Source: Rhizobium alarense (GTDB taxonomy: Bacteria > Pseudomonadota > Alphaproteobacteria > Rhizobiales > Rhizobiaceae). From it: 64,000 bases of DNA. Every line of letters begins with the position of its first letter. Position 1 is the stretch's first letter. This document shows positions 1-64,000 of this stretch, in pieces. The notes under the pieces were generated by a model, which was not told the DNA's origin, searched no databases, and saw nothing but the letters and a program-made list of their open reading frames with translations. The position numbers were made by a program, and so were the translations under genes. The DNA is taken from NCBI RefSeq assembly GCF_021555155.1, contig NZ_JAKGBU010000017.1, positions 1 through 64,000 on the forward strand, given 5' to 3'.

Positions 1-38
1 AAATTTGTTCGTCGTCTTGCTTGTCATAGACCCTACTT
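1..38 (-). mobile_element. 5' head of an IS3-family orfA, cut by the window edge
   Basis: Read on the minus strand, an ATG at 27-25 opens the peptide MTSKTTNKF, which I recognise as the start of IS3-family OrfA transposase proteins common in Rhizobiales. Only nine codons lie in the window, so the rest of the element, if present, is to the left. The same head recurs at 13800-13764, in the same orientation. The neighbouring acyl-CoA dehydrogenase stop codon is at 42-40, so the element abuts the catabolic gene almost directly. The family call rests on a short peptide and needs the flanking sequence. Confidence 0.5.
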
Positions 39-39
39 C

Positions 40-1611
40 TCACGAGTTGGGGTCTCCGGCAAACCCGGCGCGGTTCAGCGGGAACGACAGCACCCGATCG
101 AACAACCGCGCAAATTCCGGTTCGTGCCCCGCGTTTGCCATGCGCGACCAAACCGCGCGGTAGAACAGCGTACATGTCAACTGAGCGAAGTCGTGCGCCA
201 GCGCTGCCGGATCGTGGGCTTCTTCAACGAGCTTGCGCGCCGCGCGCCATGTCTCACGCAGCGTTAAGATTTCGGGCCGCTCGCTCAACCGCCCGATCAA
301 CGCGTCGAAAGCATCAGCCCCTGCGCCGCCCTGCGCCCGAAGACCCCGGCTCGCAACGGCAGACTCGTGAATACCATTGGCGCCCTCGTAGATCGAGGTG
401 ATACGCGCATCGCGCCAAGTCTGATGAACGCGATACTCGTTGAGATAGCCGTATCCGCCCAGCACCTGTATGCCCAGATCGGCCGCCCGGATCCCTGCCT
501 CGGTGCAGAACACCTTGCAAAGCGGCGTGAGGAAGTCCGCCAGCGCGCCATCCGCTCCGCGCGCCATCTCCACCAGGGTCACATGCACCATGGAGCGAGC
601 GCCAAGTGCCAGGCTGCGCTGCTCGTCCAGCATCCGGCGAACATCGGCGTGATCGGACAGAACCGCCGCGCTGCCATCGGGCCTGCGGCCCTGTTTGCGT
701 TCGGCGGCATAGGCTGTGGCGATGGCATGGGCGCGACTGGCATGGGCGACACCCTGAAGCGCCACGTCGAGCCGGGCATGGTTCATCAGCGTGAACATCG
801 CCTTCAGCCCGTCGCCTGGCGCGCCGATCAACTCGGCCGGCGCCCCGTCGAAAGCCATCTGGCAGGTGGGCGAGGCATGCAGGCCCAACTTGTCCTCGAT
901 CCGGGTGATCTTGATCGCGGGCCCCGCCCGCGTCTTGCCGGCGAGGAACAGCGACAGGCCCTTGACCCCATCCTCGAGCGCGCCGGTCCGGGCGAGCACG
1001 AGATGCAGGATGTCCTCGGACAAGTCCTGATCGCCGCCGGATATGAAGATCTTCTCTCCGTCGATCCGCCACCCGTCGCCATCCCGCGTGGCTTTCGTGC
1101 GAATGCGCGACAGATCCGAACCCGCGTCGGGTTCGGTGAGGCACATGGTCGACAGCGCTTCGCCCGCCGCCAGGCGCGGAATCCATTCGGCCTGCTGTGT
1201 CTCGGTGCCGAAACGTCGCAAGGTCGTGATGGCGCCCGGCACGAGGTTGCAGATCATCTGCATCGCGTGGTTCGCGCCGGAAAAGACCTCGGACACCATC
1301 GCAGCGACCAGCGGACCCTGACCCATGCCTCCGTGGATTTCAGGCGCCGTCAGGCCCTGCCACCCCATTTCGGACAGCTGACGGAACGCATCGGGGAAGC
1401 CTTCGGGCATCCGGACATGGCCATTCTCCAGCCGGCAGCCCTGGGTGTCGCCGATCTCATCCAGTGGTGCGATGACGCCTTCGGCGAATGACGCGAAGGC
1501 CTTCAGGATATCGGCGGCGAGCTCGTCGTCCCAGTCCGGCAGCTGATCCGCCGTGGCGACCTTGCGCAGCGAAAACAAGATGTCGTCAACCGGCGCGGCA
1601 AATGGTGTCAT
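40..1611 (-). CDS. Acyl-CoA dehydrogenase, likely aryl-propionyl-CoA dehydrogenase
   Basis: A 523-residue flavoprotein of the acyl-CoA dehydrogenase family. The FAD/substrate signature MCLTEPDAGSD lies at residues 156-166, and the C-terminal YEGANGI at 408-414 carries the catalytic Glu409 and follows the GGYGYLNEYRVHQ segment. It is longer than the usual 380-400 residues, matching the longer subfamily with an N-terminal extension and extra C-terminal helical domain. The start overlaps the stop of the upstream amidohydrolase gene by 4 bases, so it is the last gene of the 5941-40 operon. In that context it probably makes the alpha,beta double bond in an arylpropionyl-CoA, as PhdD is proposed to do in Corynebacterium. 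The substrate is inferred. Confidence 0.88.
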   Translation of the reverse strand: MTPFAAPVDDILFSLRKVATADQLPDWDDELAADILKAFASFAEGVIAPLDEIGDTQGCRLENGHVRMPEGFPDAFRQLSEMGWQGLTAPEIHGGMGQGPLVAAMVSEVFSGANHAMQMICNLVPGAITTLRRFGTETQQAEWIPRLAAGEALSTMCLTEPDAGSDLSRIRTKATRDGDGWRIDGEKIFISGGDQDLSEDILHLVLARTGALEDGVKGLSLFLAGKTRAGPAIKITRIEDKLGLHASPTCQMAFDGAPAELIGAPGDGLKAMFTLMNHARLDVALQGVAHASRAHAIATAYAAERKQGRRPDGSAAVLSDHADVRRMLDEQRSLALGARSMVHVTLVEMARGADGALADFLTPLCKVFCTEAGIRAADLGIQVLGGYGYLNEYRVHQTWRDARITSIYEGANGIHESAVASRGLRAQGGAGADAFDALIGRLSERPEILTLRETWRAARKLVEEAHDPAALAHDFAQLTCTLFYRAVWSRMANAGHEPEFARLFDRVLSFPLNRAGFAGDPNS

Positions 1612-2483
1612 GCCCCGACCCCCAACAGACGCATCGCGTTTTCCTTCAGGATTAGCGGCCGCACCTCATCGCGGAAGTCGGCCTTATCGAAGGCGTCAAG
1701 CCATTTCTCGGGGGCGATCATCGGCCAGTCCGAGCCGAACAGCATCTTCTTCTTCAGGATCGTGTTCGCATACTGAATAAGAATTTTTGGGAAGTATTTC
1801 GGCGACCAACCCGAAAGGTCGATGTAGACGTTCGGCTTGTGCTGGGCGACCGCCAGCGCCTCCTCCTGCCAGGGGAAGGAAGGGTGAGCCAGGATGATCG
1901 GCATGTCGGGGAAATCGACCGCGACATCGTCGATATACATCGGGTTCGAGTATTTAAGCCGCATTCCGTTGCCGCCCTTCATTCCCGAGCCAACGCCAGT
2001 TTGGCCGGTGTGGAACAGCGCAGGTTTGCCGGTCTCGGCAATGGCCTCGTAAAGCGGCCAGGCCAGTCGGTCGTTGGGGTAAAAGCCCTGCATGGTCGGG
2101 TGGAACTTGAAGCCCTGCACGCCGTGGTTTTCGACCAGGTTGCGCGCCTCGCGAGCGCCGAGCTTGCCCTTGTGCGGGTCGATCGAGGCAAAGGGGATCA
2201 GGACGTCATCGTTCTCGGCGGCAAGCGCTGCCACCTCCTCATTCTTATAGCGCCGATAGCCAGTTTCACGCTCTGCATCGACGGGGAAGATCACCGCCGC
2301 AATGTTCATCGCCCGGTAATGCGCTGCGGTCTGCGGCACGGTGGGCGGATGCTCCCAGGGCGCGCCGAAATACTTCGCCATTGTGGACTGCAGATCATCA
2401 TAGCCGTCGTCGGCGTGGCAACCGCAGGCTTCCTCGGCGTGAGTGTGGAAGTCAATTGCCCGCACGGATGCGAAATCGACCAT
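1608..2483 (-). CDS. Amidohydrolase-family protein, likely aryl beta-ketoacyl-CoA hydrolase
   Basis: A 291-residue TIM-barrel metal-dependent hydrolase of the amidohydrolase-2 family. Metal-ligand motifs are in order: HTH at residues 13-15, the GFKFHP strand around 124-129, FHTG near 157-160, LAHPSFPW near 199-205 and FGSDWPM with the aspartate near 252. It is the size of gamma-resorcylate decarboxylase-type enzymes, but the neighbours (CoA ligase, hydratase, SDR, acyl-CoA dehydrogenase) match the cou/phd phenylpropanoid operons, where a member of this family (CouO/PhdC) cleaves the aryl beta-ketoacyl-CoA. I infer release of the aromatic acid from the shortened side chain. A decarboxylase role cannot be excluded from sequence alone. 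Confidence 0.82.
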   Translation of the reverse strand: MVDFASVRAIDFHTHAEEACGCHADDGYDDLQSTMAKYFGAPWEHPPTVPQTAAHYRAMNIAAVIFPVDAERETGYRRYKNEEVAALAAENDDVLIPFASIDPHKGKLGAREARNLVENHGVQGFKFHPTMQGFYPNDRLAWPLYEAIAETGKPALFHTGQTGVGSGMKGGNGMRLKYSNPMYIDDVAVDFPDMPIILAHPSFPWQEEALAVAQHKPNVYIDLSGWSPKYFPKILIQYANTILKKKMLFGSDWPMIAPEKWLDAFDKADFRDEVRPLILKENAMRLLGVGA

Positions 2484-2494
2484 CTCGGCCTCCT

Positions 2495-4372
2495 TCAGAC
2501 GCGGATCAGCGCCGGATCTTCGTTGTCATAAAGCCGCTCCAGAAGTTCAGTACGGCGGGTGAGGATTTTCTTGATGTTCAGCGACCCCTTGTCGGTGATC
2601 TCGTGATGCTGCAGAGACGGTGGCTCGGCGAGGATCAGCGCCCGGGTTATACGCCTGGCCGAGCCGGTGACCTGGGCGTTCATGGTCCTCAACCGCTCTT
2701 CGATCAGCGCCATCAGGAGCGGATCGGTGATGGTCCCGCCAGTGTTCGGGCTGACCTCGGCCCCGCCGGTTGCGGGAAAGACGAACAATCCGACCTCGCC
2801 GCGATCGTGGCCGCAGATGACAACGTCCTGCACCAGACCAGCCATCTCCTTCAATGCCGCCATTCTCAAATTACCTGCCTGCACCCAGGTGCCAGTGTCG
2901 AGCTTGAAGTCCTCAGACACGCGGCCGTCGAAGACAAGGCCGCGTGAGGCGTCGGAGGGATCCACGAATTTCACCGCGTCACCGGTGATTAGGAAGCCCT
3001 CATCGTCGAAGGCCTCCGCGGTTTTGGCGGGATCGTTGAAATAACCTTGCGTCACGTTCGGCCCCTTCACCCGGATCTCGCAGCGCATCTCATCGTCGGG
3101 GATCAGCTTGACCGTCACCCCCGGCAGCGGCACGCCGATCACACCCGATCGGCCGATCGGCTCGTGAACCAGCAGGCAGGCGGGTGCGGTCTCGGTCAGA
3201 CCCCAACTCGAGATCATTAGAGGCAGTCCGCCGCGCGCCTCGATGCAGAAGCGTTCCAGCGCTTCCCAGACCTGCTGCGGCAGCGAGGCGCCTGCGTAGA
3301 ACAGAAGCTGCTGATCTTTGAAGAGGTGGCGTTGCAGGGCGGGATCGTCCTTGATCGCCTCGACCAGCATCCCCCAGCCGACCGGCACGTTGAAGGTTAA
3401 TGTCCCCGGTCGGTCGGTGCGGTTCTTCAGCGTGGTGGCAAACCCCTTGTCGGTAGGCTTGCCACTGTCGATGGTCAGCGTGCCGCCATGGGCGAGCATC
3501 ATGTTCACGTTGTGGCTGCCACCAAAGACGTGGTTCCACGGCAGCCAGTCGGTGATCCGCGGCGGTTCATCGGTCAGGAACGGTAGCGCTACCGCCAGTT
3601 GCGCCTGGTTCACGCACATCATGCCGTGTGTGGTCAGCACACCTTTAGGGTCCGAGTTGGAACCGGAGGTAAAAAGGATCTTGGCCAACGTGTCCGGTCC
3701 GACCTCGGCATGGACGGCGTCAATATCGACGCTCGCATCGCCATTCAAAAGCTCTGCAAACGGCGTCAGGGGGCGATCCGCCGCGCCGCGCACGACGACC
3801 ACTTCGACCTCGGCAAGCTGCGGCAGGGCTATGGCGGCGGCATAGCGCGCAGCGTCGTCGACGAAAGCCAGCTTCGGTTTCACCGTGTCGAGCATATAGA
3901 TCAACCGCCCATGCGCTTCGGGGATCAGCGAATACTGTTCGGCGAGCGGCACCACGGGGACACCGGCATATTGCGCGGCAAGCGACAGGATCAGGTGGTC
4001 CAGCCCGTTTCCAGACATCATCGTGATGCAGTCGTCCTGTCCCAGCCCGCGCGCCACCAGGGCGGAAGCGACAGCGCGCACCTGGTTCAGAAGCTCGCCA
4101 TAGGTAACGTTTCGCCAGCCCGGACCGGTGTCGGGACGCTCAGCCACCGCGACCCGATAGGGCGCCTTCTCGGCCCATTCATGTAGCCAGGCGCCGGTGT
4201 TCGATACTGCTTGCGGCAACTCGTAGCCCGAACTCAATAGGATAGTTCCGTCGGCACGCGTCTGAGCGAGGACACTGTGCGGCAAATATCGGGTCGCGGT
4301 ATGCTGGCGAGCCCAGTCCGCCCGCGAGGTGAGGTCGGTCGGATACTCGGGCTGTCTTGTGATCGCGGCCAT
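2495..4372 (-). CDS. Acyl-CoA synthetase, feruloyl-CoA synthase type
   Basis: A 625-residue AMP-forming (ANL superfamily) ligase. The P-loop-like motif ILFTSGSNSDPKGV has the serine-rich form seen in feruloyl-CoA synthases rather than the usual SGTTGxPKG, and the adenine-binding SSWGLTETAP and GDAVKFVD segments follow. The protein is longer than typical 500-550 residue ligases, as feruloyl-CoA synthases are. It should activate a hydroxycinnamate or arylpropionate with ATP and CoA in the cytoplasm, the first committed step of the pathway encoded by its operon neighbours. The amidohydrolase gene follows 11 bases downstream and the hydratase gene ends 23 bases upstream. The exact aromatic substrate is unknown. 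Confidence 0.87.
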   Translation of the reverse strand: MAAITRQPEYPTDLTSRADWARQHTATRYLPHSVLAQTRADGTILLSSGYELPQAVSNTGAWLHEWAEKAPYRVAVAERPDTGPGWRNVTYGELLNQVRAVASALVARGLGQDDCITMMSGNGLDHLILSLAAQYAGVPVVPLAEQYSLIPEAHGRLIYMLDTVKPKLAFVDDAARYAAAIALPQLAEVEVVVVRGAADRPLTPFAELLNGDASVDIDAVHAEVGPDTLAKILFTSGSNSDPKGVLTTHGMMCVNQAQLAVALPFLTDEPPRITDWLPWNHVFGGSHNVNMMLAHGGTLTIDSGKPTDKGFATTLKNRTDRPGTLTFNVPVGWGMLVEAIKDDPALQRHLFKDQQLLFYAGASLPQQVWEALERFCIEARGGLPLMISSWGLTETAPACLLVHEPIGRSGVIGVPLPGVTVKLIPDDEMRCEIRVKGPNVTQGYFNDPAKTAEAFDDEGFLITGDAVKFVDPSDASRGLVFDGRVSEDFKLDTGTWVQAGNLRMAALKEMAGLVQDVVICGHDRGEVGLFVFPATGGAEVSPNTGGTITDPLLMALIEERLRTMNAQVTGSARRITRALILAEPPSLQHHEITDKGSLNIKKILTRRTELLERLYDNEDPALIRV

Positions 4373-4395
4373 CTCTCGCCCCCCTCTCCTAGTTC

Positions 4396-5166
4396 TCAGC
4401 GAAATTTCGGCTCGCGCTTTTCCAAGAACGCTTTAAGCCCCTCGGTGGCGTCGGGCGTCGTCTGGACCAGCGAGGCCGCAAGGCTTTCAGCGAACAGTCC
4501 GTCGGCCCGGGCCATGTCGCTGATCCGCGCGATGGCATGGACCATGAAATAGTTCGACATTGGCGCGTTGGCCGCGATCTTCGCGGCGAGCTTGCGGGCC
4601 AGCGGTAGCGCATCACCCTCGCCAACCGCATAATGGGCAAGGCCCAGGCGCAGCCCTTCCTCTGCGTCGTACTTGCGACCGGTCAGCATCATCTCGACCA
4701 TGCGGTCGGGGCCGATGATCCGTCCGACACGCACTGTCGCGCCGCCGCCGACGAAAATGCCGCGACGCCCTTCGGGAAGCTGGAAAATTACCGATGGCTC
4801 GGCGATACGCACATGCGTCGCGGTGGCAAGCTCCAGCCCGCCGCCGATCACCGCTCCGGTCATGGCGGAAACCGTCACCGGGCCGCCAAACTGGATCATG
4901 TCCATGACCCGGTGCCAGTTGCGCGAGTGGTAGACGCCTTCCTCGGCACTGCGCGCGACATGCTCGACCAAGTCGAGGCCCGAGCAGTAATGCCCGCCCG
5001 TGCCATGGAGGATGACCACCCGGACCTGTTTCGGCAACCCGGCATAAAAAGCTTCGATCTCGGCCAGGAGGCCGTCCGACATCGCATTCCGCTTGTCCTC
5101 GCGGATCAACGCCAGCTCAGCGATCGGGCCGTCATAGCTGAATTTGGTGAATGCGCCTTTGGTCAT
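4396..5166 (-). CDS. Enoyl-CoA hydratase/isomerase (crotonase family)
   Basis: A 256-residue crotonase-fold protein. The oxyanion-hole segments HYCSGLDL near residues 63-70 and AVIGGGLELA near 107-116 are intact, followed by the LPEGRRGIFVGGG region that normally carries a catalytic glutamate. I chose the ATG at 5166 because GAGG sits 6-7 bases upstream; the longer open frame to 5223 would run into the SDR gene. The gene lies 7 bases after the SDR stop. It probably hydrates an aryl-2-enoyl-CoA to the beta-hydroxyacyl-CoA. A hydratase/aldolase giving the aldehyde directly is the main alternative, but the presence of a dehydrogenase and hydrolase favours simple hydration. Confidence 0.85.
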   Translation of the reverse strand: MTKGAFTKFSYDGPIAELALIREDKRNAMSDGLLAEIEAFYAGLPKQVRVVILHGTGGHYCSGLDLVEHVARSAEEGVYHSRNWHRVMDMIQFGGPVTVSAMTGAVIGGGLELATATHVRIAEPSVIFQLPEGRRGIFVGGGATVRVGRIIGPDRMVEMMLTGRKYDAEEGLRLGLAHYAVGEGDALPLARKLAAKIAANAPMSNYFMVHAIARISDMARADGLFAESLAASLVQTTPDATEGLKAFLEKREPKFR

Positions 5167-5173
5167 CGATACC

Positions 5174-5941
5174 TCATTTTGGTGAAAGCCGGACGGCGCC
5201 GTCGATTCGGATAACTTCGCCATTCAGAAGCGGGTTCTCCAAGATCTGCTGCACCAGCATTGCAAATTCTTCCGGTCGGCCCATGCGCGAAGGAAACGGC
5301 AGCCCAGCCTCCAGCGTGGCACGAACTTCGGGGGACAGGCCCGCGCTCATCGCAGTTTCAAACAGGCCCGGCGCGATCGTCATCACCCGAATTCCAAACC
5401 GGGCCAGCTCACGCGCAGCCGGCAGGGTCAGTGAGGCCACGCCGCCTTTGGAGGCGGCGTAGGCGGCCTGCCCGATCTGGCCGTCCTGATAGGCGATTGA
5501 GGCGGTGTTGACGATCACCCCGCGCGCGCCGTCCTCGTCGAGTGGTTCGAGCGCAGCCATCGCCCGCGCCGCAACGCTAAGGACGGTGTAAGTGCCGATC
5601 AGGTTCACTCGGATCGTGCGCTCGAATGCCTCTATTGAAAGCGCGCCGTCTCGCGGCAGGATCCGCGCGGCCGTGCCGATCCCGGCGCAGTTCACAACGA
5701 CCCGTGGTGCCTCTCCCATTTCGGCAATGGTCCGGCGAAACGCAGCCTCGACGTCGCCCGCATCGGTCACATCGGCGGTCAGACCCAGCCCGCCGATCCC
5801 GCCCGAGACAAGCGCTGCCGCTTCCTCGCTCCGGTCCAGAACTGCCACGCGGGCTCCCGCTGCGGCGAGCCTTCGGGCAGTCGCTTCGCCGAGCCCGCTG
5901 CCGCCGCCGGTGACAAGAGCGATACTTCCATTGATATTCAC
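5174..5941 (-). CDS. Short-chain dehydrogenase, likely aryl beta-hydroxyacyl-CoA dehydrogenase
   Basis: A 255-residue classical SDR. The NAD(P) motif TGGGSGLGEA is at residues 11-20, NCAG near 88, the catalytic Ser in the NTASIAYQDG segment, and YAASK provides the Tyr and Lys. The general layout, including the sequence after the catalytic Tyr and the C-terminal NGEVIRIDGAVR, resembles HSD10 / type II 3-hydroxyacyl-CoA dehydrogenases. It is the first gene of the catabolic operon that runs to position 40 and should oxidise the hydratase product to the beta-ketoacyl-CoA taken by the amidohydrolase. Cofactor preference is probably NAD, because an acidic residue (VLDRSE) follows beta-2. Confidence 0.86.
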   Translation of the reverse strand: MNINGSIALVTGGGSGLGEATARRLAAAGARVAVLDRSEEAAALVSGGIGGLGLTADVTDAGDVEAAFRRTIAEMGEAPRVVVNCAGIGTAARILPRDGALSIEAFERTIRVNLIGTYTVLSVAARAMAALEPLDEDGARGVIVNTASIAYQDGQIGQAAYAASKGGVASLTLPAARELARFGIRVMTIAPGLFETAMSAGLSPEVRATLEAGLPFPSRMGRPEEFAMLVQQILENPLLNGEVIRIDGAVRLSPK

Positions 5942-6017
5942 GTCCGGTTCTCCTGATAATCCATCCTGTCTTCAAGTCGCCTGCCTATCGGTCGGGAAGC
6001 GCATTACCATCCAGCAA

Positions 6018-7541
6018 TCAGGCTTCCGAGACCGACCGGCGCGGGGCCCTGGCCGGCGCCCGGATCCCGAAGATCCAGACCGACAGCAGCGACAGGGCCA
6101 GCAGGGCCAACGCGACCGGATGATGCAGCAGGTTCAGCGGATTGCCGCCAAGGATCGTCAGCGCCTGGGACAGCGACAGCTCCAGCTGCGTGGCCAGTAC
6201 AAACATGATGATGAAGGCGACGATGGGCAGGCCGGCCGCCTGCATCAGCACCGAGAGAACGCCGAAGCCGATCAGTATCCAAACTGCGATCGCGCCACCT
6301 TCGGCGACATAGACGCCGGTGATGCACAAAAGGAAGGTCAGCGGGAAGATTACCGAGGCGGGCGCCGCAATCACCTTTGCCCAGAGCCGCAGGCCCACCA
6401 GACCGACAAGAAAGTTCACCAGATTCGCTAGAATCATCGCGCCGAAGAGGCCGTAGATCAGCTTGCCTTGCGACTGGAACAGCAGAGGTCCCGGCTGAAT
6501 GCCCTGCACCATGAAGGCGCCGATGATCAGGGCGGCGGTGACGTTGCCGGGGATGCCTAGCGTCAGGAGCGGGATCATGTTCGCCCCCATCACCGCGGAA
6601 TTCGCCGATTCGCAAGCGGCGATTCCGTTCAGGTTACCCTTGCCGAAGCTTTCAGGCTCTTTCGAGGCGCTACGGGCCATGCCATAGGACAGGAAGGCCG
6701 CGACGGTCGAGCCGAGGCCCGGCAGGGCGCCGACGACAGTGCCGATAACGGCGCCACGGGCGATGGTCACGCGGCAGCCCCAGTATTCGGCCCACGAGAT
6801 GCGCCGGTTCTCGGCCGGGCTGTCCAGATCGACTGGCAGCGGGGCGTTGGCCGCGCCGTGGCGGGTGGCGAGCTGAGTCAGGATCTCGCCCATCGCCAGC
6901 ATGCCCACCGCAACCGCCGAGATCGGCAGGCCGTTGTAAAGGTCGTAGTTGCCGAAGATTAGCCGCGGCGTTCCGTGCTCGGGGTCGATGCCTATACTGG
7001 CGCAGAGGATGCCGAGACCGGCCGCGATCAACCCTTTGGCCATCGAAGGTCCGACAAGGCCGGTGATTATGGCAATGGAGAGCACGATCAGCGCGGTGAT
7101 CTCGACAGGCCCCATTGCCAGCGCCACAACCGCGAGCGGCGCCGCGACCAGGATAAGGACAATGTCCGAAAACGTATCGCCAGTGATTGAGGCATAGAGC
7201 GCCATCTTCATTGCCTTGAGCGGCTTGCCGGCGCGCGCCAACGGGTGACCGTCCAAAGCGGTTGCCGCCGCATCGGGGGTTCCCGGCGTGTTCAGGAGCA
7301 CGGCCGGAATTGCTCCACCCACCGTGCCGCCTTTGCCGACGCCGATCAGAAAGGCAATGGCGGCCAGCGGTGAGAGTGTGAAGGTGAAAGGTACCGCGAT
7401 GGCGATGGCCATCGGCGCCGAAAGGCCAGGGATCGCGCCCACAACCTGGCCGAGTGCTACGCCGGCGACCACGAACAGGAAGGTGGTCAGCGTCATAGCT
7501 TCGGAAAGGCCGGACAGGATCGTGGTGGGATCCATGAACAT
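6018..7541 (-). CDS. tctA: Tripartite tricarboxylate transporter, large permease TctA
   Basis: A 507-residue inner-membrane protein with about twelve hydrophobic segments, the TctA family size. Signature stretches include the early GAIPGLSAPMAIAIAVP and the GKGGTVGGAIPAVLLNTPGTP segment, and a second pseudo-repeat GALPGLGSTVAAFLSYG around the middle. The ATG at 7541 is preceded by GAGGG at a good distance, and the frame upstream of it is a shadow of tctB. It forms the tctC-tctB-tctA order typical of TTT systems, and very probably imports the aromatic acid used by the operon immediately downstream (5941-40). Confidence 0.93.
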   Translation of the reverse strand: MFMDPTTILSGLSEAMTLTTFLFVVAGVALGQVVGAIPGLSAPMAIAIAVPFTFTLSPLAAIAFLIGVGKGGTVGGAIPAVLLNTPGTPDAAATALDGHPLARAGKPLKAMKMALYASITGDTFSDIVLILVAAPLAVVALAMGPVEITALIVLSIAIITGLVGPSMAKGLIAAGLGILCASIGIDPEHGTPRLIFGNYDLYNGLPISAVAVGMLAMGEILTQLATRHGAANAPLPVDLDSPAENRRISWAEYWGCRVTIARGAVIGTVVGALPGLGSTVAAFLSYGMARSASKEPESFGKGNLNGIAACESANSAVMGANMIPLLTLGIPGNVTAALIIGAFMVQGIQPGPLLFQSQGKLIYGLFGAMILANLVNFLVGLVGLRLWAKVIAAPASVIFPLTFLLCITGVYVAEGGAIAVWILIGFGVLSVLMQAAGLPIVAFIIMFVLATQLELSLSQALTILGGNPLNLLHHPVALALLALSLLSVWIFGIRAPARAPRRSVSEA

Positions 7542-7552
7542 CTTTGCGGCCC

Positions 7553-7975
7553 TCAGGGTAGCGGGCGGTCTAGGACCATCACGAAGATGGCCCAAATGCC
7601 GAGCGGCGCAGCGATCCCGCCGGCCACCAGCCACAGTGGATTGCGCTGGCCCGCCAGCAGCATCAGCGTCAGTACCAGCGGCGATGCGATCCAGACATAG
7701 CCCAGCCAGTCGAGCGCGCCGAATCCCGCTGCGCCGAGAAGCGCGATCCCGATCGCGCGCGCCGCCGGCCGCAGGTCGATGGTCGCGCCCGATCGTGGGG
7801 CGATCATCAGCCATAGCGCGCCGATACCGACGGCGGCAGCGCCGATCAAGGGGAACATCGCGGGGCTAGTCGAGCCGTAGCTTGCGGTCGAGGTCTGAGC
7901 CGGAATCACCACCCACATCAGGAGTGCCGCGACAAGGCAGGCCAGAAGGCCCAGGAGTCGGTCAGCTTGAATCAT
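7553..7975 (-). CDS. tctB: Tripartite tricarboxylate transporter, small permease TctB
   Basis: A 140-residue membrane protein with four predicted hydrophobic helices (around residues 5-25, 40-58, 75-105 and 112-134), the topology of TctB. It contains the ASYGSTSPAMFPLIGA segment with the characteristic P-x-x-FP motif after helix 1. It lies 58 bases downstream of tctC and 11 bases upstream of tctA, and is recognised by its position, size and topology as much as by sequence, since the family is poorly conserved. Confidence 0.88.
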   Translation of the reverse strand: MIQADRLLGLLACLVAALLMWVVIPAQTSTASYGSTSPAMFPLIGAAAVGIGALWLMIAPRSGATIDLRPAARAIGIALLGAAGFGALDWLGYVWIASPLVLTLMLLAGQRNPLWLVAGGIAAPLGIWAIFVMVLDRPLP

Positions 7976-8033
7976 CGAAAGGGTCCTACTGTTGCGGCCG
8001 GGTCATCTGGGCGGACTCGGCTGGGTTGGAGGC

Positions 8034-8990
8034 TCAGCCGTTCTCGGCGGTCAGCCGTTGCGCCAGAGCGAAAGCATCCGCCATCATCGCTGCGGCGCCC
8101 TCGGAGCCGAGATTCCTGGTCTCGATCCCGAAGGTGTTCATCACCGCCTTGCCGACTTCGTCTGATTTCGCCGCAGCGTCGATTTGCGCCGCAATCGCCG
8201 CCTTGGCGTCCTCAGGCAGCCCCTTGGGCGCCATCATTATGAACCAGGGCTCCAGCGCGTAGTCGAAGCCCTGTTCCTTCAGGGTCTTCACGTTGGGTGC
8301 GTAGCTGTGCCGCTCGTTGGTCGCCGCCGCCAGCATCTTCATGTCGCCGGAGGTCATGTAGTCGACATGCCGGCCGCCGTCGAAGCCAGCCTGGATATGT
8401 CCGCCCAGGATATTCTGCAGCACTTCGGCCCCGCCGCGGGTGCTGATCGTTTTGATGTTGACATTCTCAGCCTTGGCAATGGCACGAACGATCAGCTCGG
8501 CCCCGCGTTCATTCACGCCAACCACCGCGCCGCTATTGGTTCGCGCCCAGTCGACCAGACCACGCATGTCGTCGAAGGGCGCATCGGCGCCGGCCATGAT
8601 CGCCGCCGGCGAGATTGCAACGGTGCCCAGAAAGTCGAAATCGTCGAGCTTGAACGGCAGGTTCGGATCGCCTGCCAGGCCGAAGGCCATGGCGCTGGAC
8701 ACGCCCATGCCGATCACGCTGCCGTCAGCGCGTTCGCGGCTCAGGCCGGTGGCCATCACGATACCGCCGCCTCCGCCCACGTTCTCGACGACGGTTCCCC
8801 AGCCCGCGACCTGTTCGAAGCTCGCGGCGGCCAGCCGGCCGATAGTGTCCGCGCTGCCCCCCGGATTGAAGCCCACGCGCAACGTCAGTCGCGCAGGTGC
8901 CCAATTCTGGGCAAAGGCGCCGACTGGGGCGAGGGCCGACGCGACCAGCCCCGCCCCCATGACAATCAGACTCCGGCGACTCGGATTCAT
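8034..8990 (-). CDS. tctC: Periplasmic solute-binding receptor TctC (Bug family)
   Basis: A 318-residue exported receptor. The N-terminus has two arginines, a hydrophobic core and an AFAQ cleavage site near residue 28. The mature protein begins with the Bug-family pattern LRVGFNPGGSADTIGRL and continues with VVENVGGGGGI and NIKTISTRGGAEVLQNILGGH. Bug receptors hand carboxylates to TctAB. An RBS (GGGAGGAAAAC) precedes the ATG at 8990. The gene is divergent from the GntR regulator across a 109-base region that holds repeated operator-like sequence, so its expression is probably controlled by that regulator. Confidence 0.92.
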   Translation of the reverse strand: MNPSRRSLIVMGAGLVASALAPVGAFAQNWAPARLTLRVGFNPGGSADTIGRLAAASFEQVAGWGTVVENVGGGGGIVMATGLSRERADGSVIGMGVSSAMAFGLAGDPNLPFKLDDFDFLGTVAISPAAIMAGADAPFDDMRGLVDWARTNSGAVVGVNERGAELIVRAIAKAENVNIKTISTRGGAEVLQNILGGHIQAGFDGGRHVDYMTSGDMKMLAAATNERHSYAPNVKTLKEQGFDYALEPWFIMMAPKGLPEDAKAAIAAQIDAAAKSDEVGKAVMNTFGIETRNLGSEGAAAMMADAFALAQRLTAENG

Positions 8991-9040
8991 GTTTTCCTCC
9001 CATGTTTCGGCGCTATCTCCCAGCAGCGGCTATAAATTTC

Positions 9041-9070
9041 TATACACAGTTTCTACAAAAGCGTATACAC
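9041..9070. promoter_or_regulatory. Operator-like direct repeat between tctC and the GntR gene
   Basis: The heptamer TATACAC occurs at 9041-9047 and again at 9064-9070, 23 bases (about two helical turns) apart, in the only AT-rich stretch between the divergent tctC and gntR genes. Minus-strand promoter elements for tctC (TTGTAG, then TTATAG after 17 bases) overlap the repeat. This is the expected place for a GntR-family operator that represses both directions until a substrate or its CoA ester binds. Function is inferred from position. Confidence 0.4.
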
Positions 9071-9099
9071 TTTTTTGAGAATCAGGACGGAATTCGCCT

Positions 9100-9774
9100 A
9101 TGACTACGAAAATCACCAGCGAAGCAGTGCTTTCGACGTTGAACGAGATGATCCTGGCGGGCGACCTGCCCCCCGGGACCATCGTCAGCGAAATGGGGCT
9201 GGCCAAGCGCTTGGGTGTTTCGCGCACCCCGGTGCGCGAGGCGATTCGGCTGCTTTCGGAGGACGGGTTAATCACCCTGAGGCCACGGCAGCGGCCGGTT
9301 GTAGCGCTGCCCAGCCTCGCTGACGCGCTCGACCAGTTCGAAGCGCTGGCAATGCTCGAGGCAGATTGCAGCGAACTCGCCGCGCGGCGGTGCACGACCG
9401 AGGCCAGGGGGCGCATTCAGGCGCTTCACGAGACCTGCGGGCGGCACTTCGAGAATGGCGACGTTGCTGCCTATTTCAACGCGAACGAGGGGTTTCATCA
9501 GGCGATTTCCGAGGCCTCGAATAACGCATATCTCGCCGGCCGGGCCGTCCACATGCGCCAGCGCCTGCGCAGCCTGCGTGCGCCCCGCGCCAGCGAGCCG
9601 GACAGGATGCGCGACTCCTTCGCCGAACACGGCGCCATCGTGGCGGCCATCGTCGCGGGTGACCCGGTGGCCGCGCGGCAGACCATGCTGGCGCATGTCG
9701 CCATGGTCGGCGAACGGACGACGGACTTCATCCGCGCCTACTCCCGGCGGTGGGACAAGGAGGAGGCAGCATGA
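9100..9774 (+). CDS. GntR-family transcriptional regulator (FCD subfamily)
   Basis: A 224-residue regulator with an N-terminal winged helix: the SEMGLAKRLGVSRTPVREAIRLL segment (about residues 28-50) is the GntR recognition helix region, followed by an all-helical FCD effector domain with the metal-site-like NEGFHQAI and FAEHGAIVAAI histidines. It is divergent from tctCBA and overlaps the next gene (hydratase) by 4 bases, so it is co-transcribed with the hydratase and synthetase. It likely represses both directions and responds to an aromatic acid or its CoA thioester. Confidence 0.9.
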   Translation: MTTKITSEAVLSTLNEMILAGDLPPGTIVSEMGLAKRLGVSRTPVREAIRLLSEDGLITLRPRQRPVVALPSLADALDQFEALAMLEADCSELAARRCTTEARGRIQALHETCGRHFENGDVAAYFNANEGFHQAISEASNNAYLAGRAVHMRQRLRSLRAPRASEPDRMRDSFAEHGAIVAAIVAGDPVAARQTMLAHVAMVGERTTDFIRAYSRRWDKEEAA

Positions 9775-10541
9775 CCGTTCGGCTTGAATGGGCCTCGGCC
9801 ACAGTTGCGCGCCTCATCATCGACAATCCTGCGCATCGCAATGCGGTGACGCTGGCCATGTGGGGCGAATTGTCCTCCCACTGCGCTGCGCTAGCCGACA
9901 GCCCGGCGCGGGTGGTCATCCTGCGCGGCGCAGGCGAGACGGCTTTTTCCACGGGTGCCGATCTATGGGAATTCCAAACACAGCGGAATGATCCTGCGGC
10001 CGTCGCCCGCTATGACGCCGCGATCAGCGCCGCGATGGCCGCCGTGCGCGATTTGCCGATGCCGGTGATCGCACAGCTCTCGGGCCTCTGCGTCGGCGGC
10101 GGACTGGCACTGGCGGCGATGGCCGACCTGCGGATCGCCGGCGCGGACTGCCGGTTCGGCATCCCCGCCGGCAAGCTCGGTATCGCCTACCGCCGCGACT
10201 GGATCGACCGCATTGCCGGCCTGACCGGGACCGCCCCAGTAACCGAGATGCTGCTGACCGCAGCGATGGTTCCGGCTGACGTCGCGTTGCGCTGGGGCCT
10301 GATCAACCGGCTTTGCCCGGCGCTCGAACTTGCCGCAACTGTCGAGGACGACGCGCGGCGTATGTCCGCGCTCGCACCCCTCTCACTTCGCGCAACGAAG
10401 GCTGCACTGGCGGCGCGGGCCGGGCATGGCACGCCAGCTGAAGCCGATCGCATGGTCGTCGCCTGCGACCTCAGTCAGGACTATCAGCGCGGCATAGATG
10501 CATTTCGCTCTGGCGTGGTTCCGCAATTCGAAGGGAATTGA
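9771..10541 (+). CDS. Enoyl-CoA hydratase/isomerase (second crotonase)
   Basis: A 256-residue crotonase-family protein. Oxyanion-hole motifs AFSTGADLWEF near residues 60-70 and GLCVGGGLALAAMADLRIA near 103-121 are present, and FGIPAGKLGIAY follows. The ATG at 9771 overlaps the gntR stop (ATGA), which fixes the start. It is unlike the hydratase at 4396-5166 in detail, so the two are paralogs with perhaps different substrates rather than a recent duplication. With the synthetase that follows one base after its stop, it forms a second two-gene CoA pathway under the same regulator. Confidence 0.84.
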   Translation: MTVRLEWASATVARLIIDNPAHRNAVTLAMWGELSSHCAALADSPARVVILRGAGETAFSTGADLWEFQTQRNDPAAVARYDAAISAAMAAVRDLPMPVIAQLSGLCVGGGLALAAMADLRIAGADCRFGIPAGKLGIAYRRDWIDRIAGLTGTAPVTEMLLTAAMVPADVALRWGLINRLCPALELAATVEDDARRMSALAPLSLRATKAALAARAGHGTPAEADRMVVACDLSQDYQRGIDAFRSGVVPQFEGN

Positions 10542-10542
10542 G

Positions 10543-12045
10543 ATGATCGACCCCTTGCAGGCCAATATCTGGGATTTCGTTTCGGCACGCGCAGCGGCCA
10601 ATCCGAACAAACCGGCGGTGACTTTCGAAGGTTGCAGCCTGGCCTACGCGGAGTTTTCCCGGATGGTCGAAGCGCTGTCGGCCGGGCTGGTCGCCTCCGG
10701 CGTGCGTCCGGGCGACCGGGTGGCCGCCAAGATCGGGAAGTCCCCACAGGCGCTGGCGCTGGCGCTGGCGGCAATCCGCATGGGCGCGGTCTATATCCCG
10801 GTCAACCCGACCTTCAGCAAGCCCGAAACCGAAACGCTGCTGGAGGATGCAAGCCCGCGGCTGTTCGTGTCCGATACCGGCGATGCCGCCCTCTCGATGC
10901 CGGCCCTGCCGCTTGCCGACCTGGCGCGACCCGACGCTCCGATGCCGGCTGTCGCCCCAGGCGGCGAGCAGCCCTGCGCCATGCTCTATACTTCGGGGAC
11001 CACCGGGCGGCCCAAAGGCGCGCAGATCTCCCACCGCAACATGTGCGCAACGTTCATCGCCTTTAATCGGATGTGGGACATCAACGCGTCCGACCGGCTG
11101 CTGCATGTGCTGCCCACCTACCACGCCCACGGTCTTCTGATGGCCACGCTCTGCCCACTCTTCGCCGGCGGGGAGATCGTGATGCTGGCGAAATTCGACA
11201 TCGACCGGGTGATCGAGCTGCTTCCCGAGGTCACTGTGCTGATGGCCGTCCCGACGATCCATTCGCGCCTGCTGGCCCATCCCGGCTTCGATGCCGCGGC
11301 CTGCCGCGGCCTGCGGCTCATTACCTCCGGCTCGGCGCCGCTCTCACCCGAACTGTTCGATGGGATTCGCGCAAAGGCCGGCATCACCCTGACCGACCGC
11401 TACGGCTCGACCGAGGCCGGCATGATCGCCGCCAATCCGGCCGGACGCGAGCGTCGCGGCTCGGTCGGCAAGCCGCTGCCGGGGGTCGAGGTGCGGCTGA
11501 TGACGCCCTCGGGTGAGGCCGCGCAGGGTGAGCCTGGCCGGATCCAGGTCCGCAGCCCGCATGTCTTCCTGGGTTACTGGAACCGGCCCGATCTGGAGGG
11601 CGACGGCGTCTTGCCCGATGGCTGGTTCGATACCGGTGACATCGGCAGGTTCGACGAGGACGGCTATTTGTTCATCGTCGGCCGCGACAAGGATATGATC
11701 ATCTCGGGCGGGTTCAACGTGTATCCGCGCGAGGTCGAGATTGCGCTCGAAGCCTGCCCCGGCGTGGCCGAGGCTGCGGTCTTTGGTCTGCCGCATCCCG
11801 ATTTCGGCGAAGGTGTCGCCGCCGCAATCCTCCCCGCTCCTGGCGCGACACTCACCGCCGAGATGGTGTTGAGCGACGTAGCGACCCGGCTGGCGAGCTA
11901 CAAGCGGCCCAAGGCCTTGTTCATCGTCGATAGCTTGCCGAAGAACGAGCTCGGCAAAATCCTGAAGCCGGCACTTGTCACACGCTATGGCGACCGGCAG
12001 TTTCTGGCGGACGCGACCCCTTCGCCGTCGCGAAAGCTGCGCTGA
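10543..12045 (+). CDS. Acyl-CoA synthetase, malonyl-CoA synthetase (MatB)-like
   Basis: A 500-residue ANL-superfamily ligase with LYTSGTTGRPKGA (P-loop), LPTYHAHGLL, DRYGSTEAGMIAANP, the hinge GRDKDMIISGGFNVYP and the C-terminal lysine region LPKNELGKILK. The LPTYHAHGLL and MIAANPAGRERRGSVGKPLPG segments resemble malonyl-CoA synthetases more than aryl-CoA ligases. It may recycle a dicarboxylate produced by the pathway or activate the aromatic substrate itself; the sequence does not decide. The ATG at 10543 follows an AAGGGAATTGAG ribosome site and the gene begins just after the hydratase stop. Confidence 0.85.
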   Translation: MIDPLQANIWDFVSARAAANPNKPAVTFEGCSLAYAEFSRMVEALSAGLVASGVRPGDRVAAKIGKSPQALALALAAIRMGAVYIPVNPTFSKPETETLLEDASPRLFVSDTGDAALSMPALPLADLARPDAPMPAVAPGGEQPCAMLYTSGTTGRPKGAQISHRNMCATFIAFNRMWDINASDRLLHVLPTYHAHGLLMATLCPLFAGGEIVMLAKFDIDRVIELLPEVTVLMAVPTIHSRLLAHPGFDAAACRGLRLITSGSAPLSPELFDGIRAKAGITLTDRYGSTEAGMIAANPAGRERRGSVGKPLPGVEVRLMTPSGEAAQGEPGRIQVRSPHVFLGYWNRPDLEGDGVLPDGWFDTGDIGRFDEDGYLFIVGRDKDMIISGGFNVYPREVEIALEACPGVAEAAVFGLPHPDFGEGVAAAILPAPGATLTAEMVLSDVATRLASYKRPKALFIVDSLPKNELGKILKPALVTRYGDRQFLADATPSPSRKLR

Positions 12046-12274
12046 GCACGATAATAGCAGCGGCGGCAGTCATGGGCATCATAGGCGTCGTGGGCACGGA
12101 CGTCGGATATTGCTGACGCGGCATCTACCCCTCTCGTGTTATTGTCTAAAAATCCCTTTTGAGCGATTGGGCGTCGACGAGTAGGGCCTTCGTTTGGCGC
12201 AGTCATACACACCTTATAAGAGATTCCGATAGCGAACTGGTGTCGCGTTTATCAGTATGAGTTAGACCGCTCGG

Positions 12275-13255
12275 CTATGGGATTGCCACGATGGCTCCAC
12301 TGGCGCGCCGTTCTTCGGCTGCGCGGTGCGCCTCGGCGATATCCTCCAGTGCAAAGCGTTGCCCGATCTCGAGCGAAACATGCCCCTTCGCAACTGCATC
12401 GAACAGATCGGCCGCATTCGACCGGAACCGGTTGAGATCGGCATTGTGCGGAAAAACGGACGGACGAGTCAGGAACAGACAGCCCTTCTTGTTCAACAAT
12501 TCGGGGTCGATCGCCGGCGCCTTTCCCGAGGAGGCACCGTAGATCACCACGAGTCCGAAGGGCGCTGCGCAGTCGAGTGACTTAATCAGCGTGTCTTTGC
12601 CAACGGCATCATAAACAACGCGCGCCCTTTCGCCGTCAGTCGCCTTGAGCAAAGCATCCGGCCAATCCTGCTGGCTCGTGTCCACGACCGCGATACAGCC
12701 GGCGTCGAAAGCCGCCTGGCGCTTCTGAGGCGATCCCGTGCCGCCGACCACGCGCGCACCAAGGGCGGTAGCCCAGCGTGTCAAAATCTGTCCGACGCCA
12801 CCGGCTGCGGAATGCACGAATATGAGGTCGCCCCGCTGAACTGCATGGGTGTGGCGCAGGAGGTACTGCGCAGTCATGCCCTTGAACAGGACTGTCGCAG
12901 CCGTTTCGTCGTCGATGTCATCGGGCACCTGCACGAGCTTCTCTGCCGGAACATTGCGCCGGTCGGCATAGGCGCCAACACCGGCATTCATATAGGCAAC
13001 CCGCTGGCCTGGCTTGATATCATGAACCCCTTCGCCCACCGCTTCCACGATACCAGCCGCTTCGAAGCCGAGGCCTGTGGGCAGAGGAAGCGGATAAATG
13101 CCTTTCCGCTGATAGATGTCGATAAAATTGAAGCCGATCGCCGTCTGGCGGACCTGCACCTCACCTTCGGCCGGGTCGGGAATATCTTCTTGCACGATCT
13201 TGAGAACTGACGGATCGCCAAACTCCGCTATTTCTATCACACGTCTGTTCGTCAT
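12275..13255 (-). CDS. Zinc-free quinone oxidoreductase (NADPH:quinone reductase type)
   Basis: A 326-residue medium-chain dehydrogenase/reductase. The GFNFIDIYQRKGIYPLP segment near residues 41-57 and the nucleotide site SAAGGVGQI near 150 are typical of QorA-type quinone reductases, which lack the zinc ligands of alcohol dehydrogenases. It should reduce quinones with NADPH in the cytoplasm, which suits a region rich in dihydroxy- and trihydroxy-aromatics that autoxidise to quinones. It is divergent from an ArsR-type regulator with a perfect inverted repeat between them, so it is likely induced by quinone or electrophile stress. Confidence 0.88.
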   Translation of the reverse strand: MTNRRVIEIAEFGDPSVLKIVQEDIPDPAEGEVQVRQTAIGFNFIDIYQRKGIYPLPLPTGLGFEAAGIVEAVGEGVHDIKPGQRVAYMNAGVGAYADRRNVPAEKLVQVPDDIDDETAATVLFKGMTAQYLLRHTHAVQRGDLIFVHSAAGGVGQILTRWATALGARVVGGTGSPQKRQAAFDAGCIAVVDTSQQDWPDALLKATDGERARVVYDAVGKDTLIKSLDCAAPFGLVVIYGASSGKAPAIDPELLNKKGCLFLTRPSVFPHNADLNRFRSNAADLFDAVAKGHVSLEIGQRFALEDIAEAHRAAEERRASGAIVAIP

Positions 13256-13284
13256 GCCGGTTGCCTCTCAATAATTCGCACGAT

Positions 13285-13306
13285 AGGTATGACAAGAACC
13301 ATACCT
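13285..13306. promoter_or_regulatory. Perfect inverted repeat, probable operator of the ArsR-type regulator
   Basis: AGGTATG at 13285-13291 is followed after 8 bases by its exact reverse complement CATACCT at 13300-13306. The dyad lies in the 65-base gap between the divergent quinone oxidoreductase and regulator genes, close to both start codons. A dimeric winged-helix regulator encoded next door is the natural ligand. Confidence 0.6.
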
Positions 13307-13320
13307 TCGACGAGGACGCA

Positions 13321-13674
13321 ATGGCAGAGTTTCTTCCGGAGCCACGACCTGGCGAGATGGATCTGCTGACAGTTCTTTCCGCTTTGGCCGATCCGCATCG
13401 CTTGCGCATTGCACTTGCGCTTGCGAGAGCGCCAGACGCAGTGCTTCCCTGTACCGCGTTTGAACTTCCTGTCACCAAGGCGACGCGCACGCATCATTTC
13501 AGGATTCTGCGCGAAGCAGGTGTCATTCGCCAGTACGACCATGGTAACGGGCGCTCAAATCAATTGCGGCTCGCGGACTTGAGACAACGCTTTCCCGGCC
13601 TCCTATCGACACTGCTTGAAGAACAACTGGCCGTGGAGCCTCAAGACGTTCCACCGATTGGTCGAGGCGGCTGA
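13321..13674 (+). CDS. ArsR-type winged-helix regulator
   Basis: A 117-residue regulator of the ArsR/SmtB fold. The helix-turn-helix is visible as ALADPHRLRIALALAR near the N-terminus and TKATRTHHFRILREAGVI (recognition helix) in the middle, followed by a short wing. No metal-binding CxC motif is seen; there is a single cysteine (LPCTAF), which could sense oxidants or quinones. I took the ATG at 13321 because it starts the conserved domain. The last 15 or so residues are encoded on the strand opposite the IS481 remnant, so the original C-terminus may have been replaced by the insertion. Confidence 0.82.
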   Translation: MAEFLPEPRPGEMDLLTVLSALADPHRLRIALALARAPDAVLPCTAFELPVTKATRTHHFRILREAGVIRQYDHGNGRSNQLRLADLRQRFPGLLSTLLEEQLAVEPQDVPPIGRGG

Positions 13675-13762
13675 TGGGCGTTTTGGACTTTCGGCCCCCC
13701 TGCGGATAATGCCAAATGTAGCGGTGCAACCAGGCGGGCAACTCCGCAGCGTGCTGGCCGGA
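13630..13762 (-). pseudogene. Remnant of an IS481-family transposase C-terminus
   Basis: On the minus strand the frame reads AAELPAWLHRYIWHYPQGG, then KSKTPISRL, which matches the conserved C-terminal WLHxYNWHRPHxxxxxxxPISRL block of IS481-family integrases. The final NVLRLHG-like residues are present only after a frame change near 13640. There is no N-terminus or catalytic DDE region, so this is debris. It sits between the ArsR-type gene and the next catabolic module and is joined directly to an IS3-family fragment on its right. Confidence 0.7.
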
Positions 13763-13763
13763 C

Positions 13764-13810
13764 TTCAGGGGGAGAATTTGTTTGTCGTCTTGCTTGTCAT
13801 AGACCCTACC
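13764..13810 (-). mobile_element. Truncated IS3-family orfA head, second copy
   Basis: An ATG at 13800-13798 on the minus strand opens MTSKTTNKFSP and then meets a stop: five Cs occur where the coding frame of this family expects four, so even the short fragment is frameshifted. From 13775 to 13809 the sequence is almost identical to positions 2-36 of the window, in the same orientation. Both copies lie just past the 3' end of a minus-strand catabolic gene. The two fragments thus bracket module A like scars of IS-mediated assembly. Confidence 0.6.
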
Positions 13811-13826
13811 TTCTCGGAAGCGTGGA

Positions 13827-14915
13827 TCAAGCCGTTGATCCCGGATGGCCGAGCCGCGCGGCGAACCAGTCGGCGACGAGAGCATTTCGCTCGAAACTGT
13901 GGTTGTATATCGTATGCTCGCCATCCGGCCAGACACGCAACTCGGCTTCACCGATTGCGGCATCCAGAAAAGGTTGCTGATCGCCCAAGGTCACCAGCGG
14001 GTCCGCGCCGCCGTGCAAGACGAGAAGCGGACAGGTGATCCGCTGCCTTGCCGGATTAAAGCGCAAGCTTTCCATAACGGCCTCAATCGCAGCGCGATCA
14101 TCGATGCCGAGCATGGCAGCAGACTGCTCAAATGCCGTCCGAAACGGTAGGATGCCGGGCTTGGCGAAAGAACCATTGACGCAGCAGGCCCGGATCCGAT
14201 CATCGCTGCTCGCCGTCCGCGCAGCCCAGAGTCCGCCATAGCTGTTGCCCCAGATGCCCGGCGCGCCCAAGCTGGCATCGGACAGGACGAAATCGACCCA
14301 GCGGCTAAAGGCTGCCTCGACATCGGCTTGCAGATAAAGGCGTTGCTCGATCCGGGTCTCACCTTGCCCAGGGCCCTCGACCAGTAGCGCAGCCAGACCG
14401 CGAGCCGCAAGTTCGCGAGCGAGAGGGAGGTACGCGATGCCCCAGCCACTTTGCCCGCCGAATAGAATGACGGTTCCGCTTGCCGCATGGCTTGCAGGAC
14501 GCACCAGCCAACCGATCAGGCTCTTGCCCGCAAAATCGGTCTCAATCCGCTCAAAGGGCAAATCGAAAACCGGGCCGAGCTTATGGCAGGCGGCAACCAG
14601 ATTGCGATACAGTTCGACCTTGCGCGGCTCGTCGAAATTGAAGGCCATCTGGGCGAAGACGAGCGCAGCAATGCCGCGCTGTCGTGCCTCCGAAGCCGTG
14701 ATGGGCCGCCCCTCGGACTCAGCCCAATCGGCCTGCTCCAGGCGCACTGTAGCGATGGTCTCGGCTACTCTATCCCAGGGTTCACCCGCCGAGGTCCTGG
14801 CAAGGAGCCGGCCCGCATCAGCATGGTCCATGCCGCAATCCAGCAAACGGGTCATAGGCATGGCCCGCTGATGAGCGAGGTTCGCCTTGACGACCGGATC
14901 GTCCTGACTTGTCAT
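13827..14915 (-). CDS. Alpha/beta hydrolase, FrsA / C-C hydrolase-like
   Basis: A 362-residue alpha/beta hydrolase with an N-terminal helical extension of about 120 residues. The nucleophile elbow GNSYGG is at about 223-228, the acid is probably in HGGADPLV, and the histidine in DGEHTIYNH. The VEGPGQGET strand before the nucleophile and the extension resemble 2,6-dihydroxypseudooxynicotine hydrolase, a C-C bond hydrolase acting on an acylated ring. That similarity is from memory. It overlaps the monooxygenase gene by 4 bases and is the third gene of the 17662-13827 operon, so it could release a dihydroxybenzene from an aryl ketone that feeds the hydroxylase. An ordinary esterase is the alternative. 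Confidence 0.78.
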   Translation of the reverse strand: MTSQDDPVVKANLAHQRAMPMTRLLDCGMDHADAGRLLARTSAGEPWDRVAETIATVRLEQADWAESEGRPITASEARQRGIAALVFAQMAFNFDEPRKVELYRNLVAACHKLGPVFDLPFERIETDFAGKSLIGWLVRPASHAASGTVILFGGQSGWGIAYLPLARELAARGLAALLVEGPGQGETRIEQRLYLQADVEAAFSRWVDFVLSDASLGAPGIWGNSYGGLWAARTASSDDRIRACCVNGSFAKPGILPFRTAFEQSAAMLGIDDRAAIEAVMESLRFNPARQRITCPLLVLHGGADPLVTLGDQQPFLDAAIGEAELRVWPDGEHTIYNHSFERNALVADWFAARLGHPGSTA

Positions 14916-16561
14916 GCCCTTGCCTCTATGATCGGTCGGTCCATGGGAACTGGCAGATTTTGCCAGTGTAGCCTGTCGCGCAGCCCGCGCAGCAGCGCTG
15001 GCAGATCGGCCAGATCCGAAACCGCGCCATACATCAGGAAATCTGGCCGACGCAGATATGCGGCAAAACCGTGCGTTTCTAGGAACTCGAGTTGCACACC
15101 GTCGAGTTCCGTGATCCGGTGCGGCGCGGCATGGTCGCCGTCCATTATAACCCAGCGACCCCCGATGTCCTCGAAGAAGGCGCGGGTCTCGGGGTCGAGA
15201 TGGGCGCTCGGATCGGCCCGGCTAACGATCAGGAAACCTCCGCCGACCACCTTATCCATCAACCCCTCGCGGCCATTTGCGCGTACCTGCCCCTGCGGTG
15301 TCGGAGCCCCGGTTGGCATGAGGATGCATCCATCGGTCTCCATATGGATCACACCGGCCTCGACTTTCGGGAACGGCGGAGGCGGCGGCATCTTGCCGGA
15401 AAGGAACATTTCGTTGCGCGCGGCCACCTTCACCGGATCGTCCTCGTTGGCAACCTCGCCGAGCATCGTCGAAATCTCAGTGATCTGTGTCGCGTGGGGA
15501 CGCCGCTCCTCCTCATAGGTATCCAGCAGCTCCGGCCCGGCCTTCCTTTGCAGCACCAGATCCAGTTTCCATGCCAGGTTGGCGCTATCTCGAATGGCCG
15601 AACAGGCACCCTGGCCCATATAGGGCATCATGGTATGCGCCGCGTCGCCCACCAGCATGACTCTGCCTTCTTTCCAGCTCTTGGCGATCGCCGGATCGAA
15701 CGTATAGACGACGTTGCGGATCGGCCGGATCTCGTCCAGCCCGATGCCGTGCTGGTCGCGCAGCCACGCGAGGCCATTCTTGATATCTTCCCAATAGCTG
15801 GTTTCCTCACCCGGCAGGACGCGCATTTCGAACCGCACGCGAGATCTGCCAATCGGCATGTGCATATGGGCCCGCGCCGGGTCACAATAGATCGAGGTGA
15901 TGGCGAATCGGTCACCCAGATCCTTGACGTATTCGGAGTCGAGGTTCAGCCAGCGTTCGTGGTGACCGTATTGGTGCCGTTCGATCCCGAGCGAGCGGCG
16001 GGTGAAGCTGTTCGCGCCATCCGCGCCGATCACATAGTCCACCTCGATCCGGCGGACATGGTCGGTCTCGTCAGACACCGTCTTCCACGATCCATCCCAC
16101 GGCCGAGCTTCCAGGATGACCGTGTCGCCCTGCTGTTGGAGTGAGGAGACCTCCCAGCCGCGCAAAAACTCCACATTCGGCAGAGGCTGCGCGCGGGAAT
16201 AAATCGCGTCTTCGATCTCAGGCTGGAAAATCGAGATATGGGCGGGAAAGCCGCATTGTTTGCCCTTCCAGTCAAGATCGATCAGAACGTTTCCCTGATC
16301 GTCCAGATAGTGGTATGTGTCGATCGGCTGCGCGTCACGAAGTGCGTGGTCGATATCGCCGGCCGAAGCAACCAGGCGTGCGGTCTCGCCGTCGATGTGG
16401 CTGAGGCGGGGCAGGCCGTAGGGCTCGGGCCAGCGTTCGATGACGATGACCGCGTGGCCGGCCTGGCCCAGAAGCGACGCGGCGGTGAGGCCTGCCGGCC
16501 CGCAACCGATGACGGCTACCTGCCGGCGATCCGCCGGCGACGATGCCTTTGATTGGCTCAT
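14912..16561 (-). CDS. FAD-dependent aromatic monooxygenase (PheA/TfdB/MhpA group)
   Basis: A 549-residue class A flavin monooxygenase. The dinucleotide motif VIGCGPAGL is at residues 17-25, the YVIGADGANS (DG) motif is near 200, and the second FAD motif LVGDAAHTMMPYMGQGAC near 330. A C-terminal thioredoxin-like domain, as in phenol hydroxylases, accounts for the length. GGAGGAGAAC precedes the ATG at 16561, so I did not use the upstream in-frame start at 16591. With a maleylacetate reductase 39 bases upstream, it probably hydroxylates a resorcinol-type ring to hydroxyquinol using NAD(P)H and O2. Confidence 0.87.
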   Translation of the reverse strand: MSQSKASSPADRRQVAVIGCGPAGLTAASLLGQAGHAVIVIERWPEPYGLPRLSHIDGETARLVASAGDIDHALRDAQPIDTYHYLDDQGNVLIDLDWKGKQCGFPAHISIFQPEIEDAIYSRAQPLPNVEFLRGWEVSSLQQQGDTVILEARPWDGSWKTVSDETDHVRRIEVDYVIGADGANSFTRRSLGIERHQYGHHERWLNLDSEYVKDLGDRFAITSIYCDPARAHMHMPIGRSRVRFEMRVLPGEETSYWEDIKNGLAWLRDQHGIGLDEIRPIRNVVYTFDPAIAKSWKEGRVMLVGDAAHTMMPYMGQGACSAIRDSANLAWKLDLVLQRKAGPELLDTYEEERRPHATQITEISTMLGEVANEDDPVKVAARNEMFLSGKMPPPPPFPKVEAGVIHMETDGCILMPTGAPTPQGQVRANGREGLMDKVVGGGFLIVSRADPSAHLDPETRAFFEDIGGRWVIMDGDHAAPHRITELDGVQLEFLETHGFAAYLRRPDFLMYGAVSDLADLPALLRGLRDRLHWQNLPVPMDRPIIEARA

Positions 16562-16600
16562 GTTCTCCTCCCGTTTCCAGACGTATCTCAATGCTTCCGC

Positions 16601-17662
16601 TCAGTGAGTCGGGGGATCGCCCCGCCATGCCGCGGCCAGCAGGGCACGGATGTCGGCCCGCGTCACCTCCCGCGGGTTCCAATAGGGATTTGCCGTGGCG
16701 ATGTCGGCGGCGCGGTCCAGGTCCTCTTCTTGCAGGCCGATATCTTTCAGGGCCGTAGGCACTCCAAGTCCGACGGCAAAATCATGCAGCGCCACGCCCG
16801 GAGCGCTTCCACCGAAAATCTCGGTTATCGGGCGCAGTTCGCTGGCTGCGGAGGATGAATTGAAGGCGACGGCATGCGGCAGGACAATCGCGTGCGTTTC
16901 GGCGTGAGGCAGATCGAACGATCCGCCCAGCACGTGACAAAGCTTGTGGTGCAGCGACATGTCAACCGCACCCAACACCGTGCCGCAAAGCCAGGCGCCA
17001 TAGAGCGCGCCGCTTCGGGCGGAAAGGTTGTGCGGCGCCTCGGCGATCCGGGGCAAGGCGTCGGCAAGCGCTTTGAGGCCCTCAGCTGCCATCAGCGAGG
17101 AGACCGGATTGCGGTCGCGTGCATAAAGCGCCTCGGCGGCATGCGCCATGCCGTTGAGGCCGCTGGTCATCGTCATCGGGACAGGTAGGCCGAGGGTTAG
17201 TTCCGGATCATAGATCACCGCCTCCGGCAGGACGGAGGCGGTGCGCACCGTCTCCTTGCGGTGCGCCTGGGTCTGGCCGAGAATTGGCGTCACCTCGGAA
17301 CCGGCATAGGTGGTGGGGATGACGACCTGCGGCGTATCAAGGTGATAGGCGACCGCCTTGCCCAGTCCTGTCGTCGAGCCGCCACCGAAAGCTACGGTGC
17401 AGTCCGCGCCGGTATCGCGCATGGCCTGAAGTGCCCGCTCGGTGATCTCGACCGGGGTATGCATCGCCGCGTGCGTGAAGAGACCGGCGGCTCGATCTGC
17501 CAAAAGAGCGACAATGACGCCGGCGTCATCGGCCTGCTGCGGGGTGGAGAGGACGAGGGCGCGTTTGCAGTCCAGCGCCGCAACCGTCTCGGCCACTCGG
17601 GTCCGGGCGCCGGCGCCAAATAAGATTTTCGCCGACGAGCCCTGATAGTCGAATGCTCTCAT
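16601..17662 (-). CDS. Maleylacetate reductase (copy 1)
   Basis: A 353-residue iron-containing-alcohol-dehydrogenase-family protein of the size of maleylacetate reductases. NAD site GGGSTTGLGKA is at 93-103, PTTYAGSEVTP near 116-126, and HHKLCHVLGGSFDLPHAETHA in the C-terminal half provides the conserved histidines. It reduces maleylacetate (and chloro-derivatives in other bacteria) to beta-ketoadipate, the last dedicated step of the hydroxyquinol pathway. It is first in its operon and divergent from a LysR regulator. Two paralogs lie at 22695-23756 and 42473-43534. Confidence 0.92.
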   Translation of the reverse strand: MRAFDYQGSSAKILFGAGARTRVAETVAALDCKRALVLSTPQQADDAGVIVALLADRAAGLFTHAAMHTPVEITERALQAMRDTGADCTVAFGGGSTTGLGKAVAYHLDTPQVVIPTTYAGSEVTPILGQTQAHRKETVRTASVLPEAVIYDPELTLGLPVPMTMTSGLNGMAHAAEALYARDRNPVSSLMAAEGLKALADALPRIAEAPHNLSARSGALYGAWLCGTVLGAVDMSLHHKLCHVLGGSFDLPHAETHAIVLPHAVAFNSSSAASELRPITEIFGGSAPGVALHDFAVGLGVPTALKDIGLQEEDLDRAADIATANPYWNPREVTRADIRALLAAAWRGDPPTH

Positions 17663-17766
17663 CAGTTCCTCCCTGAGCCATGGATGCGCGGGCGATACCT
17701 TGCCGCTCGGTTCTGCGAGAAACTATAGTGTCGAGCAAAATAGAAATCGAATAATGAAATCCACCA

Positions 17767-17791
17767 ACAATATAACGCTGTGGTATGTTGT
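17767..17791. promoter_or_regulatory. Imperfect dyad in the LysR / maleylacetate reductase divergent region
   Basis: ACAATATA at 17767-17774 and TATGTTGT at 17784-17791 form an inverted repeat with one mismatch across 9 bases; the match extends two further base pairs outwards. It lies in the 163-base gap between the divergent genes, 35 bases before the LysR start. LysR activators bind dyads of this spacing (T-N11-A type). I infer it as the regulator's site. Confidence 0.4.
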
Positions 17792-17825
17792 GGGTGGAGT
17801 GCGAGACCCTTTGGAGGATATCGCC

Positions 17826-18770
17826 GTGCAGATCGACCCGCGCCATCTGCTGCAAATCTGGGCCATCGTCGACACCCGAGGCATGTCCGAGGCAGCGGCG
17901 GTGCTCGGCATGACTCAGCCAGGCCTGTCGCGCACAGTTGCCTATCTGGAAAGGCGATTGGGTGAACCCCTGTTCCTGCGTAACCGTCGTCCTATAGAGC
18001 CAACCCCCTTATGCCGGGATCTCGCTGATCTTGGCGCAGCGGTGCGACGCGCCACGACGCGCGCAAGCGATGTGACCGAGTCGTTCAAGCGCGGCGAGCG
18101 CGGCGATATCCGGATCGGCGGCACGCCCTTCTTCATGGATGCGCTCGTCTCCGCCATGGTCGGCCAGTTCCAGCGGACAAGACCGAATGTCAGAATTTCA
18201 CAGGTCTACGGCTACACCGCCGTTCTTGCCGAAAGGATCAGGGCGGGACAACTGGACCTGGCGATCTGCCCGGTCGAGGTTTTCGATACGGACAGCGATC
18301 TGACATTCGATCCGATCCTGACCGGGCGCAACGTCGTGGCCTGCCGTGCGAACCACCCCCTTCTCGCGTCAGACCGGCTTCAGGCAGCCAATCTCCTGCA
18401 ATACCCCTGGATCGAGCCTCCGGCCGGCAGCCCGTTGAGTGCAGATCTTAGAACTACTTTGCTCAATCTCGGCGCCGAGCATGTGCGGATCAACTTCTCC
18501 GGGGCATCGCTTGCCGGAATTCTGGCCCATCTCGGCCATTCCGACAGTCTGGCCGTCCTGCCTTTCGGCGTGGTCTTCGCCCAGCGGGAAACCGACGGCA
18601 TCACCGCTCTGCCCCTGCTCCCGAGCAGCGTGCCGCGTGCCCTCGGTTTCCTCCAGTCTAAACTGATGCCGCCCGGCCCTGCCGCTTTACAGCTCAAGAT
18701 GCACGTGCTTTCGGCCTTCGCCGATCTGAAGCCGGAGATGGAACGCTACGCGCTGCGCTGCGGCATTTGA
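17826..18770 (+). CDS. LysR-family transcriptional regulator
   Basis: A 314-residue LTTR. The helix-turn-helix segment GMSEAAAVLGMTQPGLSRTVAYLERRLGEPLF lies at about residues 20-51, followed by a periplasmic-binding-protein-like effector domain starting at GDIRIGGTPFF. I chose the GTG at 17826 because GGAGG lies 8-9 bases upstream and it places the HTH at the normal distance from the N-terminus; the frame is open to 17700 without support. It is divergent from the module B operon and very likely activates it in response to a ring compound. Confidence 0.9.
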   Translation: MQIDPRHLLQIWAIVDTRGMSEAAAVLGMTQPGLSRTVAYLERRLGEPLFLRNRRPIEPTPLCRDLADLGAAVRRATTRASDVTESFKRGERGDIRIGGTPFFMDALVSAMVGQFQRTRPNVRISQVYGYTAVLAERIRAGQLDLAICPVEVFDTDSDLTFDPILTGRNVVACRANHPLLASDRLQAANLLQYPWIEPPAGSPLSADLRTTLLNLGAEHVRINFSGASLAGILAHLGHSDSLAVLPFGVVFAQRETDGITALPLLPSSVPRALGFLQSKLMPPGPAALQLKMHVLSAFADLKPEMERYALRCGI

Positions 18771-19002
18771 AACTCCGGCAGTACATCGACGGGTACGGCG
18801 GCTGGCGCGTCGTTGCACCACGGAGAAGCCGCTCGTGCCTAAGGGGCTGCTTGGCAATTAAATCAGTGAAGGTAGCCGTTCCAATCAAGTTTGGTCGATA
18901 AGGCTCAGAATTCAACCGTCCGAAATTTAGCAGGAGGGGACGACCGCCCATCGAACCTACAAAACTATTGCGTCTCATAACGTTAACGGGCATTCGAGAG
19001 TG

Positions 19003-19662
19003 ATGGAGTCGATCAAAGCCGGAAGTGAAGGTCTCCGCGTAGGCCGTCCCCTCGTTCTGACGCCTGAAGAGCGTCGCGGGCGCATCCTTGAGTCTGCGGA
19101 AAAGCTATTCGTGGAATCGGGATACGTTGATACGACAATGGTGCGCATCGCGGCGCGCGCCGGCATGTCCAAGCGGACACTTTACGAGACCTTTCCCGAC
19201 AAGCGGGAGATATTCACTGCCGTGGTGAATTTTCAGAACAGCGTCCCTCCGCTGCCGCCGGTCGCTAATGATGACGATCCGCGTAGGGTGTTGCGTGATA
19301 CGCTCGTCCATATCGCCCATTTCCTTCTTGAACCTCGCCGGATTGCTTTGGCGCGGCTTGCCATAGCCGAAGCACGAAGCCTGCCGGACGTAACCCAGAA
19401 CTTCTTTGAAAACGCATATGATGTACTGACACGCCTAGTCGTCGAACGCCTCGAACTGTTGATTGGGCGCGGACAAATAACGATCGTTGACACACCGCAA
19501 TCCGTCGCGGAATTGCTTTTGGGGGCAACGCTTGGTGATTCCCTTCTTCGCTATCTTGGTTTTCCCGACAGGGCGACAGAGTTACAGAAGGAGGAACTCT
19601 CACGCCGAGCGACCGCCGCAATCACCATGATGGCTGCGGGGCTGGGCTTGCCGTCTTCCTGA
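19003..19662 (+). CDS. TetR-family transcriptional regulator
   Basis: A regulator of about 219 residues with the TetR N-terminal domain: RRGRILESAEKLFVESGYVDTTMVRIAARAGMSKRTLYETFPDKREIF is the typical helix 1-3 block at about residues 25-72. The helical ligand domain follows. It stands alone between the LysR gene and the convergent hydrolase gene, so its target is not obvious; the module C operon, whose 3' end faces it, is a candidate. A GTG at 19000 in frame would add one residue. Confidence 0.88.
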   Translation: MESIKAGSEGLRVGRPLVLTPEERRGRILESAEKLFVESGYVDTTMVRIAARAGMSKRTLYETFPDKREIFTAVVNFQNSVPPLPPVANDDDPRRVLRDTLVHIAHFLLEPRRIALARLAIAEARSLPDVTQNFFENAYDVLTRLVVERLELLIGRGQITIVDTPQSVAELLLGATLGDSLLRYLGFPDRATELQKEELSRRATAAITMMAAGLGLPSS

Positions 19663-19998
19663 TCGGAAGCCGCGCCCCCTCATCGATGCTGAATGTGGAG
19701 CCTGAGGTGTGCCCGCTTTCATGGGATGCACAAGCTATCAACCAGTTCGCGAGGATCGCCGCAGCCTTCGAGCGGACCGCGTTTTGAATGGATGTCGGTC
19801 CGGGGAAACCGGATCTTGGCTCGCCGGTGCTCCCGGCGCTTCGTGTGGGCTTGAGAAACTATCCGGCCAGTATATGACAAGGGGACTGGATTACCCCGCG
19901 CCCGTGCCGCCCCGAATACGAGGCGGCATTCATCTCCCTGCGTGATTTCTGTTCATTTCACAATCGTCGAATTTAAAGGAAGTGGCACGAACTCGATC
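19663..19998. other. 336-base gap without a recognised gene
   Basis: This lies between the convergent TetR gene and the hydrolase gene. I find no open frame with family-like sequence. A short hairpin (GCCGCC at 19906-19911 with GGCGGC at 19922-19927) is present but has no T-run after it on either strand. Confidence 0.4.
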
Positions 19999-20910
19999 TC
20001 ACCGTTCTTCCTTCTCCACCCTGCCCACGCCGAATTTTTTGGCGATCCACTGCGCGGAAAGCCCGACGATCTCCGGATATCGACCGAGAAGCATGCCGTA
20101 GTGCTGGCCGGGGTATTCCAGAAGCTCCTTGTCGGCAGTGACCTGCTCGAACATCTTTCGAGCGTCCTCGACCGGGGCAACCGTGTCCTCCGATGCGAGC
20201 ACGAGCAGCAGAGGCGATTTGATGCGTTCCGCGTATGCTGGAGCTTCCATCTCGAACAGATAGTCAAGTGAACCGATAGCAAGTTCATTCCGGAAACTTG
20301 GGATAGCGTGGTAGTGCTTGGTGAACTCGAGACCCTCAGGATCGGTGAACATGACCGGAGGAGCGCCGGGCTTACGCTCACCGGACGTCGTCAAGGTGAC
20401 GGGTGGCTCACCATGAAGCTGCGCGTCACGGTCGGCATAGATCGCTGCCTCCAGCTGCGCCAGGTCGTCCGGTGGGAACAATTTTCGTGCAGACCAACCG
20501 GAAACCGGTGGCACGATAGACACAACGGCGTTTACGCGGCGATCTGTTCCCGCCACGAACAGCGCCACCAGGCCGCCAAGGCTGATCCCCCACACCGCGA
20601 TCCGGTTGCGATCGACATCGGCGCGCGCTGATAGATGTGTGATGACGTGGCGAAGATCGCGGCCGAACTGCCAGGGATCAACGAGCTGGCGGGGTTCGCC
20701 TTCGCTCAGACCGAAGCCGCGGTGATCATAAAAGAGGACGCCGAGGCCTGCATCGGTATAGTGCGGGGCATCAGCGTAAATGCCCTCAGCGACGCTTCCT
20801 ATTCCCGAATGCGCGATAACGACGGGAACAGGGCCAGCCGAGGTTTCGGGCAGGAACAACCGCCCGCGCAGGACAGCTCCGGAAACAGGGAACTCAATAT
20901 CTTCGTACAT
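19999..20910 (-). CDS. Alpha/beta hydrolase, module C
   Basis: A 303-residue alpha/beta hydrolase. FYDHRGFGLSEG precedes the nucleophile elbow GISLGG at about residues 109-114, the acid is probably in LASEDTVAP and the histidine in PGQHYGM. It resembles DUF1100/acetyl-xylan-esterase-like or uncharacterised dienelactone-hydrolase-superfamily proteins but has a Ser nucleophile. A GGGAGAAGACC ribosome site precedes the ATG. It lies 455 bases downstream of the tautomerase gene, so it may have its own promoter. Its role could be ester or lactone hydrolysis of an aromatic precursor; substrate unknown. Confidence 0.75.
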   Translation of the reverse strand: MYEDIEFPVSGAVLRGRLFLPETSAGPVPVVIAHSGIGSVAEGIYADAPHYTDAGLGVLFYDHRGFGLSEGEPRQLVDPWQFGRDLRHVITHLSARADVDRNRIAVWGISLGGLVALFVAGTDRRVNAVVSIVPPVSGWSARKLFPPDDLAQLEAAIYADRDAQLHGEPPVTLTTSGERKPGAPPVMFTDPEGLEFTKHYHAIPSFRNELAIGSLDYLFEMEAPAYAERIKSPLLLVLASEDTVAPVEDARKMFEQVTADKELLEYPGQHYGMLLGRYPEIVGLSAQWIAKKFGVGRVEKEER

Positions 20911-21364
20911 GGTCTTCTCCCTTTGACGAATGGGTTACCGGGCGTGGCGTTCGTTCTCCAACGCACGGCGAGCACGCGGAGAATTACAAAACACCATGGT
21001 TTCCAAATGTCAATGGGCGATCATGGCGACGTAGGAGAGCGCCCCTGGTCGATTGGTATCGGAGTAAAGTCAGTCGACCATGTGGATTCATTCTGACTCG
21101 AAAAGATGGCGTATCCAAACTCCATCGTTGTTTGCGCCTCCTGTATGTTTCTTGGGGCGCAGCCGATTTGAGGCAGCATGCAGTGCAAGGGGCTACAACT
21201 GTCGGCACAGTCCAGATCCAACTCTGGCATGGCTAGCTATAAGTGACGCAACCAACGACGTTGACAATCACAATCTGTCTCACCCGCCGAACAGCGATTC
21301 TTGGCGTGGACTGTGAGAGTCCTAAGGCTTCTTTTCGCTGCCTGCTACTCCTCATGTCTATCCG
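20911..21364. other. 454-base gap without a recognised gene
   Basis: The gap separates the hydrolase from the tautomerase on the same strand. I see no family-like open frame, no hairpin with a T-run and no tRNA. It may hold a promoter for the hydrolase gene close to 20911-21000. Confidence 0.4.
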
Positions 21365-21697
21365 CTACTTCAGCGCTACATATTTTTCGGGATCGAGCTG
21401 GGTTGCGCGGATGACGACGTATTCTCCACTGGCATTGCCAAGCATGGCGCGTAGTTGCTGACAGGCAGACAGGATCAGTTCGGGTGTTCGCTCGGGCTTC
21501 TGCATGATCTGGATCTCCGCGGCCACCGGCGGCTGGTCCGGCAGACCATAGGACGGGATCAGCAGAAGCTGGCAGAGCGAGGCGTCGACCCTGAACGTCT
21601 CGCACAGATAGCTGCGGATATCTGGCAGGATCGCCTGAACGGCCTCGCCCTTTTGCGCCCAGAGTGGTGCATCGACATAGACCTTCAACAACGGCAT
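21365..21697 (-). CDS. Tautomerase-superfamily protein (intact copy)
   Basis: A 110-residue protein that begins MPLLKVYVD, so Pro2 becomes the N-terminal catalytic proline after methionine removal, the hallmark of 4-oxalocrotonate tautomerase-like enzymes. Its length suits the longer members of the superfamily. It follows the hydroxyquinol dioxygenase gene and overlaps it by 13 bases. Ring cleavage gives 3-hydroxy-cis,cis-muconate, which must ketonise to maleylacetate, so this enzyme may catalyse that tautomerisation. A frameshifted paralog occupies the same position in module D (36492-36817). Confidence 0.75.
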   Translation of the reverse strand: MPLLKVYVDAPLWAQKGEAVQAILPDIRSYLCETFRVDASLCQLLLIPSYGLPDQPPVAAEIQIMQKPERTPELILSACQQLRAMLGNASGEYVVIRATQLDPEKYVALK

Positions 21698-22596
21698 TGC
21701 GTTTTCTTTTCCTTAAGTTCGGTCTGTCCGCTCGGTGTGAGCATTCTCAGAACGTCCGCGATCGGTGTCAGGACGAAGTCGAAGGGCGAATGCCAGTCAG
21801 TTTCGCCGCCCTCAATCTTCTCGAAAGGCGCAACCAGCGTCCTCTTGACGCCGAACACCGCATCGGAGGTGACGTAATGATCGTCGCCGACGAAGGTATG
21901 GGTTACGAGTTTCTGGAAACCTGGCGCCGTGACCAGGAAGTGCATATGCGCCGGCCGATACGGGTGGCGACCAAGATGGCCAAGCATTTTGCCGACTGGA
22001 CCGTCGTCGGGAATCGGGTAGGAGACCGGCTTGATTCCGACGAAGCAGTACTTCCCGTCCTTGCCGGTGACGAAGATGCCGCGGTTGTTCCACTTCGGCT
22101 GGATTCCGGGCTGCTGGACGTCGTAGAATCCGTCGGCATTGTCCGACCAGACATCGACATGCGCGCCTTCGATCGGATTGCCGTGCAGGTCGATGACGCG
22201 TCCCTCGAACAGGCACGCCTCGCCCTTGCCGTCGAGGCAGATGTTCTCGCCCATCTGTCTTATCGGTGCGCCGGCGACATGGAACGGGCCGAACACGGTA
22301 TTCTCCGTAGCCCCGACCGGCCTGCGGTTGTTGATCGCGTCCACCAGCATCGATATCCCAAGCACATCGCTGAGGAGAATATACTCCTGCCGCTCTTCGG
22401 AGCAGATCTGCCCCGTCCTGGTGAAGAAGTCGATGGCCAGATCCCATTCGTCCTGTGTGAGATGCACGTCCTTGATGAAAGCGTGGACGTGGCGGACCAG
22501 CGAAGCCATCACCTGCTTGAGACGCGGGTTTACGTTGTCGCCCATTCGGGCATTGACGGTCTCAGCCGAATGCTCCTCGGTAAAGAACTGGGTCAT
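21685..22596 (-). CDS. Hydroxyquinol 1,2-dioxygenase (intradiol), copy 1
   Basis: A 303-residue intradiol ring-cleavage dioxygenase. After the N-terminal helical dimerisation domain, the non-haem Fe(III) ligands are visible: Tyr in DGFYDVQQPG, Tyr in VSYPIPDDGP, and two His in RPAHMHFLV. It cleaves hydroxyquinol between the 1,2-hydroxyls. The ATG at 22596 has GGAGAG upstream; the open frame to 22698 is not used. Compared with copy 2 the C-terminus is some 20 residues longer, because sequence change at the old stop extended the frame into the tautomerase gene. A 233-base tract (22025-22257) is identical to copy 2. Confidence 0.92.
   Translation of the reverse strand: MTQFFTEEHSAETVNARMGDNVNPRLKQVMASLVRHVHAFIKDVHLTQDEWDLAIDFFTRTGQICSEERQEYILLSDVLGISMLVDAINNRRPVGATENTVFGPFHVAGAPIRQMGENICLDGKGEACLFEGRVIDLHGNPIEGAHVDVWSDNADGFYDVQQPGIQPKWNNRGIFVTGKDGKYCFVGIKPVSYPIPDDGPVGKMLGHLGRHPYRPAHMHFLVTAPGFQKLVTHTFVGDDHYVTSDAVFGVKRTLVAPFEKIEGGETDWHSPFDFVLTPIADVLRMLTPSGQTELKEKKTQCRC
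22025..22257. repeat. 233-base identical tract shared by the two dioxygenase genes (copy 1)
   Basis: Read by eye, every base from 22025 to 22257 equals 37136 to 37368, in the same orientation and reading frame. Outside this interval the genes differ at many silent and coding positions. The tract encodes the central part of the enzyme including the first Fe ligand tyrosine. Confidence 0.85.
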
Positions 22597-22694
22597 GAAC
22601 TCTCTCCTTTCCTGAACCTGTGATCGGGTCACGCTTGCGTTTGATGGGCAGGTATATGAGCCAATTGGGGTGCGCATCCGACGGTTCCCGTGGC

Positions 22695-23756
22695 TCATTC
22701 AGGACGCCTGCCTTCCCAGGCCTGCTGCAGGAGTTCTCGAATTGCGTCCCGTTCGATCGGGCGCGGGTTCCAATAAGGGTTCTTGACGGCCAGTTCGGCG
22801 GCTTTGTCCAGGTCACGTTCCGCCAGCCCCAGGTCTTTCAGAGCAAGGGGAGCGCCAAGCGACGCAGCAAAATCGTGGAGCCCGCCCCCGACCGTTCCAC
22901 CGAACAGTGCGGCGATTGGGGAAAGCGCTTCGGCTGCCGCAGTAGCGTTGTAGGATGCCGCGTGCGGCAGCAAAATTGCATGAGTCTCGGCATGCGGCAG
23001 GTTGAAGCTGCCACCGAGGGTGTGGCAAAGCTTGTGATGCAAAGCCATGCCGACCTGTGCGAGAACCGTACCGCACAGCCAGGAGCCGAACTGGGTTTCG
23101 CTTCGTGCGACAAGATTCCCGGGATCGGCAATAACTCGCGGCAACCCGTCTTTGAAGGCGCGGATGCCGGCAATCGCCAATTGATCGGAAAGCGGATTTC
23201 GGTCCTGCGCGTAGAGAGCCTCCACCGCATGGGCCATGGCGTTGAGACCGCTTGTGACAGTGAGCTTGACAGGCAGAGTGGCAACCAGTTCCGGATCGTA
23301 TAGAATGACCTCGGGCTGCACCCTGGGCGAGCGCAGGGTCTCCTTGACCCCGTTCGCCGTCTGGCCCAGCACGGGCGTCGCCTCGGAACCCGCATAGGTC
23401 GTCGGTAGAACAATCTGCGGCAGGTCGGAGCGGAGCGCGATTGCCTTGGACAAACCTATGGTCGAACCGCCACCGATGGCGACAAGGCAGTCCGCACCGG
23501 CGGCAGCCTCCACGGCGTCCTCCGTGATTTCGACGGGCGTGTGCATGGCCGCTCGACTGAAAAGGCTATGTCCCCTCGGACCCAAGGCTGACAGAACCGC
23601 CTCCCCCTGATCCGACTGTTCCGGTGTCGTCAGCACCATCGCACTTCGAAGGCCAAGGGCCTCCATCTCGGAGCCGATCTCGTGTCGAACGCCCGCCCCT
23701 AAGCGAATTCGCACGGGAGGATGTCCCGGCTCAAAACCGGCATGAAACGTCTGCAT
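22695..23756 (-). CDS. Maleylacetate reductase (copy 2)
   Basis: A 353-residue iron-alcohol-dehydrogenase-family enzyme with GGGSTIGLSKA (NAD site), PTTYAGSEATP and HHKLCHTLGGSFNLPHAETHA. It has the same length as copies 1 and 3 and aligns along its whole length, but differs at many positions. It lies between the monooxygenase (stop-to-start gap of 3 bases) and the dioxygenase, so oxygenation, ring cleavage and reduction are in one operon. Product is beta-ketoadipate. Confidence 0.92.
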   Translation of the reverse strand: MQTFHAGFEPGHPPVRIRLGAGVRHEIGSEMEALGLRSAMVLTTPEQSDQGEAVLSALGPRGHSLFSRAAMHTPVEITEDAVEAAAGADCLVAIGGGSTIGLSKAIALRSDLPQIVLPTTYAGSEATPVLGQTANGVKETLRSPRVQPEVILYDPELVATLPVKLTVTSGLNAMAHAVEALYAQDRNPLSDQLAIAGIRAFKDGLPRVIADPGNLVARSETQFGSWLCGTVLAQVGMALHHKLCHTLGGSFNLPHAETHAILLPHAASYNATAAAEALSPIAALFGGTVGGGLHDFAASLGAPLALKDLGLAERDLDKAAELAVKNPYWNPRPIERDAIRELLQQAWEGRRPE

Positions 23757-23759
23757 GGC

Positions 23760-24968
23760 TTAGACCACCTTCTTCTGGAAGCCGGCAATATGCCTGTAGC
23801 TGGCTGCGACCTCTTCCAATTCCTCCGCCGTAATCAAATCCTCGATGCGGTCGTCCAGTCCCTTGACCCGAGCAGCAGCGATGTCGAGAACCCGTTCGGG
23901 ACCGGACTTGCGGTTGTTCAGAACAACATTGGTGGTGATTGGATGCCGTATGGCTTCGTAGGCGAGGAGCCCTTCAGGTCCTGTCTGCTCAGCCAGGCAA
24001 TCGGCAAGCACGCGTCCATCGATTATCGCCTGAGACGCTCCGTTTGCCCCCATCGGATACATGGGATGGGCGGCATCCCCCAGAAGCGTGACCCGTCCAT
24101 CGGTCCACCAAGGGAGTGGATCGCGGTCGATCATCGGATATTGGGTGATCTTCTGCGTATTTTTCAGAAGCGCGGGAATGTCGATATCCCCCATGCAGAA
24201 GCCTCCATATTCGGCAATGAAATCCCGATCGGCCTCGCGTGTCCAATCTGCTTCCTCGGCGGCCCGAGGATTATCATGACGGATTTCCGCGACCCAATTG
24301 ATCAGAGCCTTGCCGTCACGCGCAGCGCGGCCGCTGATTGGATAGCAGACGAATTTGACATCATGGTCACCTGCAATGAACATCGTGCGACCGTCAGCGA
24401 AGGGCTCCTGCAGACTGGCGCCGCGCCACATCATCGTCCCTTCGTAGTGTGCCGGCCCCTCGTTGGGATGCAGTTGGCGGCGCACATTTGATCGGAAGCC
24501 GCTCGCGTCGATCAAGAGATCGCAATCATGGACGGTCCCGTCGGCGAATTTCACATGAACGTGCTCAGCATCCTGGGTGAAGCCGATCACCGCCTTACCG
24601 GGGGTAACCGAGCCTTCGCCGAGGCGGGCGCGCGCCGTGTCAAGTAAAAGAAACTGCAATTCGCCGCGGTGGATCGAATATTGCGGGTATTCGAAACCGG
24701 CCTCGACCGAGCGCGGATCCGACTGGATGAGATGGCCGAAGCGGGTGCGGTATTCGATGGCGCGGGTGCGGATCGCCATCTCGTCGAGGGCGTCGCCAAG
24801 CCCCAAGCCATGGAGAACACCGGCAGCATGGGGCATCACGTTGATACCCACGCCAAGCGGCTGCAACGCATCGACAGCCTCAAAGACCTGAACCTCGAAC
24901 CCTTTTTCCTGCAGGCAGAGCGCTGCCGCCAAACCGCCAATACCGGCACCCGCTATTGCTATCTTCAC
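23760..24968 (-). CDS. FAD-dependent monooxygenase, salicylate hydroxylase type
   Basis: A 402-residue class A flavin monooxygenase. The GTG at 24968 starts MKIAIAGAGIGGLAAAL directly at the dinucleotide fold and has GGAGA 7-8 bases upstream; the longer frame to 25013 has no such site. The CDLLIDASGFRSNVRR (DG-like) region and LLGDAAHPMYPMGANGASQAI (GD motif) follow. Note that the usual GADG is ASG here. Its single-domain size fits salicylate- and 3- or 4-hydroxybenzoate-type hydroxylases. In this operon it may convert a dihydroxybenzoate to hydroxyquinol with loss of CO2. The AraC-family regulator is divergent from it. Confidence 0.86.
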   Translation of the reverse strand: MKIAIAGAGIGGLAAALCLQEKGFEVQVFEAVDALQPLGVGINVMPHAAGVLHGLGLGDALDEMAIRTRAIEYRTRFGHLIQSDPRSVEAGFEYPQYSIHRGELQFLLLDTARARLGEGSVTPGKAVIGFTQDAEHVHVKFADGTVHDCDLLIDASGFRSNVRRQLHPNEGPAHYEGTMMWRGASLQEPFADGRTMFIAGDHDVKFVCYPISGRAARDGKALINWVAEIRHDNPRAAEEADWTREADRDFIAEYGGFCMGDIDIPALLKNTQKITQYPMIDRDPLPWWTDGRVTLLGDAAHPMYPMGANGASQAIIDGRVLADCLAEQTGPEGLLAYEAIRHPITTNVVLNNRKSGPERVLDIAAARVKGLDDRIEDLITAEELEEVAASYRHIAGFQKKVV

Positions 24969-25343
24969 TACGAAATCTCCAGCTATAGTTATGTGATCGC
25001 AGACCGACCGCACCCAGAGCGGGATCCAAGAACCGATATCCGGATTGGCGCGACCATGGCGTCACGAAAACGGTGATGTGAGTGAGAAGGCCGAAAGCGC
25101 CTGGCCGCTATTTCGGCGGATCGTAAATCCGACCTGCGACCGCCAAGGAAAGCTGCGGCTTCTGCGGGAATGTGATGCCGTCAGGAAATCGCACGATCAT
25201 CCTCCTCATGGTATCCAACAGAATTGTGCTCCCCTCCAAAGGAACAAAATCCTCTTCTTGCTTTCATAAATTGCACCTAGATAATGCTGTTCTCAATGCA
25301 CAGGACTGATTATAAATGTCACAAATGCAAACAGGAACGCCGC
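24969..25343. other. 375-base divergent regulatory region, module C
   Basis: The region lies between the monooxygenase and the divergent AraC-family gene and must hold promoters for both. I find no family-like open frame. An AT-rich stretch at about 25235-25320 is the most promoter-like part, but I could not settle on specific -35/-10 pairs. Confidence 0.4.
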
Positions 25344-26231
25344 ATGGACGGACCTCGGATCGACCGCGAGCACTACGTTTTGGGAGACGCCTCGCAACAT
25401 GTGGGTTTGCTGAACTGCGAACGGATTTCCGAGCGCAGCCACATACACGGCTGGCATGTAGATACGCATTATCACGAGGGTCTGGCCCAGCTCTTCTATT
25501 TCGCAGATGGTGAAATACTCGGGCATCTCGATTTCGAGGAAATACGCATCTCATCTCCAGCGGTCATTTGGATGCCGCAGCTAGTGAGCCATGGCTTCGA
25601 ATATCCGGAGGGCATTTGTGGATGGGTGGTGACGATCCCAAGTGCCGACCTCATGCGCATCTCGCACACCATGCCCTGGATCGATTCCTGGCTGTCACGT
25701 CCGGCGCACATCTTCGGCCACGAACATCAGGCAGGTCTCTTGCCGTTCCATTCGCTCTTCGAAGAGATAGAAGCCGAGCACGCGCATTGGGGAGAAGACC
25801 GTGGCGTGACACTGGAGGCGCTGTTCCGTATCGCTCTTGTTCGGCTCCACCGCTGCCTGCAGCACGCATCACCCCGCAAGAGAACAGCGCTCGTACCGCA
25901 TCAGGCGCTGGTCAGTGAATTCCGAGCTTTGGTGGATCGTGACTACCTCCGGAACAGGTCCGTCAGTGACTACGCGGTAGAGCTCTCGGTGACATCAACC
26001 TATCTGACCCGGTGCGTCCGGGCAGCCATCGGTCGCACCGCCAGCGAGATCATTCATGACCGCCTCATGCTGGAGGCGCGCCGTCTGATGGTCTTCACCG
26101 ATCTTCCAATCGCGCAGATCGCCTATCGTCTCAACTTTTCCACGCCCTCGTATTTCACGCGCTTCTTTGTTGCGCTTGCGGGCGAAAAGCCGACAATTTT
26201 CAGAAGTCGCATGCGAGCGCGCAACAGTTAG
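25344..26231 (+). CDS. AraC-family transcriptional regulator (PobR-like)
   Basis: A 295-residue regulator with an N-terminal cupin effector domain (HVDTHYHEGLAQLFYFADGE) and a C-terminal double helix-turn-helix: SVSDYAVELSVTSTYLTRCVRAAIGRTASEII, then LPIAQIAYRLNFSTPSYFTRFF, the AraC signature. I prefer the ATG at 25344 because CAGGAA lies 8 bases upstream; an in-frame ATG at 25284 is possible. The cupin and layout recall PobR-type activators of hydroxybenzoate hydroxylase genes. It is divergent from the module C operon and should activate it. Confidence 0.9.
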   Translation: MDGPRIDREHYVLGDASQHVGLLNCERISERSHIHGWHVDTHYHEGLAQLFYFADGEILGHLDFEEIRISSPAVIWMPQLVSHGFEYPEGICGWVVTIPSADLMRISHTMPWIDSWLSRPAHIFGHEHQAGLLPFHSLFEEIEAEHAHWGEDRGVTLEALFRIALVRLHRCLQHASPRKRTALVPHQALVSEFRALVDRDYLRNRSVSDYAVELSVTSTYLTRCVRAAIGRTASEIIHDRLMLEARRLMVFTDLPIAQIAYRLNFSTPSYFTRFFVALAGEKPTIFRSRMRARNS

Positions 26232-26340
26232 AGAAATAGTCGAAGACTGTTGTCGCAATTGAAGGCGGCTCGACCGGTCGCCCGGTGCTGAAACGCGTGG
26301 CCGGCCTTCGGGGCGCTTGAGCTGTCCGAGAGGTGCGATG

Positions 26341-27072
26341 TCAAGAGCGCCTGTTGCTTGAGAGGGAGTCCGTGAGAAAGGCTTCAAGCAGCGCATAGCT
26401 ACGGCGCGCGCCCCATGGGCTGTATTTTGCAATGCCCTCTACATCGGCCTCCTCTTCGCAGAAGGAATGCAGCAGGCCGCCAAACATACACATTTCCCAC
26501 CGCGCTCCCGCAGCGTCCAACTCCCTCTCGATACTCAGTCGATGGTTCTGGGGTTCGACCGGATCCTCTGATCCATGCAAAATCAGAAGCTTTGCCTTGA
26601 TGTCGCCTTTGCCGGCCGGAGCCTTGGTCACGAGATCGCCATGTATGCTGACGGCAGCATGCAAGTCAGCGCCGGTGCGCGCCAGTTCCAGAACGTTGCC
26701 GCCGCCGAAGCAGAAGCCGACCGCAACAACTGGCCGTGCGGCGGCCTTGTCGCCAACTGCTTCACGCAGCGCGCGAAGCGCGGCTTGCATCCTGAGCCGG
26801 CGAGCCTCCATATCCGCTCGTAGGCCGTTCGCCAGTTCCGCGGCCTCGTCGAAACTTTGTGCGATACGGCCTTCGCCATACATATCAACCACCAGGCCGA
26901 CATATTGATCACGGACGAGGCGCTCCGCCCTTTCGATCGCTTCCGGCGAGACCCCGATCCAGTTCGGCGCGATCAACATCAACGGTTGGTCGGAGTGGGT
27001 ACCGCGACTTGAGACCAAAACGCTCTTCAGAACGACACCATTCGCTTCGTATTCTACATCTTTCCTTTGCAT
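26341..27072 (-). CDS. Dienelactone hydrolase family protein
   Basis: A 243-residue alpha/beta hydrolase. The nucleophile elbow reads GFCFGG (about residue 119), so the nucleophile is a cysteine as in true dienelactone hydrolases; the acid is in HGSEDPVEP and the histidine in GLLHSFCEEE. It is the last gene of the minus-strand operon 32268-26341, 9 bases after the beta-propeller gene. It may open a lactone produced in the same pathway. Confidence 0.85.
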   Translation of the reverse strand: MQRKDVEYEANGVVLKSVLVSSRGTHSDQPLMLIAPNWIGVSPEAIERAERLVRDQYVGLVVDMYGEGRIAQSFDEAAELANGLRADMEARRLRMQAALRALREAVGDKAAARPVVAVGFCFGGGNVLELARTGADLHAAVSIHGDLVTKAPAGKGDIKAKLLILHGSEDPVEPQNHRLSIERELDAAGARWEMCMFGGLLHSFCEEEADVEGIAKYSPWGARRSYALLEAFLTDSLSSNRRS

Positions 27073-27081
27073 TGCAGCTCC

Positions 27082-28026
27082 TCAGACATTGATCCAACTC
27101 CGCGGCAGGCGAATTTCCGCGAGAATGCCGGCATCGTATTCGGTGAAATAAAGGCGCCCGCTCGAGTGGGCCAAAATGCAGCGAGCACCGGAGGCGGGGG
27201 TTGGTATGTCGAGCGTCCCCGTCATCTCCCCCGTGGTGAGCATCCGACCGATCTTGTTGGACGCATTGGCGGTGAACCACAGAGCATTGTCGGCGCCCAC
27301 CGTGACGCCCCTGAGCGAGGCACCGGTAAGGCCCACCGAATGCTGCTGGATTGACAGGTCTGGGTGGACGACCCCAAGCGAATCCCCGCTTGTTTCAACA
27401 AACCACACGCCTCCATCAGGATGAACGATCAGGGCGCGGGGTTGGCGGTCGCTTCCCGGCAGTTGCAGTCGGTCAATATCGCCGTTTTGCGAGAGCCGCG
27501 CTATGGCACTCCCCCCGACGAGGCTCACCCAGATATTTCCATCGCGTTCACCTATGGCTAGGGGCCTGTCATCTAGCCTCAAGCCCTGCGAAAACTCCCT
27601 GAAATGGCCGTGCGCATCACAGTGAGCGAGCTTTCCCACGTTTCCTTCAGCAAACCAGACGCCGCTGGCGCCATCCTCAAGCATACCCAATGGGCTCGCG
27701 CCCGCAGTCGGAAGGGGCAATAATTCGAATGTGCCGTCACGGTCCATGCGGCCGATATGGCCGGTTCCTTGCGCGGCGAACCAGACACCATTCTCGGGTC
27801 TTGCCGCAAGCCCAACCGGCCTGCTGCCGGTGGGAAGGTCGAACCTCTCCCAGGTGCCAGAAAGCAGATCAAAGCGTGCAATACCGTCCCCCAGGTTTTC
27901 GCTGATCCACAGCGCACCATCGGTGCTTTCAACGCATATGTAGGGGCCAGTCGCCGGATCGGGCAGCTGGTGTTCCCATATTTCAGGCTGCTTTCCGTCT
28001 GCGAGGCATAAGTGCGACATTGCCAT
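27082..28026 (-). CDS. Beta-propeller protein of the virginiamycin B lyase (Vgb) type
   Basis: A 314-residue protein made of about six or seven repeats of the form D-G-x-[LIV]-W-[FI]-[ST] followed some 10 residues later by IGR or IAR (GALWISENLGDGIARFD, NGVWFAAQGTGHIGRMD, NALWFTANASNKIGRML and others). This is the streptogramin lyase/Vgb repeat. Vgb linearises cyclic depsipeptide antibiotics, but many relatives sit in catabolic operons as lactonases or isomerases. Here it lies between a dienelactone-hydrolase-like gene and a 2-hydroxyacid dehydrogenase, so I favour a lactone-acting or binding role; resistance cannot be excluded. There is no signal peptide. Confidence 0.78.
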   Translation of the reverse strand: MAMSHLCLADGKQPEIWEHQLPDPATGPYICVESTDGALWISENLGDGIARFDLLSGTWERFDLPTGSRPVGLAARPENGVWFAAQGTGHIGRMDRDGTFELLPLPTAGASPLGMLEDGASGVWFAEGNVGKLAHCDAHGHFREFSQGLRLDDRPLAIGERDGNIWVSLVGGSAIARLSQNGDIDRLQLPGSDRQPRALIVHPDGGVWFVETSGDSLGVVHPDLSIQQHSVGLTGASLRGVTVGADNALWFTANASNKIGRMLTTGEMTGTLDIPTPASGARCILAHSSGRLYFTEYDAGILAEIRLPRSWINV

Positions 28027-28092
28027 CGCAGTTTCTCCCCAACTTGCTCCAGCTCAGACCACCCCGGTTCTCAAAACCGCCAGAATGTCTCC

Positions 28093-29019
28093 TCAAGATC
28101 GCATGTCTGGCAGGGCGCTCAGGTCATTCGTCCTAAGGGTGACGAGATGACGCTCGAATATGGGTATCGCTTGCTCAGCATAAATGTCGCTCATTCCACC
28201 GATATGCGGTGTGACGATAACATTCGGCTCCATCCACAGTGGATGTTCGTGTGGCAAAGGCTCGATTGAGAAGACATCGAGCGCCGCTCCGGCGATAGAG
28301 CCGGCGCGCAGGTGAGACAAAAGTGCAGCCTCGTCCACGCAGCCGCTACGTGCGATATTCACCAGGTATGCGCTCGATGACATAGCCGAAAGCACAGCAT
28401 CCGAAATGATATGGTGCGTGCCTGGGGTGTAGGGTGTGAGCACCACCACAAAGTCGGCGCCGCCAACGGCATCCTCCAACCGCTCCGGTGGATAGATACG
28501 AGCGAAGTCGTCCAACTCCGAGTAACGGTCAGAGACCCCGACAACAGTCATTCCAAAGGCTGTGCAGCGCGGAGCCAGCACGCCTGCCACTGCGCTGGCG
28601 CCAACGATACAAACGGTTTTCCCCGATAAAAGTGGTTGCGGTATACGTTCCCACCGCGCATCCGTCTGATTGGCCAGAATTCTTGGGAACTGTCTCGGGA
28701 GGCTGAGCATCAACAGAATGGCAAGCTCAGACATTTGCGGCCCGTGGATGCCGCTGGTATTGGTCACAATGACCTCGCTCGGCAGGTCGCGCATACCGAT
28801 CAGGTTATCAACTCCCGTCGTCAATGCGTGTATCCATTTCAACCGAGGCATCCGGCTTATCATTTCGGGCGTGATAAGCGGCGCAATAACTACAAGGCAT
28901 TCCGCGCTGTCGTCATGGGTGCTCATTTCGTCCCAGAGGGGCCACTCATGCTCCGCAAATCTCGATTGCAAGTTTCTGGCGCACCAGGCGGCTTCCTCAC
29001 CATAGCAGACTATATTCAT
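28093..29019 (-). CDS. D-isomer-specific 2-hydroxyacid dehydrogenase
   Basis: A 308-residue member of the D-2-hydroxyacid dehydrogenase family: NTSGIHGPQMSELA, the Rossmann region, NIARSGCVDEAAL with the catalytic arginine, the EPLPHEHPLW segment with the glutamate and TPHIGG with the histidine. The glycine-rich loop is unusual: VGASAVAG replaces the canonical GxGxxG. It would oxidise a 2-hydroxy acid such as a mandelate to a 2-oxo acid, or reduce the reverse, which fits the 2-oxo-acid decarboxylase encoded 57 bases upstream. The ATG at 29019 has GTAGGG upstream; 29034 is an alternative. Confidence 0.84.
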   Translation of the reverse strand: MNIVCYGEEAAWCARNLQSRFAEHEWPLWDEMSTHDDSAECLVVIAPLITPEMISRMPRLKWIHALTTGVDNLIGMRDLPSEVIVTNTSGIHGPQMSELAILLMLSLPRQFPRILANQTDARWERIPQPLLSGKTVCIVGASAVAGVLAPRCTAFGMTVVGVSDRYSELDDFARIYPPERLEDAVGGADFVVVLTPYTPGTHHIISDAVLSAMSSSAYLVNIARSGCVDEAALLSHLRAGSIAGAALDVFSIEPLPHEHPLWMEPNVIVTPHIGGMSDIYAEQAIPIFERHLVTLRTNDLSALPDMRS

Positions 29020-29075
29020 GGCCCTACCGATCACGTACGAGACATCGTCAACGTGGCTCCTGCCGACACAGGGTG

Positions 29076-30707
29076 CTAGTCGTAAAGAGACTGGACCTCG
29101 CTATCGACAACGACCTCCAGGAGCCTCGGCCCGGTACCCTTGACTACGTCCTCAAGCATCTCGTCCAACTCCGTGACCGTTGTCGCACGTTTGGCCCGGC
29201 ATCCCATGCCTTTGGAAAGGCTCACAAAGTCGAGACCTTGGAAATCGATGCCGGGTACTCCAGAGACGTTGAGAACCCGGCTGAAGGAACGCATCGCCCC
29301 ATAACCGCTGTTGTTTAGCAATATGACACAGAGATTCTGGTCATGCTGGGCGGCCGTCCACAGCGCCTGAGCCGAGTACATGAACGATCCGTCTCCGATG
29401 AGGCAGACAACATTTTTTTCGGGCTCCGCAAAAGCCAGACCGACCGCTCCGGGTAATCCATACCCGAGACCGCCACTGGCCATCGTGAAAAAGCTTCCCC
29501 ATTCGCGCATTCGCACATGCTGCTGCATCATAGGACGGTAGGACGGTGCTTCCTCCATCAGCAGCGCCTCGGGCGGCAAAATCTGCCCGAAACGATGAAA
29601 GAAATAATGGGGCGATATTGTTTTGCCCATTTTGGGCACAGGCGGGGCGGCGCGCTCTGCGAACATACCACCGGCGCCTGAGGGTAGTGCCTGCTCGAGA
29701 GCGGGAAGCGAGAAGCGAAGGCTACCGACAATGCTGGTTCCGACAGGCGCCGATGCGGCGGCCTCGGCATCAGTGGTCAGATGAATGATCGACACACCCG
29801 AAGCGACAAGTTCGGACACGCCTGGAATGTGGTAGGTGAAGACAGGGGCTCCGACGACGAGAATAGCATCGTGCTTGGTCAGTCTGGCCGAAACCTCCGA
29901 CGGAGCAGCCGGCAGGAAGCCTTGGAACAGAGGATGATCCTCAGGGAAGGCAATTCTGGAAGCAAATGGTGCTGTATGAACCGGGACGTTGAGCTTTTCC
30001 GCCAAGGCAACCAAAGCCGGGCCGGCATTTTCCTCATCAACCTCCGAGCCAGCGACGATGACAGGTCTGCGCGCGCGCGCGAGTTCTGCCGCAGCGGACC
30101 GTATCAACTCAATATCCGGTGCAAAGTCCTGAGAAACCGTGCGGTATCTGACCGGAGTGCAAGGTCGGTCCCAATCATCGACAGGAACCGAAACGAAGGT
30201 CGGGCCTTGAGGTCTTTGCATCGCGATACGGTAGGCGTGGGCGATCGCAGCCGGCACATCCTCGGCGCGTGCCGGCTCAATCGCATATTTCACATATGGT
30301 CGGGGAAAAGTAGTCGCCTCGCTTGCACCCAGAAACGGCAGATTGGGAAGCAGTTCGCGCGCCTGTTGTCCAGCGATGATCACCATCGGCGCGCGGTTGC
30401 GGTACGCGGTATAGACATTTCCCAAGGCATGGCCGAGCCCAGCGGCGGAGTGCACGTTGACCACGGCCGCCCGGCCGGTCTTGCGGGCATAGCCATCCGC
30501 CATTGCGACCACCGAAGCTTCCTGGAGACCCAGCACATACTGGATATCATTGGGCCAGCGGTTCAGAAATGGCAGTTCGGTCGAACCGGGATTGCCAAAT
30601 AGCTTGCTGACCCCCAGTGATCGGAACAGTTCCATCGTTGCTTCACGGACCGTGGTTTGGGTCGTCGGTGCGCCGATAGAGGCGGGCGATATTGCCTGTT
30701 GCGCCAT
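29076..30707 (-). CDS. Thiamine-diphosphate decarboxylase, benzoylformate decarboxylase type
   Basis: A 543-residue ThDP enzyme. Residues known from benzoylformate decarboxylase (MdlC) are present: the active-site Ser in GNPGSTELPFL near 38-48, the cofactor Glu63 in LQEASVV, His86 in NVHSAAGLGHA, the second catalytic His in VFTYHIPG, and the ThDP/Mg motif from GDGSFMYSAQ to LLNNSGYG. It should decarboxylate an aryl 2-oxo acid to the aldehyde used by the aldehyde dehydrogenase upstream. The ATG at 30707 follows AAGGA; the open frame to 30911 overlaps the dehydrogenase gene and is not credible. Acetolactate-synthase-like activity is less likely given the HSAAG block. Confidence 0.88.
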   Translation of the reverse strand: MAQQAISPASIGAPTTQTTVREATMELFRSLGVSKLFGNPGSTELPFLNRWPNDIQYVLGLQEASVVAMADGYARKTGRAAVVNVHSAAGLGHALGNVYTAYRNRAPMVIIAGQQARELLPNLPFLGASEATTFPRPYVKYAIEPARAEDVPAAIAHAYRIAMQRPQGPTFVSVPVDDWDRPCTPVRYRTVSQDFAPDIELIRSAAAELARARRPVIVAGSEVDEENAGPALVALAEKLNVPVHTAPFASRIAFPEDHPLFQGFLPAAPSEVSARLTKHDAILVVGAPVFTYHIPGVSELVASGVSIIHLTTDAEAAASAPVGTSIVGSLRFSLPALEQALPSGAGGMFAERAAPPVPKMGKTISPHYFFHRFGQILPPEALLMEEAPSYRPMMQQHVRMREWGSFFTMASGGLGYGLPGAVGLAFAEPEKNVVCLIGDGSFMYSAQALWTAAQHDQNLCVILLNNSGYGAMRSFSRVLNVSGVPGIDFQGLDFVSLSKGMGCRAKRATTVTELDEMLEDVVKGTGPRLLEVVVDSEVQSLYD

Positions 30708-30819
30708 GGCCAATGTTTCCTTTTCAGTGCGGCTTCCACAGAGCCACTTATGTCGCTTGCGATGCGGGATATCCGGGGTTCCGGGCGGATGGTCGTCGCC
30801 ATCCGCCCGGTCATCTTGC

Positions 30820-32268
30820 TCAGAATGGATAGTGCTGATGTGGATCTTCAATCGTGACCCAGCGCAATTCGGTGAAAGCCTCGACTGCGGGCTGTCCCCC
30901 GAACCGGCCATAGCCGCTGCCTTTCATGCCGCCGAAAGGCATGTTTGCTTCGTCTGCAACGGTGGGACCGTTGATATGGCAGATCCCGGCCTCAATCCGG
31001 CTGGCAACATCCATCGCACGGTTGATGTCGGAACCGAAAACGGCGGAGGAAAGACCATAGGTATTGTCATTGGCAAGTGCGATGGCATGCTCGGTGTCGC
31101 GCGCCCGAACCACGCATACGACCGGACCGAAGCTCTCGTCGCCGTACAGGGCCATCTCGGACGTCACGTGGTCGACAACCGCCGCCGGCATGATCGTGCC
31201 GGCTTCGGGAACCGCTCCCGTCACGACCTTGCCTCCCTTGTCGATTGCGTCCTTCACCAGGAAGCGCACGCGCTCGATAATATCCGTATCGACGACCGAG
31301 CCTAGTACGACGTTTTCGGTCGATTTGCCAAAGCTGAGCGATGCGGCCTTGGCGGCGAATTTTTCGACGAACGCATCCGCCACCTTTTCATCGACGATAA
31401 TCCGCTCCGTCGACATGCAGATCTGGCCCTGATTGAGGAATGCGCCGAAGGCAGCGGCATTGACGGCAGCGTCGAGATCGGCGTCATCCAGAACGATCAG
31501 CGGCGCCTTGCCGCCGAGTTCGAGTAGAACCGGTTTCAAATGACGCCCAGCCTGCTCGGCAATGATCTGTCCTACTCGGGTCGACCCCGTAAAATTGATA
31601 CGTTTCACCTTCGGGTGGGCAATGAGCGCCGAGACGACCTCCGGCGCGTCTTCCGCGGAGTGTGTGACCACGTTCAGCGCGCCTTCAGGCAGTCCCGCCT
31701 TGGCGAAGATCTCACCGATCATGACATGCGTCCGCGGGCAGCGTTCGGAAGCCTTGAGGACGACCGTGTTGCCGCAGGCGAGAGGCATCGCGACCGCACG
31801 AACGCTGAGGATGATCGGCGCATTCCAAGGGGCCATGCCGACCAGCACGCCTACCGGTTGCCGCAAGGTCATCGCATAGGTACCGGGCTTGTCTGACGGA
31901 ATGGTCTGACCGGCTATCTGGGTGGTCATTGCAGCCGCCTCTCTGATCATGCGCGCAGCAAGCATGACGTTGAAGCCGAGCCAGATTTTCGTGGCTCCGG
32001 TTTCCAGTGCCGCGATTTCGGCGAGTTTTGGCGTTGCCTCGTCAAACAGGTCCGCAGCCTTCAACAGGATCGCCCGACGCTGTGTCGGCCCCATCTTCGA
32101 CCATGTCCGGAATGCCTTGTCCGCCGCTTCGACTGCGCGGTCGACATCCTGTTTTTTGCCGGCCGCGGCGCGCGTGACAACCTCACCCGACATAGGGTTC
32201 TTGCGATCGAACAGAGCTCCCGACTCGGTAAAGCTTTGTTTCCCGTCAATCAGCATTCCGACATCCAT
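30820..32268 (-). CDS. Aldehyde dehydrogenase, aromatic (vanillin/benzaldehyde) type
   Basis: A 482-residue NAD(P)-dependent aldehyde dehydrogenase: cofactor motif FTGSTRVGQ, general base Glu in LELGGKAP, nucleophile Cys in NQGQICMSTERI, and the C-terminal GGMKGSGYGRFGG. The overall pattern, including QAVEAFTELRWVTI-like C-terminal residues, is that of salicylaldehyde/vanillin/benzaldehyde dehydrogenases. GGAGGAGAAGTC precedes the ATG at 32268, so the upstream frame to 32310 is not needed. It is the first gene of the operon and oxidises the decarboxylase product to the aromatic acid. Confidence 0.9.
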   Translation of the reverse strand: MDVGMLIDGKQSFTESGALFDRKNPMSGEVVTRAAAGKKQDVDRAVEAADKAFRTWSKMGPTQRRAILLKAADLFDEATPKLAEIAALETGATKIWLGFNVMLAARMIREAAAMTTQIAGQTIPSDKPGTYAMTLRQPVGVLVGMAPWNAPIILSVRAVAMPLACGNTVVLKASERCPRTHVMIGEIFAKAGLPEGALNVVTHSAEDAPEVVSALIAHPKVKRINFTGSTRVGQIIAEQAGRHLKPVLLELGGKAPLIVLDDADLDAAVNAAAFGAFLNQGQICMSTERIIVDEKVADAFVEKFAAKAASLSFGKSTENVVLGSVVDTDIIERVRFLVKDAIDKGGKVVTGAVPEAGTIMPAAVVDHVTSEMALYGDESFGPVVCVVRARDTEHAIALANDNTYGLSSAVFGSDINRAMDVASRIEAGICHINGPTVADEANMPFGGMKGSGYGRFGGQPAVEAFTELRWVTIEDPHQHYPF

Positions 32269-32363
32269 GACTTCTCCTCCTAAGTGATGTTTCGTGTCAG
32301 TACGACGCATCGGCGCTCGGCCCCGCCCTCATCTCGTCCACAATGCCTACTAGGCTAAAACTT

Positions 32364-32424
32364 CTATTATAGCAATATGTATTTCAATAATAGATTGACA
32401 GCGGGAACCGTCTTGCCTCATATT
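32364..32424 (+). promoter_or_regulatory. Inverted repeat and promoter upstream of dctP
   Basis: CTATTAT at 32364-32370 and its exact reverse complement ATAATAG at 32387-32393 flank 16 bases. A consensus -35 box TTGACA starts at 32395 and a weak -10 box CATATT follows 18 bases later (32419-32424). The element lies in the 320-base gap between the divergent aldehyde dehydrogenase and TRAP operons and is a good candidate for the IclR-type regulator encoded downstream. The rest of the gap holds no gene. Confidence 0.5.
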
Positions 32425-32588
32425 GCCGAGGCTGCGACTATGGTGCGCGTTGCCAGTCGGCTATCGCATTCAGCGCAGGGGGCGGGGTGTGCCATTCGTC
32501 ACCAGACATCGCGCCGACGGAGGAGAGGAAGTGTCGGGCCGCAAGGGCTGACCACTTCTTGGGACGTGCCATTCATGGGAGGATAAAC

Positions 32589-33632
32589 ATGACCACTCGA
32601 CGGAAATTCATACTCGCGTCCGCCAGCATACTGGCCGCGCCGGCGCTAGTCCGTTCGGCTTTTGCGCAAAAAGCCGAATACTCTTTCAAGATTCACCACT
32701 TCCTCGGCCCTAAGGCACCGGCGCAGACAAAGATGATGGAGCCCTGGGCGCAGCGGATCGAGGATGAAAGCAAGGGGCGAGTCAAATTCGAGATCTACCC
32801 TTCAATGTCGTTGGGTGGCTCCCCTCCGCAATTGTTTCGCCAGGTGGCTCAAGGGGTCGTCGACATCGTCTGGACGCTGCAGGGATACACGCCCGGGCTG
32901 TTTCCGCGATCTGAAATTTTCGAGCTGCCCACGGTTTACGTAAACGACCCTGCGGCCGCCAATCTTGCGATGCGGGCCATGTTCGATGAGTATCTCGCAT
33001 CGGAATATGAAGCCGTCCATGTCTTGTATTTTCACGTCCACGCGGGCCAGGCCATGCAAATGGCGAACAGCATTGTTCGATCGCCTGCTGACCTCGCCGG
33101 CAAGAAAATGCGTGTGCCGGGACCGACCGGAATCGCCGTTCTCGAGGCCTTGGGCGCCAGCCCTGTTTCCATGCCAATCCCGGATTTGCCACAGGCTCTC
33201 GCGACCAGCGCGATCGATGGTGCGCTATCGCCCTTCGAGGTCATTCCGGCATTGCAGCTCCAGGATACGACCAATTATCAAATCGAAGGACCGAATAACT
33301 CTCGTTTCGGCACAAGTTGCTTCCAGTTCGTGATGAACAAGGAGCGGTGGGCCTCCCTGCCGGAGGATATCCAAGACATCTTCAACCGGAACTCCGGCGA
33401 GGATTGGCTGCGGGAAGTCGGCGACCTCTGGCGTGCCAACGATGACGCGGGAATCAAGATTGCCGTGGATTCGGGCAACGAGCATATTGCTCTCAGCGAA
33501 GCCGAAATGGCGGAATTCGACAAAGCACTGGCAGGCGTGGTGGATTCGTGGGTCGCCAAGAACAAGGCCACTTTCGATGCACAAGCCATTGCTGACCGTG
33601 CTCGGGCCCTGATCGCGCAGTATTCCAAATGA
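32589..33632 (+). CDS. dctP: TRAP transporter substrate-binding protein DctP
   Basis: A 347-residue periplasmic receptor. MTTRRKFILASASILAAPALV is a signal sequence with a twin-arginine-like start and cleavage near AFAQ (residue 26). The mature part shows DctP-family features: FKIHHFLGPKAPAQT, the GGSPPQLFRQVAQGVVDIVW segment and KMRVPGPTGIAVLEALGASPV with the arginine that usually binds the substrate carboxylate. GGGAGGATAAAC precedes the ATG. It is followed by DctQ and DctM genes and opposed to the aryl-glyoxylate operon, so it probably captures the substrate of that pathway. Confidence 0.92.
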   Translation: MTTRRKFILASASILAAPALVRSAFAQKAEYSFKIHHFLGPKAPAQTKMMEPWAQRIEDESKGRVKFEIYPSMSLGGSPPQLFRQVAQGVVDIVWTLQGYTPGLFPRSEIFELPTVYVNDPAAANLAMRAMFDEYLASEYEAVHVLYFHVHAGQAMQMANSIVRSPADLAGKKMRVPGPTGIAVLEALGASPVSMPIPDLPQALATSAIDGALSPFEVIPALQLQDTTNYQIEGPNNSRFGTSCFQFVMNKERWASLPEDIQDIFNRNSGEDWLREVGDLWRANDDAGIKIAVDSGNEHIALSEAEMAEFDKALAGVVDSWVAKNKATFDAQAIADRARALIAQYSK

Positions 33633-34213
33633 GTGCAGTTCCTCACGTCACAAAAGACGGTGGCAACCCTCAAAGGCGCCGCTTTCTCAAGTACTGGGAC
33701 GGCCCCTTGTCAGCCGTAATTCATCTGTGGGCCCTCTTCGGGGGCCTCATCATCGTGGGGCTCGCACTCATCACGGCCGCGAGCGCCACGGGCAAACTAT
33801 TACTTGGTGCACCATTTCCTGCCGACCACGAATTGGTGAAGCACTTTGTGGCAATCGCGGTGTTCATGTTCCTTCCGTATTGTCAGCTAACGCATGCCAA
33901 TGTCACGGTCGACGTTTTCACCGAAGGAATGAGTGAGACGAAGAAAGCGCTCATGGAACTCGTCGCTTCGCTTGTTGCGCTCGGATTCTCGCTCTTGCTG
34001 TTTCGCCAGATGTATCTTGGAATGGGTGGCTATCTGCTCTTTCCTGAAGTGACGCCTGTGCTGGGGCTCCCGCTCTGGACCGCCTTCCCGGCCATGCTGG
34101 CTTCGCTGCTCCTTCTGATGGTCGCCTCAATTCTCACCACGCTTGAAGCACTGCGTGCGTACAAGGCTGCCTCAGCCGCTTCCGCGCCTTCCAGCAAACC
34201 CGCACGAGACTGA
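33629..34213 (+). CDS. dctQ: TRAP transporter small permease DctQ
   Basis: A 194-residue membrane protein with four hydrophobic segments and the family motif in FLPYCQLTHANVTVDVFTEGM after helix 2. The start overlaps the dctP stop by 4 bases. It pairs with DctM in the inner membrane. A short cytoplasmic N-terminus of about 30 polar residues is present. Confidence 0.9.
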   Translation: MSAVPHVTKDGGNPQRRRFLKYWDGPLSAVIHLWALFGGLIIVGLALITAASATGKLLLGAPFPADHELVKHFVAIAVFMFLPYCQLTHANVTVDVFTEGMSETKKALMELVASLVALGFSLLLFRQMYLGMGGYLLFPEVTPVLGLPLWTAFPAMLASLLLLMVASILTTLEALRAYKAASAASAPSSKPARD

Positions 34214-34219
34214 AAAATC

Positions 34220-35542
34220 ATGAGTGAAAATGTCGTTCTAGGCATCGGTGGCCTTTTTGCGCTGATCGGTTTGCTTGCCGTGAGGGTGCCTGTGGCCTAC
34301 ACAATGCTGATCGTCGGGATGGCGGGTATCGCAATGATATCGGGATCCGCGATCCTTCTGAGCCAGCTCGAAGATCTCGCCTATGCTCAGTTTTCCGTCT
34401 ACGACCTTTCAGTCGTGCCCATGTTTGTGCTGATGGGAGGTATCGCGTCACGATGCGGACTATCCAGGGATTTGTTCAGGGCGGCTAACGCTTGGATCGG
34501 TCAACTGAGGGGTGGTGCGGCCATGGCTGCGATAGCCGCATGTGCGGGCTTCGGGGCACTTTGCGGCTCCTCGACCGCCACCGCTTCGACGATGGCACAG
34601 GTGGCGCTTCCTGAGCTGAAGAGGTTGAACTATTCCGGTTCCCTTGCCACCGGGACACTTGCCGCCGGCGGCACTTTGGGCATCCTTATTCCGCCATCCG
34701 TTGTTTTGATCGTCTACGCCGTCATCGTGGAGGCGAACATCGTCAACATGTTCGCCGCTGCTTTGATACCCGGCATTCTGGCGATGGTTCTCTTCATGCT
34801 GGCGATCTGGATCTACACGTTGATCTGGCCCGAAGCGGCACCCCGGAACACGGCCCCGTCCCTATCCGAGCGGATACAGGCGCTATATGCAGTCGTGCCG
34901 GTGTTTGCCATCTTCGGCGTCGTGATCGGTGGTATTTACGCCGGAATCTATAGCCCGACGGCGGCAGCCGCGATCGGTGTGGTGTTGGTCGTCGCCTATG
35001 GCGTGATCCGCCGACGCCTGACGCTCTCGGCTTTCTTCACATCCCTCAACGAAACCGCGCGTACCACGGGTATGATCTTCCTCATCCTCCTGGGCGCAGA
35101 GCTGCTCAAAATTTTTCTGGCACGAATAGGCGCTCCGCAAGCTGCGGCGGAAATGCTGCAAGGCTCGGGTCTCTCGCCCTATGCCATCCTAATTTTGACC
35201 ATCGCCATTTTCCTGGTTCTCGGCTGTTTGATGGATAGCCTGTCGATGGTCATCCTCGCGGTGCCTTTCTTCTGGCCGGTGATTTCCGGTCTCGATTTCG
35301 GATTGACCCCAGACGAGACGAAAATCTGGTTCGGCATCATCATCCTGATCGTCGTGGAGTTAGGCCTGATCACACCACCAGTTGGGTTGAATGTGTTCAT
35401 TATAAGTGCCATGTCGCCTGATGTTCCAATGCGCGAGACCTTCAAAGGTGTCATGCCCTTCTTCTTCTCTGAGATTGTCAGAGTGACCTTGTTGATTGCG
35501 TTGCCATCTATCGTTCTGGCGCTTCCTCGTTTGTTGCAATAG
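34220..35542 (+). CDS. dctM: TRAP transporter large permease DctM
   Basis: A 440-residue integral membrane protein with about twelve transmembrane segments, the standard DctM length. It carries the conserved CGSSTATASTMAQVALPELKR loop and the GTLAAGGTLGILIPPSVVLIVYA stretch, which are diagnostic of the family, and the late ELGLITPPVGLNVFI repeat. It begins 6 bases after dctQ. It catalyses sodium-driven uptake with DctP and DctQ. Confidence 0.93.
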   Translation: MSENVVLGIGGLFALIGLLAVRVPVAYTMLIVGMAGIAMISGSAILLSQLEDLAYAQFSVYDLSVVPMFVLMGGIASRCGLSRDLFRAANAWIGQLRGGAAMAAIAACAGFGALCGSSTATASTMAQVALPELKRLNYSGSLATGTLAAGGTLGILIPPSVVLIVYAVIVEANIVNMFAAALIPGILAMVLFMLAIWIYTLIWPEAAPRNTAPSLSERIQALYAVVPVFAIFGVVIGGIYAGIYSPTAAAAIGVVLVVAYGVIRRRLTLSAFFTSLNETARTTGMIFLILLGAELLKIFLARIGAPQAAAEMLQGSGLSPYAILILTIAIFLVLGCLMDSLSMVILAVPFFWPVISGLDFGLTPDETKIWFGIIILIVVELGLITPPVGLNVFIISAMSPDVPMRETFKGVMPFFFSEIVRVTLLIALPSIVLALPRLLQ

Positions 35543-35632
35543 AAGCTGTCACTGCAGTTGCAGGCGACCCACTGGGATTGCAGGTTGGCCGCGGGCGAGT
35601 ATCGGCAATGAAACAATGAATGGATCCAGTAC

Positions 35633-36403
35633 ATGAGTGGGCAGCTCAATAGCTCGGTATCGACAGCTTTTTCCATACTAAATTTGCTGTCAGAAAGCCG
35701 GCCTGTCATCACCACGCAGGACGTAACTCGTGAACTCGCTATCAATCAGACGACTGCTTACCGCTTTCTGCGGACGCTTGAGGATCTGGGAGCCTTGGTG
35801 ACGGTCAAGCGGGGTCAGTATCGGCTAGGCGCAGTACTCGCTGATCTTGGCGAACGCGCGATCGCGAACAACACACTGGCTTATGTTGTCCAGCCGTACC
35901 TGAACGAGATTACCGAGGAGCTTAAAGAATCGGCGCTGGCGACGGCCAACCATCATAATCGCACAATAGTCATTGCTCGAACCAGATCGCGGCAGCCCTA
36001 TTCAGTCAATATCGACGTCGGAACAGAACTCGAAGCCCACTGCACCGCAAACGGCAAGCTTTGGCTGGCAAATTTGTCGGAAGAGGAGTTGAACCATTAT
36101 CTTTCGAACTCCGAACGGCCTGCGTTCACGGCCAAAACCATTGTCGATGCACAAGCTCTGAAAGTGGCTGTCGCTCTCACACGCAAAGACGGCTATGCCA
36201 TATGCTTGGGCGAGCGGGAGCAGGAGATGTCGGCGGTTGGCGTCCCGGTGCTTTCGCGCAGTGGAAGAATGATTATGGGGTTGTCGGTTTTCGGCCCGAA
36301 TTCTCATTTCAACGAGGCCTTTCGAAGGAAATCAGTCGAAGTGTTGAGCAAGATGGCCGTGCAGGTTCAAGCATCTCTCTACGGCGACAACAAAGTGAAT
36401 TGA
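35633..36403 (+). CDS. IclR-family transcriptional regulator
   Basis: A 256-residue IclR protein. The winged helix is at residues about 10-70 (TTQDVTRELAINQTTAYRFLRTLEDLGALV), followed by the GAF-like effector domain with VNIDVGTELEAHCTANGKLWLA and the GYAICLGEREQEMSAVGVPVL signature. It lies 90 bases downstream of dctM and could be transcribed with the transporter. It is the likely regulator of the divergent transporter and aryl-glyoxylate operons. Confidence 0.9.
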   Translation: MSGQLNSSVSTAFSILNLLSESRPVITTQDVTRELAINQTTAYRFLRTLEDLGALVTVKRGQYRLGAVLADLGERAIANNTLAYVVQPYLNEITEELKESALATANHHNRTIVIARTRSRQPYSVNIDVGTELEAHCTANGKLWLANLSEEELNHYLSNSERPAFTAKTIVDAQALKVAVALTRKDGYAICLGEREQEMSAVGVPVLSRSGRMIMGLSVFGPNSHFNEAFRRKSVEVLSKMAVQVQASLYGDNKVN

Positions 36404-36491
36404 GTTTCAGAGATTGGAATAGTTTATCATGCTCAAATCGAAACGCCAGCCAATGCGGCGCTCGCCAAGGGTGAGCTGTCTTACGTTGCAA

Positions 36492-36817
36492 CTACTTGAG
36501 CGCCATATATCTTTCTGGATCGAGTTGTGTTGCGCGGATGACGATATATTCGCCGCTGGCGGTGCCGAGCATGCTGCGCAATTGGTGGCAAGCGGACATG
36601 ATGATCTTCGACGTTCGCTCCGGCTTCTGCATGATCTGGATCTCGGCTGCTATCGGAGGCTGGTCCGGCAGGACGGGATGAGCAGAAGCTGACAGCGCGA
36701 GGCGTCAACCTTGAATGTCTCGCACAGATAACGGCGGATGTCTGGCAGTATCGCCTGCACGCCTTCGCCCGTCTCCGCCCAGAGCGACGCATCGACATAG
36801 ACCTTCAACAACGGCAT
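36492..36817 (-). pseudogene. Frameshifted tautomerase (module D copy)
   Basis: The ATG at 36817 opens MPLLKVYVDASLW, matching the intact tautomerase at 21365-21697, but after LLLIPS a 7-base deletion relative to that copy (near 36680) shifts the frame and a stop follows. The remaining codons down to the TAG at 36492-36494 still encode DPERYMALK, the expected C-terminus, in another frame. About 45 of 110 residues remain in frame with the catalytic proline, so the protein is probably inactive. Confidence 0.85.
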
Positions 36818-36858
36818 CGTGTTTTCCTTTTCTTGAGTTCGGCCAGTCGTGAACGCGC

Positions 36859-37707
36859 TCAGTCTTCCGAAATCGGTGTCAGGACGAAGTCGAAGGGTGA
36901 GTGCCAGTCGGTTTCTCCGCCCTCGATCTTCTCGAAGGGCGCAACGAGCGTCTTCTTCACGCCGAACACGGTATCCGAGGTGATGTATTTGTCGTCGCCG
37001 ACGAAGGTGTGGGTCACCACCTTTTCGTAGCCTGGAGCGGTGACGATGTAATGCATGTGGGCGGGCCGATAGGGATGGCGGCCGAGATGGCTGAGCATCT
37101 GGCCGACCGGGCCGTCGTCCGGAATCGGGTAGGACACCGGCTTGATTCCGACGAAGCAGTACTTCCCGTCCTTGCCGGTGACGAAGATGCCGCGGTTGTT
37201 CCACTTCGGCTGGATTCCGGGCTGCTGGACGTCGTAGAATCCGTCGGCATTGTCCGACCAGACATCGACATGCGCGCCTTCGATCGGATTGCCGTGCAGG
37301 TCGATGACGCGTCCCTCGAACAGGCACGCCTCGCCCTTGCCGTCGAGGCAGATGTTCTCGCCCATCTGGCGCAAGGGCGCATTGGCGACGTGGAAGGGAC
37401 CGAGCACCGTGTTCTCGGTGGCGTCGGGCGGCCGGCGGTTGTTGATCGCATCGACCAGCATGGAAAAGCCGAGCGTGTCGGAGAGGAGGATGAACTCCTG
37501 GCGTTCGTCCGATGAGATCTGGCCGACCTTGGTGAGAAAGTCGATGCCATAGTCCCACTCGGCCTGCGTCAGTTGGATTTCCTTGGCGAAGGCATGGAGG
37601 TGCTTGACCAGACAGGTCATGACCTCGGCGAGGCGTGGGTCGGTGGACGCAGCCATACGGGCATTGACGGATTCTTCTGAATTCTGTTCGGTGAAATAGC
37701 GCGACAT
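36859..37707 (-). CDS. Hydroxyquinol 1,2-dioxygenase (intradiol), copy 2
   Basis: A 282-residue intradiol dioxygenase with Fe(III) ligands Tyr in DGFYDVQQPG, Tyr in VSYPIPDDGP and the histidine pair in RPAHMHYIV. I chose the ATG at 37707, which has AAAGGAG upstream; a TTG two codons earlier is in frame. It stops at a normal TPISED, while copy 1 runs on. A 233-base tract (37136-37368) is identical to copy 1. It lies 25 bases after livM and completes the operon that starts with the monooxygenase at 45261. Confidence 0.92.
   Translation of the reverse strand: MSRYFTEQNSEESVNARMAASTDPRLAEVMTCLVKHLHAFAKEIQLTQAEWDYGIDFLTKVGQISSDERQEFILLSDTLGFSMLVDAINNRRPPDATENTVLGPFHVANAPLRQMGENICLDGKGEACLFEGRVIDLHGNPIEGAHVDVWSDNADGFYDVQQPGIQPKWNNRGIFVTGKDGKYCFVGIKPVSYPIPDDGPVGQMLSHLGRHPYRPAHMHYIVTAPGYEKVVTHTFVGDDKYITSDTVFGVKKTLVAPFEKIEGGETDWHSPFDFVLTPISED
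37136..37368. repeat. 233-base identical tract shared by the two dioxygenase genes (copy 2)
   Basis: The partner of 22025-22257, 15111 bases away in the same orientation. One mismatch lies just outside the tract (37135), after which similarity falls to that of ordinary paralogs. Confidence 0.85.
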
Positions 37708-37732
37708 GGTCAACGCTCCTTTGTGTCTGGGA

Positions 37733-38812
37733 TTAGTGGGCTGCAGGTTTAATTGGCGCGAGCGTCCGCGCCGGAGCGGCGGCCGTCAATTTCGGCGCAC
37801 GGTGGCGCAGTGAAAATAGTTCGATGCCGAAACGATCGGCCAAGGTGCCCCACAGGCCGCGCCGGGCAAACAGCATCGTGCCAATGCCGATCAGACCGAG
37901 CAGGATCAGATAGACAGTTCCGTAGTCGGCGAAGACCCGCTGCAGGATGTAGAAGACGATGACGCCGACGATGGGGCCGGGTAGCGTGCCGATGCCTCCG
38001 ATCACGACGATGAAGATGACGAATGCGGTCCAGTCGATTACCGAGAAAGCGGCATTGGGCGTAATGCGGGTGATCTGCAAAAATATCAGCGCGCCACAGA
38101 GCCCGGTCCCGAAGGCGCAAAGCAGGAAGACGGCCGACTTGAGTATGAGCGGATCGACGCCGACCGCGCGGGCCGCGGTGATATTGTCGCGGACGGCCTG
38201 GAGGCCGAGGCCCATGCGCGAGCGGAGAAAGAGGTAGGACGCAACGAGCATCACCACCGCCAGCGCGAGCGCGATCCAATAGGCCAGCGCATCGGCTGCC
38301 GCCGCGCTTGAGACACGCAGAAGCGCGCGGATCTCATCGACGCCGATCATCGCCTTGGCGGTGCCTTTGGGTAGCGAGGTGCCCGTGCCGCCGCCGAGTG
38401 CCGTGACCTGACTGGCGGCGAGCCGGGCGATGTCGGCGACGACCCAGGTACCGATGGCGAAATAGGCGCCGTTCAGCCGGAAGGCGAAGTAGGCCATCGG
38501 CATGGAAAATACCATGGCGACCAGTCCGCCGATGACGATGCCGACGAGCGGATCGAGATCAAAGACGATAATGGCGGCAAACATGGCATAGGCGCCAATG
38601 CCGACGAAAGCCTGCTGGCCAACGGAAACTAGCCCGGCAAAACCCGCCAGCATGTTCCAGTTCATTGCAAGCACCAGCAGCGTCAACACGCCGAATAGGT
38701 CCTGGATGACGGCGCGCGGGGCAAAGAACGGCAACGCCGCCAGGGTGAGAACGCCGGCAACACCAATCAAGGTCATGGCGAGGCGACCGGCCACTTTGGG
38801 GAACATGGACAT
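37733..38812 (-). CDS. livM: ABC transporter permease, LivM type
   Basis: A 359-residue inner-membrane permease with about ten hydrophobic segments. It contains LAMNWNMLAGFAGLVSVGQQAFVGIGAYAM, the LivM family signature, and RAVGVDPLILKSAVFLLCAFGTGLCGAL in the cytoplasmic coupling region. The ATG at 38812 has GAGG 6 bases upstream; a TTG at 38824 overlaps the livH stop and is less likely. It is one of two permeases of a branched-chain-type importer inserted in an aromatic operon, so the cargo is probably an aromatic acid rather than leucine. Confidence 0.9.
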   Translation of the reverse strand: MSMFPKVAGRLAMTLIGVAGVLTLAALPFFAPRAVIQDLFGVLTLLVLAMNWNMLAGFAGLVSVGQQAFVGIGAYAMFAAIIVFDLDPLVGIVIGGLVAMVFSMPMAYFAFRLNGAYFAIGTWVVADIARLAASQVTALGGGTGTSLPKGTAKAMIGVDEIRALLRVSSAAAADALAYWIALALAVVMLVASYLFLRSRMGLGLQAVRDNITAARAVGVDPLILKSAVFLLCAFGTGLCGALIFLQITRITPNAAFSVIDWTAFVIFIVVIGGIGTLPGPIVGVIVFYILQRVFADYGTVYLILLGLIGIGTMLFARRGLWGTLADRFGIELFSLRHRAPKLTAAAPARTLAPIKPAAH

Positions 38813-38820
38813 GGCGAACC

Positions 38821-39684
38821 TCAATCAAGCGCACGCGGGAACAGCCCGCGTGGACGGAAAAGCAGGATGATGACGAAGGCGATATGGCCGGACAGAATCT
38901 GCCATTCCGGATTGACGGCCGCGCCCAGCGCCTGGGCGAGACCGATGACGATGCCGCCGAACAGCGTTCCCCAAAGGCTGCCAAGACCGCCGATGATCAC
39001 CGCTTCGAAGGCATAGAGCAGCCGGGCCGGGCCGATCGAAGGGTCGAAATTGGCCCGGATGCCAAGATAGACCGCAGCGATGGTGGCAACGACCATCGCG
39101 ATGCCGGTGGCGATCGAAAAGATCCGGGCCGGCCGGATCCCCATAAGTTGCACGGTGACGGCGTCATCCGAGGTTGCGCGGAAGGCGCGGCCGAGCGCCG
39201 TGCGATAGAAGAGCTGGTTCAACAGCCAGATCACCAGGATCGCCGATGCAAGCGTCATGAGCGGTATGACGCCGAGCGAAGACGAACCAAGCGCCACGGA
39301 CTTGGCCTCGATGGGGCCGGCAACGAGCTTCTGGCTGTCGGCGGAAAACCCCTCGAGCAGGGCATTCTGGATGACGACCGAAAGGCCGAAGGTGACGAGC
39401 AGCGGTGGCAGGATGTCGTCGCCCAGCACCCTGTTGAACAGGGAAGTCTGCAACAGCCAGCCGAAACCGAACATAACAGGCAGCGCCATCAGAGCGGCGA
39501 TGAAGGGATTGAGGCCGGTGGCGGTGGCAATCGTCAGTACGAGATAGGCGGTCAGCACGATAAGGTCGCCATGGGCGAGATTGACCAGCCGCATGATGCC
39601 GAAAACGAGGCTCAATCCCGCGGCAAACAACGCATAGAGCCCCCCGAGCAGGATCCCCTGCATGATCGTGTCGACCCAGATCAT
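38821..39684 (-). CDS. livH: ABC transporter permease, LivH type
   Basis: A 287-residue permease with about eight hydrophobic segments and the signature GGLYALFAAGLSLVFGIMRLVNLAHGDLI close to the N-terminus. The cytoplasmic coupling loop is around FRATSDDAVTVQLMGI, where the EAA-like contact to the ATPases is expected. The ATG at 39684 has GGAG upstream and overlaps the livF stop by 4 bases; the longer frame to 39774 reads through livF. It is the partner of LivM. Confidence 0.92.
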   Translation of the reverse strand: MIWVDTIMQGILLGGLYALFAAGLSLVFGIMRLVNLAHGDLIVLTAYLVLTIATATGLNPFIAALMALPVMFGFGWLLQTSLFNRVLGDDILPPLLVTFGLSVVIQNALLEGFSADSQKLVAGPIEAKSVALGSSSLGVIPLMTLASAILVIWLLNQLFYRTALGRAFRATSDDAVTVQLMGIRPARIFSIATGIAMVVATIAAVYLGIRANFDPSIGPARLLYAFEAVIIGGLGSLWGTLFGGIVIGLAQALGAAVNPEWQILSGHIAFVIILLFRPRGLFPRALD

Positions 39685-40394
39685 GTCCGCACTCCGAAAT
39701 AGGCGTCGTGAATGGCCTCCCGCGACAGGGATGCCGGCGCTCCCTCGAGCGTGAACCGCCCCTCCATCATGCAATAGATCCGGTCAGCGACTTTCAGCGC
39801 CTGGCCGATATCCTGCTCGACGACGACGATCGAGGCACCCGACGCCTTGATCGCAGGCAGCGCGGCATAGATGTCGCGGATGACAACAGGGGCGAGCCCG
39901 AGCGAAAGCTCGTCGCAGAGGAGAACGCGCGGATTGCTCATCAGCGCCCGGCCGACCGCCACCATCTGCTGCTGGCCGCCGGACAGCGCCGTGCCAGGAT
40001 GGTTTCTTCGTTCCTTGAGGATCGGAAACAGCTCGTAGATTGTCGCAAGCGACCAGGGGCCCGGCACCTTGCGCACATGGGCGCCGATCAGCAGGTTTTC
40101 CTCCACCGACAGCGAGGGAAAGAGCCGCCGGCCTTCGGGAACAGTGGCAATGCCCATTTCCAGGATGTCCGGCGCCATCCGGGCGTGGGCAGGCTGACCG
40201 TCGAGAAGGATCGTGCCGCTTGATGGCCGGACAATACCCGTGATGGCGCGCATTAGTGTGGTCTTGCCGGCGCCATTGGCGCCGATGATGGCCACGGTCT
40301 CGCCGGCACCAAGTGTCATGTCGACGCCGAAAAGCGCCAGGAAATCGCCGTAGCCAGCCTTGAGCGCCGAAAGCGAAAGGAGCGGTCTTGTCAT
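39681..40394 (-). CDS. livF: ABC transporter ATP-binding protein, LivF type
   Basis: A 237-residue ATPase. Walker A GANGAGKTTL is at about residues 38-47, the LivF-type EGRRLFPSLSVEENL segment follows, then the signature ALSGGQQQMVAVGRAL and Walker B VLLCDELSLGLAPV. The SLGLAP after Walker B is diagnostic of the LivF branch. It overlaps both neighbours by 4 bases, indicating tight translational coupling. Confidence 0.93.
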   Translation of the reverse strand: MTRPLLSLSALKAGYGDFLALFGVDMTLGAGETVAIIGANGAGKTTLMRAITGIVRPSSGTILLDGQPAHARMAPDILEMGIATVPEGRRLFPSLSVEENLLIGAHVRKVPGPWSLATIYELFPILKERRNHPGTALSGGQQQMVAVGRALMSNPRVLLCDELSLGLAPVVIRDIYAALPAIKASGASIVVVEQDIGQALKVADRIYCMMEGRFTLEGAPASLSREAIHDAYFGVRT

Positions 40395-41110
40395 GCGTCG
40401 ATTCCCAGATAGATTTCCTTGACCTCGGGCGAAGCCATCACCACATCGGGTTCCCCGACCATCAGCATCTTACCGAAATTGAGCACCAGCAGGCGACTGA
40501 CCACATTGGTCAGTGCGTGGAGCACATGCTCGATCCAGATGATGGAAGCGCCTTCGGCATGGATCTGGCGGATGGTCTCGACCAGCTCGCCGCACTCGCC
40601 CTCGGTCAGGCCGCCGGCGATTTCATCCAGAAGGATGAGCTTGGGCCTTGTCGCCATGGCGCGGGCCAGTTCCAGCCGCTTTCGGCTCAAGAGCGGCAAA
40701 CCGCCCGCCGGGGTGTCCGCCTGCGTCCCCAGACGCGTGCGTTCCAGGATCTGCATGCAGAAATCCGGTGCGTCGGCGGCCGACTCGTTTCCGCCGAACC
40801 GGGCGGCGACCAGCAGGTTTTCGTAGACGGAGAGATGGCCGAAGGGCTGCGGGATCTGGAACGAACGGCCGATGCCTGCCTTGCAGCGCTCCATCGCCGA
40901 CATGCGGGTGATGGCACGACCTTTGAGGGTGATCTCGCCCTGATCGGCGGAGACGGTTCCGGTGATCAGGTTGAAGAGCGTCGACTTGCCGGCCCCGTTC
41001 GGACCGATAATGCCGAGCGCTTCGCCCCTGGTGAGATCGAAGGAGACATCGTCCGTCGCCTTGAGCGCCCCAAAGGACTTTGACACCGCATTGAGCGAGA
41101 GAATCGGCAT
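40391..41110 (-). CDS. livG: ABC transporter ATP-binding protein, LivG type
   Basis: A 239-residue ATPase. Walker A GPNGAGKSTLFNLITG is near residues 36-51, with LivG-type GIGRSFQIPQPFGHLSVYENL, then LLSRKRLELARAMATRPKLILLDEIAGGL, in which the signature loop (usually LSxGxxRxLE) is altered to PLLSRKRLELA. The ATG at 41110 begins the conserved domain; the frame upstream is a shadow of livK. It pairs with LivF. Confidence 0.92.
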   Translation of the reverse strand: MPILSLNAVSKSFGALKATDDVSFDLTRGEALGIIGPNGAGKSTLFNLITGTVSADQGEITLKGRAITRMSAMERCKAGIGRSFQIPQPFGHLSVYENLLVAARFGGNESAADAPDFCMQILERTRLGTQADTPAGGLPLLSRKRLELARAMATRPKLILLDEIAGGLTEGECGELVETIRQIHAEGASIIWIEHVLHALTNVVSRLLVLNFGKMLMVGEPDVVMASPEVKEIYLGIDA

Positions 41111-41174
41111 GATCTGGTCCGTTGTGAGTAAATCCGGCAGGGTTTCGGCGCTGGAGCGCCGGAACCCTCTTCGA

Positions 41175-42440
41175 TCAGTTGAGCGCTTCGAGTTTGCCGC
41201 CGAGCGGTATCTCCGGCGCATTGGCATTCTCGACGATGACGAGGTCGAACGAACCATCGGTCTGGCGGCGCCACTGGCCACCGACCAGCGGCGTCTTGGC
41301 GACGTTCTTGCGGGCGAAGGGCGGGACATTTTCCTTGCCCCAGCCGATATTGCCAACGACTGTGTCAAGGCTGGTCGCGGAAATGGCCTCAACCAGCGCC
41401 TGGCTGTCGGTCGGGTCGGAGGCGCGCTTGAGCACGTCGGCCGCGACTTCGAACAAGGCATGGGTAAAGCCGACCGGCTGGGTCCACTGGCGCTTGGCCG
41501 ACGTACTGAAACCCGCCGCCAGCTCCTCGCAGCTTTCGCCTGTCAGCGACGACTTGAAAGGGAATTTCGGCGACCAGTAGATCTCTGCCGTCAGGTTGTG
41601 GCCGAGCTCGCCGAGCGCATTGACGCTTTCCGGAAACAACAGGGCCTTGGCGATCGAGACGATCTTCGGCTTGTAGCCCTGCTGGGCGGCTTGCGTCCAG
41701 AAAGTGGTGAAATCCGGCGGGATGGGAATGCCGGTCATGATCTCGCAATTGCCTTGCTTGAAGGCGTTGATCTGGGCGGAGAAATCGTCCGTCAGGTTCT
41801 GGTAGCGGCCGGGATCGCTGAGCTTGTAACCCGACTTGGCAGCGGCTTGCGGCATGCCGACATCGGACGCCCAGGCATTGCCGTCGCCGTCGTTCGGCCA
41901 AAGCGCTCCGACCTGCTTGTTGGTATCGAGGCTCTTCCACATTTTGAGGAACACCGAGACATTGTCCTCAAGGCCCCAGAAGAAGTGGAAGACGTAGTCG
42001 AAAGGCTGCCAGCTCGCGGGATCGAGCGGATTGCCCTGCTGGCCGATGAACCAGGGCTGCCATGGCGCGACCGACGAGATCACGGGGACTTCCTCGGCTT
42101 CGGCCACGGTGCAGACCGGATTGGTGGTTTCCGGCGTCGAGGCGACAAGGATCATGTTGACCTCGTCGCGGCTGATCAGTTCCTTGGCGACTTCCGCCGC
42201 GCGGTTCGGATTGGACTGGCTGTCCTTGACGATGACCTCGACGTCGAGACCGAGGGCCTTGGCGGCCTCGAGAAAACGCCCAACCATGTATTTGTCGGCC
42301 TGGGCAAAGGCCGAAAGCGGCCCCGATTGTGGCGTCACGTAACCGATCTTTATCCTGGCGCCGGCTGCAAAAGCCGGCATGGCGAAGCCCGCCGCCGCAG
42401 TGGCGGCTGTCGCTTTCAATAGAGTTCGTCTGGTCAGCAT
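41175..42440 (-). CDS. livK: ABC transporter substrate-binding protein, LivK type
   Basis: A 421-residue periplasmic receptor of the branched-chain amino-acid-binding fold. MLTRRTLLKATAATAAAGFA is a twin-arginine-type signal with cleavage near AFA (residue 25), and the mature protein opens with IKIGYVTPQSGPLSAFAQAD. GGGAGGAACTACG precedes the ATG at 42440. Receptors of this branch in aromatic operons bind ring acids. It is expressed between the maleylacetate reductase and the ATPase genes. Confidence 0.9.
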   Translation of the reverse strand: MLTRRTLLKATAATAAAGFAMPAFAAGARIKIGYVTPQSGPLSAFAQADKYMVGRFLEAAKALGLDVEVIVKDSQSNPNRAAEVAKELISRDEVNMILVASTPETTNPVCTVAEAEEVPVISSVAPWQPWFIGQQGNPLDPASWQPFDYVFHFFWGLEDNVSVFLKMWKSLDTNKQVGALWPNDGDGNAWASDVGMPQAAAKSGYKLSDPGRYQNLTDDFSAQINAFKQGNCEIMTGIPIPPDFTTFWTQAAQQGYKPKIVSIAKALLFPESVNALGELGHNLTAEIYWSPKFPFKSSLTGESCEELAAGFSTSAKRQWTQPVGFTHALFEVAADVLKRASDPTDSQALVEAISATSLDTVVGNIGWGKENVPPFARKNVAKTPLVGGQWRRQTDGSFDLVIVENANAPEIPLGGKLEALN

Positions 42441-42472
42441 CGTAGTTCCTCCCAAAGATTTAATGGTGATGG

Positions 42473-43534
42473 TCATGCCGGTCTGGTCCCGACCCATGCC
42501 CTGCGGATCAGTGTCCTGATGCCTTCGAGTTCTATGGGTTGGGGATTATAGTAGGGGTTCAGCGTTGCCAGTTCGGCCGCACGCTCGATATCGGCTTCGG
42601 CAAAGCCGAGGCTCGCGAGGCTAAGCGGCGCGCCGAGGCTCACGGCGAAATCATAAAGGCCGACACCGGCGGAAGGTCCTGCAAACAGATCGGCCACCGG
42701 TTTGAGCAGATCGGCCGCGCCGCGCTCGGTATAGGCGGTGGTGTGCGGCAGAAGCACGGCGTGCGTCTCGGCATGCGGCATGTCGAAACTGCCGCCGATC
42801 GTATGGCAGAGCTTGTGGTGCAGCGCCATGCCCGCCATGCCGAGCACACTGCCGCACAGCCATGAACCATAGAGCGCGCGGGATCTCGCCTCGATATTGT
42901 CTGGTGTCGCGACGATCGCCGGCAGCGCGTCACGCAGGGCCTGAATGGCCTCGAGCGCGATCATCGTGGTGATCGGATTGCGGTCCTGGGCATAGAGCGC
43001 CTCGACCGCATGGGCCATGGCATTCAATCCGGATGTGACGCTCATCGCAACCGGTAGACTGAGGGTCAGTTCAGGATCATAGATCACCGTCTCAGGCAGG
43101 ATGTCAGGTCCGCGGACCGTGGTCTTGATGCCGTTTTCGGTCTCGCCGAGGATATTGGTCACTTCCGAGCCGGCATAGGTTGTGGCCACGACGATGTGGT
43201 CGGCGCCGTTGCGCCGGGCGATCGCCTTGCCAAGGCCGATCGTCGAGCCGCCGCCCAGCGACACGACACAATCGGCGCCATGGTCGTTGTAGGCCGAAAG
43301 CGCCCCTTCTGTGACCTCGCGTGGTGTGTGCATGGTAGCGCCGGCAAAGACGCCGGCGGCCATTGGACCGAGCGATGCTACAAGGGCTTCCGCATCCGTC
43401 TTCTGGAACGGGGTCGAAAGCACCAGCGCATGGCTTCGTCCGAGCCGGCCGATTTCCTCGGCGAGGCGGGCGCGGCTTCCGCACCCGAACAGGATGCGGG
43501 CGGGATTGCCCGTGTACATAAAGGACGAGGTCAA
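42473..43534 (-). CDS. Maleylacetate reductase (copy 3)
   Basis: A 353-residue enzyme of the iron-alcohol-dehydrogenase family with GGGSTIGLGKA, TTYAGSEVTNI and HHKLCHTIGGSFDMPHAETHA. Like the other two copies it should reduce maleylacetate to beta-ketoadipate. It lies 65 bases downstream of the monooxygenase gene and 32 bases upstream of livK. The three copies share length and motifs but differ throughout, so the duplications are old or came from different sources. Confidence 0.92.
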   Translation of the reverse strand: MTSSFMYTGNPARILFGCGSRARLAEEIGRLGRSHALVLSTPFQKTDAEALVASLGPMAAGVFAGATMHTPREVTEGALSAYNDHGADCVVSLGGGSTIGLGKAIARRNGADHIVVATTYAGSEVTNILGETENGIKTTVRGPDILPETVIYDPELTLSLPVAMSVTSGLNAMAHAVEALYAQDRNPITTMIALEAIQALRDALPAIVATPDNIEARSRALYGSWLCGSVLGMAGMALHHKLCHTIGGSFDMPHAETHAVLLPHTTAYTERGAADLLKPVADLFAGPSAGVGLYDFAVSLGAPLSLASLGFAEADIERAAELATLNPYYNPQPIELEGIRTLIRRAWVGTRPA

Positions 43535-43599
43535 GATCTTGCTTTCCAGATTGATGGAGGGCTTCCCGTCCGCTTTGGAAGGGCGGACGGGAATTGAGG

Positions 43600-45261
43600 T
43601 CAGGCGACGGCGCGCTCAGGTTCCACGACGACATGGAGGCGCGAGACGACTTCGTCGAATCGGCGGCGCAGTTCGGCCGGAGAGCCCGCGGTTGCCGCGA
43701 CATAAAAATCCGGCCGGAGCATCACATAGCTTGCGCCGATGCCGTTCAGCCAACGGGCATAGGTGCCTTCCACATCGACCACGTCACTTTCCGTACCCAT
43801 CGAACCGATCCGGACCGTGTGGCCGCCAAGAAGATCGAGAACCTCGCGCTGGCCGACCGACAGCGCGTGCGCCGGATCGGCATCGAGCCCGATCACCATC
43901 CAGCCGAAACCGACGGCTTGGTCGAAGCGATCACGCTTGCCATTCGCCTCGACCACACCCTGGACCGAGAGTTCACCGGCATGGGCGGCATCGCCACACC
44001 AGATGCCGGGGCCGAGCTGGCAGATATCGGTCGGAACGGGCTTGAAGGCGCGCGCCTTGAGCTCGTCCTTCATCCACCGGTCGCGTTCGGCGGCTTCGGC
44101 CGGATCAGCGATACAGATAATGCTGCCAAGTTCCTGGCTGAAATTGATGTAGTGTTTGGCATGCTCGATGCGCTCGGAAGAATAGCTGTCGAGCACGCCA
44201 GCGCCGACACGGCCTTCCAGGATGGCGTTGAGTCGCCAGCCGAGAGCCAGCGCATCGCGAAGGCCGGCACACATGCCCTCGCCTGCAAATGGCGGCATCA
44301 GATGCGCGGCATCCCCGGCAATGGCGCAACGGCCCTTGTTCCAGACCTTGGCCCAGCGCGCCTGGAACCGGTAGACGGCACTGCGTTCGAGGACCGCATT
44401 GTCCGGTGTCAGGCCCCAAGGCTCCAAAAGCTTCCAGGCATTTTCCGGCTTGGTGAGTTCCTCGGGGTTTTCACCCGGCAGCACCATATATTCCCAGCGT
44501 CGCCGCCGCGGGCCGCCGGCGACCGGGCCGGGGCCGCCGGGTACGATCGTGGTCGGCCGCTTCGGATCACAGAGCTGCCACTGCGCCGGCTCGCCTTTGC
44601 GCGAGGCGACGTAATCGAAGCTCGGCAGCATGTCGAGGATCAGCCAGTCGAAGAAATAGCCCTTGTCCTCGTTTTCGATGCCGAGCGCCTGACGCACCAT
44701 GCTGTTGGCGCCATCCGCCCCCACCACATAGCGCGCTCGGATTGTCCGCGTTTCGGTGCTTTGTGCATCCTCCAGCGGGTTGCGCTTGATGCTCAGTGTC
44801 GCGGATTCAGCGTCCTGGTGAAGGTCGACAGCCTCATATCCGCTGAGACGCCTCACCGAGGGAAGTTGCGTGGCAATGTTGGTGAGACGGGATTCGAGCT
44901 CGGGCTGGTTGAACCAGTAGCGGACGCGCCAGCCAGAGGCAGAGGTGCTCTGCCAGTCGAGGATCTGGATGTTTTCGCGGTTGGCGTCTTTCCAGTAATA
45001 GAGTTCGTCATGGTAATTGATCGCCGCATCGTTTTCCGAATCGATACCGAGGCTTGCGAGGATGCGGGCGATCTCATGATCATAGGTGACGGCGCGCGGG
45101 CGGCCATAGGCCTCGCTCCAGCGCTCGATGAGCGTCACCTTCTTTCCCGTATTGCCGAGGATGATTGCCAGAAATGTACCGACCGGGCCACCGCCGACAA
45201 TGGCGACATCGGTATCAAATTCGCCGGCTGCATTCCGGTCGGAATTGGTTTGAAACGTCAC
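43600..45261 (-). CDS. FAD-dependent aromatic monooxygenase, MhpA-like
   Basis: A 553-residue class A flavin monooxygenase: VAIVGGGPVGTFLAIIL near the N-terminus, ERWSEAYGRPRAVTYDHE (the MhpA-like segment), YVVGADGANSMVRQ near 170-185 and IAGDAAHLMPPFAGEGMCAGLRD near 300. The GTG at 45261 has GGGAGA upstream and I use it rather than the open frame to 45351. It resembles 3-(3-hydroxyphenyl)propionate and resorcinol hydroxylases. As first gene of the operon that continues with a maleylacetate reductase and hydroxyquinol dioxygenase, it should form hydroxyquinol. Confidence 0.87.
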   Translation of the reverse strand: MTFQTNSDRNAAGEFDTDVAIVGGGPVGTFLAIILGNTGKKVTLIERWSEAYGRPRAVTYDHEIARILASLGIDSENDAAINYHDELYYWKDANRENIQILDWQSTSASGWRVRYWFNQPELESRLTNIATQLPSVRRLSGYEAVDLHQDAESATLSIKRNPLEDAQSTETRTIRARYVVGADGANSMVRQALGIENEDKGYFFDWLILDMLPSFDYVASRKGEPAQWQLCDPKRPTTIVPGGPGPVAGGPRRRRWEYMVLPGENPEELTKPENAWKLLEPWGLTPDNAVLERSAVYRFQARWAKVWNKGRCAIAGDAAHLMPPFAGEGMCAGLRDALALGWRLNAILEGRVGAGVLDSYSSERIEHAKHYINFSQELGSIICIADPAEAAERDRWMKDELKARAFKPVPTDICQLGPGIWCGDAAHAGELSVQGVVEANGKRDRFDQAVGFGWMVIGLDADPAHALSVGQREVLDLLGGHTVRIGSMGTESDVVDVEGTYARWLNGIGASYVMLRPDFYVAATAGSPAELRRRFDEVVSRLHVVVEPERAVA

Positions 45262-45515
45262 GTTCTTCTCCCTCGTTTGGCGTGGTGATGGCGCATTTCG
45301 CGAAGTCGGTGACAATGCTGCAGCAGGCACCGGCAACGGATCGCCGGACAACAGTCAGCCGTTCCATGGACGCGCTTCTTCGCGGGCACACGGGGTAGCC
45401 GTCAGTTTTTGCTTTTGCTTGACTTGCTTTTGTCGCCGTCTTATGCGGCCGATCTTCAGATCTCGGTTACCCCGATCTTCATGCCTACCTCCCTACTTTC
45501 TCCATCGGATAAATG

Positions 45516-45544
45516 ATCCTATCTCATAACTGAATGATTTTCAA
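45516..45544 (-). promoter_or_regulatory. Candidate promoter of the module D operon in the 514-base divergent gap
   Basis: Read on the minus strand, TTGAAA (45544-45539) and TAGGAT (45521-45516) are separated by 17 bases. The promoter lies about 255 bases before the monooxygenase start, giving a long leader. TATCT and AGATA arms flank the spacer region, which a TetR-type repressor could occupy. The rest of 45262-45775 is AT-rich toward the TetR gene and holds no recognisable gene. Confidence 0.35.
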
Positions 45545-45775
45545 GATAGAGCGTATGTCACTGTTGAGCACAATTCATTCGCACTGCAGCATCGAATTTT
45601 ATCGTTTATTATCATCAGCCTATGAAGCCACAGGCCAATGCACGACAGGAGTTTACGAGTGCTAAGACGATTCTCCTGCAGTGCACTTGATGCTAAAATT
45701 CATGGATGAAATACATTCACTGTTGAACGTCTGTCATTTTTGGCTAAGCTGGAATCGGCAAAATGGGAGATCTTT

Positions 45776-46441
45776 GTGGATAGCGCAGGGAATGAAGGCC
45801 GCGTGGCACGGCGCCAGCGGCGCAACCGCGAGGCCTTGCTCAAGGCTGGACATGAGGTGATTTCCGAAAAGGGCATCGACGCGGCAACGATGATGGAGAT
45901 CGCAGAGCGGGCGGACGTCGCCTCGGGCACGATCTACAATTATTTCAAATCCAAGGATGAGCTTGCGATCGCTGTTCTCGAGTTGGTGATGGAACAGCTG
46001 GCCAGGCGCATCGAAGATGTAACAAACACGTTTGCCGACCCGGCACAGGTCTATGCGTTTGGTATTCGCACGGTTCTAGAAACGGCAACCGGAGACATGC
46101 GTTGGCGACAGCTCTTACATCGCTCGGAAGTCATTGCCGACGCCATATTCCAACGCATGGGTCCCTTTGCCATTCGAGACGTGCAAAACGCAACCTCAGC
46201 CGGACGCTTTTCGACTCCCGATCCTGATCTCACATGGCGGATGAGCTGCTTTGCGATCGTCGGCGTCTCGCTGGCGATCACAAAGGACGAGCTGCCGGCT
46301 TCCGTGATCGACGAGACCGTCGTGCGTCTCCTTTGCATGGCCGGCATGAGCGAGACGGATTCGCGCGAACTCGCCTCGCGTCCACGTCCTTCCCTGCCCC
46401 CCGAAGCCGCGCCGAACTGGAGCAAAGCAAAGGCGCGTTGA
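45776..46441 (+). CDS. TetR-family transcriptional regulator, module D
   Basis: A 221-residue TetR regulator. RRNREALLKAGHEVISEKGIDAATMMEIAERADVASGTIYNYFKSKDELAIAVLE is the complete DNA-binding block at about residues 13-67. I chose the GTG at 45776 because GGGAG lies 6-7 bases upstream; a TTG at 45740 is in frame without such support. It is divergent from the module D operon, which it likely represses until an aromatic ligand binds the helical C-terminal domain. Confidence 0.87.
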   Translation: MDSAGNEGRVARRQRRNREALLKAGHEVISEKGIDAATMMEIAERADVASGTIYNYFKSKDELAIAVLELVMEQLARRIEDVTNTFADPAQVYAFGIRTVLETATGDMRWRQLLHRSEVIADAIFQRMGPFAIRDVQNATSAGRFSTPDPDLTWRMSCFAIVGVSLAITKDELPASVIDETVVRLLCMAGMSETDSRELASRPRPSLPPEAAPNWSKAKAR

Positions 46442-46906
46442 ACTACAAGGCATTTCGCGCTCATTGTCGAAGATCAAGGATCGGCGATATCCGCAAGCAA
46501 GCTGGCTCTGATATTCCGAGGTCGTGATTTCGCCGAAGCTCTGAACAACTAATGAAAGATGGGCGAGTGATCTCCAGCAGAAATTCGCAGCGGAACGCGT
46601 TACAGCCTTCCATGAGTTTGGCTCAACCGGGAGCCTATCGGCATCACCTGAACCAAGCTTTGAGCCACACGCCTTCATCGAAATCGAACAGATGACCTAG
46701 CCGGCGGTCTTGATGAGATTGGAGCTGGCGCCTCCGTTATTGGAAGTCATTGATTCGGCACGGCAAATGAGCGAAGCTGTGTTACCTGCGCCTCGCAGTC
46801 TTCCAATGGACCGACCTTGTCCTCGCAACCCAAGCATTGGCGATCGTATCGCTTCGGTACCTTCCGTTGACGCGGCGCCAACACTCCGACGGCTTCAGCG
46901 TGAGCT
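46442..46906. other. 465-base junction between the catabolic region and the trb operon
   Basis: The TetR gene and trbI converge here. There is no recognised gene. One plus-strand frame is open from 46545 to a TAG at 46698-46700 (about 51 codons, with FAAERVTAFHEFGSTGSLS inside) but has no upstream start; it could be the eroded 3' end of a lost gene. In related plasmids traR and traM can follow trbI, but I see neither. Confidence 0.35.
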
Positions 46907-48223
46907 TTAGTCTCGAAATGCATTCGGAAACACGATGTCCTGATCAACGAGGATGTTGAACTTGTATCCCGGTCGGATTTCCAGTGTCGGCTGGACGTTG
47001 AGGTTGCGGCTGATGGTTTGTTCTGCAACGCGGCCGAAGCTCTCCGCAAAATTCCGCCTTGCCGCATCGGAAGCCGTTTCCTGCGTGGCAAGCGTCGAGC
47101 TTTCCGGCAAGGAAGCGTCGACCCCTGTTCCAATGAGCGCGATCAGCGCCGCCGAGCCGAATGTTCTCCAATAGTGATTGTTCACCTTGTCGTGGAAACC
47201 GCCATACCCTTGCGCATCGGTTCCTGCCATGCCGCCAATCTGCAGCGTTGAGCCGTTCGGGAAGATGATATCCGTCCACGCGACGAGGACACGGCTTTGG
47301 CCGAACGAGACCTTGCTGTCATAGCGGCCGAAGAGCTTCGTTCCCTGCGGGATCAGCAGACGATGCCCTGTCACACTGTCATAGACGTTCTGGCTAACCT
47401 GGGCGGTGATGCGGCCGGGCAGGTCCGAATTGATGCCTGATATCAGCGTCGCCGGGATGACCGAACCGCGTTTCAGTTCAAAGGGTGACTGCTGCGGCAC
47501 AACGCGGTTGGGGAGATATCCGAGGTCCTTGAGATCGGCGTTGAAGAAATCCTCCTTGGAGGACTGTCCGTTCGGATCGATATTTTGCCCGCCGATACCC
47601 GCCCGCAACGCGGCGGCATAGAGATCAGAGTTGGCTCCGGCGATTGTTGATGATGGACTGTTTGTCGTAGTTTCGGCCGAGGTGGTTTCGTCTGCTCTCG
47701 CCTCCAGTTTGCTGCGGTCGATGGCAAGCGGCGCGTCATAGGCCGCGTCGTTCGCCTGTAGGCGCGCCATGCGCTGTCGATGCCGCTCGCGCAGATATTG
47801 CTCCCTCTGCTCGCGCTCGAGGCGGGCGCGCCAGACCTCTTCGGATTCCAGCTCCTGCCCGCGCTGCTGCCCCTCACGTTCTCCCGGCTGCGGCGTGAAG
47901 GGATTGTCCACCTTTTCTCCGTCCTGTTTTGTCTCGACAGGTATCGGCTGGAACGTCGTCTGCTGCTGCGGCTCTCCGATGATGCCGTCCGTCACACCGC
48001 GCTTGATCTGGTCGGCGAAGGTAGAAGCGGGATTGCCCGAGCTCGTTTCCGGACCGGTGTCCTTTCCGAAGTAGAGACCACGCGAGGCGAGCCCATAAAA
48101 GATCACGCCAAGAAAGGCGACCAGCAGCACGATCACCACGATAATCGGCAGGCGATTGATCCGCTTGATGCCGGCTTCCGCTTCGGCATTCGCAGCGCCA
48201 CCAAGCTTGAGGGATTGTACCAT
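46907..48223 (-). CDS. trbI: Conjugal transfer protein TrbI (VirB10 homolog)
   Basis: A 438-residue envelope-spanning protein. A short cytoplasmic tail is followed by one transmembrane helix (LPIIVVIVLLVAFLGVIFYG, about residues 26-45), a charged and proline-containing linker, and the C-terminal VirB10/TrbI beta-barrel domain with RGSVIPATLISGINSDLPG, VTGHRLLIPQGTKLFGRYD and PGYKFNILVDQDIVFP. It is the last gene of the trb operon and links inner and outer membrane parts of the mating channel. Confidence 0.94.
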   Translation of the reverse strand: MVQSLKLGGAANAEAEAGIKRINRLPIIVVIVLLVAFLGVIFYGLASRGLYFGKDTGPETSSGNPASTFADQIKRGVTDGIIGEPQQQTTFQPIPVETKQDGEKVDNPFTPQPGEREGQQRGQELESEEVWRARLEREQREQYLRERHRQRMARLQANDAAYDAPLAIDRSKLEARADETTSAETTTNSPSSTIAGANSDLYAAALRAGIGGQNIDPNGQSSKEDFFNADLKDLGYLPNRVVPQQSPFELKRGSVIPATLISGINSDLPGRITAQVSQNVYDSVTGHRLLIPQGTKLFGRYDSKVSFGQSRVLVAWTDIIFPNGSTLQIGGMAGTDAQGYGGFHDKVNNHYWRTFGSAALIALIGTGVDASLPESSTLATQETASDAARRNFAESFGRVAEQTISRNLNVQPTLEIRPGYKFNILVDQDIVFPNAFRD

Positions 48224-48234
48224 GATCCTCTCCC

Positions 48235-48708
48235 TCAGCCGCGCCGCATCAGCGAGAGCGCGCTCGCCGGCGTCGCGCCACCCGGCGTCACGTTATAGGC
48301 CCGACCCAGTTCGACGTTATCGGTCGAAAGACGCACCAGAACCTGGCCATCGAAGGGCAAAACGACATAGGCGAGCGGGATGACCTTCGTACCGCTGTCC
48401 GTCTTCTGATCGGCGACGACGGCATAACCCCAGCCTTTCAGCGCCGCCTCCAGCGCCTGCCCGAAGGGCGAGGTGTCCGGTATGAGGGTAACCGTCGCCT
48501 TGCCGGGTCCGATCTGCTCGGCAAGGCGGCTGACCATATCGCCGGCAATGGCGCTTGCAGCCGGGCCGGAGATATCCGGCGGCGCGTTGCTGGCGACGAG
48601 ACCATCAGTCCCCATCGACTGGCATCCGGAAAGGAGGATGGTGAGGGTGAAGGCTGTGGCAAGGGCGCGGATGGGGCGCAAGAGGAGATAAAGCGGAAAG
48701 GTTCGCAT
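48235..48708 (-). CDS. trbH: Conjugal transfer lipoprotein TrbH
   Basis: A 157-residue lipoprotein. The signal sequence ends in the lipobox LLSGC, so the cysteine near residue 30 should be lipidated. The rest is a small periplasmic domain. The ATG at 48708 shares bases with the trbG stop, and trbI follows 11 bases later; the position between trbG and trbI identifies it as TrbH, consistent with its size. It probably stabilises the channel at the outer membrane. Confidence 0.88.
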
Positions 48709-49574
48709 CACCGCCCTCCCCTTCTGATCGTCACTTTTTCCTGTTTCCAGCCGACGCCCGAGACCAGCACCGCGCGATCAATGTGATAATCGACCACCAT
48801 CATGTCGTTCTTCATGCGGTAGTTGACGATCCGGTTCTCGCCGCCCGACGTGACGAAGAGCACCGGAGCATCCTGGCCGGAGATCGAGCGCGGGAACTGG
48901 ATGTAGGTTTTCAGACCGTCGGAATAGACCCGTGTCGGCCGCCAGCCGGCTCTGCCCGAGACCGAATAGGAGAAGTTCAACTGCTCGGCTGGCACGCCGG
49001 CTCCGGGGATCATGCTTGCCTCAAGCCGGGCATTGATGTCGGCGAGCTTAGCCGAGACGTCCTCCGGATACTCGAATCCAACGCGGGCCATATATTGCGT
49101 GGCATGGGACTTGAGCTGGATATGATAGGTCCGCCGCGATGTCGTCACCACCATCGAGGTGACGAGACCCGGCTCCGACGGTTTGACGATTAGGTGGATC
49201 GCCTGGCCGCCCGCCGCCCCTGATGTGGCCGGTTCGACCTTCCAGCGCACCGTGTCGCCGACCAGCACGTCGCGAACGACCTCGCCTCCCTGAAGTTCGA
49301 TGTCGCAGACCTGCAGCGGTGAGCAGACGACCGACGGCTGCACCTCGCCAAAAAGAAAAATCACCTTGCCGTCGGCTCCCTTGGTCACAAGACCACGCGA
49401 TCCGCGCCACTGGCCGGAGATGCCCATGCCCTTTGCCTCATTGGCGGTGACGCCGTCGGCCGCAACGACATCGAGAGGTGCAAGGATGGAGAACGCCAGC
49501 GCCGCTGATATGATGGCACCGGCAGTCAGCATGGCCGAATAATTCTCAAGTCGGATATTCATGTTCGGGGCCAT
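48708..49574 (-). CDS. trbG: Conjugal transfer protein TrbG (VirB9 homolog)
   Basis: A 288-residue periplasmic protein with an N-terminal hydrophobic segment ([15 protein letters not shown]) and cleavage near VVAAD. The VirB9/CagX domain is seen as [25 protein letters not shown], then [10 protein letters not shown] and [17 protein letters not shown]. The ATG at 49574 gives the family length; 49562 is an alternative start. It pairs with TrbI and TrbH in the outer-membrane core. Confidence 0.92.
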
Positions 49575-49579
49575 GCCTT

Positions 49580-50257
49580 TCAAAGCTGCGCTGTCCAGTC
49601 GAAATCGCGGAGATAGAGACCGATGGGGTTGAGACGGATGACGCCCTCGTCCTGCGGCGGGGTGAGGGTTACGGTAGCGATGCCGCGAAAACGGCGCGTG
49701 GCCGTCTCCTTGCCGCGGCGGTCGCGCTCGAACTCGGTCCAGTCGACCTGATAGGACTGGTTCGATCGTGCGACGATGTTGTTGACCTCGACCGCCACCG
49801 TCGCGGTCTTCGCCTTTTCGAAGGGAGAATTGGAACGGAACCAGGCATTGACCTTCTCGGTCGCCGGGTCCGAGGTGCGCAACAGCGCATAGGTCCGGTC
49901 GATATATTGCTTCTGCACGACCGCATCCGGTGTCACGCTGCGGAAGTTCGAGACGAAGCTGCCGAGCGTGGCGCGCACCACACGCGGGTCGGCATATTCG
50001 ATCTGCTGCGGGAAGCCGGCATTGGAGGCCGTGCCGAGCTTGTCGACCTCGACGATATAGGGAACGAGCTTCACCTGCGTGCTCTGGTAAAGAGCGTAGC
50101 CGAAGCCGATCACGGCCATCACCATGCCGGTGATACCGACAATGCGCCAGGCCGCGGCTGCTCTCACATAGGAGCCGTAACGCTCGTTCCATTCGTTGCG
50201 CGCGGCGAGATAAGGATTGGCAATATGGGGATTATTTGGCGGATTGCGTCCGGTCAT
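49580..50257 (-). CDS. trbF: Conjugal transfer protein TrbF (VirB8 homolog)
   Basis: A 225-residue inner-membrane protein: about 40 cytoplasmic residues, one transmembrane helix ([21 protein letters not shown]) and a periplasmic NTF2-like VirB8 domain with [14 protein letters not shown] and the [14 protein letters not shown] segment. It lies 17 bases after trbL. It nucleates the secretion channel. Confidence 0.93.
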
Positions 50258-50274
50258 GGGGGGTCAGCCTCCAG

Positions 50275-51471
50275 CTATTTGTTCTCGTTGATGGGCGGGG
50301 GCGGAGGTAGCGGCGTGGGCCGGTTCGACTGACGCGTCTGGTCGAGCTTGGCGTTAGCAAGGCCGAGCAGCGATCCGGCATAGGCGCCGGGTGAGGCTAT
50401 CGCCTTTTCCTTTGCCGCCGATCCGGCAGCGTGAGCAGCACTACCGATCCCCGATGCCATGCCGCGAAGTGCCGCGCCGGCCATCGAAGAGCCCCCTGCC
50501 CTGGCCGAGCTGGCCGTCTGCGCTCCTTTCGTTGCGGCACTCGCGCCAAGGAAAGCGCCGCCGGCCGCGAATGTCGCGGCCTGGCCGCCATGACGGATCG
50601 CTTCCATGCCGCCGGCAATCGAGGCGCCCTGAACCACACCCTGCAGGATCGGCGGCACATACATGGCGATGACGAAGACCACGACCGAGATGCCGGCGAT
50701 GGCAAGTGTGGTGATGAACTGCTCGGAGGTCGCCGTCGGCGCCTCGGCCAAGCCTAGCAGGATGTCCGAGCCGATCTTGGCGATCATCACCAGCGCCATC
50801 AGCTTCATGCCGACGGAGAAGGCGTAGACCAGATATTTGACCGCGAAGTCCTTGGTGAAGGACGAGCCGCCGAGACCGAGCATGATCATGCCGGCGAGCA
50901 GGCCGACATACATTTCGACCATCACGGCAACGAAGATCGCTGCGACGAGTGAAAACGACACGACCACGACCACCATGGCGAAGACTGCGGCGATCGCCAG
51001 CGCATTGTCTTCCCAAAGCCCGAACTTTGCCTGTTCGGACATCTTGGTCGCGACCCGGATGCCCGCGTCGAAGATGTTTGCGGGCGACGCCGAGCCGCCG
51101 CCGGCGCCGATCTGATAGAGGCTGTCGACCACGGCCTTCGCGAAGGTCGGTCCCTGGTCGAGGATGAAGGCGAAGAGGCCGATGAACATGATCCGCCGGA
51201 CGAGTTCGGCGAACCAGCTATCGAGCGAGGCGGCATTGATCGCCAGCCACACGGCGGCGATCCCGACCTCGATGCCGGCAAGGATCCAGAACAGCGAACG
51301 CGCCGCGTTCAACACCGTCGTCTCCCAGCCTTTCGCGGCGGTGACGACGGAGTTTTCGAGCGTGGTCAGGACGGAACCCTGCTGTGCGAATGCAGGTGCA
51401 CTCGCCAACAGGACGAGCCCAATTGCAATGAACACGAGCTCCAGCTTCCGGGAGGGACGGACGATCACCAT
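50275..51471 (-). CDS. trbL: Conjugal transfer protein TrbL (VirB6-like)
   Basis: A 398-residue polytopic membrane protein. It has an N-terminal signal-like helix ending in AFAQ, about six further hydrophobic segments between residues 45 and 270, and a Gly/Ala/Ser-rich C-terminal tail that ends in a proline-rich stretch. The length and order match TrbL. The ATG at 51471 overlaps the trbK stop by 7 bases and has GGAGATG upstream. It forms the inner-membrane channel. Confidence 0.93.
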   Translation of the reverse strand: MVIVRPSRKLELVFIAIGLVLLASAPAFAQQGSVLTTLENSVVTAAKGWETTVLNAARSLFWILAGIEVGIAAVWLAINAASLDSWFAELVRRIMFIGLFAFILDQGPTFAKAVVDSLYQIGAGGGSASPANIFDAGIRVATKMSEQAKFGLWEDNALAIAAVFAMVVVVVSFSLVAAIFVAVMVEMYVGLLAGMIMLGLGGSSFTKDFAVKYLVYAFSVGMKLMALVMIAKIGSDILLGLAEAPTATSEQFITTLAIAGISVVVFVIAMYVPPILQGVVQGASIAGGMEAIRHGGQAATFAAGGAFLGASAATKGAQTASSARAGGSSMAGAALRGMASGIGSAAHAAGSAAKEKAIASPGAYAGSLLGLANAKLDQTRQSNRPTPLPPPPPINENK

Positions 51472-51695
51472 CGCGGTTTCATCTCCTGGCCGCCACGGAC
51501 GTCGCGGTCCGGATCGCCGCTGAAGAACTTTTCGCGATGCTCGCGGCGCTGGGTATCGGAGGCAGGTTGCGTAGCGGTAGCGCCCGACCCGGACATGGGT
51601 ACTGGACTTGGCTGGACCACGTTCCAGGTGACGACGCCGGCACTGAGTGCGGCGATGCCCGCCAAGACGAGGATGATAATCAGACGCGGGCTCAC
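51465..51695 (-). CDS. trbK: Entry exclusion protein TrbK
   Basis: A 76-residue protein, the normal TrbK size, with one N-terminal hydrophobic helix (LIIILVLAGIAALSAGVVTW) and a polar tail. TrbK proteins block redundant entry of related plasmids. Its last 25 or so residues, ending RGGQEMKPRW, closely resemble the end of TrbJ, encoded just upstream, which ends RGGQTMEPRW. It overlaps trbJ by 4 bases and trbL by 7. No lipobox cysteine is seen, unlike TrbK of IncP plasmids. Confidence 0.88.
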   Translation of the reverse strand: MSPRLIIILVLAGIAALSAGVVTWNVVQPSPVPMSGSGATATQPASDTQRREHREKFFSGDPDRDVRGGQEMKPRW

Positions 51696-52501
51696 CAGCG
51701 GGGCTCCATGGTCTGGCCGCCGCGGATGTCACGCTCGGTCGCACTGAAAAATTGTTCACGGCGCGCCTGGGCCAGATCCTTTTGGGCCTGCTCGGACTGG
51801 AACCACGTGCCCATCATGGTCATCTGTTGGGAGACGAGGCCGCGCAGCTTCTGCATCTGCGCGACCTGCTGTGCGGCGATCTGGTGCCCGACCTGCAGCG
51901 CCTTCATCTGGCCGTCGGCCGATTCCGACATCGAGCGCAGCGACGACATTGTGCTTTCCTCGCTCGAGAACTGGTCGGCCGTCAGGTTCGCCGCCTTCAG
52001 TGTTCCGGCGATCGTATCGCGGTTGGTATCCGACCAGTTCTGGTAGGTCGTGGAGAAGCTCGCCCCGTCAGGCAGATTGCTCTTCATCTCGGCAAAGCTC
52101 TGGAAGCGCTGTTTGAGCACATCGTCGATATTGCCCATCGAGAAGGCGACGCCTTGCCCCTGGGCGACGACGTTTTGCAGGCTATTCAGGTCGCTTTCGA
52201 CCTGCCCCCAGATATGGTTCGGCAACTGCGCCGTGTTTTGCAGGAGGTTGTTGTAGATGTTGAGCTGGTTCTGGATCTGCTCGGCAAGCTGGGAGATCTG
52301 GGTGATCTGGTTGTTCACCTGCTCCGCCGACTTGCCGACCAGCGAGACGAGCTCGGCATTGTTGGCGAGCTGCGTCCATTCGGTCGCTTGGCCTGTCACG
52401 CCACCGGCCTGAGCGGGAACTGGTAGTACAGCCGGGAGAATGATCAACGCGATGACGGCGGTGCGTGCCACCCTATTCGACCGGGAAGAGTGTTTCGGCA
52501 T
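51692..52501 (-). CDS. trbJ: Conjugal transfer protein TrbJ (VirB5-like)
   Basis: A 269-residue secreted protein. The signal peptide ends near PAQAGG (residue 33), and the mature part is helical and glutamine-rich (VNNQITQISQLAEQIQNQLN), as in VirB5/TrbJ minor pilin proteins. The ATG at 52501 follows an AAAGGGGAAT site and lies 29 bases inside trbE; the frame to 52549 is not supported. The C-terminal tail REQFFSATERDIRGGQ and following MEPRW is shared with TrbK. Confidence 0.92.
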   Translation of the reverse strand: MPKHSSRSNRVARTAVIALIILPAVLPVPAQAGGVTGQATEWTQLANNAELVSLVGKSAEQVNNQITQISQLAEQIQNQLNIYNNLLQNTAQLPNHIWGQVESDLNSLQNVVAQGQGVAFSMGNIDDVLKQRFQSFAEMKSNLPDGASFSTTYQNWSDTNRDTIAGTLKAANLTADQFSSEESTMSSLRSMSESADGQMKALQVGHQIAAQQVAQMQKLRGLVSQQMTMMGTWFQSEQAQKDLAQARREQFFSATERDIRGGQTMEPRW

Positions 52502-54935
52502 GGGCGATTCCCCTTTGCTGAAGCCAGTGGAGGGGCCATGCGGCCCCATGTTCGGAGTGGAGGGCGCGAATACGCTTCAAGTCTTCCTTGCCGGACGCGC
52601 CCACGAAGGAGAGCGCGACGGGACCGAGCGCCATGTCGAACAACCGGCGGCCCTCCGGTGAAACGACGTAGTATTCGCGCTTCGGAAGCGCCGTCGCGAC
52701 GATCTCGATCTGCCGCTCGTTGAAGCCGATGCGCTCATAGAACTCGCGCGTGCCCGGCTCCCGCGCGGCCCCGTTGGGCAGGCAGATTTTTGTCGGGCAG
52801 GATTCCTTGAGCACGTCGATGATGCCGGAGCGCTCCGCATCCGAGATCGACTGGGTGGCGAGCACGACGGCGCAATTGGCCTTGCGCAACACCTTCAGCC
52901 ACTCGCGGATCTTGTCGAGAAACACCGGGTGGCCGAGCATCAGCCAGGCCTCGTCGAGAATGATGAGGCTCGGTGCCCCGGTCAGCCGTCTTTCGATGCG
53001 GCGGAAGAGATAGGTGAGCACGGGCACAAGATTGCGCTCGCCCATGTTCATTAGTTCCTCGATCTCGAAGCACTGGAACGCGCCGAGCGCCAGACCATCT
53101 TCCTCGGCGTCGAGAAGCTGACCCATGGGGCCGTCGACCGTATAGTGATGCAGCGCATCCTTTATCTCGCGCATCTGCACGCCGGATACGAAGTCCGAGA
53201 GCGAGCGGCCGCGCGATTCCGCCATCAGCCCGATCTGCCGGGAGATGGCGTTGCGATAGTCGGGCGTGATGGTCACACCTTGCAGCGCCACGAGTGTCTC
53301 GATCCACTCGGTTGCCCAGGCGCGATCACCATCGGTCGAAAGTTCCGCCAGTGGGCAGAAGGCCAGCGCCCTCCCCTCCCCTGCTGGACCGATATCGCCG
53401 CTGATCGGGTAGTGATCGCCATTGAGTCCGAGCGTCAGCGGCAGCATCGAGCCACCCTTGTCGAAGGCGAAGACCTGGGCTTGGCTGTAGCGCCGGAACT
53501 GCGCGGCGATCAGCGCCAGCAGGGTCGACTTACCCGAACCGGTCGGCCCGAAGATCAGCGTGTGCCCGACATCGTCGACATGCAGATTCAGCCGGAACGG
53601 CGTCGAGCCGCTGGCAACCTGCATCAGCGGCGGTGAGCCAGGCGGATAGAACGGGCAAGGCGCCGTCGGGCTTCCCGACCAGACGCTATTGAGCGGGATA
53701 AGATCGGCGAGATTGCGCGTATTGATCAGCGGTTCGCGAATATTGGCATAGGAAACGCCCGGCAGGCTGCCGAGAAAGCCATCGGTCGCATTCAGCGTCT
53801 CGATCCGTGCACCGAAACCTTCCGCCTGGATCAGCCGGCGGACCGCCTCGCACTTTTCCTGAAGGCGGCTCCGCTGCTCGTCGAAAATCACGATGACAGG
53901 CGTGTAGTAGCCATAGGCGACGAGTTGCGATGCCGCTTCGGCGATCGCGTCCTCGGTCTCGGCAACCATCATCATGGCGTCCTGATCGACTGAGCGGCTT
54001 TGCGTCTGGAAGAGCTGATCGAAGAAGGGCCTGACCTTCTGCTGCCATTTCTTGCGGGTGCGTTCCAGCTTTGCCCTCGCCTCCTCGGCATCGAGGAAGA
54101 CGAAACGCGATGACCAGCGATAGGTGAGCGGCATCAGGTCGAGGCTGTTCAGGATCCCCGGCCAGCTTTCCGCTGGCAGGCCGTCGATCGCCACCACGCC
54201 GAGGAATCGGTTCTCGACCAGCGGCGTCAAACCATGCTGCAGCTCGGCCGTCACCAGCCAGTCGAGATACATCGGGATCTCGGGCAAGCGCACCGGATGG
54301 TTCTCGCCGGTGATGCAGAAGCGGATAAACTGGAAGAGTTCGTCATAGCGGGCGACCCGGAATCCGCTGCGCTCTTTAGTCTCCCGTGTCATCATCCGGC
54401 GGATCGACACAACGTTCGCGAGATATTGCTCGACCTCGCGGATCGAGGTCAGGAAGCTTTCGAGCGCCTTGTCGGCATAAGTGGCGGAACGACTGGCCGC
54501 ATCCGAATAGACATAGCGGGTCAGCCCCGAGCGCCGCGGCTCCGGCGGCCGCCATGTCAGGATCAGTGCGTGCCGGCTCTCGAAATGGCCCCTCTCCTTC
54601 TGGAAATGCGCTCGCCGTTCGGCGTCGATCGCCCGCGTGACCGGATCGGGAAAATGGCAATCATCCTCGGCCGGATAATCGCCGGTCGGAACTCGGACGG
54701 CCTCGACCTGGATCATCCATCCGGAGCCGAGCCGGGACAGGATCGCGTTGATCTGCCGCGACACCTCGTTGCGCTCGGCGTCGGTCGAGCTCTCGCTGTC
54801 CGGCCCGGCGAAATACCAGCCGGCCATCAGAGAGCCGTCCTTGAGCAGGATCACGCCGTTGTCGACCAGGCCGGCATAGGGCACCAGATCGGCAAACGAC
54901 GGTCCCGAATGGCGGAAGGATTTGAGGGCGACCAT
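52473..54935 (-). CDS. trbE: Conjugal transfer ATPase TrbE (VirB4 homolog)
   Basis: An 820-residue cytoplasmic ATPase, full family length. It begins LKSFRHSGPSFADLVPYAG, the CagE/TrbE/VirB4 N-terminal domain; Walker A GPTGSGKSTLLALIA lies near residue 465, and Walker B SLIILDEAWLML followed by VVLATQSISDAERSG near 650-700. It energises pilus assembly and substrate transfer. It starts 10 bases after trbD. Confidence 0.95.
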   Translation of the reverse strand: MVALKSFRHSGPSFADLVPYAGLVDNGVILLKDGSLMAGWYFAGPDSESSTDAERNEVSRQINAILSRLGSGWMIQVEAVRVPTGDYPAEDDCHFPDPVTRAIDAERRAHFQKERGHFESRHALILTWRPPEPRRSGLTRYVYSDAASRSATYADKALESFLTSIREVEQYLANVVSIRRMMTRETKERSGFRVARYDELFQFIRFCITGENHPVRLPEIPMYLDWLVTAELQHGLTPLVENRFLGVVAIDGLPAESWPGILNSLDLMPLTYRWSSRFVFLDAEEARAKLERTRKKWQQKVRPFFDQLFQTQSRSVDQDAMMMVAETEDAIAEAASQLVAYGYYTPVIVIFDEQRSRLQEKCEAVRRLIQAEGFGARIETLNATDGFLGSLPGVSYANIREPLINTRNLADLIPLNSVWSGSPTAPCPFYPPGSPPLMQVASGSTPFRLNLHVDDVGHTLIFGPTGSGKSTLLALIAAQFRRYSQAQVFAFDKGGSMLPLTLGLNGDHYPISGDIGPAGEGRALAFCPLAELSTDGDRAWATEWIETLVALQGVTITPDYRNAISRQIGLMAESRGRSLSDFVSGVQMREIKDALHHYTVDGPMGQLLDAEEDGLALGAFQCFEIEELMNMGERNLVPVLTYLFRRIERRLTGAPSLIILDEAWLMLGHPVFLDKIREWLKVLRKANCAVVLATQSISDAERSGIIDVLKESCPTKICLPNGAAREPGTREFYERIGFNERQIEIVATALPKREYYVVSPEGRRLFDMALGPVALSFVGASGKEDLKRIRALHSEHGAAWPLHWLQQRGIAHAETLFPVE

Positions 54936-54945
54936 CTCAAGACCC

Positions 54946-55245
54946 TCAGAACCTGCGCCACGGTGAGGACGTGGTGCGGTAGAATGTCTTGTAGGAGATG
55001 TGGCGGATATAGACCCGGCGCATCAGGGGATCGGCTTTCGCCATCATGCGCAGCGCCGCGACCGCGATCAGCCAGATCGCGATACCGAAGAGCGCCGCGT
55101 ACCAGGTCAGTACGACGAAGATCAGGATAACGGCGGCAAGGGCCGTGAGCAGCACGAGCTCGCGGTCGGCGCCCATCAGCAGGTTCGGACGCGACAGCGC
55201 CCTGTGCACGCGCGAACGGGAAAGCCTGGAGCCGGCCTCAGCCAT
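54946..55245 (-). CDS. trbD: Conjugal transfer protein TrbD (VirB3 homolog)
   Basis: A 99-residue membrane protein with the VirB3 pattern: a basic N-terminus ([18 protein letters not shown]), two closely spaced hydrophobic helices and the [12 protein letters not shown] tail. The ATG at 55245 overlaps the trbC stop by 8 bases; the open frame to 55341 belongs to the trbC shadow. Its size is exactly that of agrobacterial TrbD. Confidence 0.93.
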
Positions 55246-55642
55246 GAGCCCCCTCCCCTTCCATGTGAAGCGTTGCCGACGGCTCGGTGATGTCAGGCGC
55301 CGATTGCGCTTCGGCCTCGCCGATGCTGGCGCCGGTCGCACCGAAGAGGGCGACGATCTGCGTAGCGCCGAGCAGAACCCCGCCGACGAGGGCCACGTAG
55401 CAAAGCCTTCTCGCGAAATCGTTCAGTTCACCGCCGAAGATCAGCATGGCGCCGGCGATCGCGACGGCCGCCAGAGCGATGAAGCCGGCAACAGGCCCGG
55501 TGATGGACTGCTGGATCTGCTGCAGCGGCGACTCCCATGGAAGGCCGCCGCCACCCGAGGAAGCCAATGCCGGCTCTGCCAGGCCGAGAGAGATGGCGGC
55601 GAGTGCCGCGCAGGCGAGCGTGATCTTTGTCTTATGCGACAT
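55238..55642 (-). CDS. trbC: Conjugal transfer pilin TrbC (VirB2 homolog)
   Basis: A 134-residue pre-pilin. A signal peptide ends near ALAS (residue 28); [28 protein letters not shown] and two hydrophobic segments make the mature pilin, with a polar C-terminal extension ([13 protein letters not shown]) that is expected to be removed on maturation. The ATG at 55642 overlaps the trbB end by 11 bases. It forms the pilus subunit. Confidence 0.93.
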
Positions 55643-56603
55643 GGCTGTCCTCATCGATCTGTGCGTAATGTTCGGTCCGGTAGCGGGCGTTATTGAACCC
55701 CTCGACATGGATCACCTCGCGGACCCGCCTGCCCTTGCTCGTGCGTTCGATGGAAACGACGAGATCGACCGCCTCGCCGATCACTTCCTGCATCGGCTGC
55801 TGGCTCGCTTCCGCGGTCAGCTGCTCCAGCCGGCGCAAGGCCGACATCGCCGTGTTGGAGTGGATGGTGGTGACGCCGCCCGGATGGCCGGTGTTCCATG
55901 CCTTGAGCAGTGTCAGTGCGGCGCCGTCGCGGACCTCCCCGACGATGATGCGGTCGGGTCTGAGACGCATCGTGCTCTTCAGGAGCCGGGCCATATCGAC
56001 CGTGTCGGTCGTGTGCAGGCACACAGCGTTTTCCGCCGCGCACTGAATCTCGGCTGTGTCTTCCAGAATGACCATACGATCCTCCGGCGCCGTCGCGACG
56101 ATCTCGGCGATGGCGGCATTTGCAAGCGTCGTCTTTCCGGATCCGGTTCCGCCGGAAATGACGATGTTCATGCGGGAGGCGATCGCGCTGCGCAGAACTG
56201 AGGCCTGTGCTTCGGTCATCACCTTCGATTTTACATACTCGTCGAGTGGGATAAGCCGCGACGCCCGTCTCCGGATCGTGAACGCCGGCGCCGATACCAC
56301 CGGCGGCAGCAAGCCCTCGAACCGATGCCCGCCGATCGGCAGTTCGCCGGAAATGATCGGTTGCTCATCGTCGGCTTCCGACTGCAGCGCATGGGCGACG
56401 CTGCCGATGACGACTTCGGCAGTGGCGGCACTCATCGCGCCGGCTGGGGCAACGCCGTGCCCCAGCCGTTCGATGAACAGCCTTCCATCGGGATTGAGCA
56501 TGATCTCGACCACAGTTGCATCGTCGAGTGCGACGCAAAGCTGGTCGCCGAAGGCGTCCTGGAGTTTGCGGACGAGGCGGGGGTGGGAACGGAGCTGGGT
56601 CAC
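55632..56603 (-). CDS. trbB: Conjugal transfer ATPase TrbB (VirB11 homolog)
   Basis: A 323-residue hexameric secretion ATPase. An N-terminal domain ([25 protein letters not shown]) precedes Walker [14 protein letters not shown] near residue 155, the Asp box [11 protein letters not shown], Walker [18 protein letters not shown] and the His box [13 protein letters not shown]. The GTG at 56603 overlaps the traI stop, so traI and trbB are translationally coupled. Confidence 0.95.
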
Positions 56604-57235
56604 GCAGCGCTCCTGAAGAGACCAGCGTCATTATGCTTAATGGTCGAGCGGTAACCTGGCGGGCAGACCGTGTCGAAGCTGGCGCGATCGGCCGATAAGC
56701 TGCCCGCGACGGCGATGGTGTTACCGATCGCGACCGGGTCGCCGAGACGATTCATCGGCCATCCCGCACGCTTCAGGATGCGTTCGAAGCGGAGATCGGT
56801 TGCTGTGACGATCTCCGTGTATCCGTTCGCCATCGACCATTCGATGATGCCGGCGAACATGGTGAGCGTCACCTGATGGAGGCTCCCTCCCCTCCCCGCT
56901 GCCAGGGACGTGTCCACGCAGAAGCGTGAGCTCTCGACCATCGCTGCACTGGCATCGAGCGACCCGCGCTCCAGCAGTTGCGGGAATGTCTGCTCCAGCA
57001 TCGTCGGGCCGAATGCGGGCAGCAGGCGTGCGCAGCCGACGACGTTCTGGTCGGCCGAGATCGCCAGGATGTAGGTCGGGCGGAGATCATCGTACTGATC
57101 CCGCTCTCCCTGTTCGGTGATGGTGACATCCCATTCCAGGCGGCCGCTAAACACCGCGGCCCGTAACTGGTACATCTGAGTCAGATAATTGTGGTTGCTC
57201 GCGTAGCGGTCGGCCGAGACGCTCAGAATCTGCAT
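56600..57235 (-). CDS. traI: Acyl-homoserine-lactone synthase TraI (LuxI family)
   Basis: A 211-residue LuxI-family synthase. The conserved residues are all present: Arg, Phe and Trp in LRAAVFSGRLEW near 25-36, Asp in DQYDDLRP near 45, Arg in GCARLLP, and Glu/Arg in MVESSRFCVD. It makes an acyl-homoserine lactone (3-oxo-octanoyl in Ti plasmids; chain length here unknown) that, with TraR, activates conjugation. GGAGATCACA precedes the ATG, and a tra-box-like palindrome is centred 67 bases upstream. It is first in the trb operon. Confidence 0.94.
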   Translation of the reverse strand: MQILSVSADRYASNHNYLTQMYQLRAAVFSGRLEWDVTITEQGERDQYDDLRPTYILAISADQNVVGCARLLPAFGPTMLEQTFPQLLERGSLDASAAMVESSRFCVDTSLAAGRGGSLHQVTLTMFAGIIEWSMANGYTEIVTATDLRFERILKRAGWPMNRLGDPVAIGNTIAVAGSLSADRASFDTVCPPGYRSTIKHNDAGLFRSAA

Positions 57236-57293
57236 TGTGATCTCCGCATGAACTGGTCAGGCGGAGGGAAATCATCTCGTGATGCGTGTGGCT

Positions 57294-57311
57294 ATGTGCA
57301 GATTTGCATCC
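57294..57311. promoter_or_regulatory. tra box-like site upstream of traI
   Basis: ATGTGCAGATTTGCATCC matches the agrobacterial TraR-binding dyad (ATGTGCAGATCTGCACAT) at 14 of 18 positions, by my recollection of the consensus. It lies in the 342-base region between divergent traI and repA, about 60 bases before the traI start, the expected place for quorum-dependent activation of traI-trb. Confidence 0.65.
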
Positions 57312-57382
57312 GGTGATTCTACCGAATCGGCGGTATAGCTCTCGAAAATCGGGCGGAAGCCGGAGTCTAAAATGTTGATAAG

Positions 57383-57400
57383 AGGTGCAAATCTGCATTT
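57383..57400. promoter_or_regulatory. Second tra box-like site between traI and repA
   Basis: AGGTGCAAATCTGCATTT matches the same dyad at 14 of 18 positions and is nearly the reverse complement of the first site. The centres are 89 bases apart. In Ti plasmids a pair of sites in this region lets TraR raise repABC transcription and copy number as well as transfer. Confidence 0.6.
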
Positions 57401-57577
57401 CCTCCGACCCGCCGCGAACTACGGGAGTCAGGCTAACTACAAGATAATGATTGATGAATCCGTTTTCGGAATGAATTCGGCAAAAGCGCGTTAACCTTTC
57501 GTTAACCAAAAACGCCTTGCAACCAAACGTGCATTCAGTAATCGTCACGGAAAAATGGCATTACGTGCAGATTAACC

Positions 57578-58813
57578 GTGACAAGAGATTCCACCGTGAG
57601 CAAAGCTGTTGCCATATCCCGAAATGATCGTCCCTCGGTAGATGTCACCATAGGTGAGCACGCTGAACAGCTGAGCTCTCAGCTTCAGGCTATGAGCGAA
57701 GCCCTGTTTCCTCCGACCTCGCACAAGAGCTTGCGCAAATTCACGTCGGGTGAAGCGGCGCGCCTAATGAAAATATCTGATTCCACCCTTCGAAAGATGA
57801 CTCTGGCGGGTGAAGGCCCTCAACCCGAACTCGCCAGCAACGGAAGGCGCTTCTACACACTCGGTCAGATCAATGAAATCCGGCATATGCTGGCAGGCTC
57901 TGCCCGTGGACGCGAGAGTATCGAGTTTGTGCCTCATCGGCGCGGCTCAGAGCACTTGCAGGTCATCGCGGTGACCAATTTCAAAGGCGGCTCCGGCAAG
58001 ACAACAACGTCGGCCCATCTTGCTCAGTATCTTGCGTTGCAGGGCTACAGGGTACTTGCCGTCGACCTCGATCCGCAGGCCAGCCTATCGGCACTCCTCG
58101 GCGTTCTCCCGGAGACGGATGTGGGTTCGAACGAGACATTGTACGCGGCAATCCGGTACGACGACTCTAGGCGTTCGCTCAAAGAGGTGATCCGCTCGAC
58201 GTACTTCGATGGTCTGCATCTGGTCCCTGGAAACCTCGAGCTTATGGAGTTTGAGCACACAACCCCAAAGGCTTTGACCGATCGTGGTTCGCGGGATGGG
58301 CTTTTCTTCACGCGTGTCGCCCAAGCATTTGACGAAGTCGCTGACGACTATGACGTCGTTGTCATCGACTGCCCTCCCCAGCTTGGGTTCCTGACACTCA
58401 GTGGTTTGTGCGCCGCCACATCAATGGTCATTACGGTGCATCCGCAGATGCTCGATATCGCGTCCATGAGTCAGTTTCTGCTTATGACTCGTGATCTTCT
58501 CGGTGTCGTGAAGGAGGCCGGAGGGAATCTCCAGTATGATTTCATCCGCTATTTGCTGACCCGGTTCGAACCTCAGGATGCCCCGCAGACGAAGGTCGCG
58601 GCGCTGCTGAGGAACATGTTCGATGATCACGTCCTGACTAATCCGATGGTGAAGTCTGCGGCGGTTTCCGACGCCGGCCTTACGAAACAGACGCTTTATG
58701 AAATCGGGCGAGAGAATTTGACTCGTTCGACATACGACCGGGCGATGGAAGCTTTGGACGCGGTGAACGCCGAAATCGAAGGATTGATCAAGGCTGCGTG
58801 GGGACGCTCATGA
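57578..58813 (+). CDS. repA: Plasmid partitioning protein RepA (ParA family)
   Basis: A 411-residue ParA-type ATPase of a repABC operon. A DNA-binding helix-turn-helix region (GEAARLMKISDSTLRKM, residues 59-75) precedes the ATPase domain with the deviant Walker A FKGGSGKTTT at 135-144, DLDPQASLSALLG near 159-171 and Walker B VVVIDCPPQLGF. The GTG at 57578 is the likely start. RepA segregates plasmid copies with RepB and represses the operon. Confidence 0.95.
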   Translation: MTRDSTVSKAVAISRNDRPSVDVTIGEHAEQLSSQLQAMSEALFPPTSHKSLRKFTSGEAARLMKISDSTLRKMTLAGEGPQPELASNGRRFYTLGQINEIRHMLAGSARGRESIEFVPHRRGSEHLQVIAVTNFKGGSGKTTTSAHLAQYLALQGYRVLAVDLDPQASLSALLGVLPETDVGSNETLYAAIRYDDSRRSLKEVIRSTYFDGLHLVPGNLELMEFEHTTPKALTDRGSRDGLFFTRVAQAFDEVADDYDVVVIDCPPQLGFLTLSGLCAATSMVITVHPQMLDIASMSQFLLMTRDLLGVVKEAGGNLQYDFIRYLLTRFEPQDAPQTKVAALLRNMFDDHVLTNPMVKSAAVSDAGLTKQTLYEIGRENLTRSTYDRAMEALDAVNAEIEGLIKAAWGRS

Positions 58814-59049
58814 TGGGAGTATTGCAGGATCGCCACATGTTGTTGGGAGCTCCCAACAGACTCCCCCAGAACCGATTTCTGTTTTCCTTGCAGGGGTCGT
58901 ATCCAACAATTTTGAATCGAAAGATCGAGGGAAGCCGCCGCCCAAGCTGCCTTACCCGCGGCTTGTTGGGAGCTCCCAACAAGCCGCCTTCCGCCGGATG
59001 GCACGGTGCTTCGAAACTAAATTGCAGAGATCAACGCCATGAGCCGTAA
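58810..59049 (+). CDS. Small ORF between repA and repB, RepD-like
   Basis: An open frame of 79 codons from an ATG at 58810 that overlaps the ends of repA and repB. It contains both parS palindromes in phase, so the peptide carries two copies of LLGAPN (LLGAPNRLPQ and LLGAPNKPPS). A small gene called repD with parS sites inside it has been described in the same place in an octopine Ti plasmid. Whether this one is translated is unknown, and the repeated hexapeptide may be a by-product of the parS sequence. Confidence 0.4.
   Translation: MMGVLQDRHMLLGAPNRLPQNRFLFSLQGSYPTILNRKIEGSRRPSCLTRGLLGAPNKPPSAGWHGASKLNCRDQRHEP
58842..58857. repeat. parS site 1
   Basis: GTTGGGAGCTCCCAAC is a perfect 16-base palindrome fitting the repABC parS form GTTNNNNGCNNNNAAC, in the repA-repB gap where RepB-binding sites are known to lie. 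The next copy starts 123 bases later. Confidence 0.88.
58965..58980. repeat. parS site 2
   Basis: A second GTTGGGAGCTCCCAAC, identical to site 1. Here the symmetry extends three more bases on each side (CTT and AAG), giving a 22-base perfect palindrome. It ends 58 bases before the repB start. RepB bound here should act as centromere and can reduce repBC transcription. Confidence 0.88.
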
Positions 59050-60052
59050 GGACGCAATCGACTCATTGTTCCTCAAGAAGCCGGTTGTGAGTGAAAAGGC
59101 TCCAACGGACAAGTCAGCTGCCCGTGTGCGCACTGGCGCAATCTCCGCTATGGGCTCGTCACTGCAAGAGATGGCGGAGGGAGCGAAAACCGCAGCTCGA
59201 CTTCAGGATCAGTTGGCTTCGGGCGAGGCGGTCGTTTCCTTGGATCCGTCGACTATTGAAGGATCGACGATCGCGGATCGATTGCCGACCGCCGTTGATC
59301 CAAAATTTGATCAGCTCAAGGCAAGCATTGCTGAGAACGGACAGCAAATCCCGATCCTTGTTCGACCTCATCCGGAAAAGACTGGCCGGTATCAAATTGC
59401 ATACGGGCGTCGGCGGCTACGGGCTGCCATAGATCTGGGGCGAGAGGTGTCGGCAATTGTCCGAAGCCTTACAGATCGTGAGCTGGTGGTGGCTCAAGGT
59501 CGAGAGAATCTGGATCGCGCCGACCTTTCGTTCATTGAGAAGGCGCTCTTTGCGCTCCGGCTCGAGGATGCGGGTTTTGATCGCGCAACCATTACTGCTG
59601 CCCTATCGACCGACAAGTCTGACTTAAGCCGCTATATCGCCGTTGCACGGAGCATTCCAGAAAAGCTTGCTATCCAGATCGGCCCGGCCGCGAAAGCGGG
59701 TAGATCGCGCTGGGTAGCGCTCGCTGAAAGTCTCGGGAAGCCAAAGGTCATGGACGCTGTTGAGGCGGTTCTGGGGTCTGAACGGTTCTTGGCCGCGGAT
59801 AGCGACACTCGTTTCGCGCTCATCTTCGATGTTGCATCGAAGAGGCCGGCCAAACCTTCCAGGAAAGTAAAAACCTGGAGCACGCCGAAAGGGAAAAAGG
59901 CGGCGCGTGTCCACCAAGAGACCGGGAAGACAGCTTTGATTTTCGACGAGAAACTGGTGCCATCTTTCGGAGAGTATGTCGCAGACCAGTTGGATCGCTT
60001 GTATGTCCAATTTCTTGAAACGAATGAAGGAGAGAGAGCCGACCGAGAGTGA
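59039..60052 (+). CDS. repB: Plasmid partitioning protein RepB (ParB family)
   Basis: A 337-residue ParB-family centromere-binding protein. The ParB nuclease-fold block runs from DQLKASIAENGQQIPILVRPHPEK through YQIAYGRRRLRAAIDLG, with LVVAQGRENLDRADLSFIEKALFA next, then a helix-turn-helix (FDRATITAALSTDKSDLSRYIAVA). It should bind the two parS palindromes upstream. It begins 225 bases after repA and within the RepD-like frame. Confidence 0.95.
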   Translation: MSRKDAIDSLFLKKPVVSEKAPTDKSAARVRTGAISAMGSSLQEMAEGAKTAARLQDQLASGEAVVSLDPSTIEGSTIADRLPTAVDPKFDQLKASIAENGQQIPILVRPHPEKTGRYQIAYGRRRLRAAIDLGREVSAIVRSLTDRELVVAQGRENLDRADLSFIEKALFALRLEDAGFDRATITAALSTDKSDLSRYIAVARSIPEKLAIQIGPAAKAGRSRWVALAESLGKPKVMDAVEAVLGSERFLAADSDTRFALIFDVASKRPAKPSRKVKTWSTPKGKKAARVHQETGKTALIFDEKLVPSFGEYVADQLDRLYVQFLETNEGERADRE

Positions 60053-60105
60053 GATTTGCATCAATTCCGAGTCCCGCTCGGCAGAGATGAAAAACCACGA
60101 ACCGC

Positions 60106-60159
60106 AAAAGAAAAAGGCCACCGAAACGAATTCCGGAAGCCCTTCTCTGTAGTGTCGCA
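60106..60159 (-). ncRNA. Antisense RNA of the repABC operon (RepE/ctRNA type)
   Basis: A strong minus-strand promoter (60194-60166) points into the repB-repC gap. The predicted RNA of about 50-55 nucleotides ends with a stem made of GGC/GCC and CCGGAA/TTTCGG arms closed by a TTCG tetraloop, followed by TTTTTCTTTT on the minus strand, a rho-independent terminator. Position, size and strand are those of the small counter-transcript that limits repC expression and sets incompatibility in repABC plasmids. Confidence 0.75.
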
Positions 60160-60165
60160 ACTAAG

Positions 60166-60194
60166 AGAATCGCATTTCCGAGAATCACCGTCAA
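60166..60194 (-). promoter_or_regulatory. Promoter of the repABC antisense RNA
   Basis: On the minus strand a -35 TTGACG (60194-60189) and a -10 GATTCT (60171-60166) are separated by exactly 17 bases. Transcription should start near 60159 and run away from repC. Confidence 0.7.
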
Positions 60195-60260
60195 GAGTCT
60201 TCTGAGACTCAGCGCCGTTTCGGCGAGCAGATTTCTTTTGCCTAGCAAAGGTAAAAGGAA

Positions 60261-61580
60261 ATGCAGACGCATATCTCGACGACGCCCTTTGGGCGGCGGC
60301 CGATGACGCTCGGCCATATCGCAAGCCAAATGACGGCAAAGGCAGTCTCACCTGAAGCTGCCGCCCACAAGTGGCAGGTCTTTCAGTATATCCGCGAAGC
60401 GCGGGAACTGATTGGTGCTACGGATCGGTCACTCACGATTCTCAACGCATTGCTGTCGTTTCACCCGGAGACATCCCTGAGCGGCGACGCAGAACTTGTC
60501 GTCTGGCCGTCCAACGAGCAGCTTGCTGCGCGCGCAAATGGCATGCCGCCGACGACCCTCAGACGGCATATCGCGGTGCTCGTGGATTGCGGCCTGATCA
60601 TCCGCCGCGACAGCCCCAATGGCAAACGCTTCGCTCGCAGGGGAAGGGGAGGGGAGATCGAACAGGCCTACGGCTTCGACTTATCACCGATCGTGGCGCG
60701 GGCAGACGAGTTTCGAGACTTGGTTGAGGCGCTGCAGGCTGAGAAAAAGGCGTTTCGCGTTGCGAAGGAGCGTCTCACGTTGCTCCGGCGCGACACCGTC
60801 AAGATGATTGAAACTGGCATTGAGGAGAACGTTCCGGGGAACTGGGGCGGGATCACGCAGACCTACCAGGCGATCATCGCCAGGCTTCCACGTTCGGCCC
60901 CCCGGCAACTTGTGGAGAGCATTGCCCAGGAACTTCACGAACTTTGCACCGATATCCGCGACGTATTGGAATCATTTGCAAAAATACAGATTCCGGACGC
61001 CAATGAGTCCCATTCCGGTAGTCACATACAGAATTCAAAACCAGACTCTAATTTTGAATCTGAATACGGCTTTGGAAAAGAAGATGAAGCGGGCGGCAGC
61101 GTTGCGAAAACCGACAACGTGCGGAGCTTGCCGAAACGGGAGCTACCATTGGGGATCGTGCTGGATGCCTGCCCGGAAATCCGGGAATTGGCACCGGGGA
61201 GGCAAATCCGGCACTGGCGCGACTTGCTGGCGGCGGCGGAGCTCGCCCGGCCGATGCTGGGGATCAGCCCGAGCGCCTGGCGGGAAGCTTGCGAGGTGAT
61301 GGGCGAGCAGCATGCGGGGATCACGCTGGCCGGGATCTACCAGAGGGCCGGCCAGATCAGCAATGCCGGCGGTTACCTGCGCAGCCTGACAGACCGCGCC
61401 AAGGACGGGAAGTTCTCGACCTGGCCGATGGTCATGGCCTTGCTCCGGGCGAAGCTCGACGCGCAGAATTCCGCCGATATCCTAGATGGGGGTCGATCGA
61501 ATGATGCGACCGAAGCCGGAGATCGGCTGCAGGTGTCGGATTCGCTGTTGAAGAGCCTGCAGAGGCCGAAATCGCGATGA
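60261..61580 (+). CDS. repC: Replication initiator RepC
   Basis: A 439-residue repABC initiator. The N-terminal winged-helix part includes VVWPSNEQLAARANGMPPTTLRRHIAVLVDCGLI at about residues 82-115, the C-terminal domain includes LDACPEIRELAPGRQIRHWRDLLAAAELARPMLGISPSAW, typical of RepC. AAAGGAA precedes the ATG. The origin of replication of this class lies inside repC. Expression is limited by the antisense RNA encoded just upstream. Confidence 0.95.
   Translation: MQTHISTTPFGRRPMTLGHIASQMTAKAVSPEAAAHKWQVFQYIREARELIGATDRSLTILNALLSFHPETSLSGDAELVVWPSNEQLAARANGMPPTTLRRHIAVLVDCGLIIRRDSPNGKRFARRGRGGEIEQAYGFDLSPIVARADEFRDLVEALQAEKKAFRVAKERLTLLRRDTVKMIETGIEENVPGNWGGITQTYQAIIARLPRSAPRQLVESIAQELHELCTDIRDVLESFAKIQIPDANESHSGSHIQNSKPDSNFESEYGFGKEDEAGGSVAKTDNVRSLPKRELPLGIVLDACPEIRELAPGRQIRHWRDLLAAAELARPMLGISPSAWREACEVMGEQHAGITLAGIYQRAGQISNAGGYLRSLTDRAKDGKFSTWPMVMALLRAKLDAQNSADILDGGRSNDATEAGDRLQVSDSLLKSLQRPKSR
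60970..61090. other. AT-rich segment within repC, probable oriV region
   Basis: The segment coding the linker between the two RepC domains is clearly richer in A and T than the rest of the gene (for example GAATTCAAAACC and TCTAATTTTGAATCTG). In repABC plasmids the origin has been mapped to an AT-rich region in the middle of repC, so this is the likely melting site. No iterons are seen, as expected for the class. Confidence 0.5.
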
Positions 61581-61591
61581 AGGCCGTGCTG

Positions 61592-62531
61592 TTATCCGGC
61601 GATGGAGATCAGTCCCAATCGGCGGGCACGGTCGATGAGGTTCTTCACGGACGAGGGCGACCATTTCGAGCCGCCGCGGGGGGTGCGCTCGTGCAACCTT
61701 TCGAGTTGGGTCGCGATTTCGCGCAGCGTCAGGTCCGGGTTCGACGAGTGGATGCCGGCTACCAACGTCATCAAGCGATCTTCGGGCTGGCGGGGAGGGG
61801 ACTTGCGAAGCAAAGCGGGATCGGCCATGCGCTCCGCGACCATCCATTTCACGGCGCGGCGAAGGCGTTCCGGCGTCCAGTCGAGGCCGCGCTGCTTGAG
61901 CACGCGAGCGATGTCGTCCCAGGTGTGATCCTGGTCGCATGCGCCGCACGGTCGGAAGCCATTGGTTGGCGGAAGCCTGAATGCGATCGCCATAGGCCGC
62001 TTTCTGCACCGCGGTCATTTTGGCCAGCGCCTCGGGGCGCTTTTCCCGAATACCCGGGTTGCCGGGCAGTCGGCCCTTCGCTTTTGCGGCCTTGATGCCT
62101 GCTTTGGTTCGCTCGGAGATCAACGCGCGTTCGAGCTGCGCAACGGCGCCGAGCACCTGGAGAGAGAAGATTCCCTGCGGCGTCGACGTGTCGATCGGAT
62201 CTCGCAGCGACCGAAAATGCGCGTTCCTTGCGGTCAGATCCTCGATCACCTCGAGCAGATGGCCGACAGAGCGCGCCAGACGGTCGAGCCGCACGACCAC
62301 GAGTGTGTCGCCGGCATTGATCTCCCGCAGCAACTTGGAGAGGGCTGGACGGGCGCGCGATGCGCCGGATCCGTGTTCCTGAACGATGGCGGCACAGCCA
62401 GCCGAGCGGAGCTCAATCTCCTGGGCCTCCGTCGCCTGTTCATCTGTGGAAACGCGAGCATAGCCGATCAGCCGTCCCTGAGGTCGACGAGAGGAGCGAT
62501 TTTGAACATCACGAGCCATTTGGAGTGCCAT
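61592..62531 (-). pseudogene. Serine recombinase/resolvase with a frameshift
   Basis: The N-terminal catalytic domain is intact: LIGYARVSTDEQ with the active-site serine, VVRLDRLARSVGHLLEVIEDL and LGAVAQLERALISERTKAG, then KGRLPGNPG. After RRMRP (about 61935) one extra base shifts the frame. The expected continuation DHTWDDIARVLKQRGLDW up to the natural stop at 61592 is open in the next frame. The gene converges with repC, 12 bases apart. An intact form may resolve plasmid multimers. It is either a real pseudogene or a single-base sequence error. Confidence 0.8.
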
Positions 62532-62637
62532 CGAGATCACTGTCGAGAGGTTTTCCAAATGCAGAAGATACGGATAACCGATCGTTTGTGAACCTCTGGA
62601 CCGAATGAGGTGGCTGCTCCCCCTGACATTCCACATT

Positions 62638-64000
62638 TCAGGAATCTCGCAGGAGGCTCCAGAAGCCCGACTTGCGTCCATGGTCGCGCCGCAGGTTGGC
62701 GACATAGGCCTCGTGCGACCCGATCGAGCCGAAGTCATCGATCTGCTTGGCCAACGACTGGCAATCTGTCAGATGCCGTGCCGCGTGCTTGTATCGGCTG
62801 GATCTTGCACTCTCCAGGGTAAAGTCCACCATGGCTCGCAAGACGATCGTCGCGGCGAGCGGATGCTTTTCCGACAGCACCTCTGCTGCTGGCGTCATCA
62901 GTTCATAATAATCGCCGTCGAGTTCGATGCGGCGCTTTATTACGAGCTTTGCGGCCTCGGCTGGCGACGGCCAGCGCAGGAAGAAATAGAGAGCACGGTG
63001 AACCTCCGGGAAGCCTTGCGCGTAGGCAAAGGCCTTCTCCTCAGCTTCCAGATCGTCGAAGTCAGGCAGGCGTCTGACGTAGGCGTGCAGGTGTTCGTCG
63101 TTCAACGACTGTTCGAAGCACTGCCACCGAAATGCCTGGGCCTCGTCTTCCCGTTCCAGGGCCTCCAACGCTTCGACGCGGGCAAGCTGCCAGTCGAAGG
63201 GAACGTCGTTGCGTCCCTTGGTGTCGACCTTGTCGAGCGCCGTGAGGGCCTCATCAGCGCGTCCGGCCGAAATCAGGCGGTTGGCGATCTCGGCCGCCAC
63301 CATCGGAGCGGCACGGGTCTCTTCCGGCTGCAGGGCGATATAGGCATCCACATCGCCCTGGGCATCGGCGATTTCCTGCAGCACGTAGCTGATGGTGCGG
63401 TCCTTGTGGCGGCCGAACACTTCGTCCTCGTAGATCTCACCCTGGCTGCTCCAACCGATGACTTTGCGGTCCTTCTTCGCAGGCTTTTCTTTCGGCTCCT
63501 TCGACCAGGCCACGATCAGTGCCTTCAAACTTTCCAGCCCCGCAGCATCAAGCGCCGTTGCCATCGCGGGAATCAGGCTGTCGAACTGACCGTAGCCATT
63601 GTCCTGCACCGCTTTGAAGACCTTTTCGGCAAGCATGTCTTTATTGATCGCTGCCGTCTGGGCGAGGACACCGGCGTCCGCGCATGCCTGATGAAAGATC
63701 TGGATTAGCGTGCCGCTGCCATCGTCGGATCGGGCAAAGATCGAATCCGCCAGCGCCAGAAACTGCCAGATGAGCTCGAAAGCTTCGGCGGGTTCGTCGT
63801 TGGCGATGGTCTCGACAATCGTCTTACGCTGGGTTTCAAGATCGCGTTTGGTTTCCTTTACCTTTCGCCAATCGATAAATGTGCGGGTCCGGGCGATGCT
63901 GGAAAGCCGCTTGCGGATCTCGCGGGCGATTTCGGCGCTGGAATGATTGCCGGCAAGCTCCAGCCGCAAGCGGCGCTTGTGCGCAGCATTGCCTGTGGAG
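62638..64000 (-). CDS. DUF6880-type protein of unknown function, 5' end outside the window
   Basis: At least 454 residues on the minus strand, open to the right edge (the frame continues upstream of the ATG-less MRLELAG-like start as STGNAAHKRRLR, so the true start is beyond 64000). The sequence is mostly helical, acidic and lacks signal or membrane segments. RLRLELAGNHSSAEIAREIRKRLSSI and the pattern of Ala/Glu-rich helices, which could be TPR-like, resemble DUF6880 proteins found near recombinases on rhizobial replicons. No catalytic motif is recognised. Confidence 0.7.
   Translation of the reverse strand, partial: STGNAAHKRRLRLELAGNHSSAEIAREIRKRLSSIARTRTFIDWRKVKETKRDLETQRKTIVETIANDEPAEAFELIWQFLALADSIFARSDDGSGTLIQIFHQACADAGVLAQTAAINKDMLAEKVFKAVQDNGYGQFDSLIPAMATALDAAGLESLKALIVAWSKEPKEKPAKKDRKVIGWSSQGEIYEDEVFGRHKDRTISYVLQEIADAQGDVDAYIALQPEETRAAPMVAAEIANRLISAGRADEALTALDKVDTKGRNDVPFDWQLARVEALEALEREDEAQAFRWQCFEQSLNDEHLHAYVRRLPDFDDLEAEEKAFAYAQGFPEVHRALYFFLRWPSPAEAAKLVIKRRIELDGDYYELMTPAAEVLSEKHPLAATIVLRAMVDFTLESARSSRYKHAARHLTDCQSLAKQIDDFGSIGSHEAYVANLRRDHGRKSGFWSLLRDS

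What the first reader, a model, noticed from the sequence alone, without database searches (positions are those of the whole stretch)
22025..22257. 233-base identical tract in two diverged dioxygenase genes suggests gene conversion
Positions 22025-22257 equal 37136-37368 at every base, while both flanks of the genes are clearly diverged, including at silent sites. The tract edges are sharp. Recent recombination between the two copies, 15 kb apart in direct orientation, explains this better than selection. The same homology could delete or amplify the 15 kb between them.
Basis: seen in the sequence. Interest (0 to 1): 0.6.

Follow-up and report, generated by a model that had tools for sequence, protein, structure and literature searches.

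The report
Gene conversion between two dioxygenase genes
On a conjugative plasmid of a bacterium related to Agrobacterium and Rhizobium, 233 bases were recently copied between two distantly related ring-cleaving enzyme genes 15 kb apart: a clear but ordinary case of gene conversion.

Summary
The genes encode hydroxyquinol-type intradiol dioxygenases: dioxA (21685-22596, -) and dioxB (36859-37707, -). Outside the tract they are 68% (5') and 82% (3') identical. Fourfold silent sites differ at 0/32 in the tract but 22/38 and 20/44 beside it. Among 3,982 comparably diverged pairs of relatives the longest identical run is 62 bases, and relatives' silent sites vary normally inside the tract, so selection does not explain it.

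The genes are not simple tandem duplicates: their 5' parts belong to different lineages (AU p = 0.0096). The dioxB operon matches Agrobacterium fabrum Kin001 pAt2; the dioxA module matches A. tumefaciens pAt1D1609a. Diagnostic sites in the tract follow dioxA's lineage (25:11; dioxA flank 51:23, dioxB flank 23:61), so copying most likely went A to B. An older transfer probably gave the dioxB side its A-type tautomerase-like gene, now frameshifted.

The contig carries trb and repABC genes, so it is plasmid DNA. Gene conversion between repeats is well documented, also on Rhizobium plasmids. Deletion or amplification of the 15 kb is possible but untested. A clean new example of a known process.

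The parts
22025..22257 (-). Converted tract, copy in dioxA (probable donor); codons 114-190 plus two bases of the gene
   Evidence: Exact 233-bp match to 37136-37368; lineage-diagnostic sites match dioxA's own lineage
37136..37368 (-). Converted tract, copy in dioxB (probable recipient)
   Evidence: Exact match; 52 differences from the B-type gene of Kin001 where about 27 are expected if native
21685..22596 (-). dioxA, hydroxyquinol-type intradiol dioxygenase (303 aa); its C-terminus runs about 20 aa past the usual stop and overlaps the tautomerase-like gene
   Evidence: Pfam PF00775 and PF04444; sequence; compared with L115
36859..37707 (-). dioxB, hydroxyquinol-type intradiol dioxygenase (282 aa); 5' part of Kin001/Allorhizobium type
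   Evidence: Pfam; closest solved structure 8r2x, 6-chlorohydroxyquinol 1,2-dioxygenase, E 2.6e-126; tree
21365..21697 (-). Intact gene behind dioxA (110 aa), called tautomerase-like here only by its look (no Pfam or NCBIfam hit at 1e-3)
   Evidence: ORF list, no family hit, 88% nt identity to the gene at the same place in pAt1D1609a
36492..36817 (-). A-type copy of that gene behind dioxB, broken by a 7-base deletion (frameshift)
   Evidence: 83% nt identity to the dioxA-side gene but 47-55% to the genes of B-type operons; frame broken
22258..37135 (.). 14.9-kb segment between the identical tracts: dioxA 5' end, maleylacetate reductase, FAD monooxygenase, AraC-type regulator, benzoylformate-decarboxylase-like and aldehyde dehydrogenase genes, TRAP transporter, IclR-type regulator, broken tautomerase-like copy, dioxB 3' end
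   Evidence: ORFs; collinear with annotated pAt1D1609a
36886..45274 (-). B operon (FAD monooxygenase, maleylacetate reductase, ABC transporter, dioxB), one 78.7% nucleotide match to Kin001 pAt2

Best explanation
Two hydroxyquinol-type dioxygenase genes of different descent lie 15 kb apart in direct orientation on one plasmid, because an aromatic-degradation module ending in dioxA sits beside the operon ending in dioxB. Homologous recombination paired them, and about 233 bp of the conserved middle of dioxA replaced the matching part of dioxB: non-reciprocal ectopic gene conversion, recent enough that no base has changed since. An older transfer of A-type sequence had probably already replaced the tautomerase-like gene behind dioxB. 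Shown: the identical tract, its excess over chance and over selection, the different lineages of the 5' parts, the A-type gene behind dioxB. Inferred: direction A to B, a donor within the same cell, the repair mechanism, the absence of a crossover.
For: Exact 233-bp identity with diverged flanks. Silent sites: 0/32 fourfold differences in the tract against 22/38 and 20/44 beside it, while 101 relatives diverge normally there (0.516) and no pair of comparable flank identity exceeds a 62-bp run. 5' parts fall in different clades, AU p = 0.0096 against sisterhood; dioxB 5' groups with Kin001, L086 and L012 at 100/98. Tract sites follow the A lineage: 25:11, dioxA flank 51:23, dioxB flank 23:61; Fisher p = 3e-5 against the dioxB flank and 1.0 against the dioxA flank. 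The tract is 86.7% identical to the dioxA counterpart in pAt1D1609a against 76-79% to B-type genes and pairs with that counterpart at 93/84.
Against: The AU test on the 233-bp tract alone does not reject placing it with the B-type genes (p = 0.42), so the direction rests on site counts and distances. The 3' parts of the two genes are unresolved, so the extent of the older exchange inside the dioxygenase is uncertain. No reads were available to exclude an assembly error. Three other genomes with two related copies show no such tract (longest runs 11-23 bp).
Confidence: 0.83

Rival explanations
1. Gene conversion in the opposite direction (B to A), or both copies received the tract from a third, incoming gene.
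For: The AU test on the tract alone does not exclude a B-type placement. The tract's GC3 (0.88) exceeds both genes' flanks (0.72-0.82), and L010, a gene in a B-type operon, is almost as close (86.3%) as the A counterpart.
Against: The tract has more differences than expected from all three B-type relatives (52 against 27, 49 against 35, 55 against 35), while its distance to the A counterpart is what a sequence native to A should have (31 against 34-39).
Confidence: 0.12
2. Assembly artefact: short reads of the two genes were merged in this interval, or the contig was misjoined at the repeat.
For: The genome is a draft of 201 contigs; no reads were available.
Against: Copies as different as these flanks would not be merged. 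For two direct copies of an exact repeat the only other assembly is a separate 15-kb circle, which would leave the identity itself true. Both operons continue collinearly with relatives on each side.
Confidence: 0.03
3. Strong selection on the protein and on silent sites kept this part identical in two old copies.
For: The tract lies in a conserved part of the enzyme and holds one tyrosine motif thought to bind iron (ligand role from knowledge of the family).
Against: Relatives differ at about half of the fourfold sites in this very region.
Confidence: 0.01
4. The identity dates from the arrival of the 15-kb module by a crossover inside the dioxygenase gene, not from a later conversion.
For: Kin001 pAt2 has the B operon next to the same TetR and hydrolase genes without the module, so the module was gained or lost there; a crossover would leave direct repeats at its ends.
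Against: pAt1D1609a already has the module beside a B-site dioxygenase remnant with its own B-type tautomerase-like gene, so the arrangement appears older than the tract. In the window neither copy has the B-type tautomerase-like gene that a simple crossover would leave at one end.
Confidence: 0.05

Closest known systems
[quoted passage not shown] 2005)
   Same: Same bacterial family (inferred); non-reciprocal transfer between repeated genes on a large plasmid, with crossover as the alternative outcome
   Different: There the copies are nearly identical and followed by experiment; here the copies differ by 20-30% outside the tract and the event is read from sequence alone
tuf gene conversion in bacteria (PMC5485169)
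   Same: Two paralogous genes of one cell exchange internal tracts without reciprocal change
   Different: The homology there spans the whole coding sequence and homogenises it; here one short tract lies in otherwise diverged genes
catIJ/pcaIJ gene conversion in Acinetobacter (from memory; not found in the held library)
   Same: Conversion between parallel aromatic-degradation genes in one genome
   Different: Other genes and another organism; could not be read here

Membership tests
Ectopic (intragenomic) gene conversion | Identical tract bounded by diverged homologous flanks, also at silent sites | tested here: met
Ectopic (intragenomic) gene conversion | Tract follows the donor's lineage and conflicts with the recipient's flanks | tested here: met
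   Site counts and distances favour A as donor; the AU test on the tract alone is inconclusive
Ectopic (intragenomic) gene conversion | Non-reciprocal: donor sequence unchanged | tested here: inconclusive
   The A-side tract has the distance to its counterpart expected of a native sequence (31 differences, 34-39 expected), but no unconverted close relative is held
Ectopic (intragenomic) gene conversion | Dependence on homologous recombination proteins | not testable with these tools
   Needs genetics
Hydroxyquinol 1,2-dioxygenase (intradiol dioxygenase) | Dioxygenase_C and Dioxygenase_N domains | tested here: met
Hydroxyquinol 1,2-dioxygenase (intradiol dioxygenase) | Closest solved relatives are hydroxyquinol rather than catechol enzymes, with maleylacetate reductase in the operon | tested here: met
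   8r2x and 1tmx rank first; far below all catechol equivalog cut-offs; maleylacetate reductase-like genes in both operons
Hydroxyquinol 1,2-dioxygenase (intradiol dioxygenase) | Activity on hydroxyquinol | not testable with these tools
   Needs an enzyme assay

The most novel reading that the evidence does not exclude
Repeated one-way conversion (A to B) between two horizontally assembled aromatic-degradation operons on conjugative plasmids, which rebuilds the catalytic middle of one isoenzyme from the other while its ends stay distinct.
Probability: 0.2. Interest if true: 0.4.

Novelty: new member of a known kind. Interest (0 to 1): 0.25.

Why it matters
It is a clean natural case of gene conversion between genes that differ by 20-30%, where mismatches should hinder recombination, and it shows how catabolic operons gathered on a plasmid can exchange parts. 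It also cautions that trees of such dioxygenases built on whole genes can mislead, because parts of one gene have different histories.

Tried and rejected
Selection on silent sites: rejected by fourfold-site divergence among relatives. Simple duplication of one gene: rejected for the 5' parts (AU p = 0.0096). A first FastTree run made the 3' parts of A and B sisters at 0.888; the careful tree with more relatives did not confirm it, so the claim of an older exchange rests on the tautomerase-like gene and not on the dioxygenase 3' end. Recurrence: three other genomes of the family with two related copies showed longest identical runs of 11-23 bp, so no general hotspot was found. No other genome of the same genus is held.

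Full report
Observation. The sequences 22025-22257 and 37136-37368 are identical over 233 bp, and this is the maximal run. They lie in two genes on the minus strand, dioxA (21685-22596) and dioxB (36859-37707). Identity is 231/339 on the 5' side of the tract and 220/268 on the 3' side. No codon differs over the 77 codons of the tract, while 38 of 113 and 12 of 90 residues differ in the flanks. Fourfold silent sites differ at 0/32 in the tract and at 22/38 and 20/44 beside it. Shuffling codon columns 20,000 times never gave a run above 75 bp. Among 3,982 pairs of relatives with comparable flank identity the longest run is 62 bp. The genome holds only these two places.

Selection or recombination. 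Among 101 related genes the fourfold sites differ at 0.516 within the tract, against 0.548 and 0.576 in the flanks, so nothing holds silent sites constant there. Recombination remains. With no change in 233 bp, the upper 95% limit of divergence since the event is about 1.3% over all sites.

What the genes are. Both have the Dioxygenase_N and Dioxygenase_C domains, fall far below the cut-offs of the catechol 1,2-dioxygenase models, and dioxB is closest to 6-chlorohydroxyquinol and hydroxyquinol 1,2-dioxygenases among solved structures. Both operons carry a maleylacetate reductase and an FAD monooxygenase, as expected of a hydroxyquinol pathway (established knowledge of that pathway). The tract covers codons 114-190 and holds the first conserved tyrosine motif (GFYDVQQ); the second tyrosine and the histidine motif lie just outside.

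Different descent. The 5' part of dioxB groups with Agrobacterium fabrum Kin001 pAt2, L086 and L012 at 100/98; that of dioxA pairs with pAt1D1609a, weakly (92/53); sisterhood of A and B is rejected (AU p = 0.0096). The B operon matches Kin001 as one 8.4-kb block at 78.7%, and in Kin001 it is followed by the same TetR and hydrolase genes that in the window lie beyond dioxA, with that pair inverted. The 15 kb from dioxA to the IclR gene is collinear with pAt1D1609a. In pAt1D1609a a dioxygenase remnant lies beyond the IclR gene; a transposase gene stands where its front should be, and it is followed by a B-type tautomerase-like gene. Kin001 thus looks like the arrangement without the module, and pAt1D1609a like the arrangement with it.

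Direction. At sites where at least two of three B-type genes agree against the pAt1D1609a gene, the tract scores 25 A-lineage to 11 B-lineage; dioxA's 5' flank 51:23; dioxB's 23:61. Fisher tests give p = 3e-5 against dioxB's flank and 1.0 against dioxA's. The tract has 52, 49 and 55 differences from three B-type genes where 27, 35 and 35 are expected if it were native to B; it has 31 from the A counterpart where 34-39 are expected. A to B is thus the likely direction. The tree of the tract alone pairs it with the A counterpart (93/84), but the AU test does not exclude the B side (p = 0.42).

An older exchange. The tautomerase-like gene behind dioxB is 83% identical to the one behind dioxA, whereas the B-type operons of pAt1D1609a, Kin001, L005, L012 and L008 carry a gene only 47-55% identical to it. 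It has a 7-base deletion that breaks its frame. A-type sequence therefore probably reached the B site earlier. Where that older replacement begins within the dioxygenase 3' part is not resolved.

Setting. The window carries trb conjugation genes (46.9-56.6 kb) and ParA/RepB/RepC-type genes (57.6-61.6 kb), so it is probably part of a repABC conjugative plasmid; the closest relatives are also on conjugative plasmids. The family is inferred to be Rhizobiaceae because a genome of the same family (G288, L086) is the Allorhizobium taibaishanense record of L005. The assembly has 201 contigs. Two direct exact repeats allow only one linear path, or a shorter path plus a separate circle, so a swap of flanks is not an alternative (inference).

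Comparison. Gene conversion between repeated genes, with or without crossover, is documented on Rhizobium etli plasmids (PMC10932983, which also cites work on conversion tracts and on plasmid amplicons) and for paralogous genes of one chromosome (PMC5485169). The case is a new example of a known process.

Noticed in passing
36492-36817: The tautomerase-like gene behind dioxB is frameshifted by a 7-base deletion relative to the intact copy behind dioxA.
   Followed up: yes
21685-21760: dioxA lacks the stop codon position of its relatives and runs on about 20 residues, overlapping the start of the next gene.
   Followed up: partly
46907-61580: trb-type conjugation genes next to ParA, RepB and RepC genes: the contig probably belongs to a repABC conjugative plasmid.
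   Followed up: partly
18961-21022: The TetR-hydrolase pair is inverted relative to its place behind the B operon in Agrobacterium fabrum Kin001 pAt2.
   Followed up: no
16601-17662, 22695-23756, 42473-43534: Three maleylacetate reductase-like genes lie within 27 kb, but only two dioxygenase genes of this kind.
   Followed up: no
L116:15524-17372: In pAt1D1609a an ISL3-type transposase gene stands where the front of the second dioxygenase copy should be.
   Followed up: partly

What the first reader, a model, noticed from the sequence alone, without database searches (positions are those of the whole stretch)
51465..51760. TrbJ and TrbK share a C-terminal tail
TrbJ ends with FFSATERDIRGGQTMEPRW and TrbK with FFSGDPDRDVRGGQEMKPRW, preceded in both by RRE-x-R/E residues. 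The DNA of the two gene ends is also similar. The proteins are otherwise unrelated, so a tail has been duplicated or exchanged. A common tail on the pilus-tip-type protein and the exclusion factor could mean that TrbK mimics TrbJ to occupy its partner, which would be a simple mechanism for entry exclusion.
Basis: partly seen in the sequence, partly recalled or inferred. Interest (0 to 1): 0.55.

Follow-up and report, generated by a model that had tools for sequence, protein, structure and literature searches.

The report
Exclusion protein copies pilus-tip protein's tail
Plasmids that spread between bacteria carry a small protein that keeps out a second copy of the same plasmid, and that protein ends in a copy of the tail of the plasmid's own pilus-tip protein, which suggests that it blocks entry by posing as that tail.

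Summary
TrbJ (VirB5-like, pilus-tip type) and TrbK (entry exclusion) in the window share only a 22-24 residue C-terminus. The same relation appears, with a lineage-specific sequence, in exclusion systems of many MPF_T elements: Ti/rhizobial, IncP, gonococcal, IncN2, and VirB5-EexN systems of Proteobacteria and Campylobacter, also where the two genes lie 6-10 kb apart. Matched tails score far above permuted pairs (21 clades: 42.0 versus 18.3, sd 1.8; none of 10,000 permuted means reached it). Sixteen of 21 clades are significant alone; R388 and four ICE-type clades are not. Within the Ti-type clade the tails co-vary beyond shared ancestry. Synonymous codons show no recent exchange there; in Campylobacter the tail is a fresh DNA copy (74/75 nt). 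The TrbJ tail tracks TrbL (VirB6), but hardly TrbE, TrbF or, in most analyses, the rest of TrbJ. Best explanation: the exclusion protein is a decoy of the VirB5 tail, competing for its plasmid-encoded partner, probably the donor's TrbL/VirB6. No wet test exists here, and linkage could explain part of the TrbL signal. Ten literature searches listed no earlier report.

The parts
51692..52501 (-). trbJ, VirB5-like pilus-tip-type protein (269 aa; start by relatives; longest open frame starts at 52549)
   Evidence: TIGR02780 266 bits and PRK13842 511 bits, both over cut-off; annotated start in relatives (for example)
51695..51763 (-). TrbJ C-terminal tail RREQFFSATERDIRGGQTMEPRW, shared with TrbK
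   Evidence: TrbK_Ti and DUF2749 models hit it
51465..51695 (-). trbK, entry exclusion protein of Ti type (76 aa, GTG start overlapping the trbJ stop)
   Evidence: TIGR04361 95.3 bits (cut-off 50); PF10907 84 bits
51615..51683 (-). TrbK N-terminal hydrophobic segment (inferred membrane anchor, which would put the tail in the periplasm); no cysteine in the protein, so not a lipoprotein
   Evidence: read from the sequence; topology inferred
51468..51539 (-). TrbK C-terminal tail HREKFFSGDPDRDVRGGQEMKPRW, shared with TrbJ
50275..51471 (-). trbL, VirB6-like platform protein, candidate partner of both tails
   Evidence: PRK13841 726 bits, PF04610; TrbJ tail distance tracks TrbL distance
51025..51156 (-). 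TrbL residues 106-149, hydrophilic segment (periplasmic by inference); one of the two places where association with the tail peaks
50713..50772 (-). TrbL residues about 234-253, second segment (periplasmic by inference) associated with the tail

Best explanation
The C-terminal tail of the VirB5-like tip protein (TrbJ) is a plasmid-specific ligand for another plasmid-encoded part of the transfer machine, most likely the VirB6-like platform TrbL. The exclusion protein (TrbK; in other plasmids EexN or RP4-type TrbK) is a membrane anchor or lipoprotein ending in a decoy copy of that tail, held in the periplasm of the recipient. When a donor with the same machine docks, the decoy takes the site meant for the TrbJ tail and stops a late step, so DNA does not enter. 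A plasmid with a different tail/TrbL pair is not stopped, which explains specificity. Shown here by computation: shared tail, generality, co-variation, cases with non-adjacent genes, protein-level constraint in the Ti clade, tracking of TrbL. Inferred: periplasmic topology, binding to TrbL, competition, the step blocked. Rough confidence: shared, co-varying tail 0.97; tail is the exclusion determinant 0.75; donor TrbL/VirB6 is the target 0.55.
For: (1) Clade permutation: 21 clades, matched mean 42.0, permuted 18.3, sd 1.8, maximum 30.5 of 10,000 (200 draws of representatives x 50); 14 clades: 40.6 versus 18.2, sd 2.3. (2) Within the Ti-type clade, 80 loci: partial Mantel r 0.465 given TrbJ body and TrbK N-terminus, 0 of 2000 permutations reach it; own tail beats the mean cross tail in 74 of 80. 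(3) Non-adjacent genes: VirB5/EexN 5.7 kb apart in G282 (AFEDYMLGK shared), TrbJ/EexN about 10 kb apart in G435 (PPKRG), 10 kb apart in Campylobacter (25/25 residues). (4) Against the C-termini of the T4SS proteins scored, VirB5/TrbJ ranks first in 6 of the 6 systems with more than one protein scored (R388, R46, R751, IncN2, pS28-3, window; 3-12 proteins each); the margin is small in R388 (22 versus 19) and R46 (21 versus 17). (5) Synonymous codons: matched 253/525 = 0.482, unmatched 0.476, sd 0.019. (6) TrbJ tail ~ TrbL r 0.66 given TrbJ body (80 loci); 0.78 given TrbJ body, TrbE, TrbF and TrbK N-terminus (40 loci); 0.60 given TrbJ body, TrbE and synonymous distance of the same TrbL block (78 loci). 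Only the last ~27 TrbJ columns track TrbL. Presumed periplasmic TrbL segments 0.63, others 0.10 or below (segments fixed). (7) TrbK tail ~ the same TrbL segments 0.30, p 0.002. (8) Tails differ between plasmids of enterobacterial hosts (R388, R46, R751, pR6) and between two systems in genome G000 (window and contig C16), which points to a plasmid-encoded partner. (9) Published: of the RP4 genes cloned into recipients only trbJ and trbK protected against the donor's T4SS-dependent killing (PMC11045733, passages); TrbJ and TrbK both act in Ti exclusion (reviews PMC4231840, PMC3907764, passages); losing the TrbK C-terminus abolishes exclusion in pKPC_UVA01, and the same is stated there for IncP TrbK (PMC8923210, parts 1-4 of 6); VirB5 sits on VirB6 in R388 (PMC9259494, passages).
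Against: No wet test. Five of 21 clades are not individually significant: R388 p 0.085, ICE-type L030 0.097, L249 0.108, adjacent TrbK of L144 0.193, L243 0.524; R46 alone is 0.058, its clade being represented by an IncN2 plasmid. At a finer clade cut (0.7) the own exclusion protein is the best-scoring one for 19 of 34 representatives, since neighbours carry similar tails. L144-type elements match a distant EexN by score, but for the L243 type no match was found. Trb tail, trbK and the first part of trbL are contiguous, so a recombining block could produce part of the TrbL signal; synonymous TrbL distance still correlates with the tail given TrbL protein distance (0.306). The TrbJ tail kept a correlation with the TrbJ body in one analysis (0.296 given TrbL and TrbE) and marginally in another (0.121, p 0.048), against 0.033 and -0.045. 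In the 40-locus subset TrbK tail ~ TrbL is weak (0.245, p 0.059) and TrbJ tail ~ TrbK tail given TrbL is not significant (0.135, p 0.18). The sliding windows carry no p-values. The donor's VirB6 lies in the donor inner membrane, and how it would meet a recipient protein is unknown. pKPC_UVA01 also needs TrbK in the donor, which a simple decoy does not predict.
Confidence: 0.6

Rival explanations
1. The tail binds VirB5/TrbJ itself. In the pilus-tip pentamer each tail clasps a neighbour; the recipient's exclusion protein supplies a foreign clasp to the incoming tip and locks it shut.
For: VirB5 is described at the pilus tip and is thought to meet the recipient (PMC12624023, passages); TrbJ alone in the recipient protects against RP4 T4SS killing.
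Against: Given TrbL, the TrbJ tail hardly tracks the TrbJ body in three of four analyses (0.033; 0.121, p 0.048, and -0.045), though 0.296; no TrbJ window outside the last ~27 columns tracks TrbL.
Confidence: 0.2
2. The tail is a common docking signal used inside the donor. TrbK is an accessory that takes TrbJ's seat on TrbL to regulate pilus assembly; exclusion is a by-product.
For: pKPC_UVA01 needs TrbK in the donor for exclusion (PMC8923210); both tails track the same TrbL segments.
Against: Deleting trbK lowers transfer of pKPC_UVA01 only about 2- to 4-fold (tables); cloned trbK in the recipient alone excludes and cloned trbJ or trbK alone protects from RP4 killing; several elements in the set lack trbK.
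Confidence: 0.12
3. The tail binds a receptor of the recipient cell needed for mating, and the exclusion protein occupies that receptor.
For: Would also explain why TrbJ or TrbK expression in the recipient protects.
Against: Plasmids of enterobacterial hosts have different tails (R388 GMPTIQ, R46 SPSIN, R751 SPARTW, pR6 NKGY), and two systems in genome G000 differ; a host receptor should favour one sequence per host.
Confidence: 0.04
4. The similarity is a by-product of recombination or gene conversion between neighbouring gene ends, without function.
For: Campylobacter: 74/75 nt identical. Loci L113 and L120/L175 look like deletions of trbK by recombination between the tails.
Against: In the Ti clade synonymous codons of matched tails are no more alike than those of unmatched ones; the relation holds for genes 6-10 kb apart; in the other pairs checked, shared codons range from 1/7 (L260) and 2/11 (G526, L327) to 5/7 (IncN2), against 23/24 in Campylobacter.
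Confidence: 0.03
5. Chance resemblance.
For: None beyond R388, R46, L030, L249 and L243 being individually weak.
Against: BLASTP E = 2e-9 in the window; no permuted mean reached the matched mean at any of the clade thresholds tried.
Confidence: 0.005

Closest known systems
TrbK_Ti entry exclusion protein (TIGR04361 / PF10907 DUF2749)
   Same: Window TrbK is a member over the cut-off; gene order trbE-trbJ-trbK-trbL as on a Ti plasmid.
   Different: The one-line family descriptions returned name only entry exclusion or unknown function; that the conserved end is the TrbJ tail shows up only as cross-hits below cut-off.
RP4-type TrbK lipoprotein (TIGR04359) of IncP plasmids
   Same: Same place between trbJ and trbL, same exclusion role, ends like its own TrbJ (R751 SPKREW/SPARTW; L327, an IncP-type trbJKL on pHUSEC411like, WEFKPSPKDDY/WTFRPSPADNY).
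   Different: Lipoprotein of another family model; window TrbK has no cysteine and does not hit TIGR04359.
EexN entry exclusion lipoproteins (NF033894) of IncN/IncW and relatives
   Same: Encoded beside VirB5 or elsewhere on the element; the stretch after the conserved core resembles the cognate VirB5 tail.
   Different: Different core, not hit by window TrbK; the model has 65 positions and its match stops at residue 64 of 76 in R388 EexN and 59 of 75 in R46 EexN, before the tail.
TraS-TraG (F), Eex-TraG (SXT/R391), ExcA-TraY (IncI) exclusion
   Same: Recipient protein recognises a donor protein, as cited in PMC8923210; TraG/TraY stand in the VirB6 row of a table in PMC12624023.
   Different: No tail mimicry is described in the passages read; a cited title places the SXT Eex/TraG determinants in the cytoplasm, whereas here a periplasmic tail is inferred.

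Membership tests
TrbK_Ti (TIGR04361) | Score over the curated cut-off across the full model | tested here: met
   95.3 bits against 50, positions 1-64 of 64
TrbK_Ti (TIGR04361) | Encoded between trbJ and trbL | tested here: met
   same order in pTi
TrbK_Ti (TIGR04361) | Causes entry exclusion | not testable with these tools
   Reported for Ti plasmids in reviews
TrbJ / P-type (TIGR02780) | Score over the curated cut-off | tested here: met
   266.2 bits against 100.55
VirB5 (PF07996, VirB5 fold) | Pfam match and VirB5 fold | tested here: inconclusive
   No PF07996 hit for window TrbJ; no relevant PDB sequence match; AlphaFold model too poor, pLDDT 41. R751 TrbJ hits PF07996 at 2.1e-4, 22.2 bits, below the cut-off of 24.7
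RP4-type TrbK lipoprotein (TIGR04359) | Lipobox cysteine and model match | tested here: not met
   No cysteine in window TrbK, no TIGR04359 hit at E up to 0.1
EexN (NF033894) | Model match | tested here: not met
   No hit for window TrbK at E up to 0.1; it would work like it by its tail only
Tail-mimic exclusion proteins (grouping proposed here) | C-terminus matches the cognate VirB5/TrbJ C-terminus above shuffled and permuted tails | tested here: met
   Window pair score 81; its clade representative scores 73 against a shuffle maximum of 36 of 500
Tail-mimic exclusion proteins (grouping proposed here) | Tail needed for exclusion and sets its specificity | not testable with these tools
   Bench test needed; C-terminal loss abolishes exclusion in pKPC_UVA01

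The most novel reading that the evidence does not exclude
In MPF_T conjugative elements of Proteobacteria and Campylobacterota the C-terminal tail of the VirB5 tip protein is a plasmid identity tag read by VirB6/TrbL. Entry exclusion proteins of at least three distinct families (Ti TrbK, RP4-type TrbK, EexN) are decoys that carry the tag. Tail sequence would then define exclusion groups and let exclusion specificity be read from sequence.
Probability: 0.5. Interest if true: 0.93.

Novelty: new variant of a known kind. Interest (0 to 1): 0.85.

Why it matters
How entry exclusion works in the MPF_T (VirB-type) plasmids has been open: a 2022 paper says 'The eex mechanism remains unknown' (PMC9825185, passage), and PMC8923210 says no donor partner has been identified for IncP TrbK. 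A shared, co-varying tail gives a concrete ligand, a candidate partner (VirB6), a reason why both TrbJ and TrbK act in recipients, and a way to predict which plasmids exclude which. It is directly testable with short tails in laboratory plasmids.

Tried and rejected
Gene conversion as the explanation in the Ti clade: rejected by synonymous codons. Loss of the tail's PRW when trbK is absent: first suggested by L054/L055 (KVEW tails, no trbK), then rejected, because L227 has both genes and both tails carry the change (KMKVEW/KMKIEW). AlphaFold model of TrbJ from 35 close relatives: pLDDT 41, not used, no fold search made. Replication with EexN in 289 genomes of the class: 4 places in 3 genomes besides G000, no neighbouring VirB5 recognised (one upstream ORF in L334, score 12, not identified), so uninformative. 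In the first control with the upstream gene's C-terminus, TrbJ beat it in 12 of 18 clades (means 27.9 versus 17.3); that set holds many ICE-type loci, where the match is weak. Of 30 EexN places, 19 pairs were used; left out were L281 (tails identical to G023's), L285, L286, L293, L294, L296 (no VirB5/TrbJ model hit on the same contig, the latter covering 349 genomes), L291 and L304-L307 (adjacent ORF already counted). The G526far pair lies on two contigs of one genome. Loci overlap between searches (the same place was sometimes fetched twice), so clade-level draws, not locus counts, carry the statistics. Of 260 TrbJ loci 41 had no TrbK by position and hydrophobicity; some of these have a frame-broken gene. 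All pairs beyond the first Ti-type ones were gathered after the pattern was first seen; four (L326, L327, L329, L328/L330) were added after the first permutation test. They were picked by taxon, identity or search need, not by tail; L326 was fetched in a search for a pKPC-type plasmid. The gonococcal exclusion ORF in L274 is unannotated; it was the one open frame listed there. The TrbL segments were set from hydropathy but after the sliding windows had been seen.

Literature: ten searches; judged by the listings, and by passages of the papers opened, none reports the shared tail. The library lacks most subscription journals, so an earlier report (for example in Cho et al. 2009 or Haase et al. 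1996, neither held; titles known from citations and recall) is not excluded. One search (EexN, VirB5, C-terminus) found 0 papers.
Full report
What is in the window. The stretch is the trb operon of a Ti/rhizobial-type plasmid: trbE (52473-54935), trbJ (51692-52501), trbK (51465-51695), trbL (50275-51471) and trbF (49580-50257), all on the minus strand (families). TrbJ ends RREQFFSATERDIRGGQTMEPRW and TrbK ends HREKFFSGDPDRDVRGGQEMKPRW. BLASTP between the two finds this tail (E = 2e-9) and nothing else of note. TrbK is otherwise a short hydrophobic anchor and a linker without cysteine; TrbJ has a long body. Family models for one protein hit the tail of the other. Only these two strong copies exist in the window's genome as held.

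Same relation in relatives, with changing sequence. Reading TrbJ ends and the following small ORF in other elements shows that both ends change together: NGR234a PEGQKMEPRW / KDGQEMGPRW; Labrenzia GNGQDFKPQW in both; Novosphingobium PTSGGQQMEPRW / PTHGGQQMKPRW; L227 TSGGEKMKVEW / TTGGEKMKIEW; L229 TPFRPEW / KPFEPEW; IncP R751 ASPARTW / PSPKREW; L150 YEGLSEPVNRSHSKEY / YDSLKEPVDRSKSKEF; L260 GVGPDDLPSNSMKW / SVGPDELPKQTKSW; pR6 TGSNKGY / TGRDKGY. ICE/Tn4371-type elements (label recalled) share only a short core (RxRFL).

Beyond TrbK. The same holds, less strongly in some, for VirB5 and EexN lipoproteins: R388 GMPTIQ / GMPKIR and R46 ASPSIN / NSPKI; IncN2 NFIYGSDGGHNPAPLK / LFVHGKDNSHSVPKLN, and in an IncP-type trbJKL (L327) QMRTWTFRPSPADNY / QMRQWEFKPSPKDDY; G526 SSGEPFELD in both, G289 SSGEPFELD / SSGEPFELN; the second T4SS of the window's own genome (G000, contig C16) LARRGHVDL / LARRGHLQL. 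The EexN model covers 65 positions and its match in R388 EexN stops at residue 64 of 76, so the tail lies outside it. In several elements the exclusion gene is not next to VirB5/TrbJ: G282 5.7 kb (AFEDYMLGKSKTRP / AFEDYMLGKTKKRP), G435 about 10 kb (IPPKRGIW / TPPKRGVW), G596, G265 and G574 about 7 kb (positions; tails). In Campylobacter plasmid pMTVDSCj07-1 EexN lies about 10 kb away in another gene cluster and shares 25 of 25 residues and 74 of 75 nt with VirB5; 103 plasmid records match that tail at E up to 10, at 221 places.

Statistics. TrbJ was found by body similarity and TrbK by position and hydrophobicity only (219 of 260 TrbJ loci); VirB5/EexN pairs came from HMM hits (19 pairs) and 8 plasmid pairs from annotation, except the gonococcal ORF, which is unannotated. 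Local BLOSUM62 score of the last 25 residues of TrbJ/VirB5 against the last 50 of the exclusion protein, one pair per clade: 14 clades, matched 40.6, permuted 18.2, sd 2.3, maximum 31.5 of 10,000 (246 pairs). With four more pairs (250 in all): 15 clades 46.2 versus 18.6; 21 clades 42.0 versus 18.3, sd 1.8, maximum 30.5; 36 clades 37.4 versus 18.1. By shuffling the tail, 16 of 21 clades have p < 0.05; R388 (0.085), L030 ICE-type (0.097), L249 (0.108), L144 adjacent TrbK (0.193) and L243 (0.524) do not. R46 by itself has 0.058. L144-type elements match a distant EexN instead (scores 43-59 for four pairs; 22-30 for five weaker ones). The VirB5/TrbJ end ranks first among the T4SS C-termini scored in 6 of 6 systems with more than one protein scored, narrowly in R388 and R46.

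Co-variation inside the Ti-type clade (80 loci). TrbJ-tail and TrbK-tail distances correlate given TrbJ body and TrbK N-terminus (r 0.465, 0 of 2000 permutations reach it); the own pair scores above the mean of cross pairs in 74 of 80. Codons: where both tails have the same degenerate residue, the codon is the same in 253 of 525 cases (0.482), against a mean of 0.476 (sd 0.019) for unmatched pairs. So there is no sign of recent exchange; the likeness is held at the protein level.

Natural tail exchanges. In L113 and in L120/L175 trbK is gone, and TrbJ ends in a TrbK-type tail and stop codon running directly into trbL; the crossovers differ. These look like deletions by recombination between the tails. 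If the elements still transfer, which is not known, a TrbK tail works on TrbJ. Other loci lack or have lost trbK while TrbJ keeps a tail (L192, L221 and others), so the tail seems to serve TrbJ in its own right.

Which partner. The TrbJ tail tracks TrbL: r 0.66 given TrbJ body (80 loci), and 0.78 given TrbJ body, TrbE, TrbF and TrbK N-terminus (40 loci), while TrbE and TrbF give negative values once TrbL is in. Sliding along TrbJ (78 loci), only the last ~27 columns track TrbL (0.45-0.49; all others -0.23 to 0.20); along TrbL the signal peaks (0.62) in columns ~110-160 and ~210-260, is moderate in much of the first 100 columns, and lies between -0.10 and 0.16 from column 260 to the end, though that part is more variable (no p-values). 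It survives control for synonymous distance of the same block (0.60). Three hydrophilic TrbL segments that I take as periplasmic (hydropathy, side inferred, chosen) give 0.63, the others 0.10, or -0.13 once these are in; the TrbK tail gives 0.30 with the same segments. Limits: tail, trbK and the first part of trbL are contiguous, so a recombining block may add to this; synonymous TrbL distance keeps 0.31, and the TrbJ body keeps 0.296 in that analysis. In the 40-locus subset the TrbK-tail results are weak.

Mechanism. In R388 the VirB5 pentamer sits on the VirB6 pentamer, one VirB5 between two VirB6 (PMC9259494, passages). Published facts then fall into place: in RP4 only trbJ and trbK among the genes cloned protected recipients from the donor's T4SS-dependent killing (PMC11045733, passages); both act in Ti exclusion (reviews, passages; the original paper is not held); the C-terminus of pKPC_UVA01 TrbK is essential (PMC8923210). 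I therefore propose that TrbK is a decoy of the TrbJ tail, competing for its site on the donor's TrbL. What remains open is how the two meet across two envelopes, and why pKPC_UVA01 also needs TrbK in the donor.

Known or new. TrbJ, TrbK, EexN and entry exclusion are known. Neither the one-line family descriptions returned here nor the ten literature searches (listed under Tried and rejected; listings and passages seen) show the shared tail as a principle. The library lacks most subscription journals.

Noticed in passing
G000 contig C16, L278 and L309: The window's genome carries a second conjugative-type T4SS locus with VirB5 and an EexN lipoprotein; its shared tail (LARRGH) differs from that of the window's system.
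   Followed up: partly
L113, L120 and L175: trbK is deleted and TrbJ ends in a TrbK-type tail and stop running into trbL: apparent natural deletion between the two similar gene ends, with different crossovers.
   Followed up: yes
L145/L219, L192, L221, L210: trbK looks frame-broken or missing while the TrbJ tail is intact; read by eye, not mended.
   Followed up: partly
Campylobacter plasmid NZ_CP017416, EexN 12694-12987 and VirB5 tail 23664-23744: EexN tail is a nearly exact DNA copy (74/75 nt) of the VirB5 3' end about 10 kb away.
   Followed up: yes
L274 (gonococcal conjugative plasmid), 2292-2447: Unannotated ORF in the trbK position with a lipobox-like cysteine, ending DVLKRPYKRKE, like TrbJ's DILKHPYRRGQ; probably the unannotated exclusion protein.
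   Followed up: partly
L002 (E. coli pR6-1255-3), 3260-3463: Hypothetical protein between trbJ and trbL with no NCBIfam hit; its end matches the TrbJ end (DKGY/NKGY), so it is probably an exclusion protein.
   Followed up: partly
window 58840-58858 and 58963-58981: Two identical 19-nt palindromes TTGTTGGGAGCTCCCAACA between two ORFs that read like partition genes (names by eye); possibly centromere-like sites.
   Followed up: no
window 43600-46441: FAD-monooxygenase-like gene next to a divergent TetR-like regulator beside the trb operon (by reading the translations; no family search made).
   Followed up: no
G265, G574, G596 (L142, L139, L144): Elements with two exclusion candidates: an ORF next to trbJ without the shared tail and an EexN about 7 kb away with it.
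   Followed up: partly
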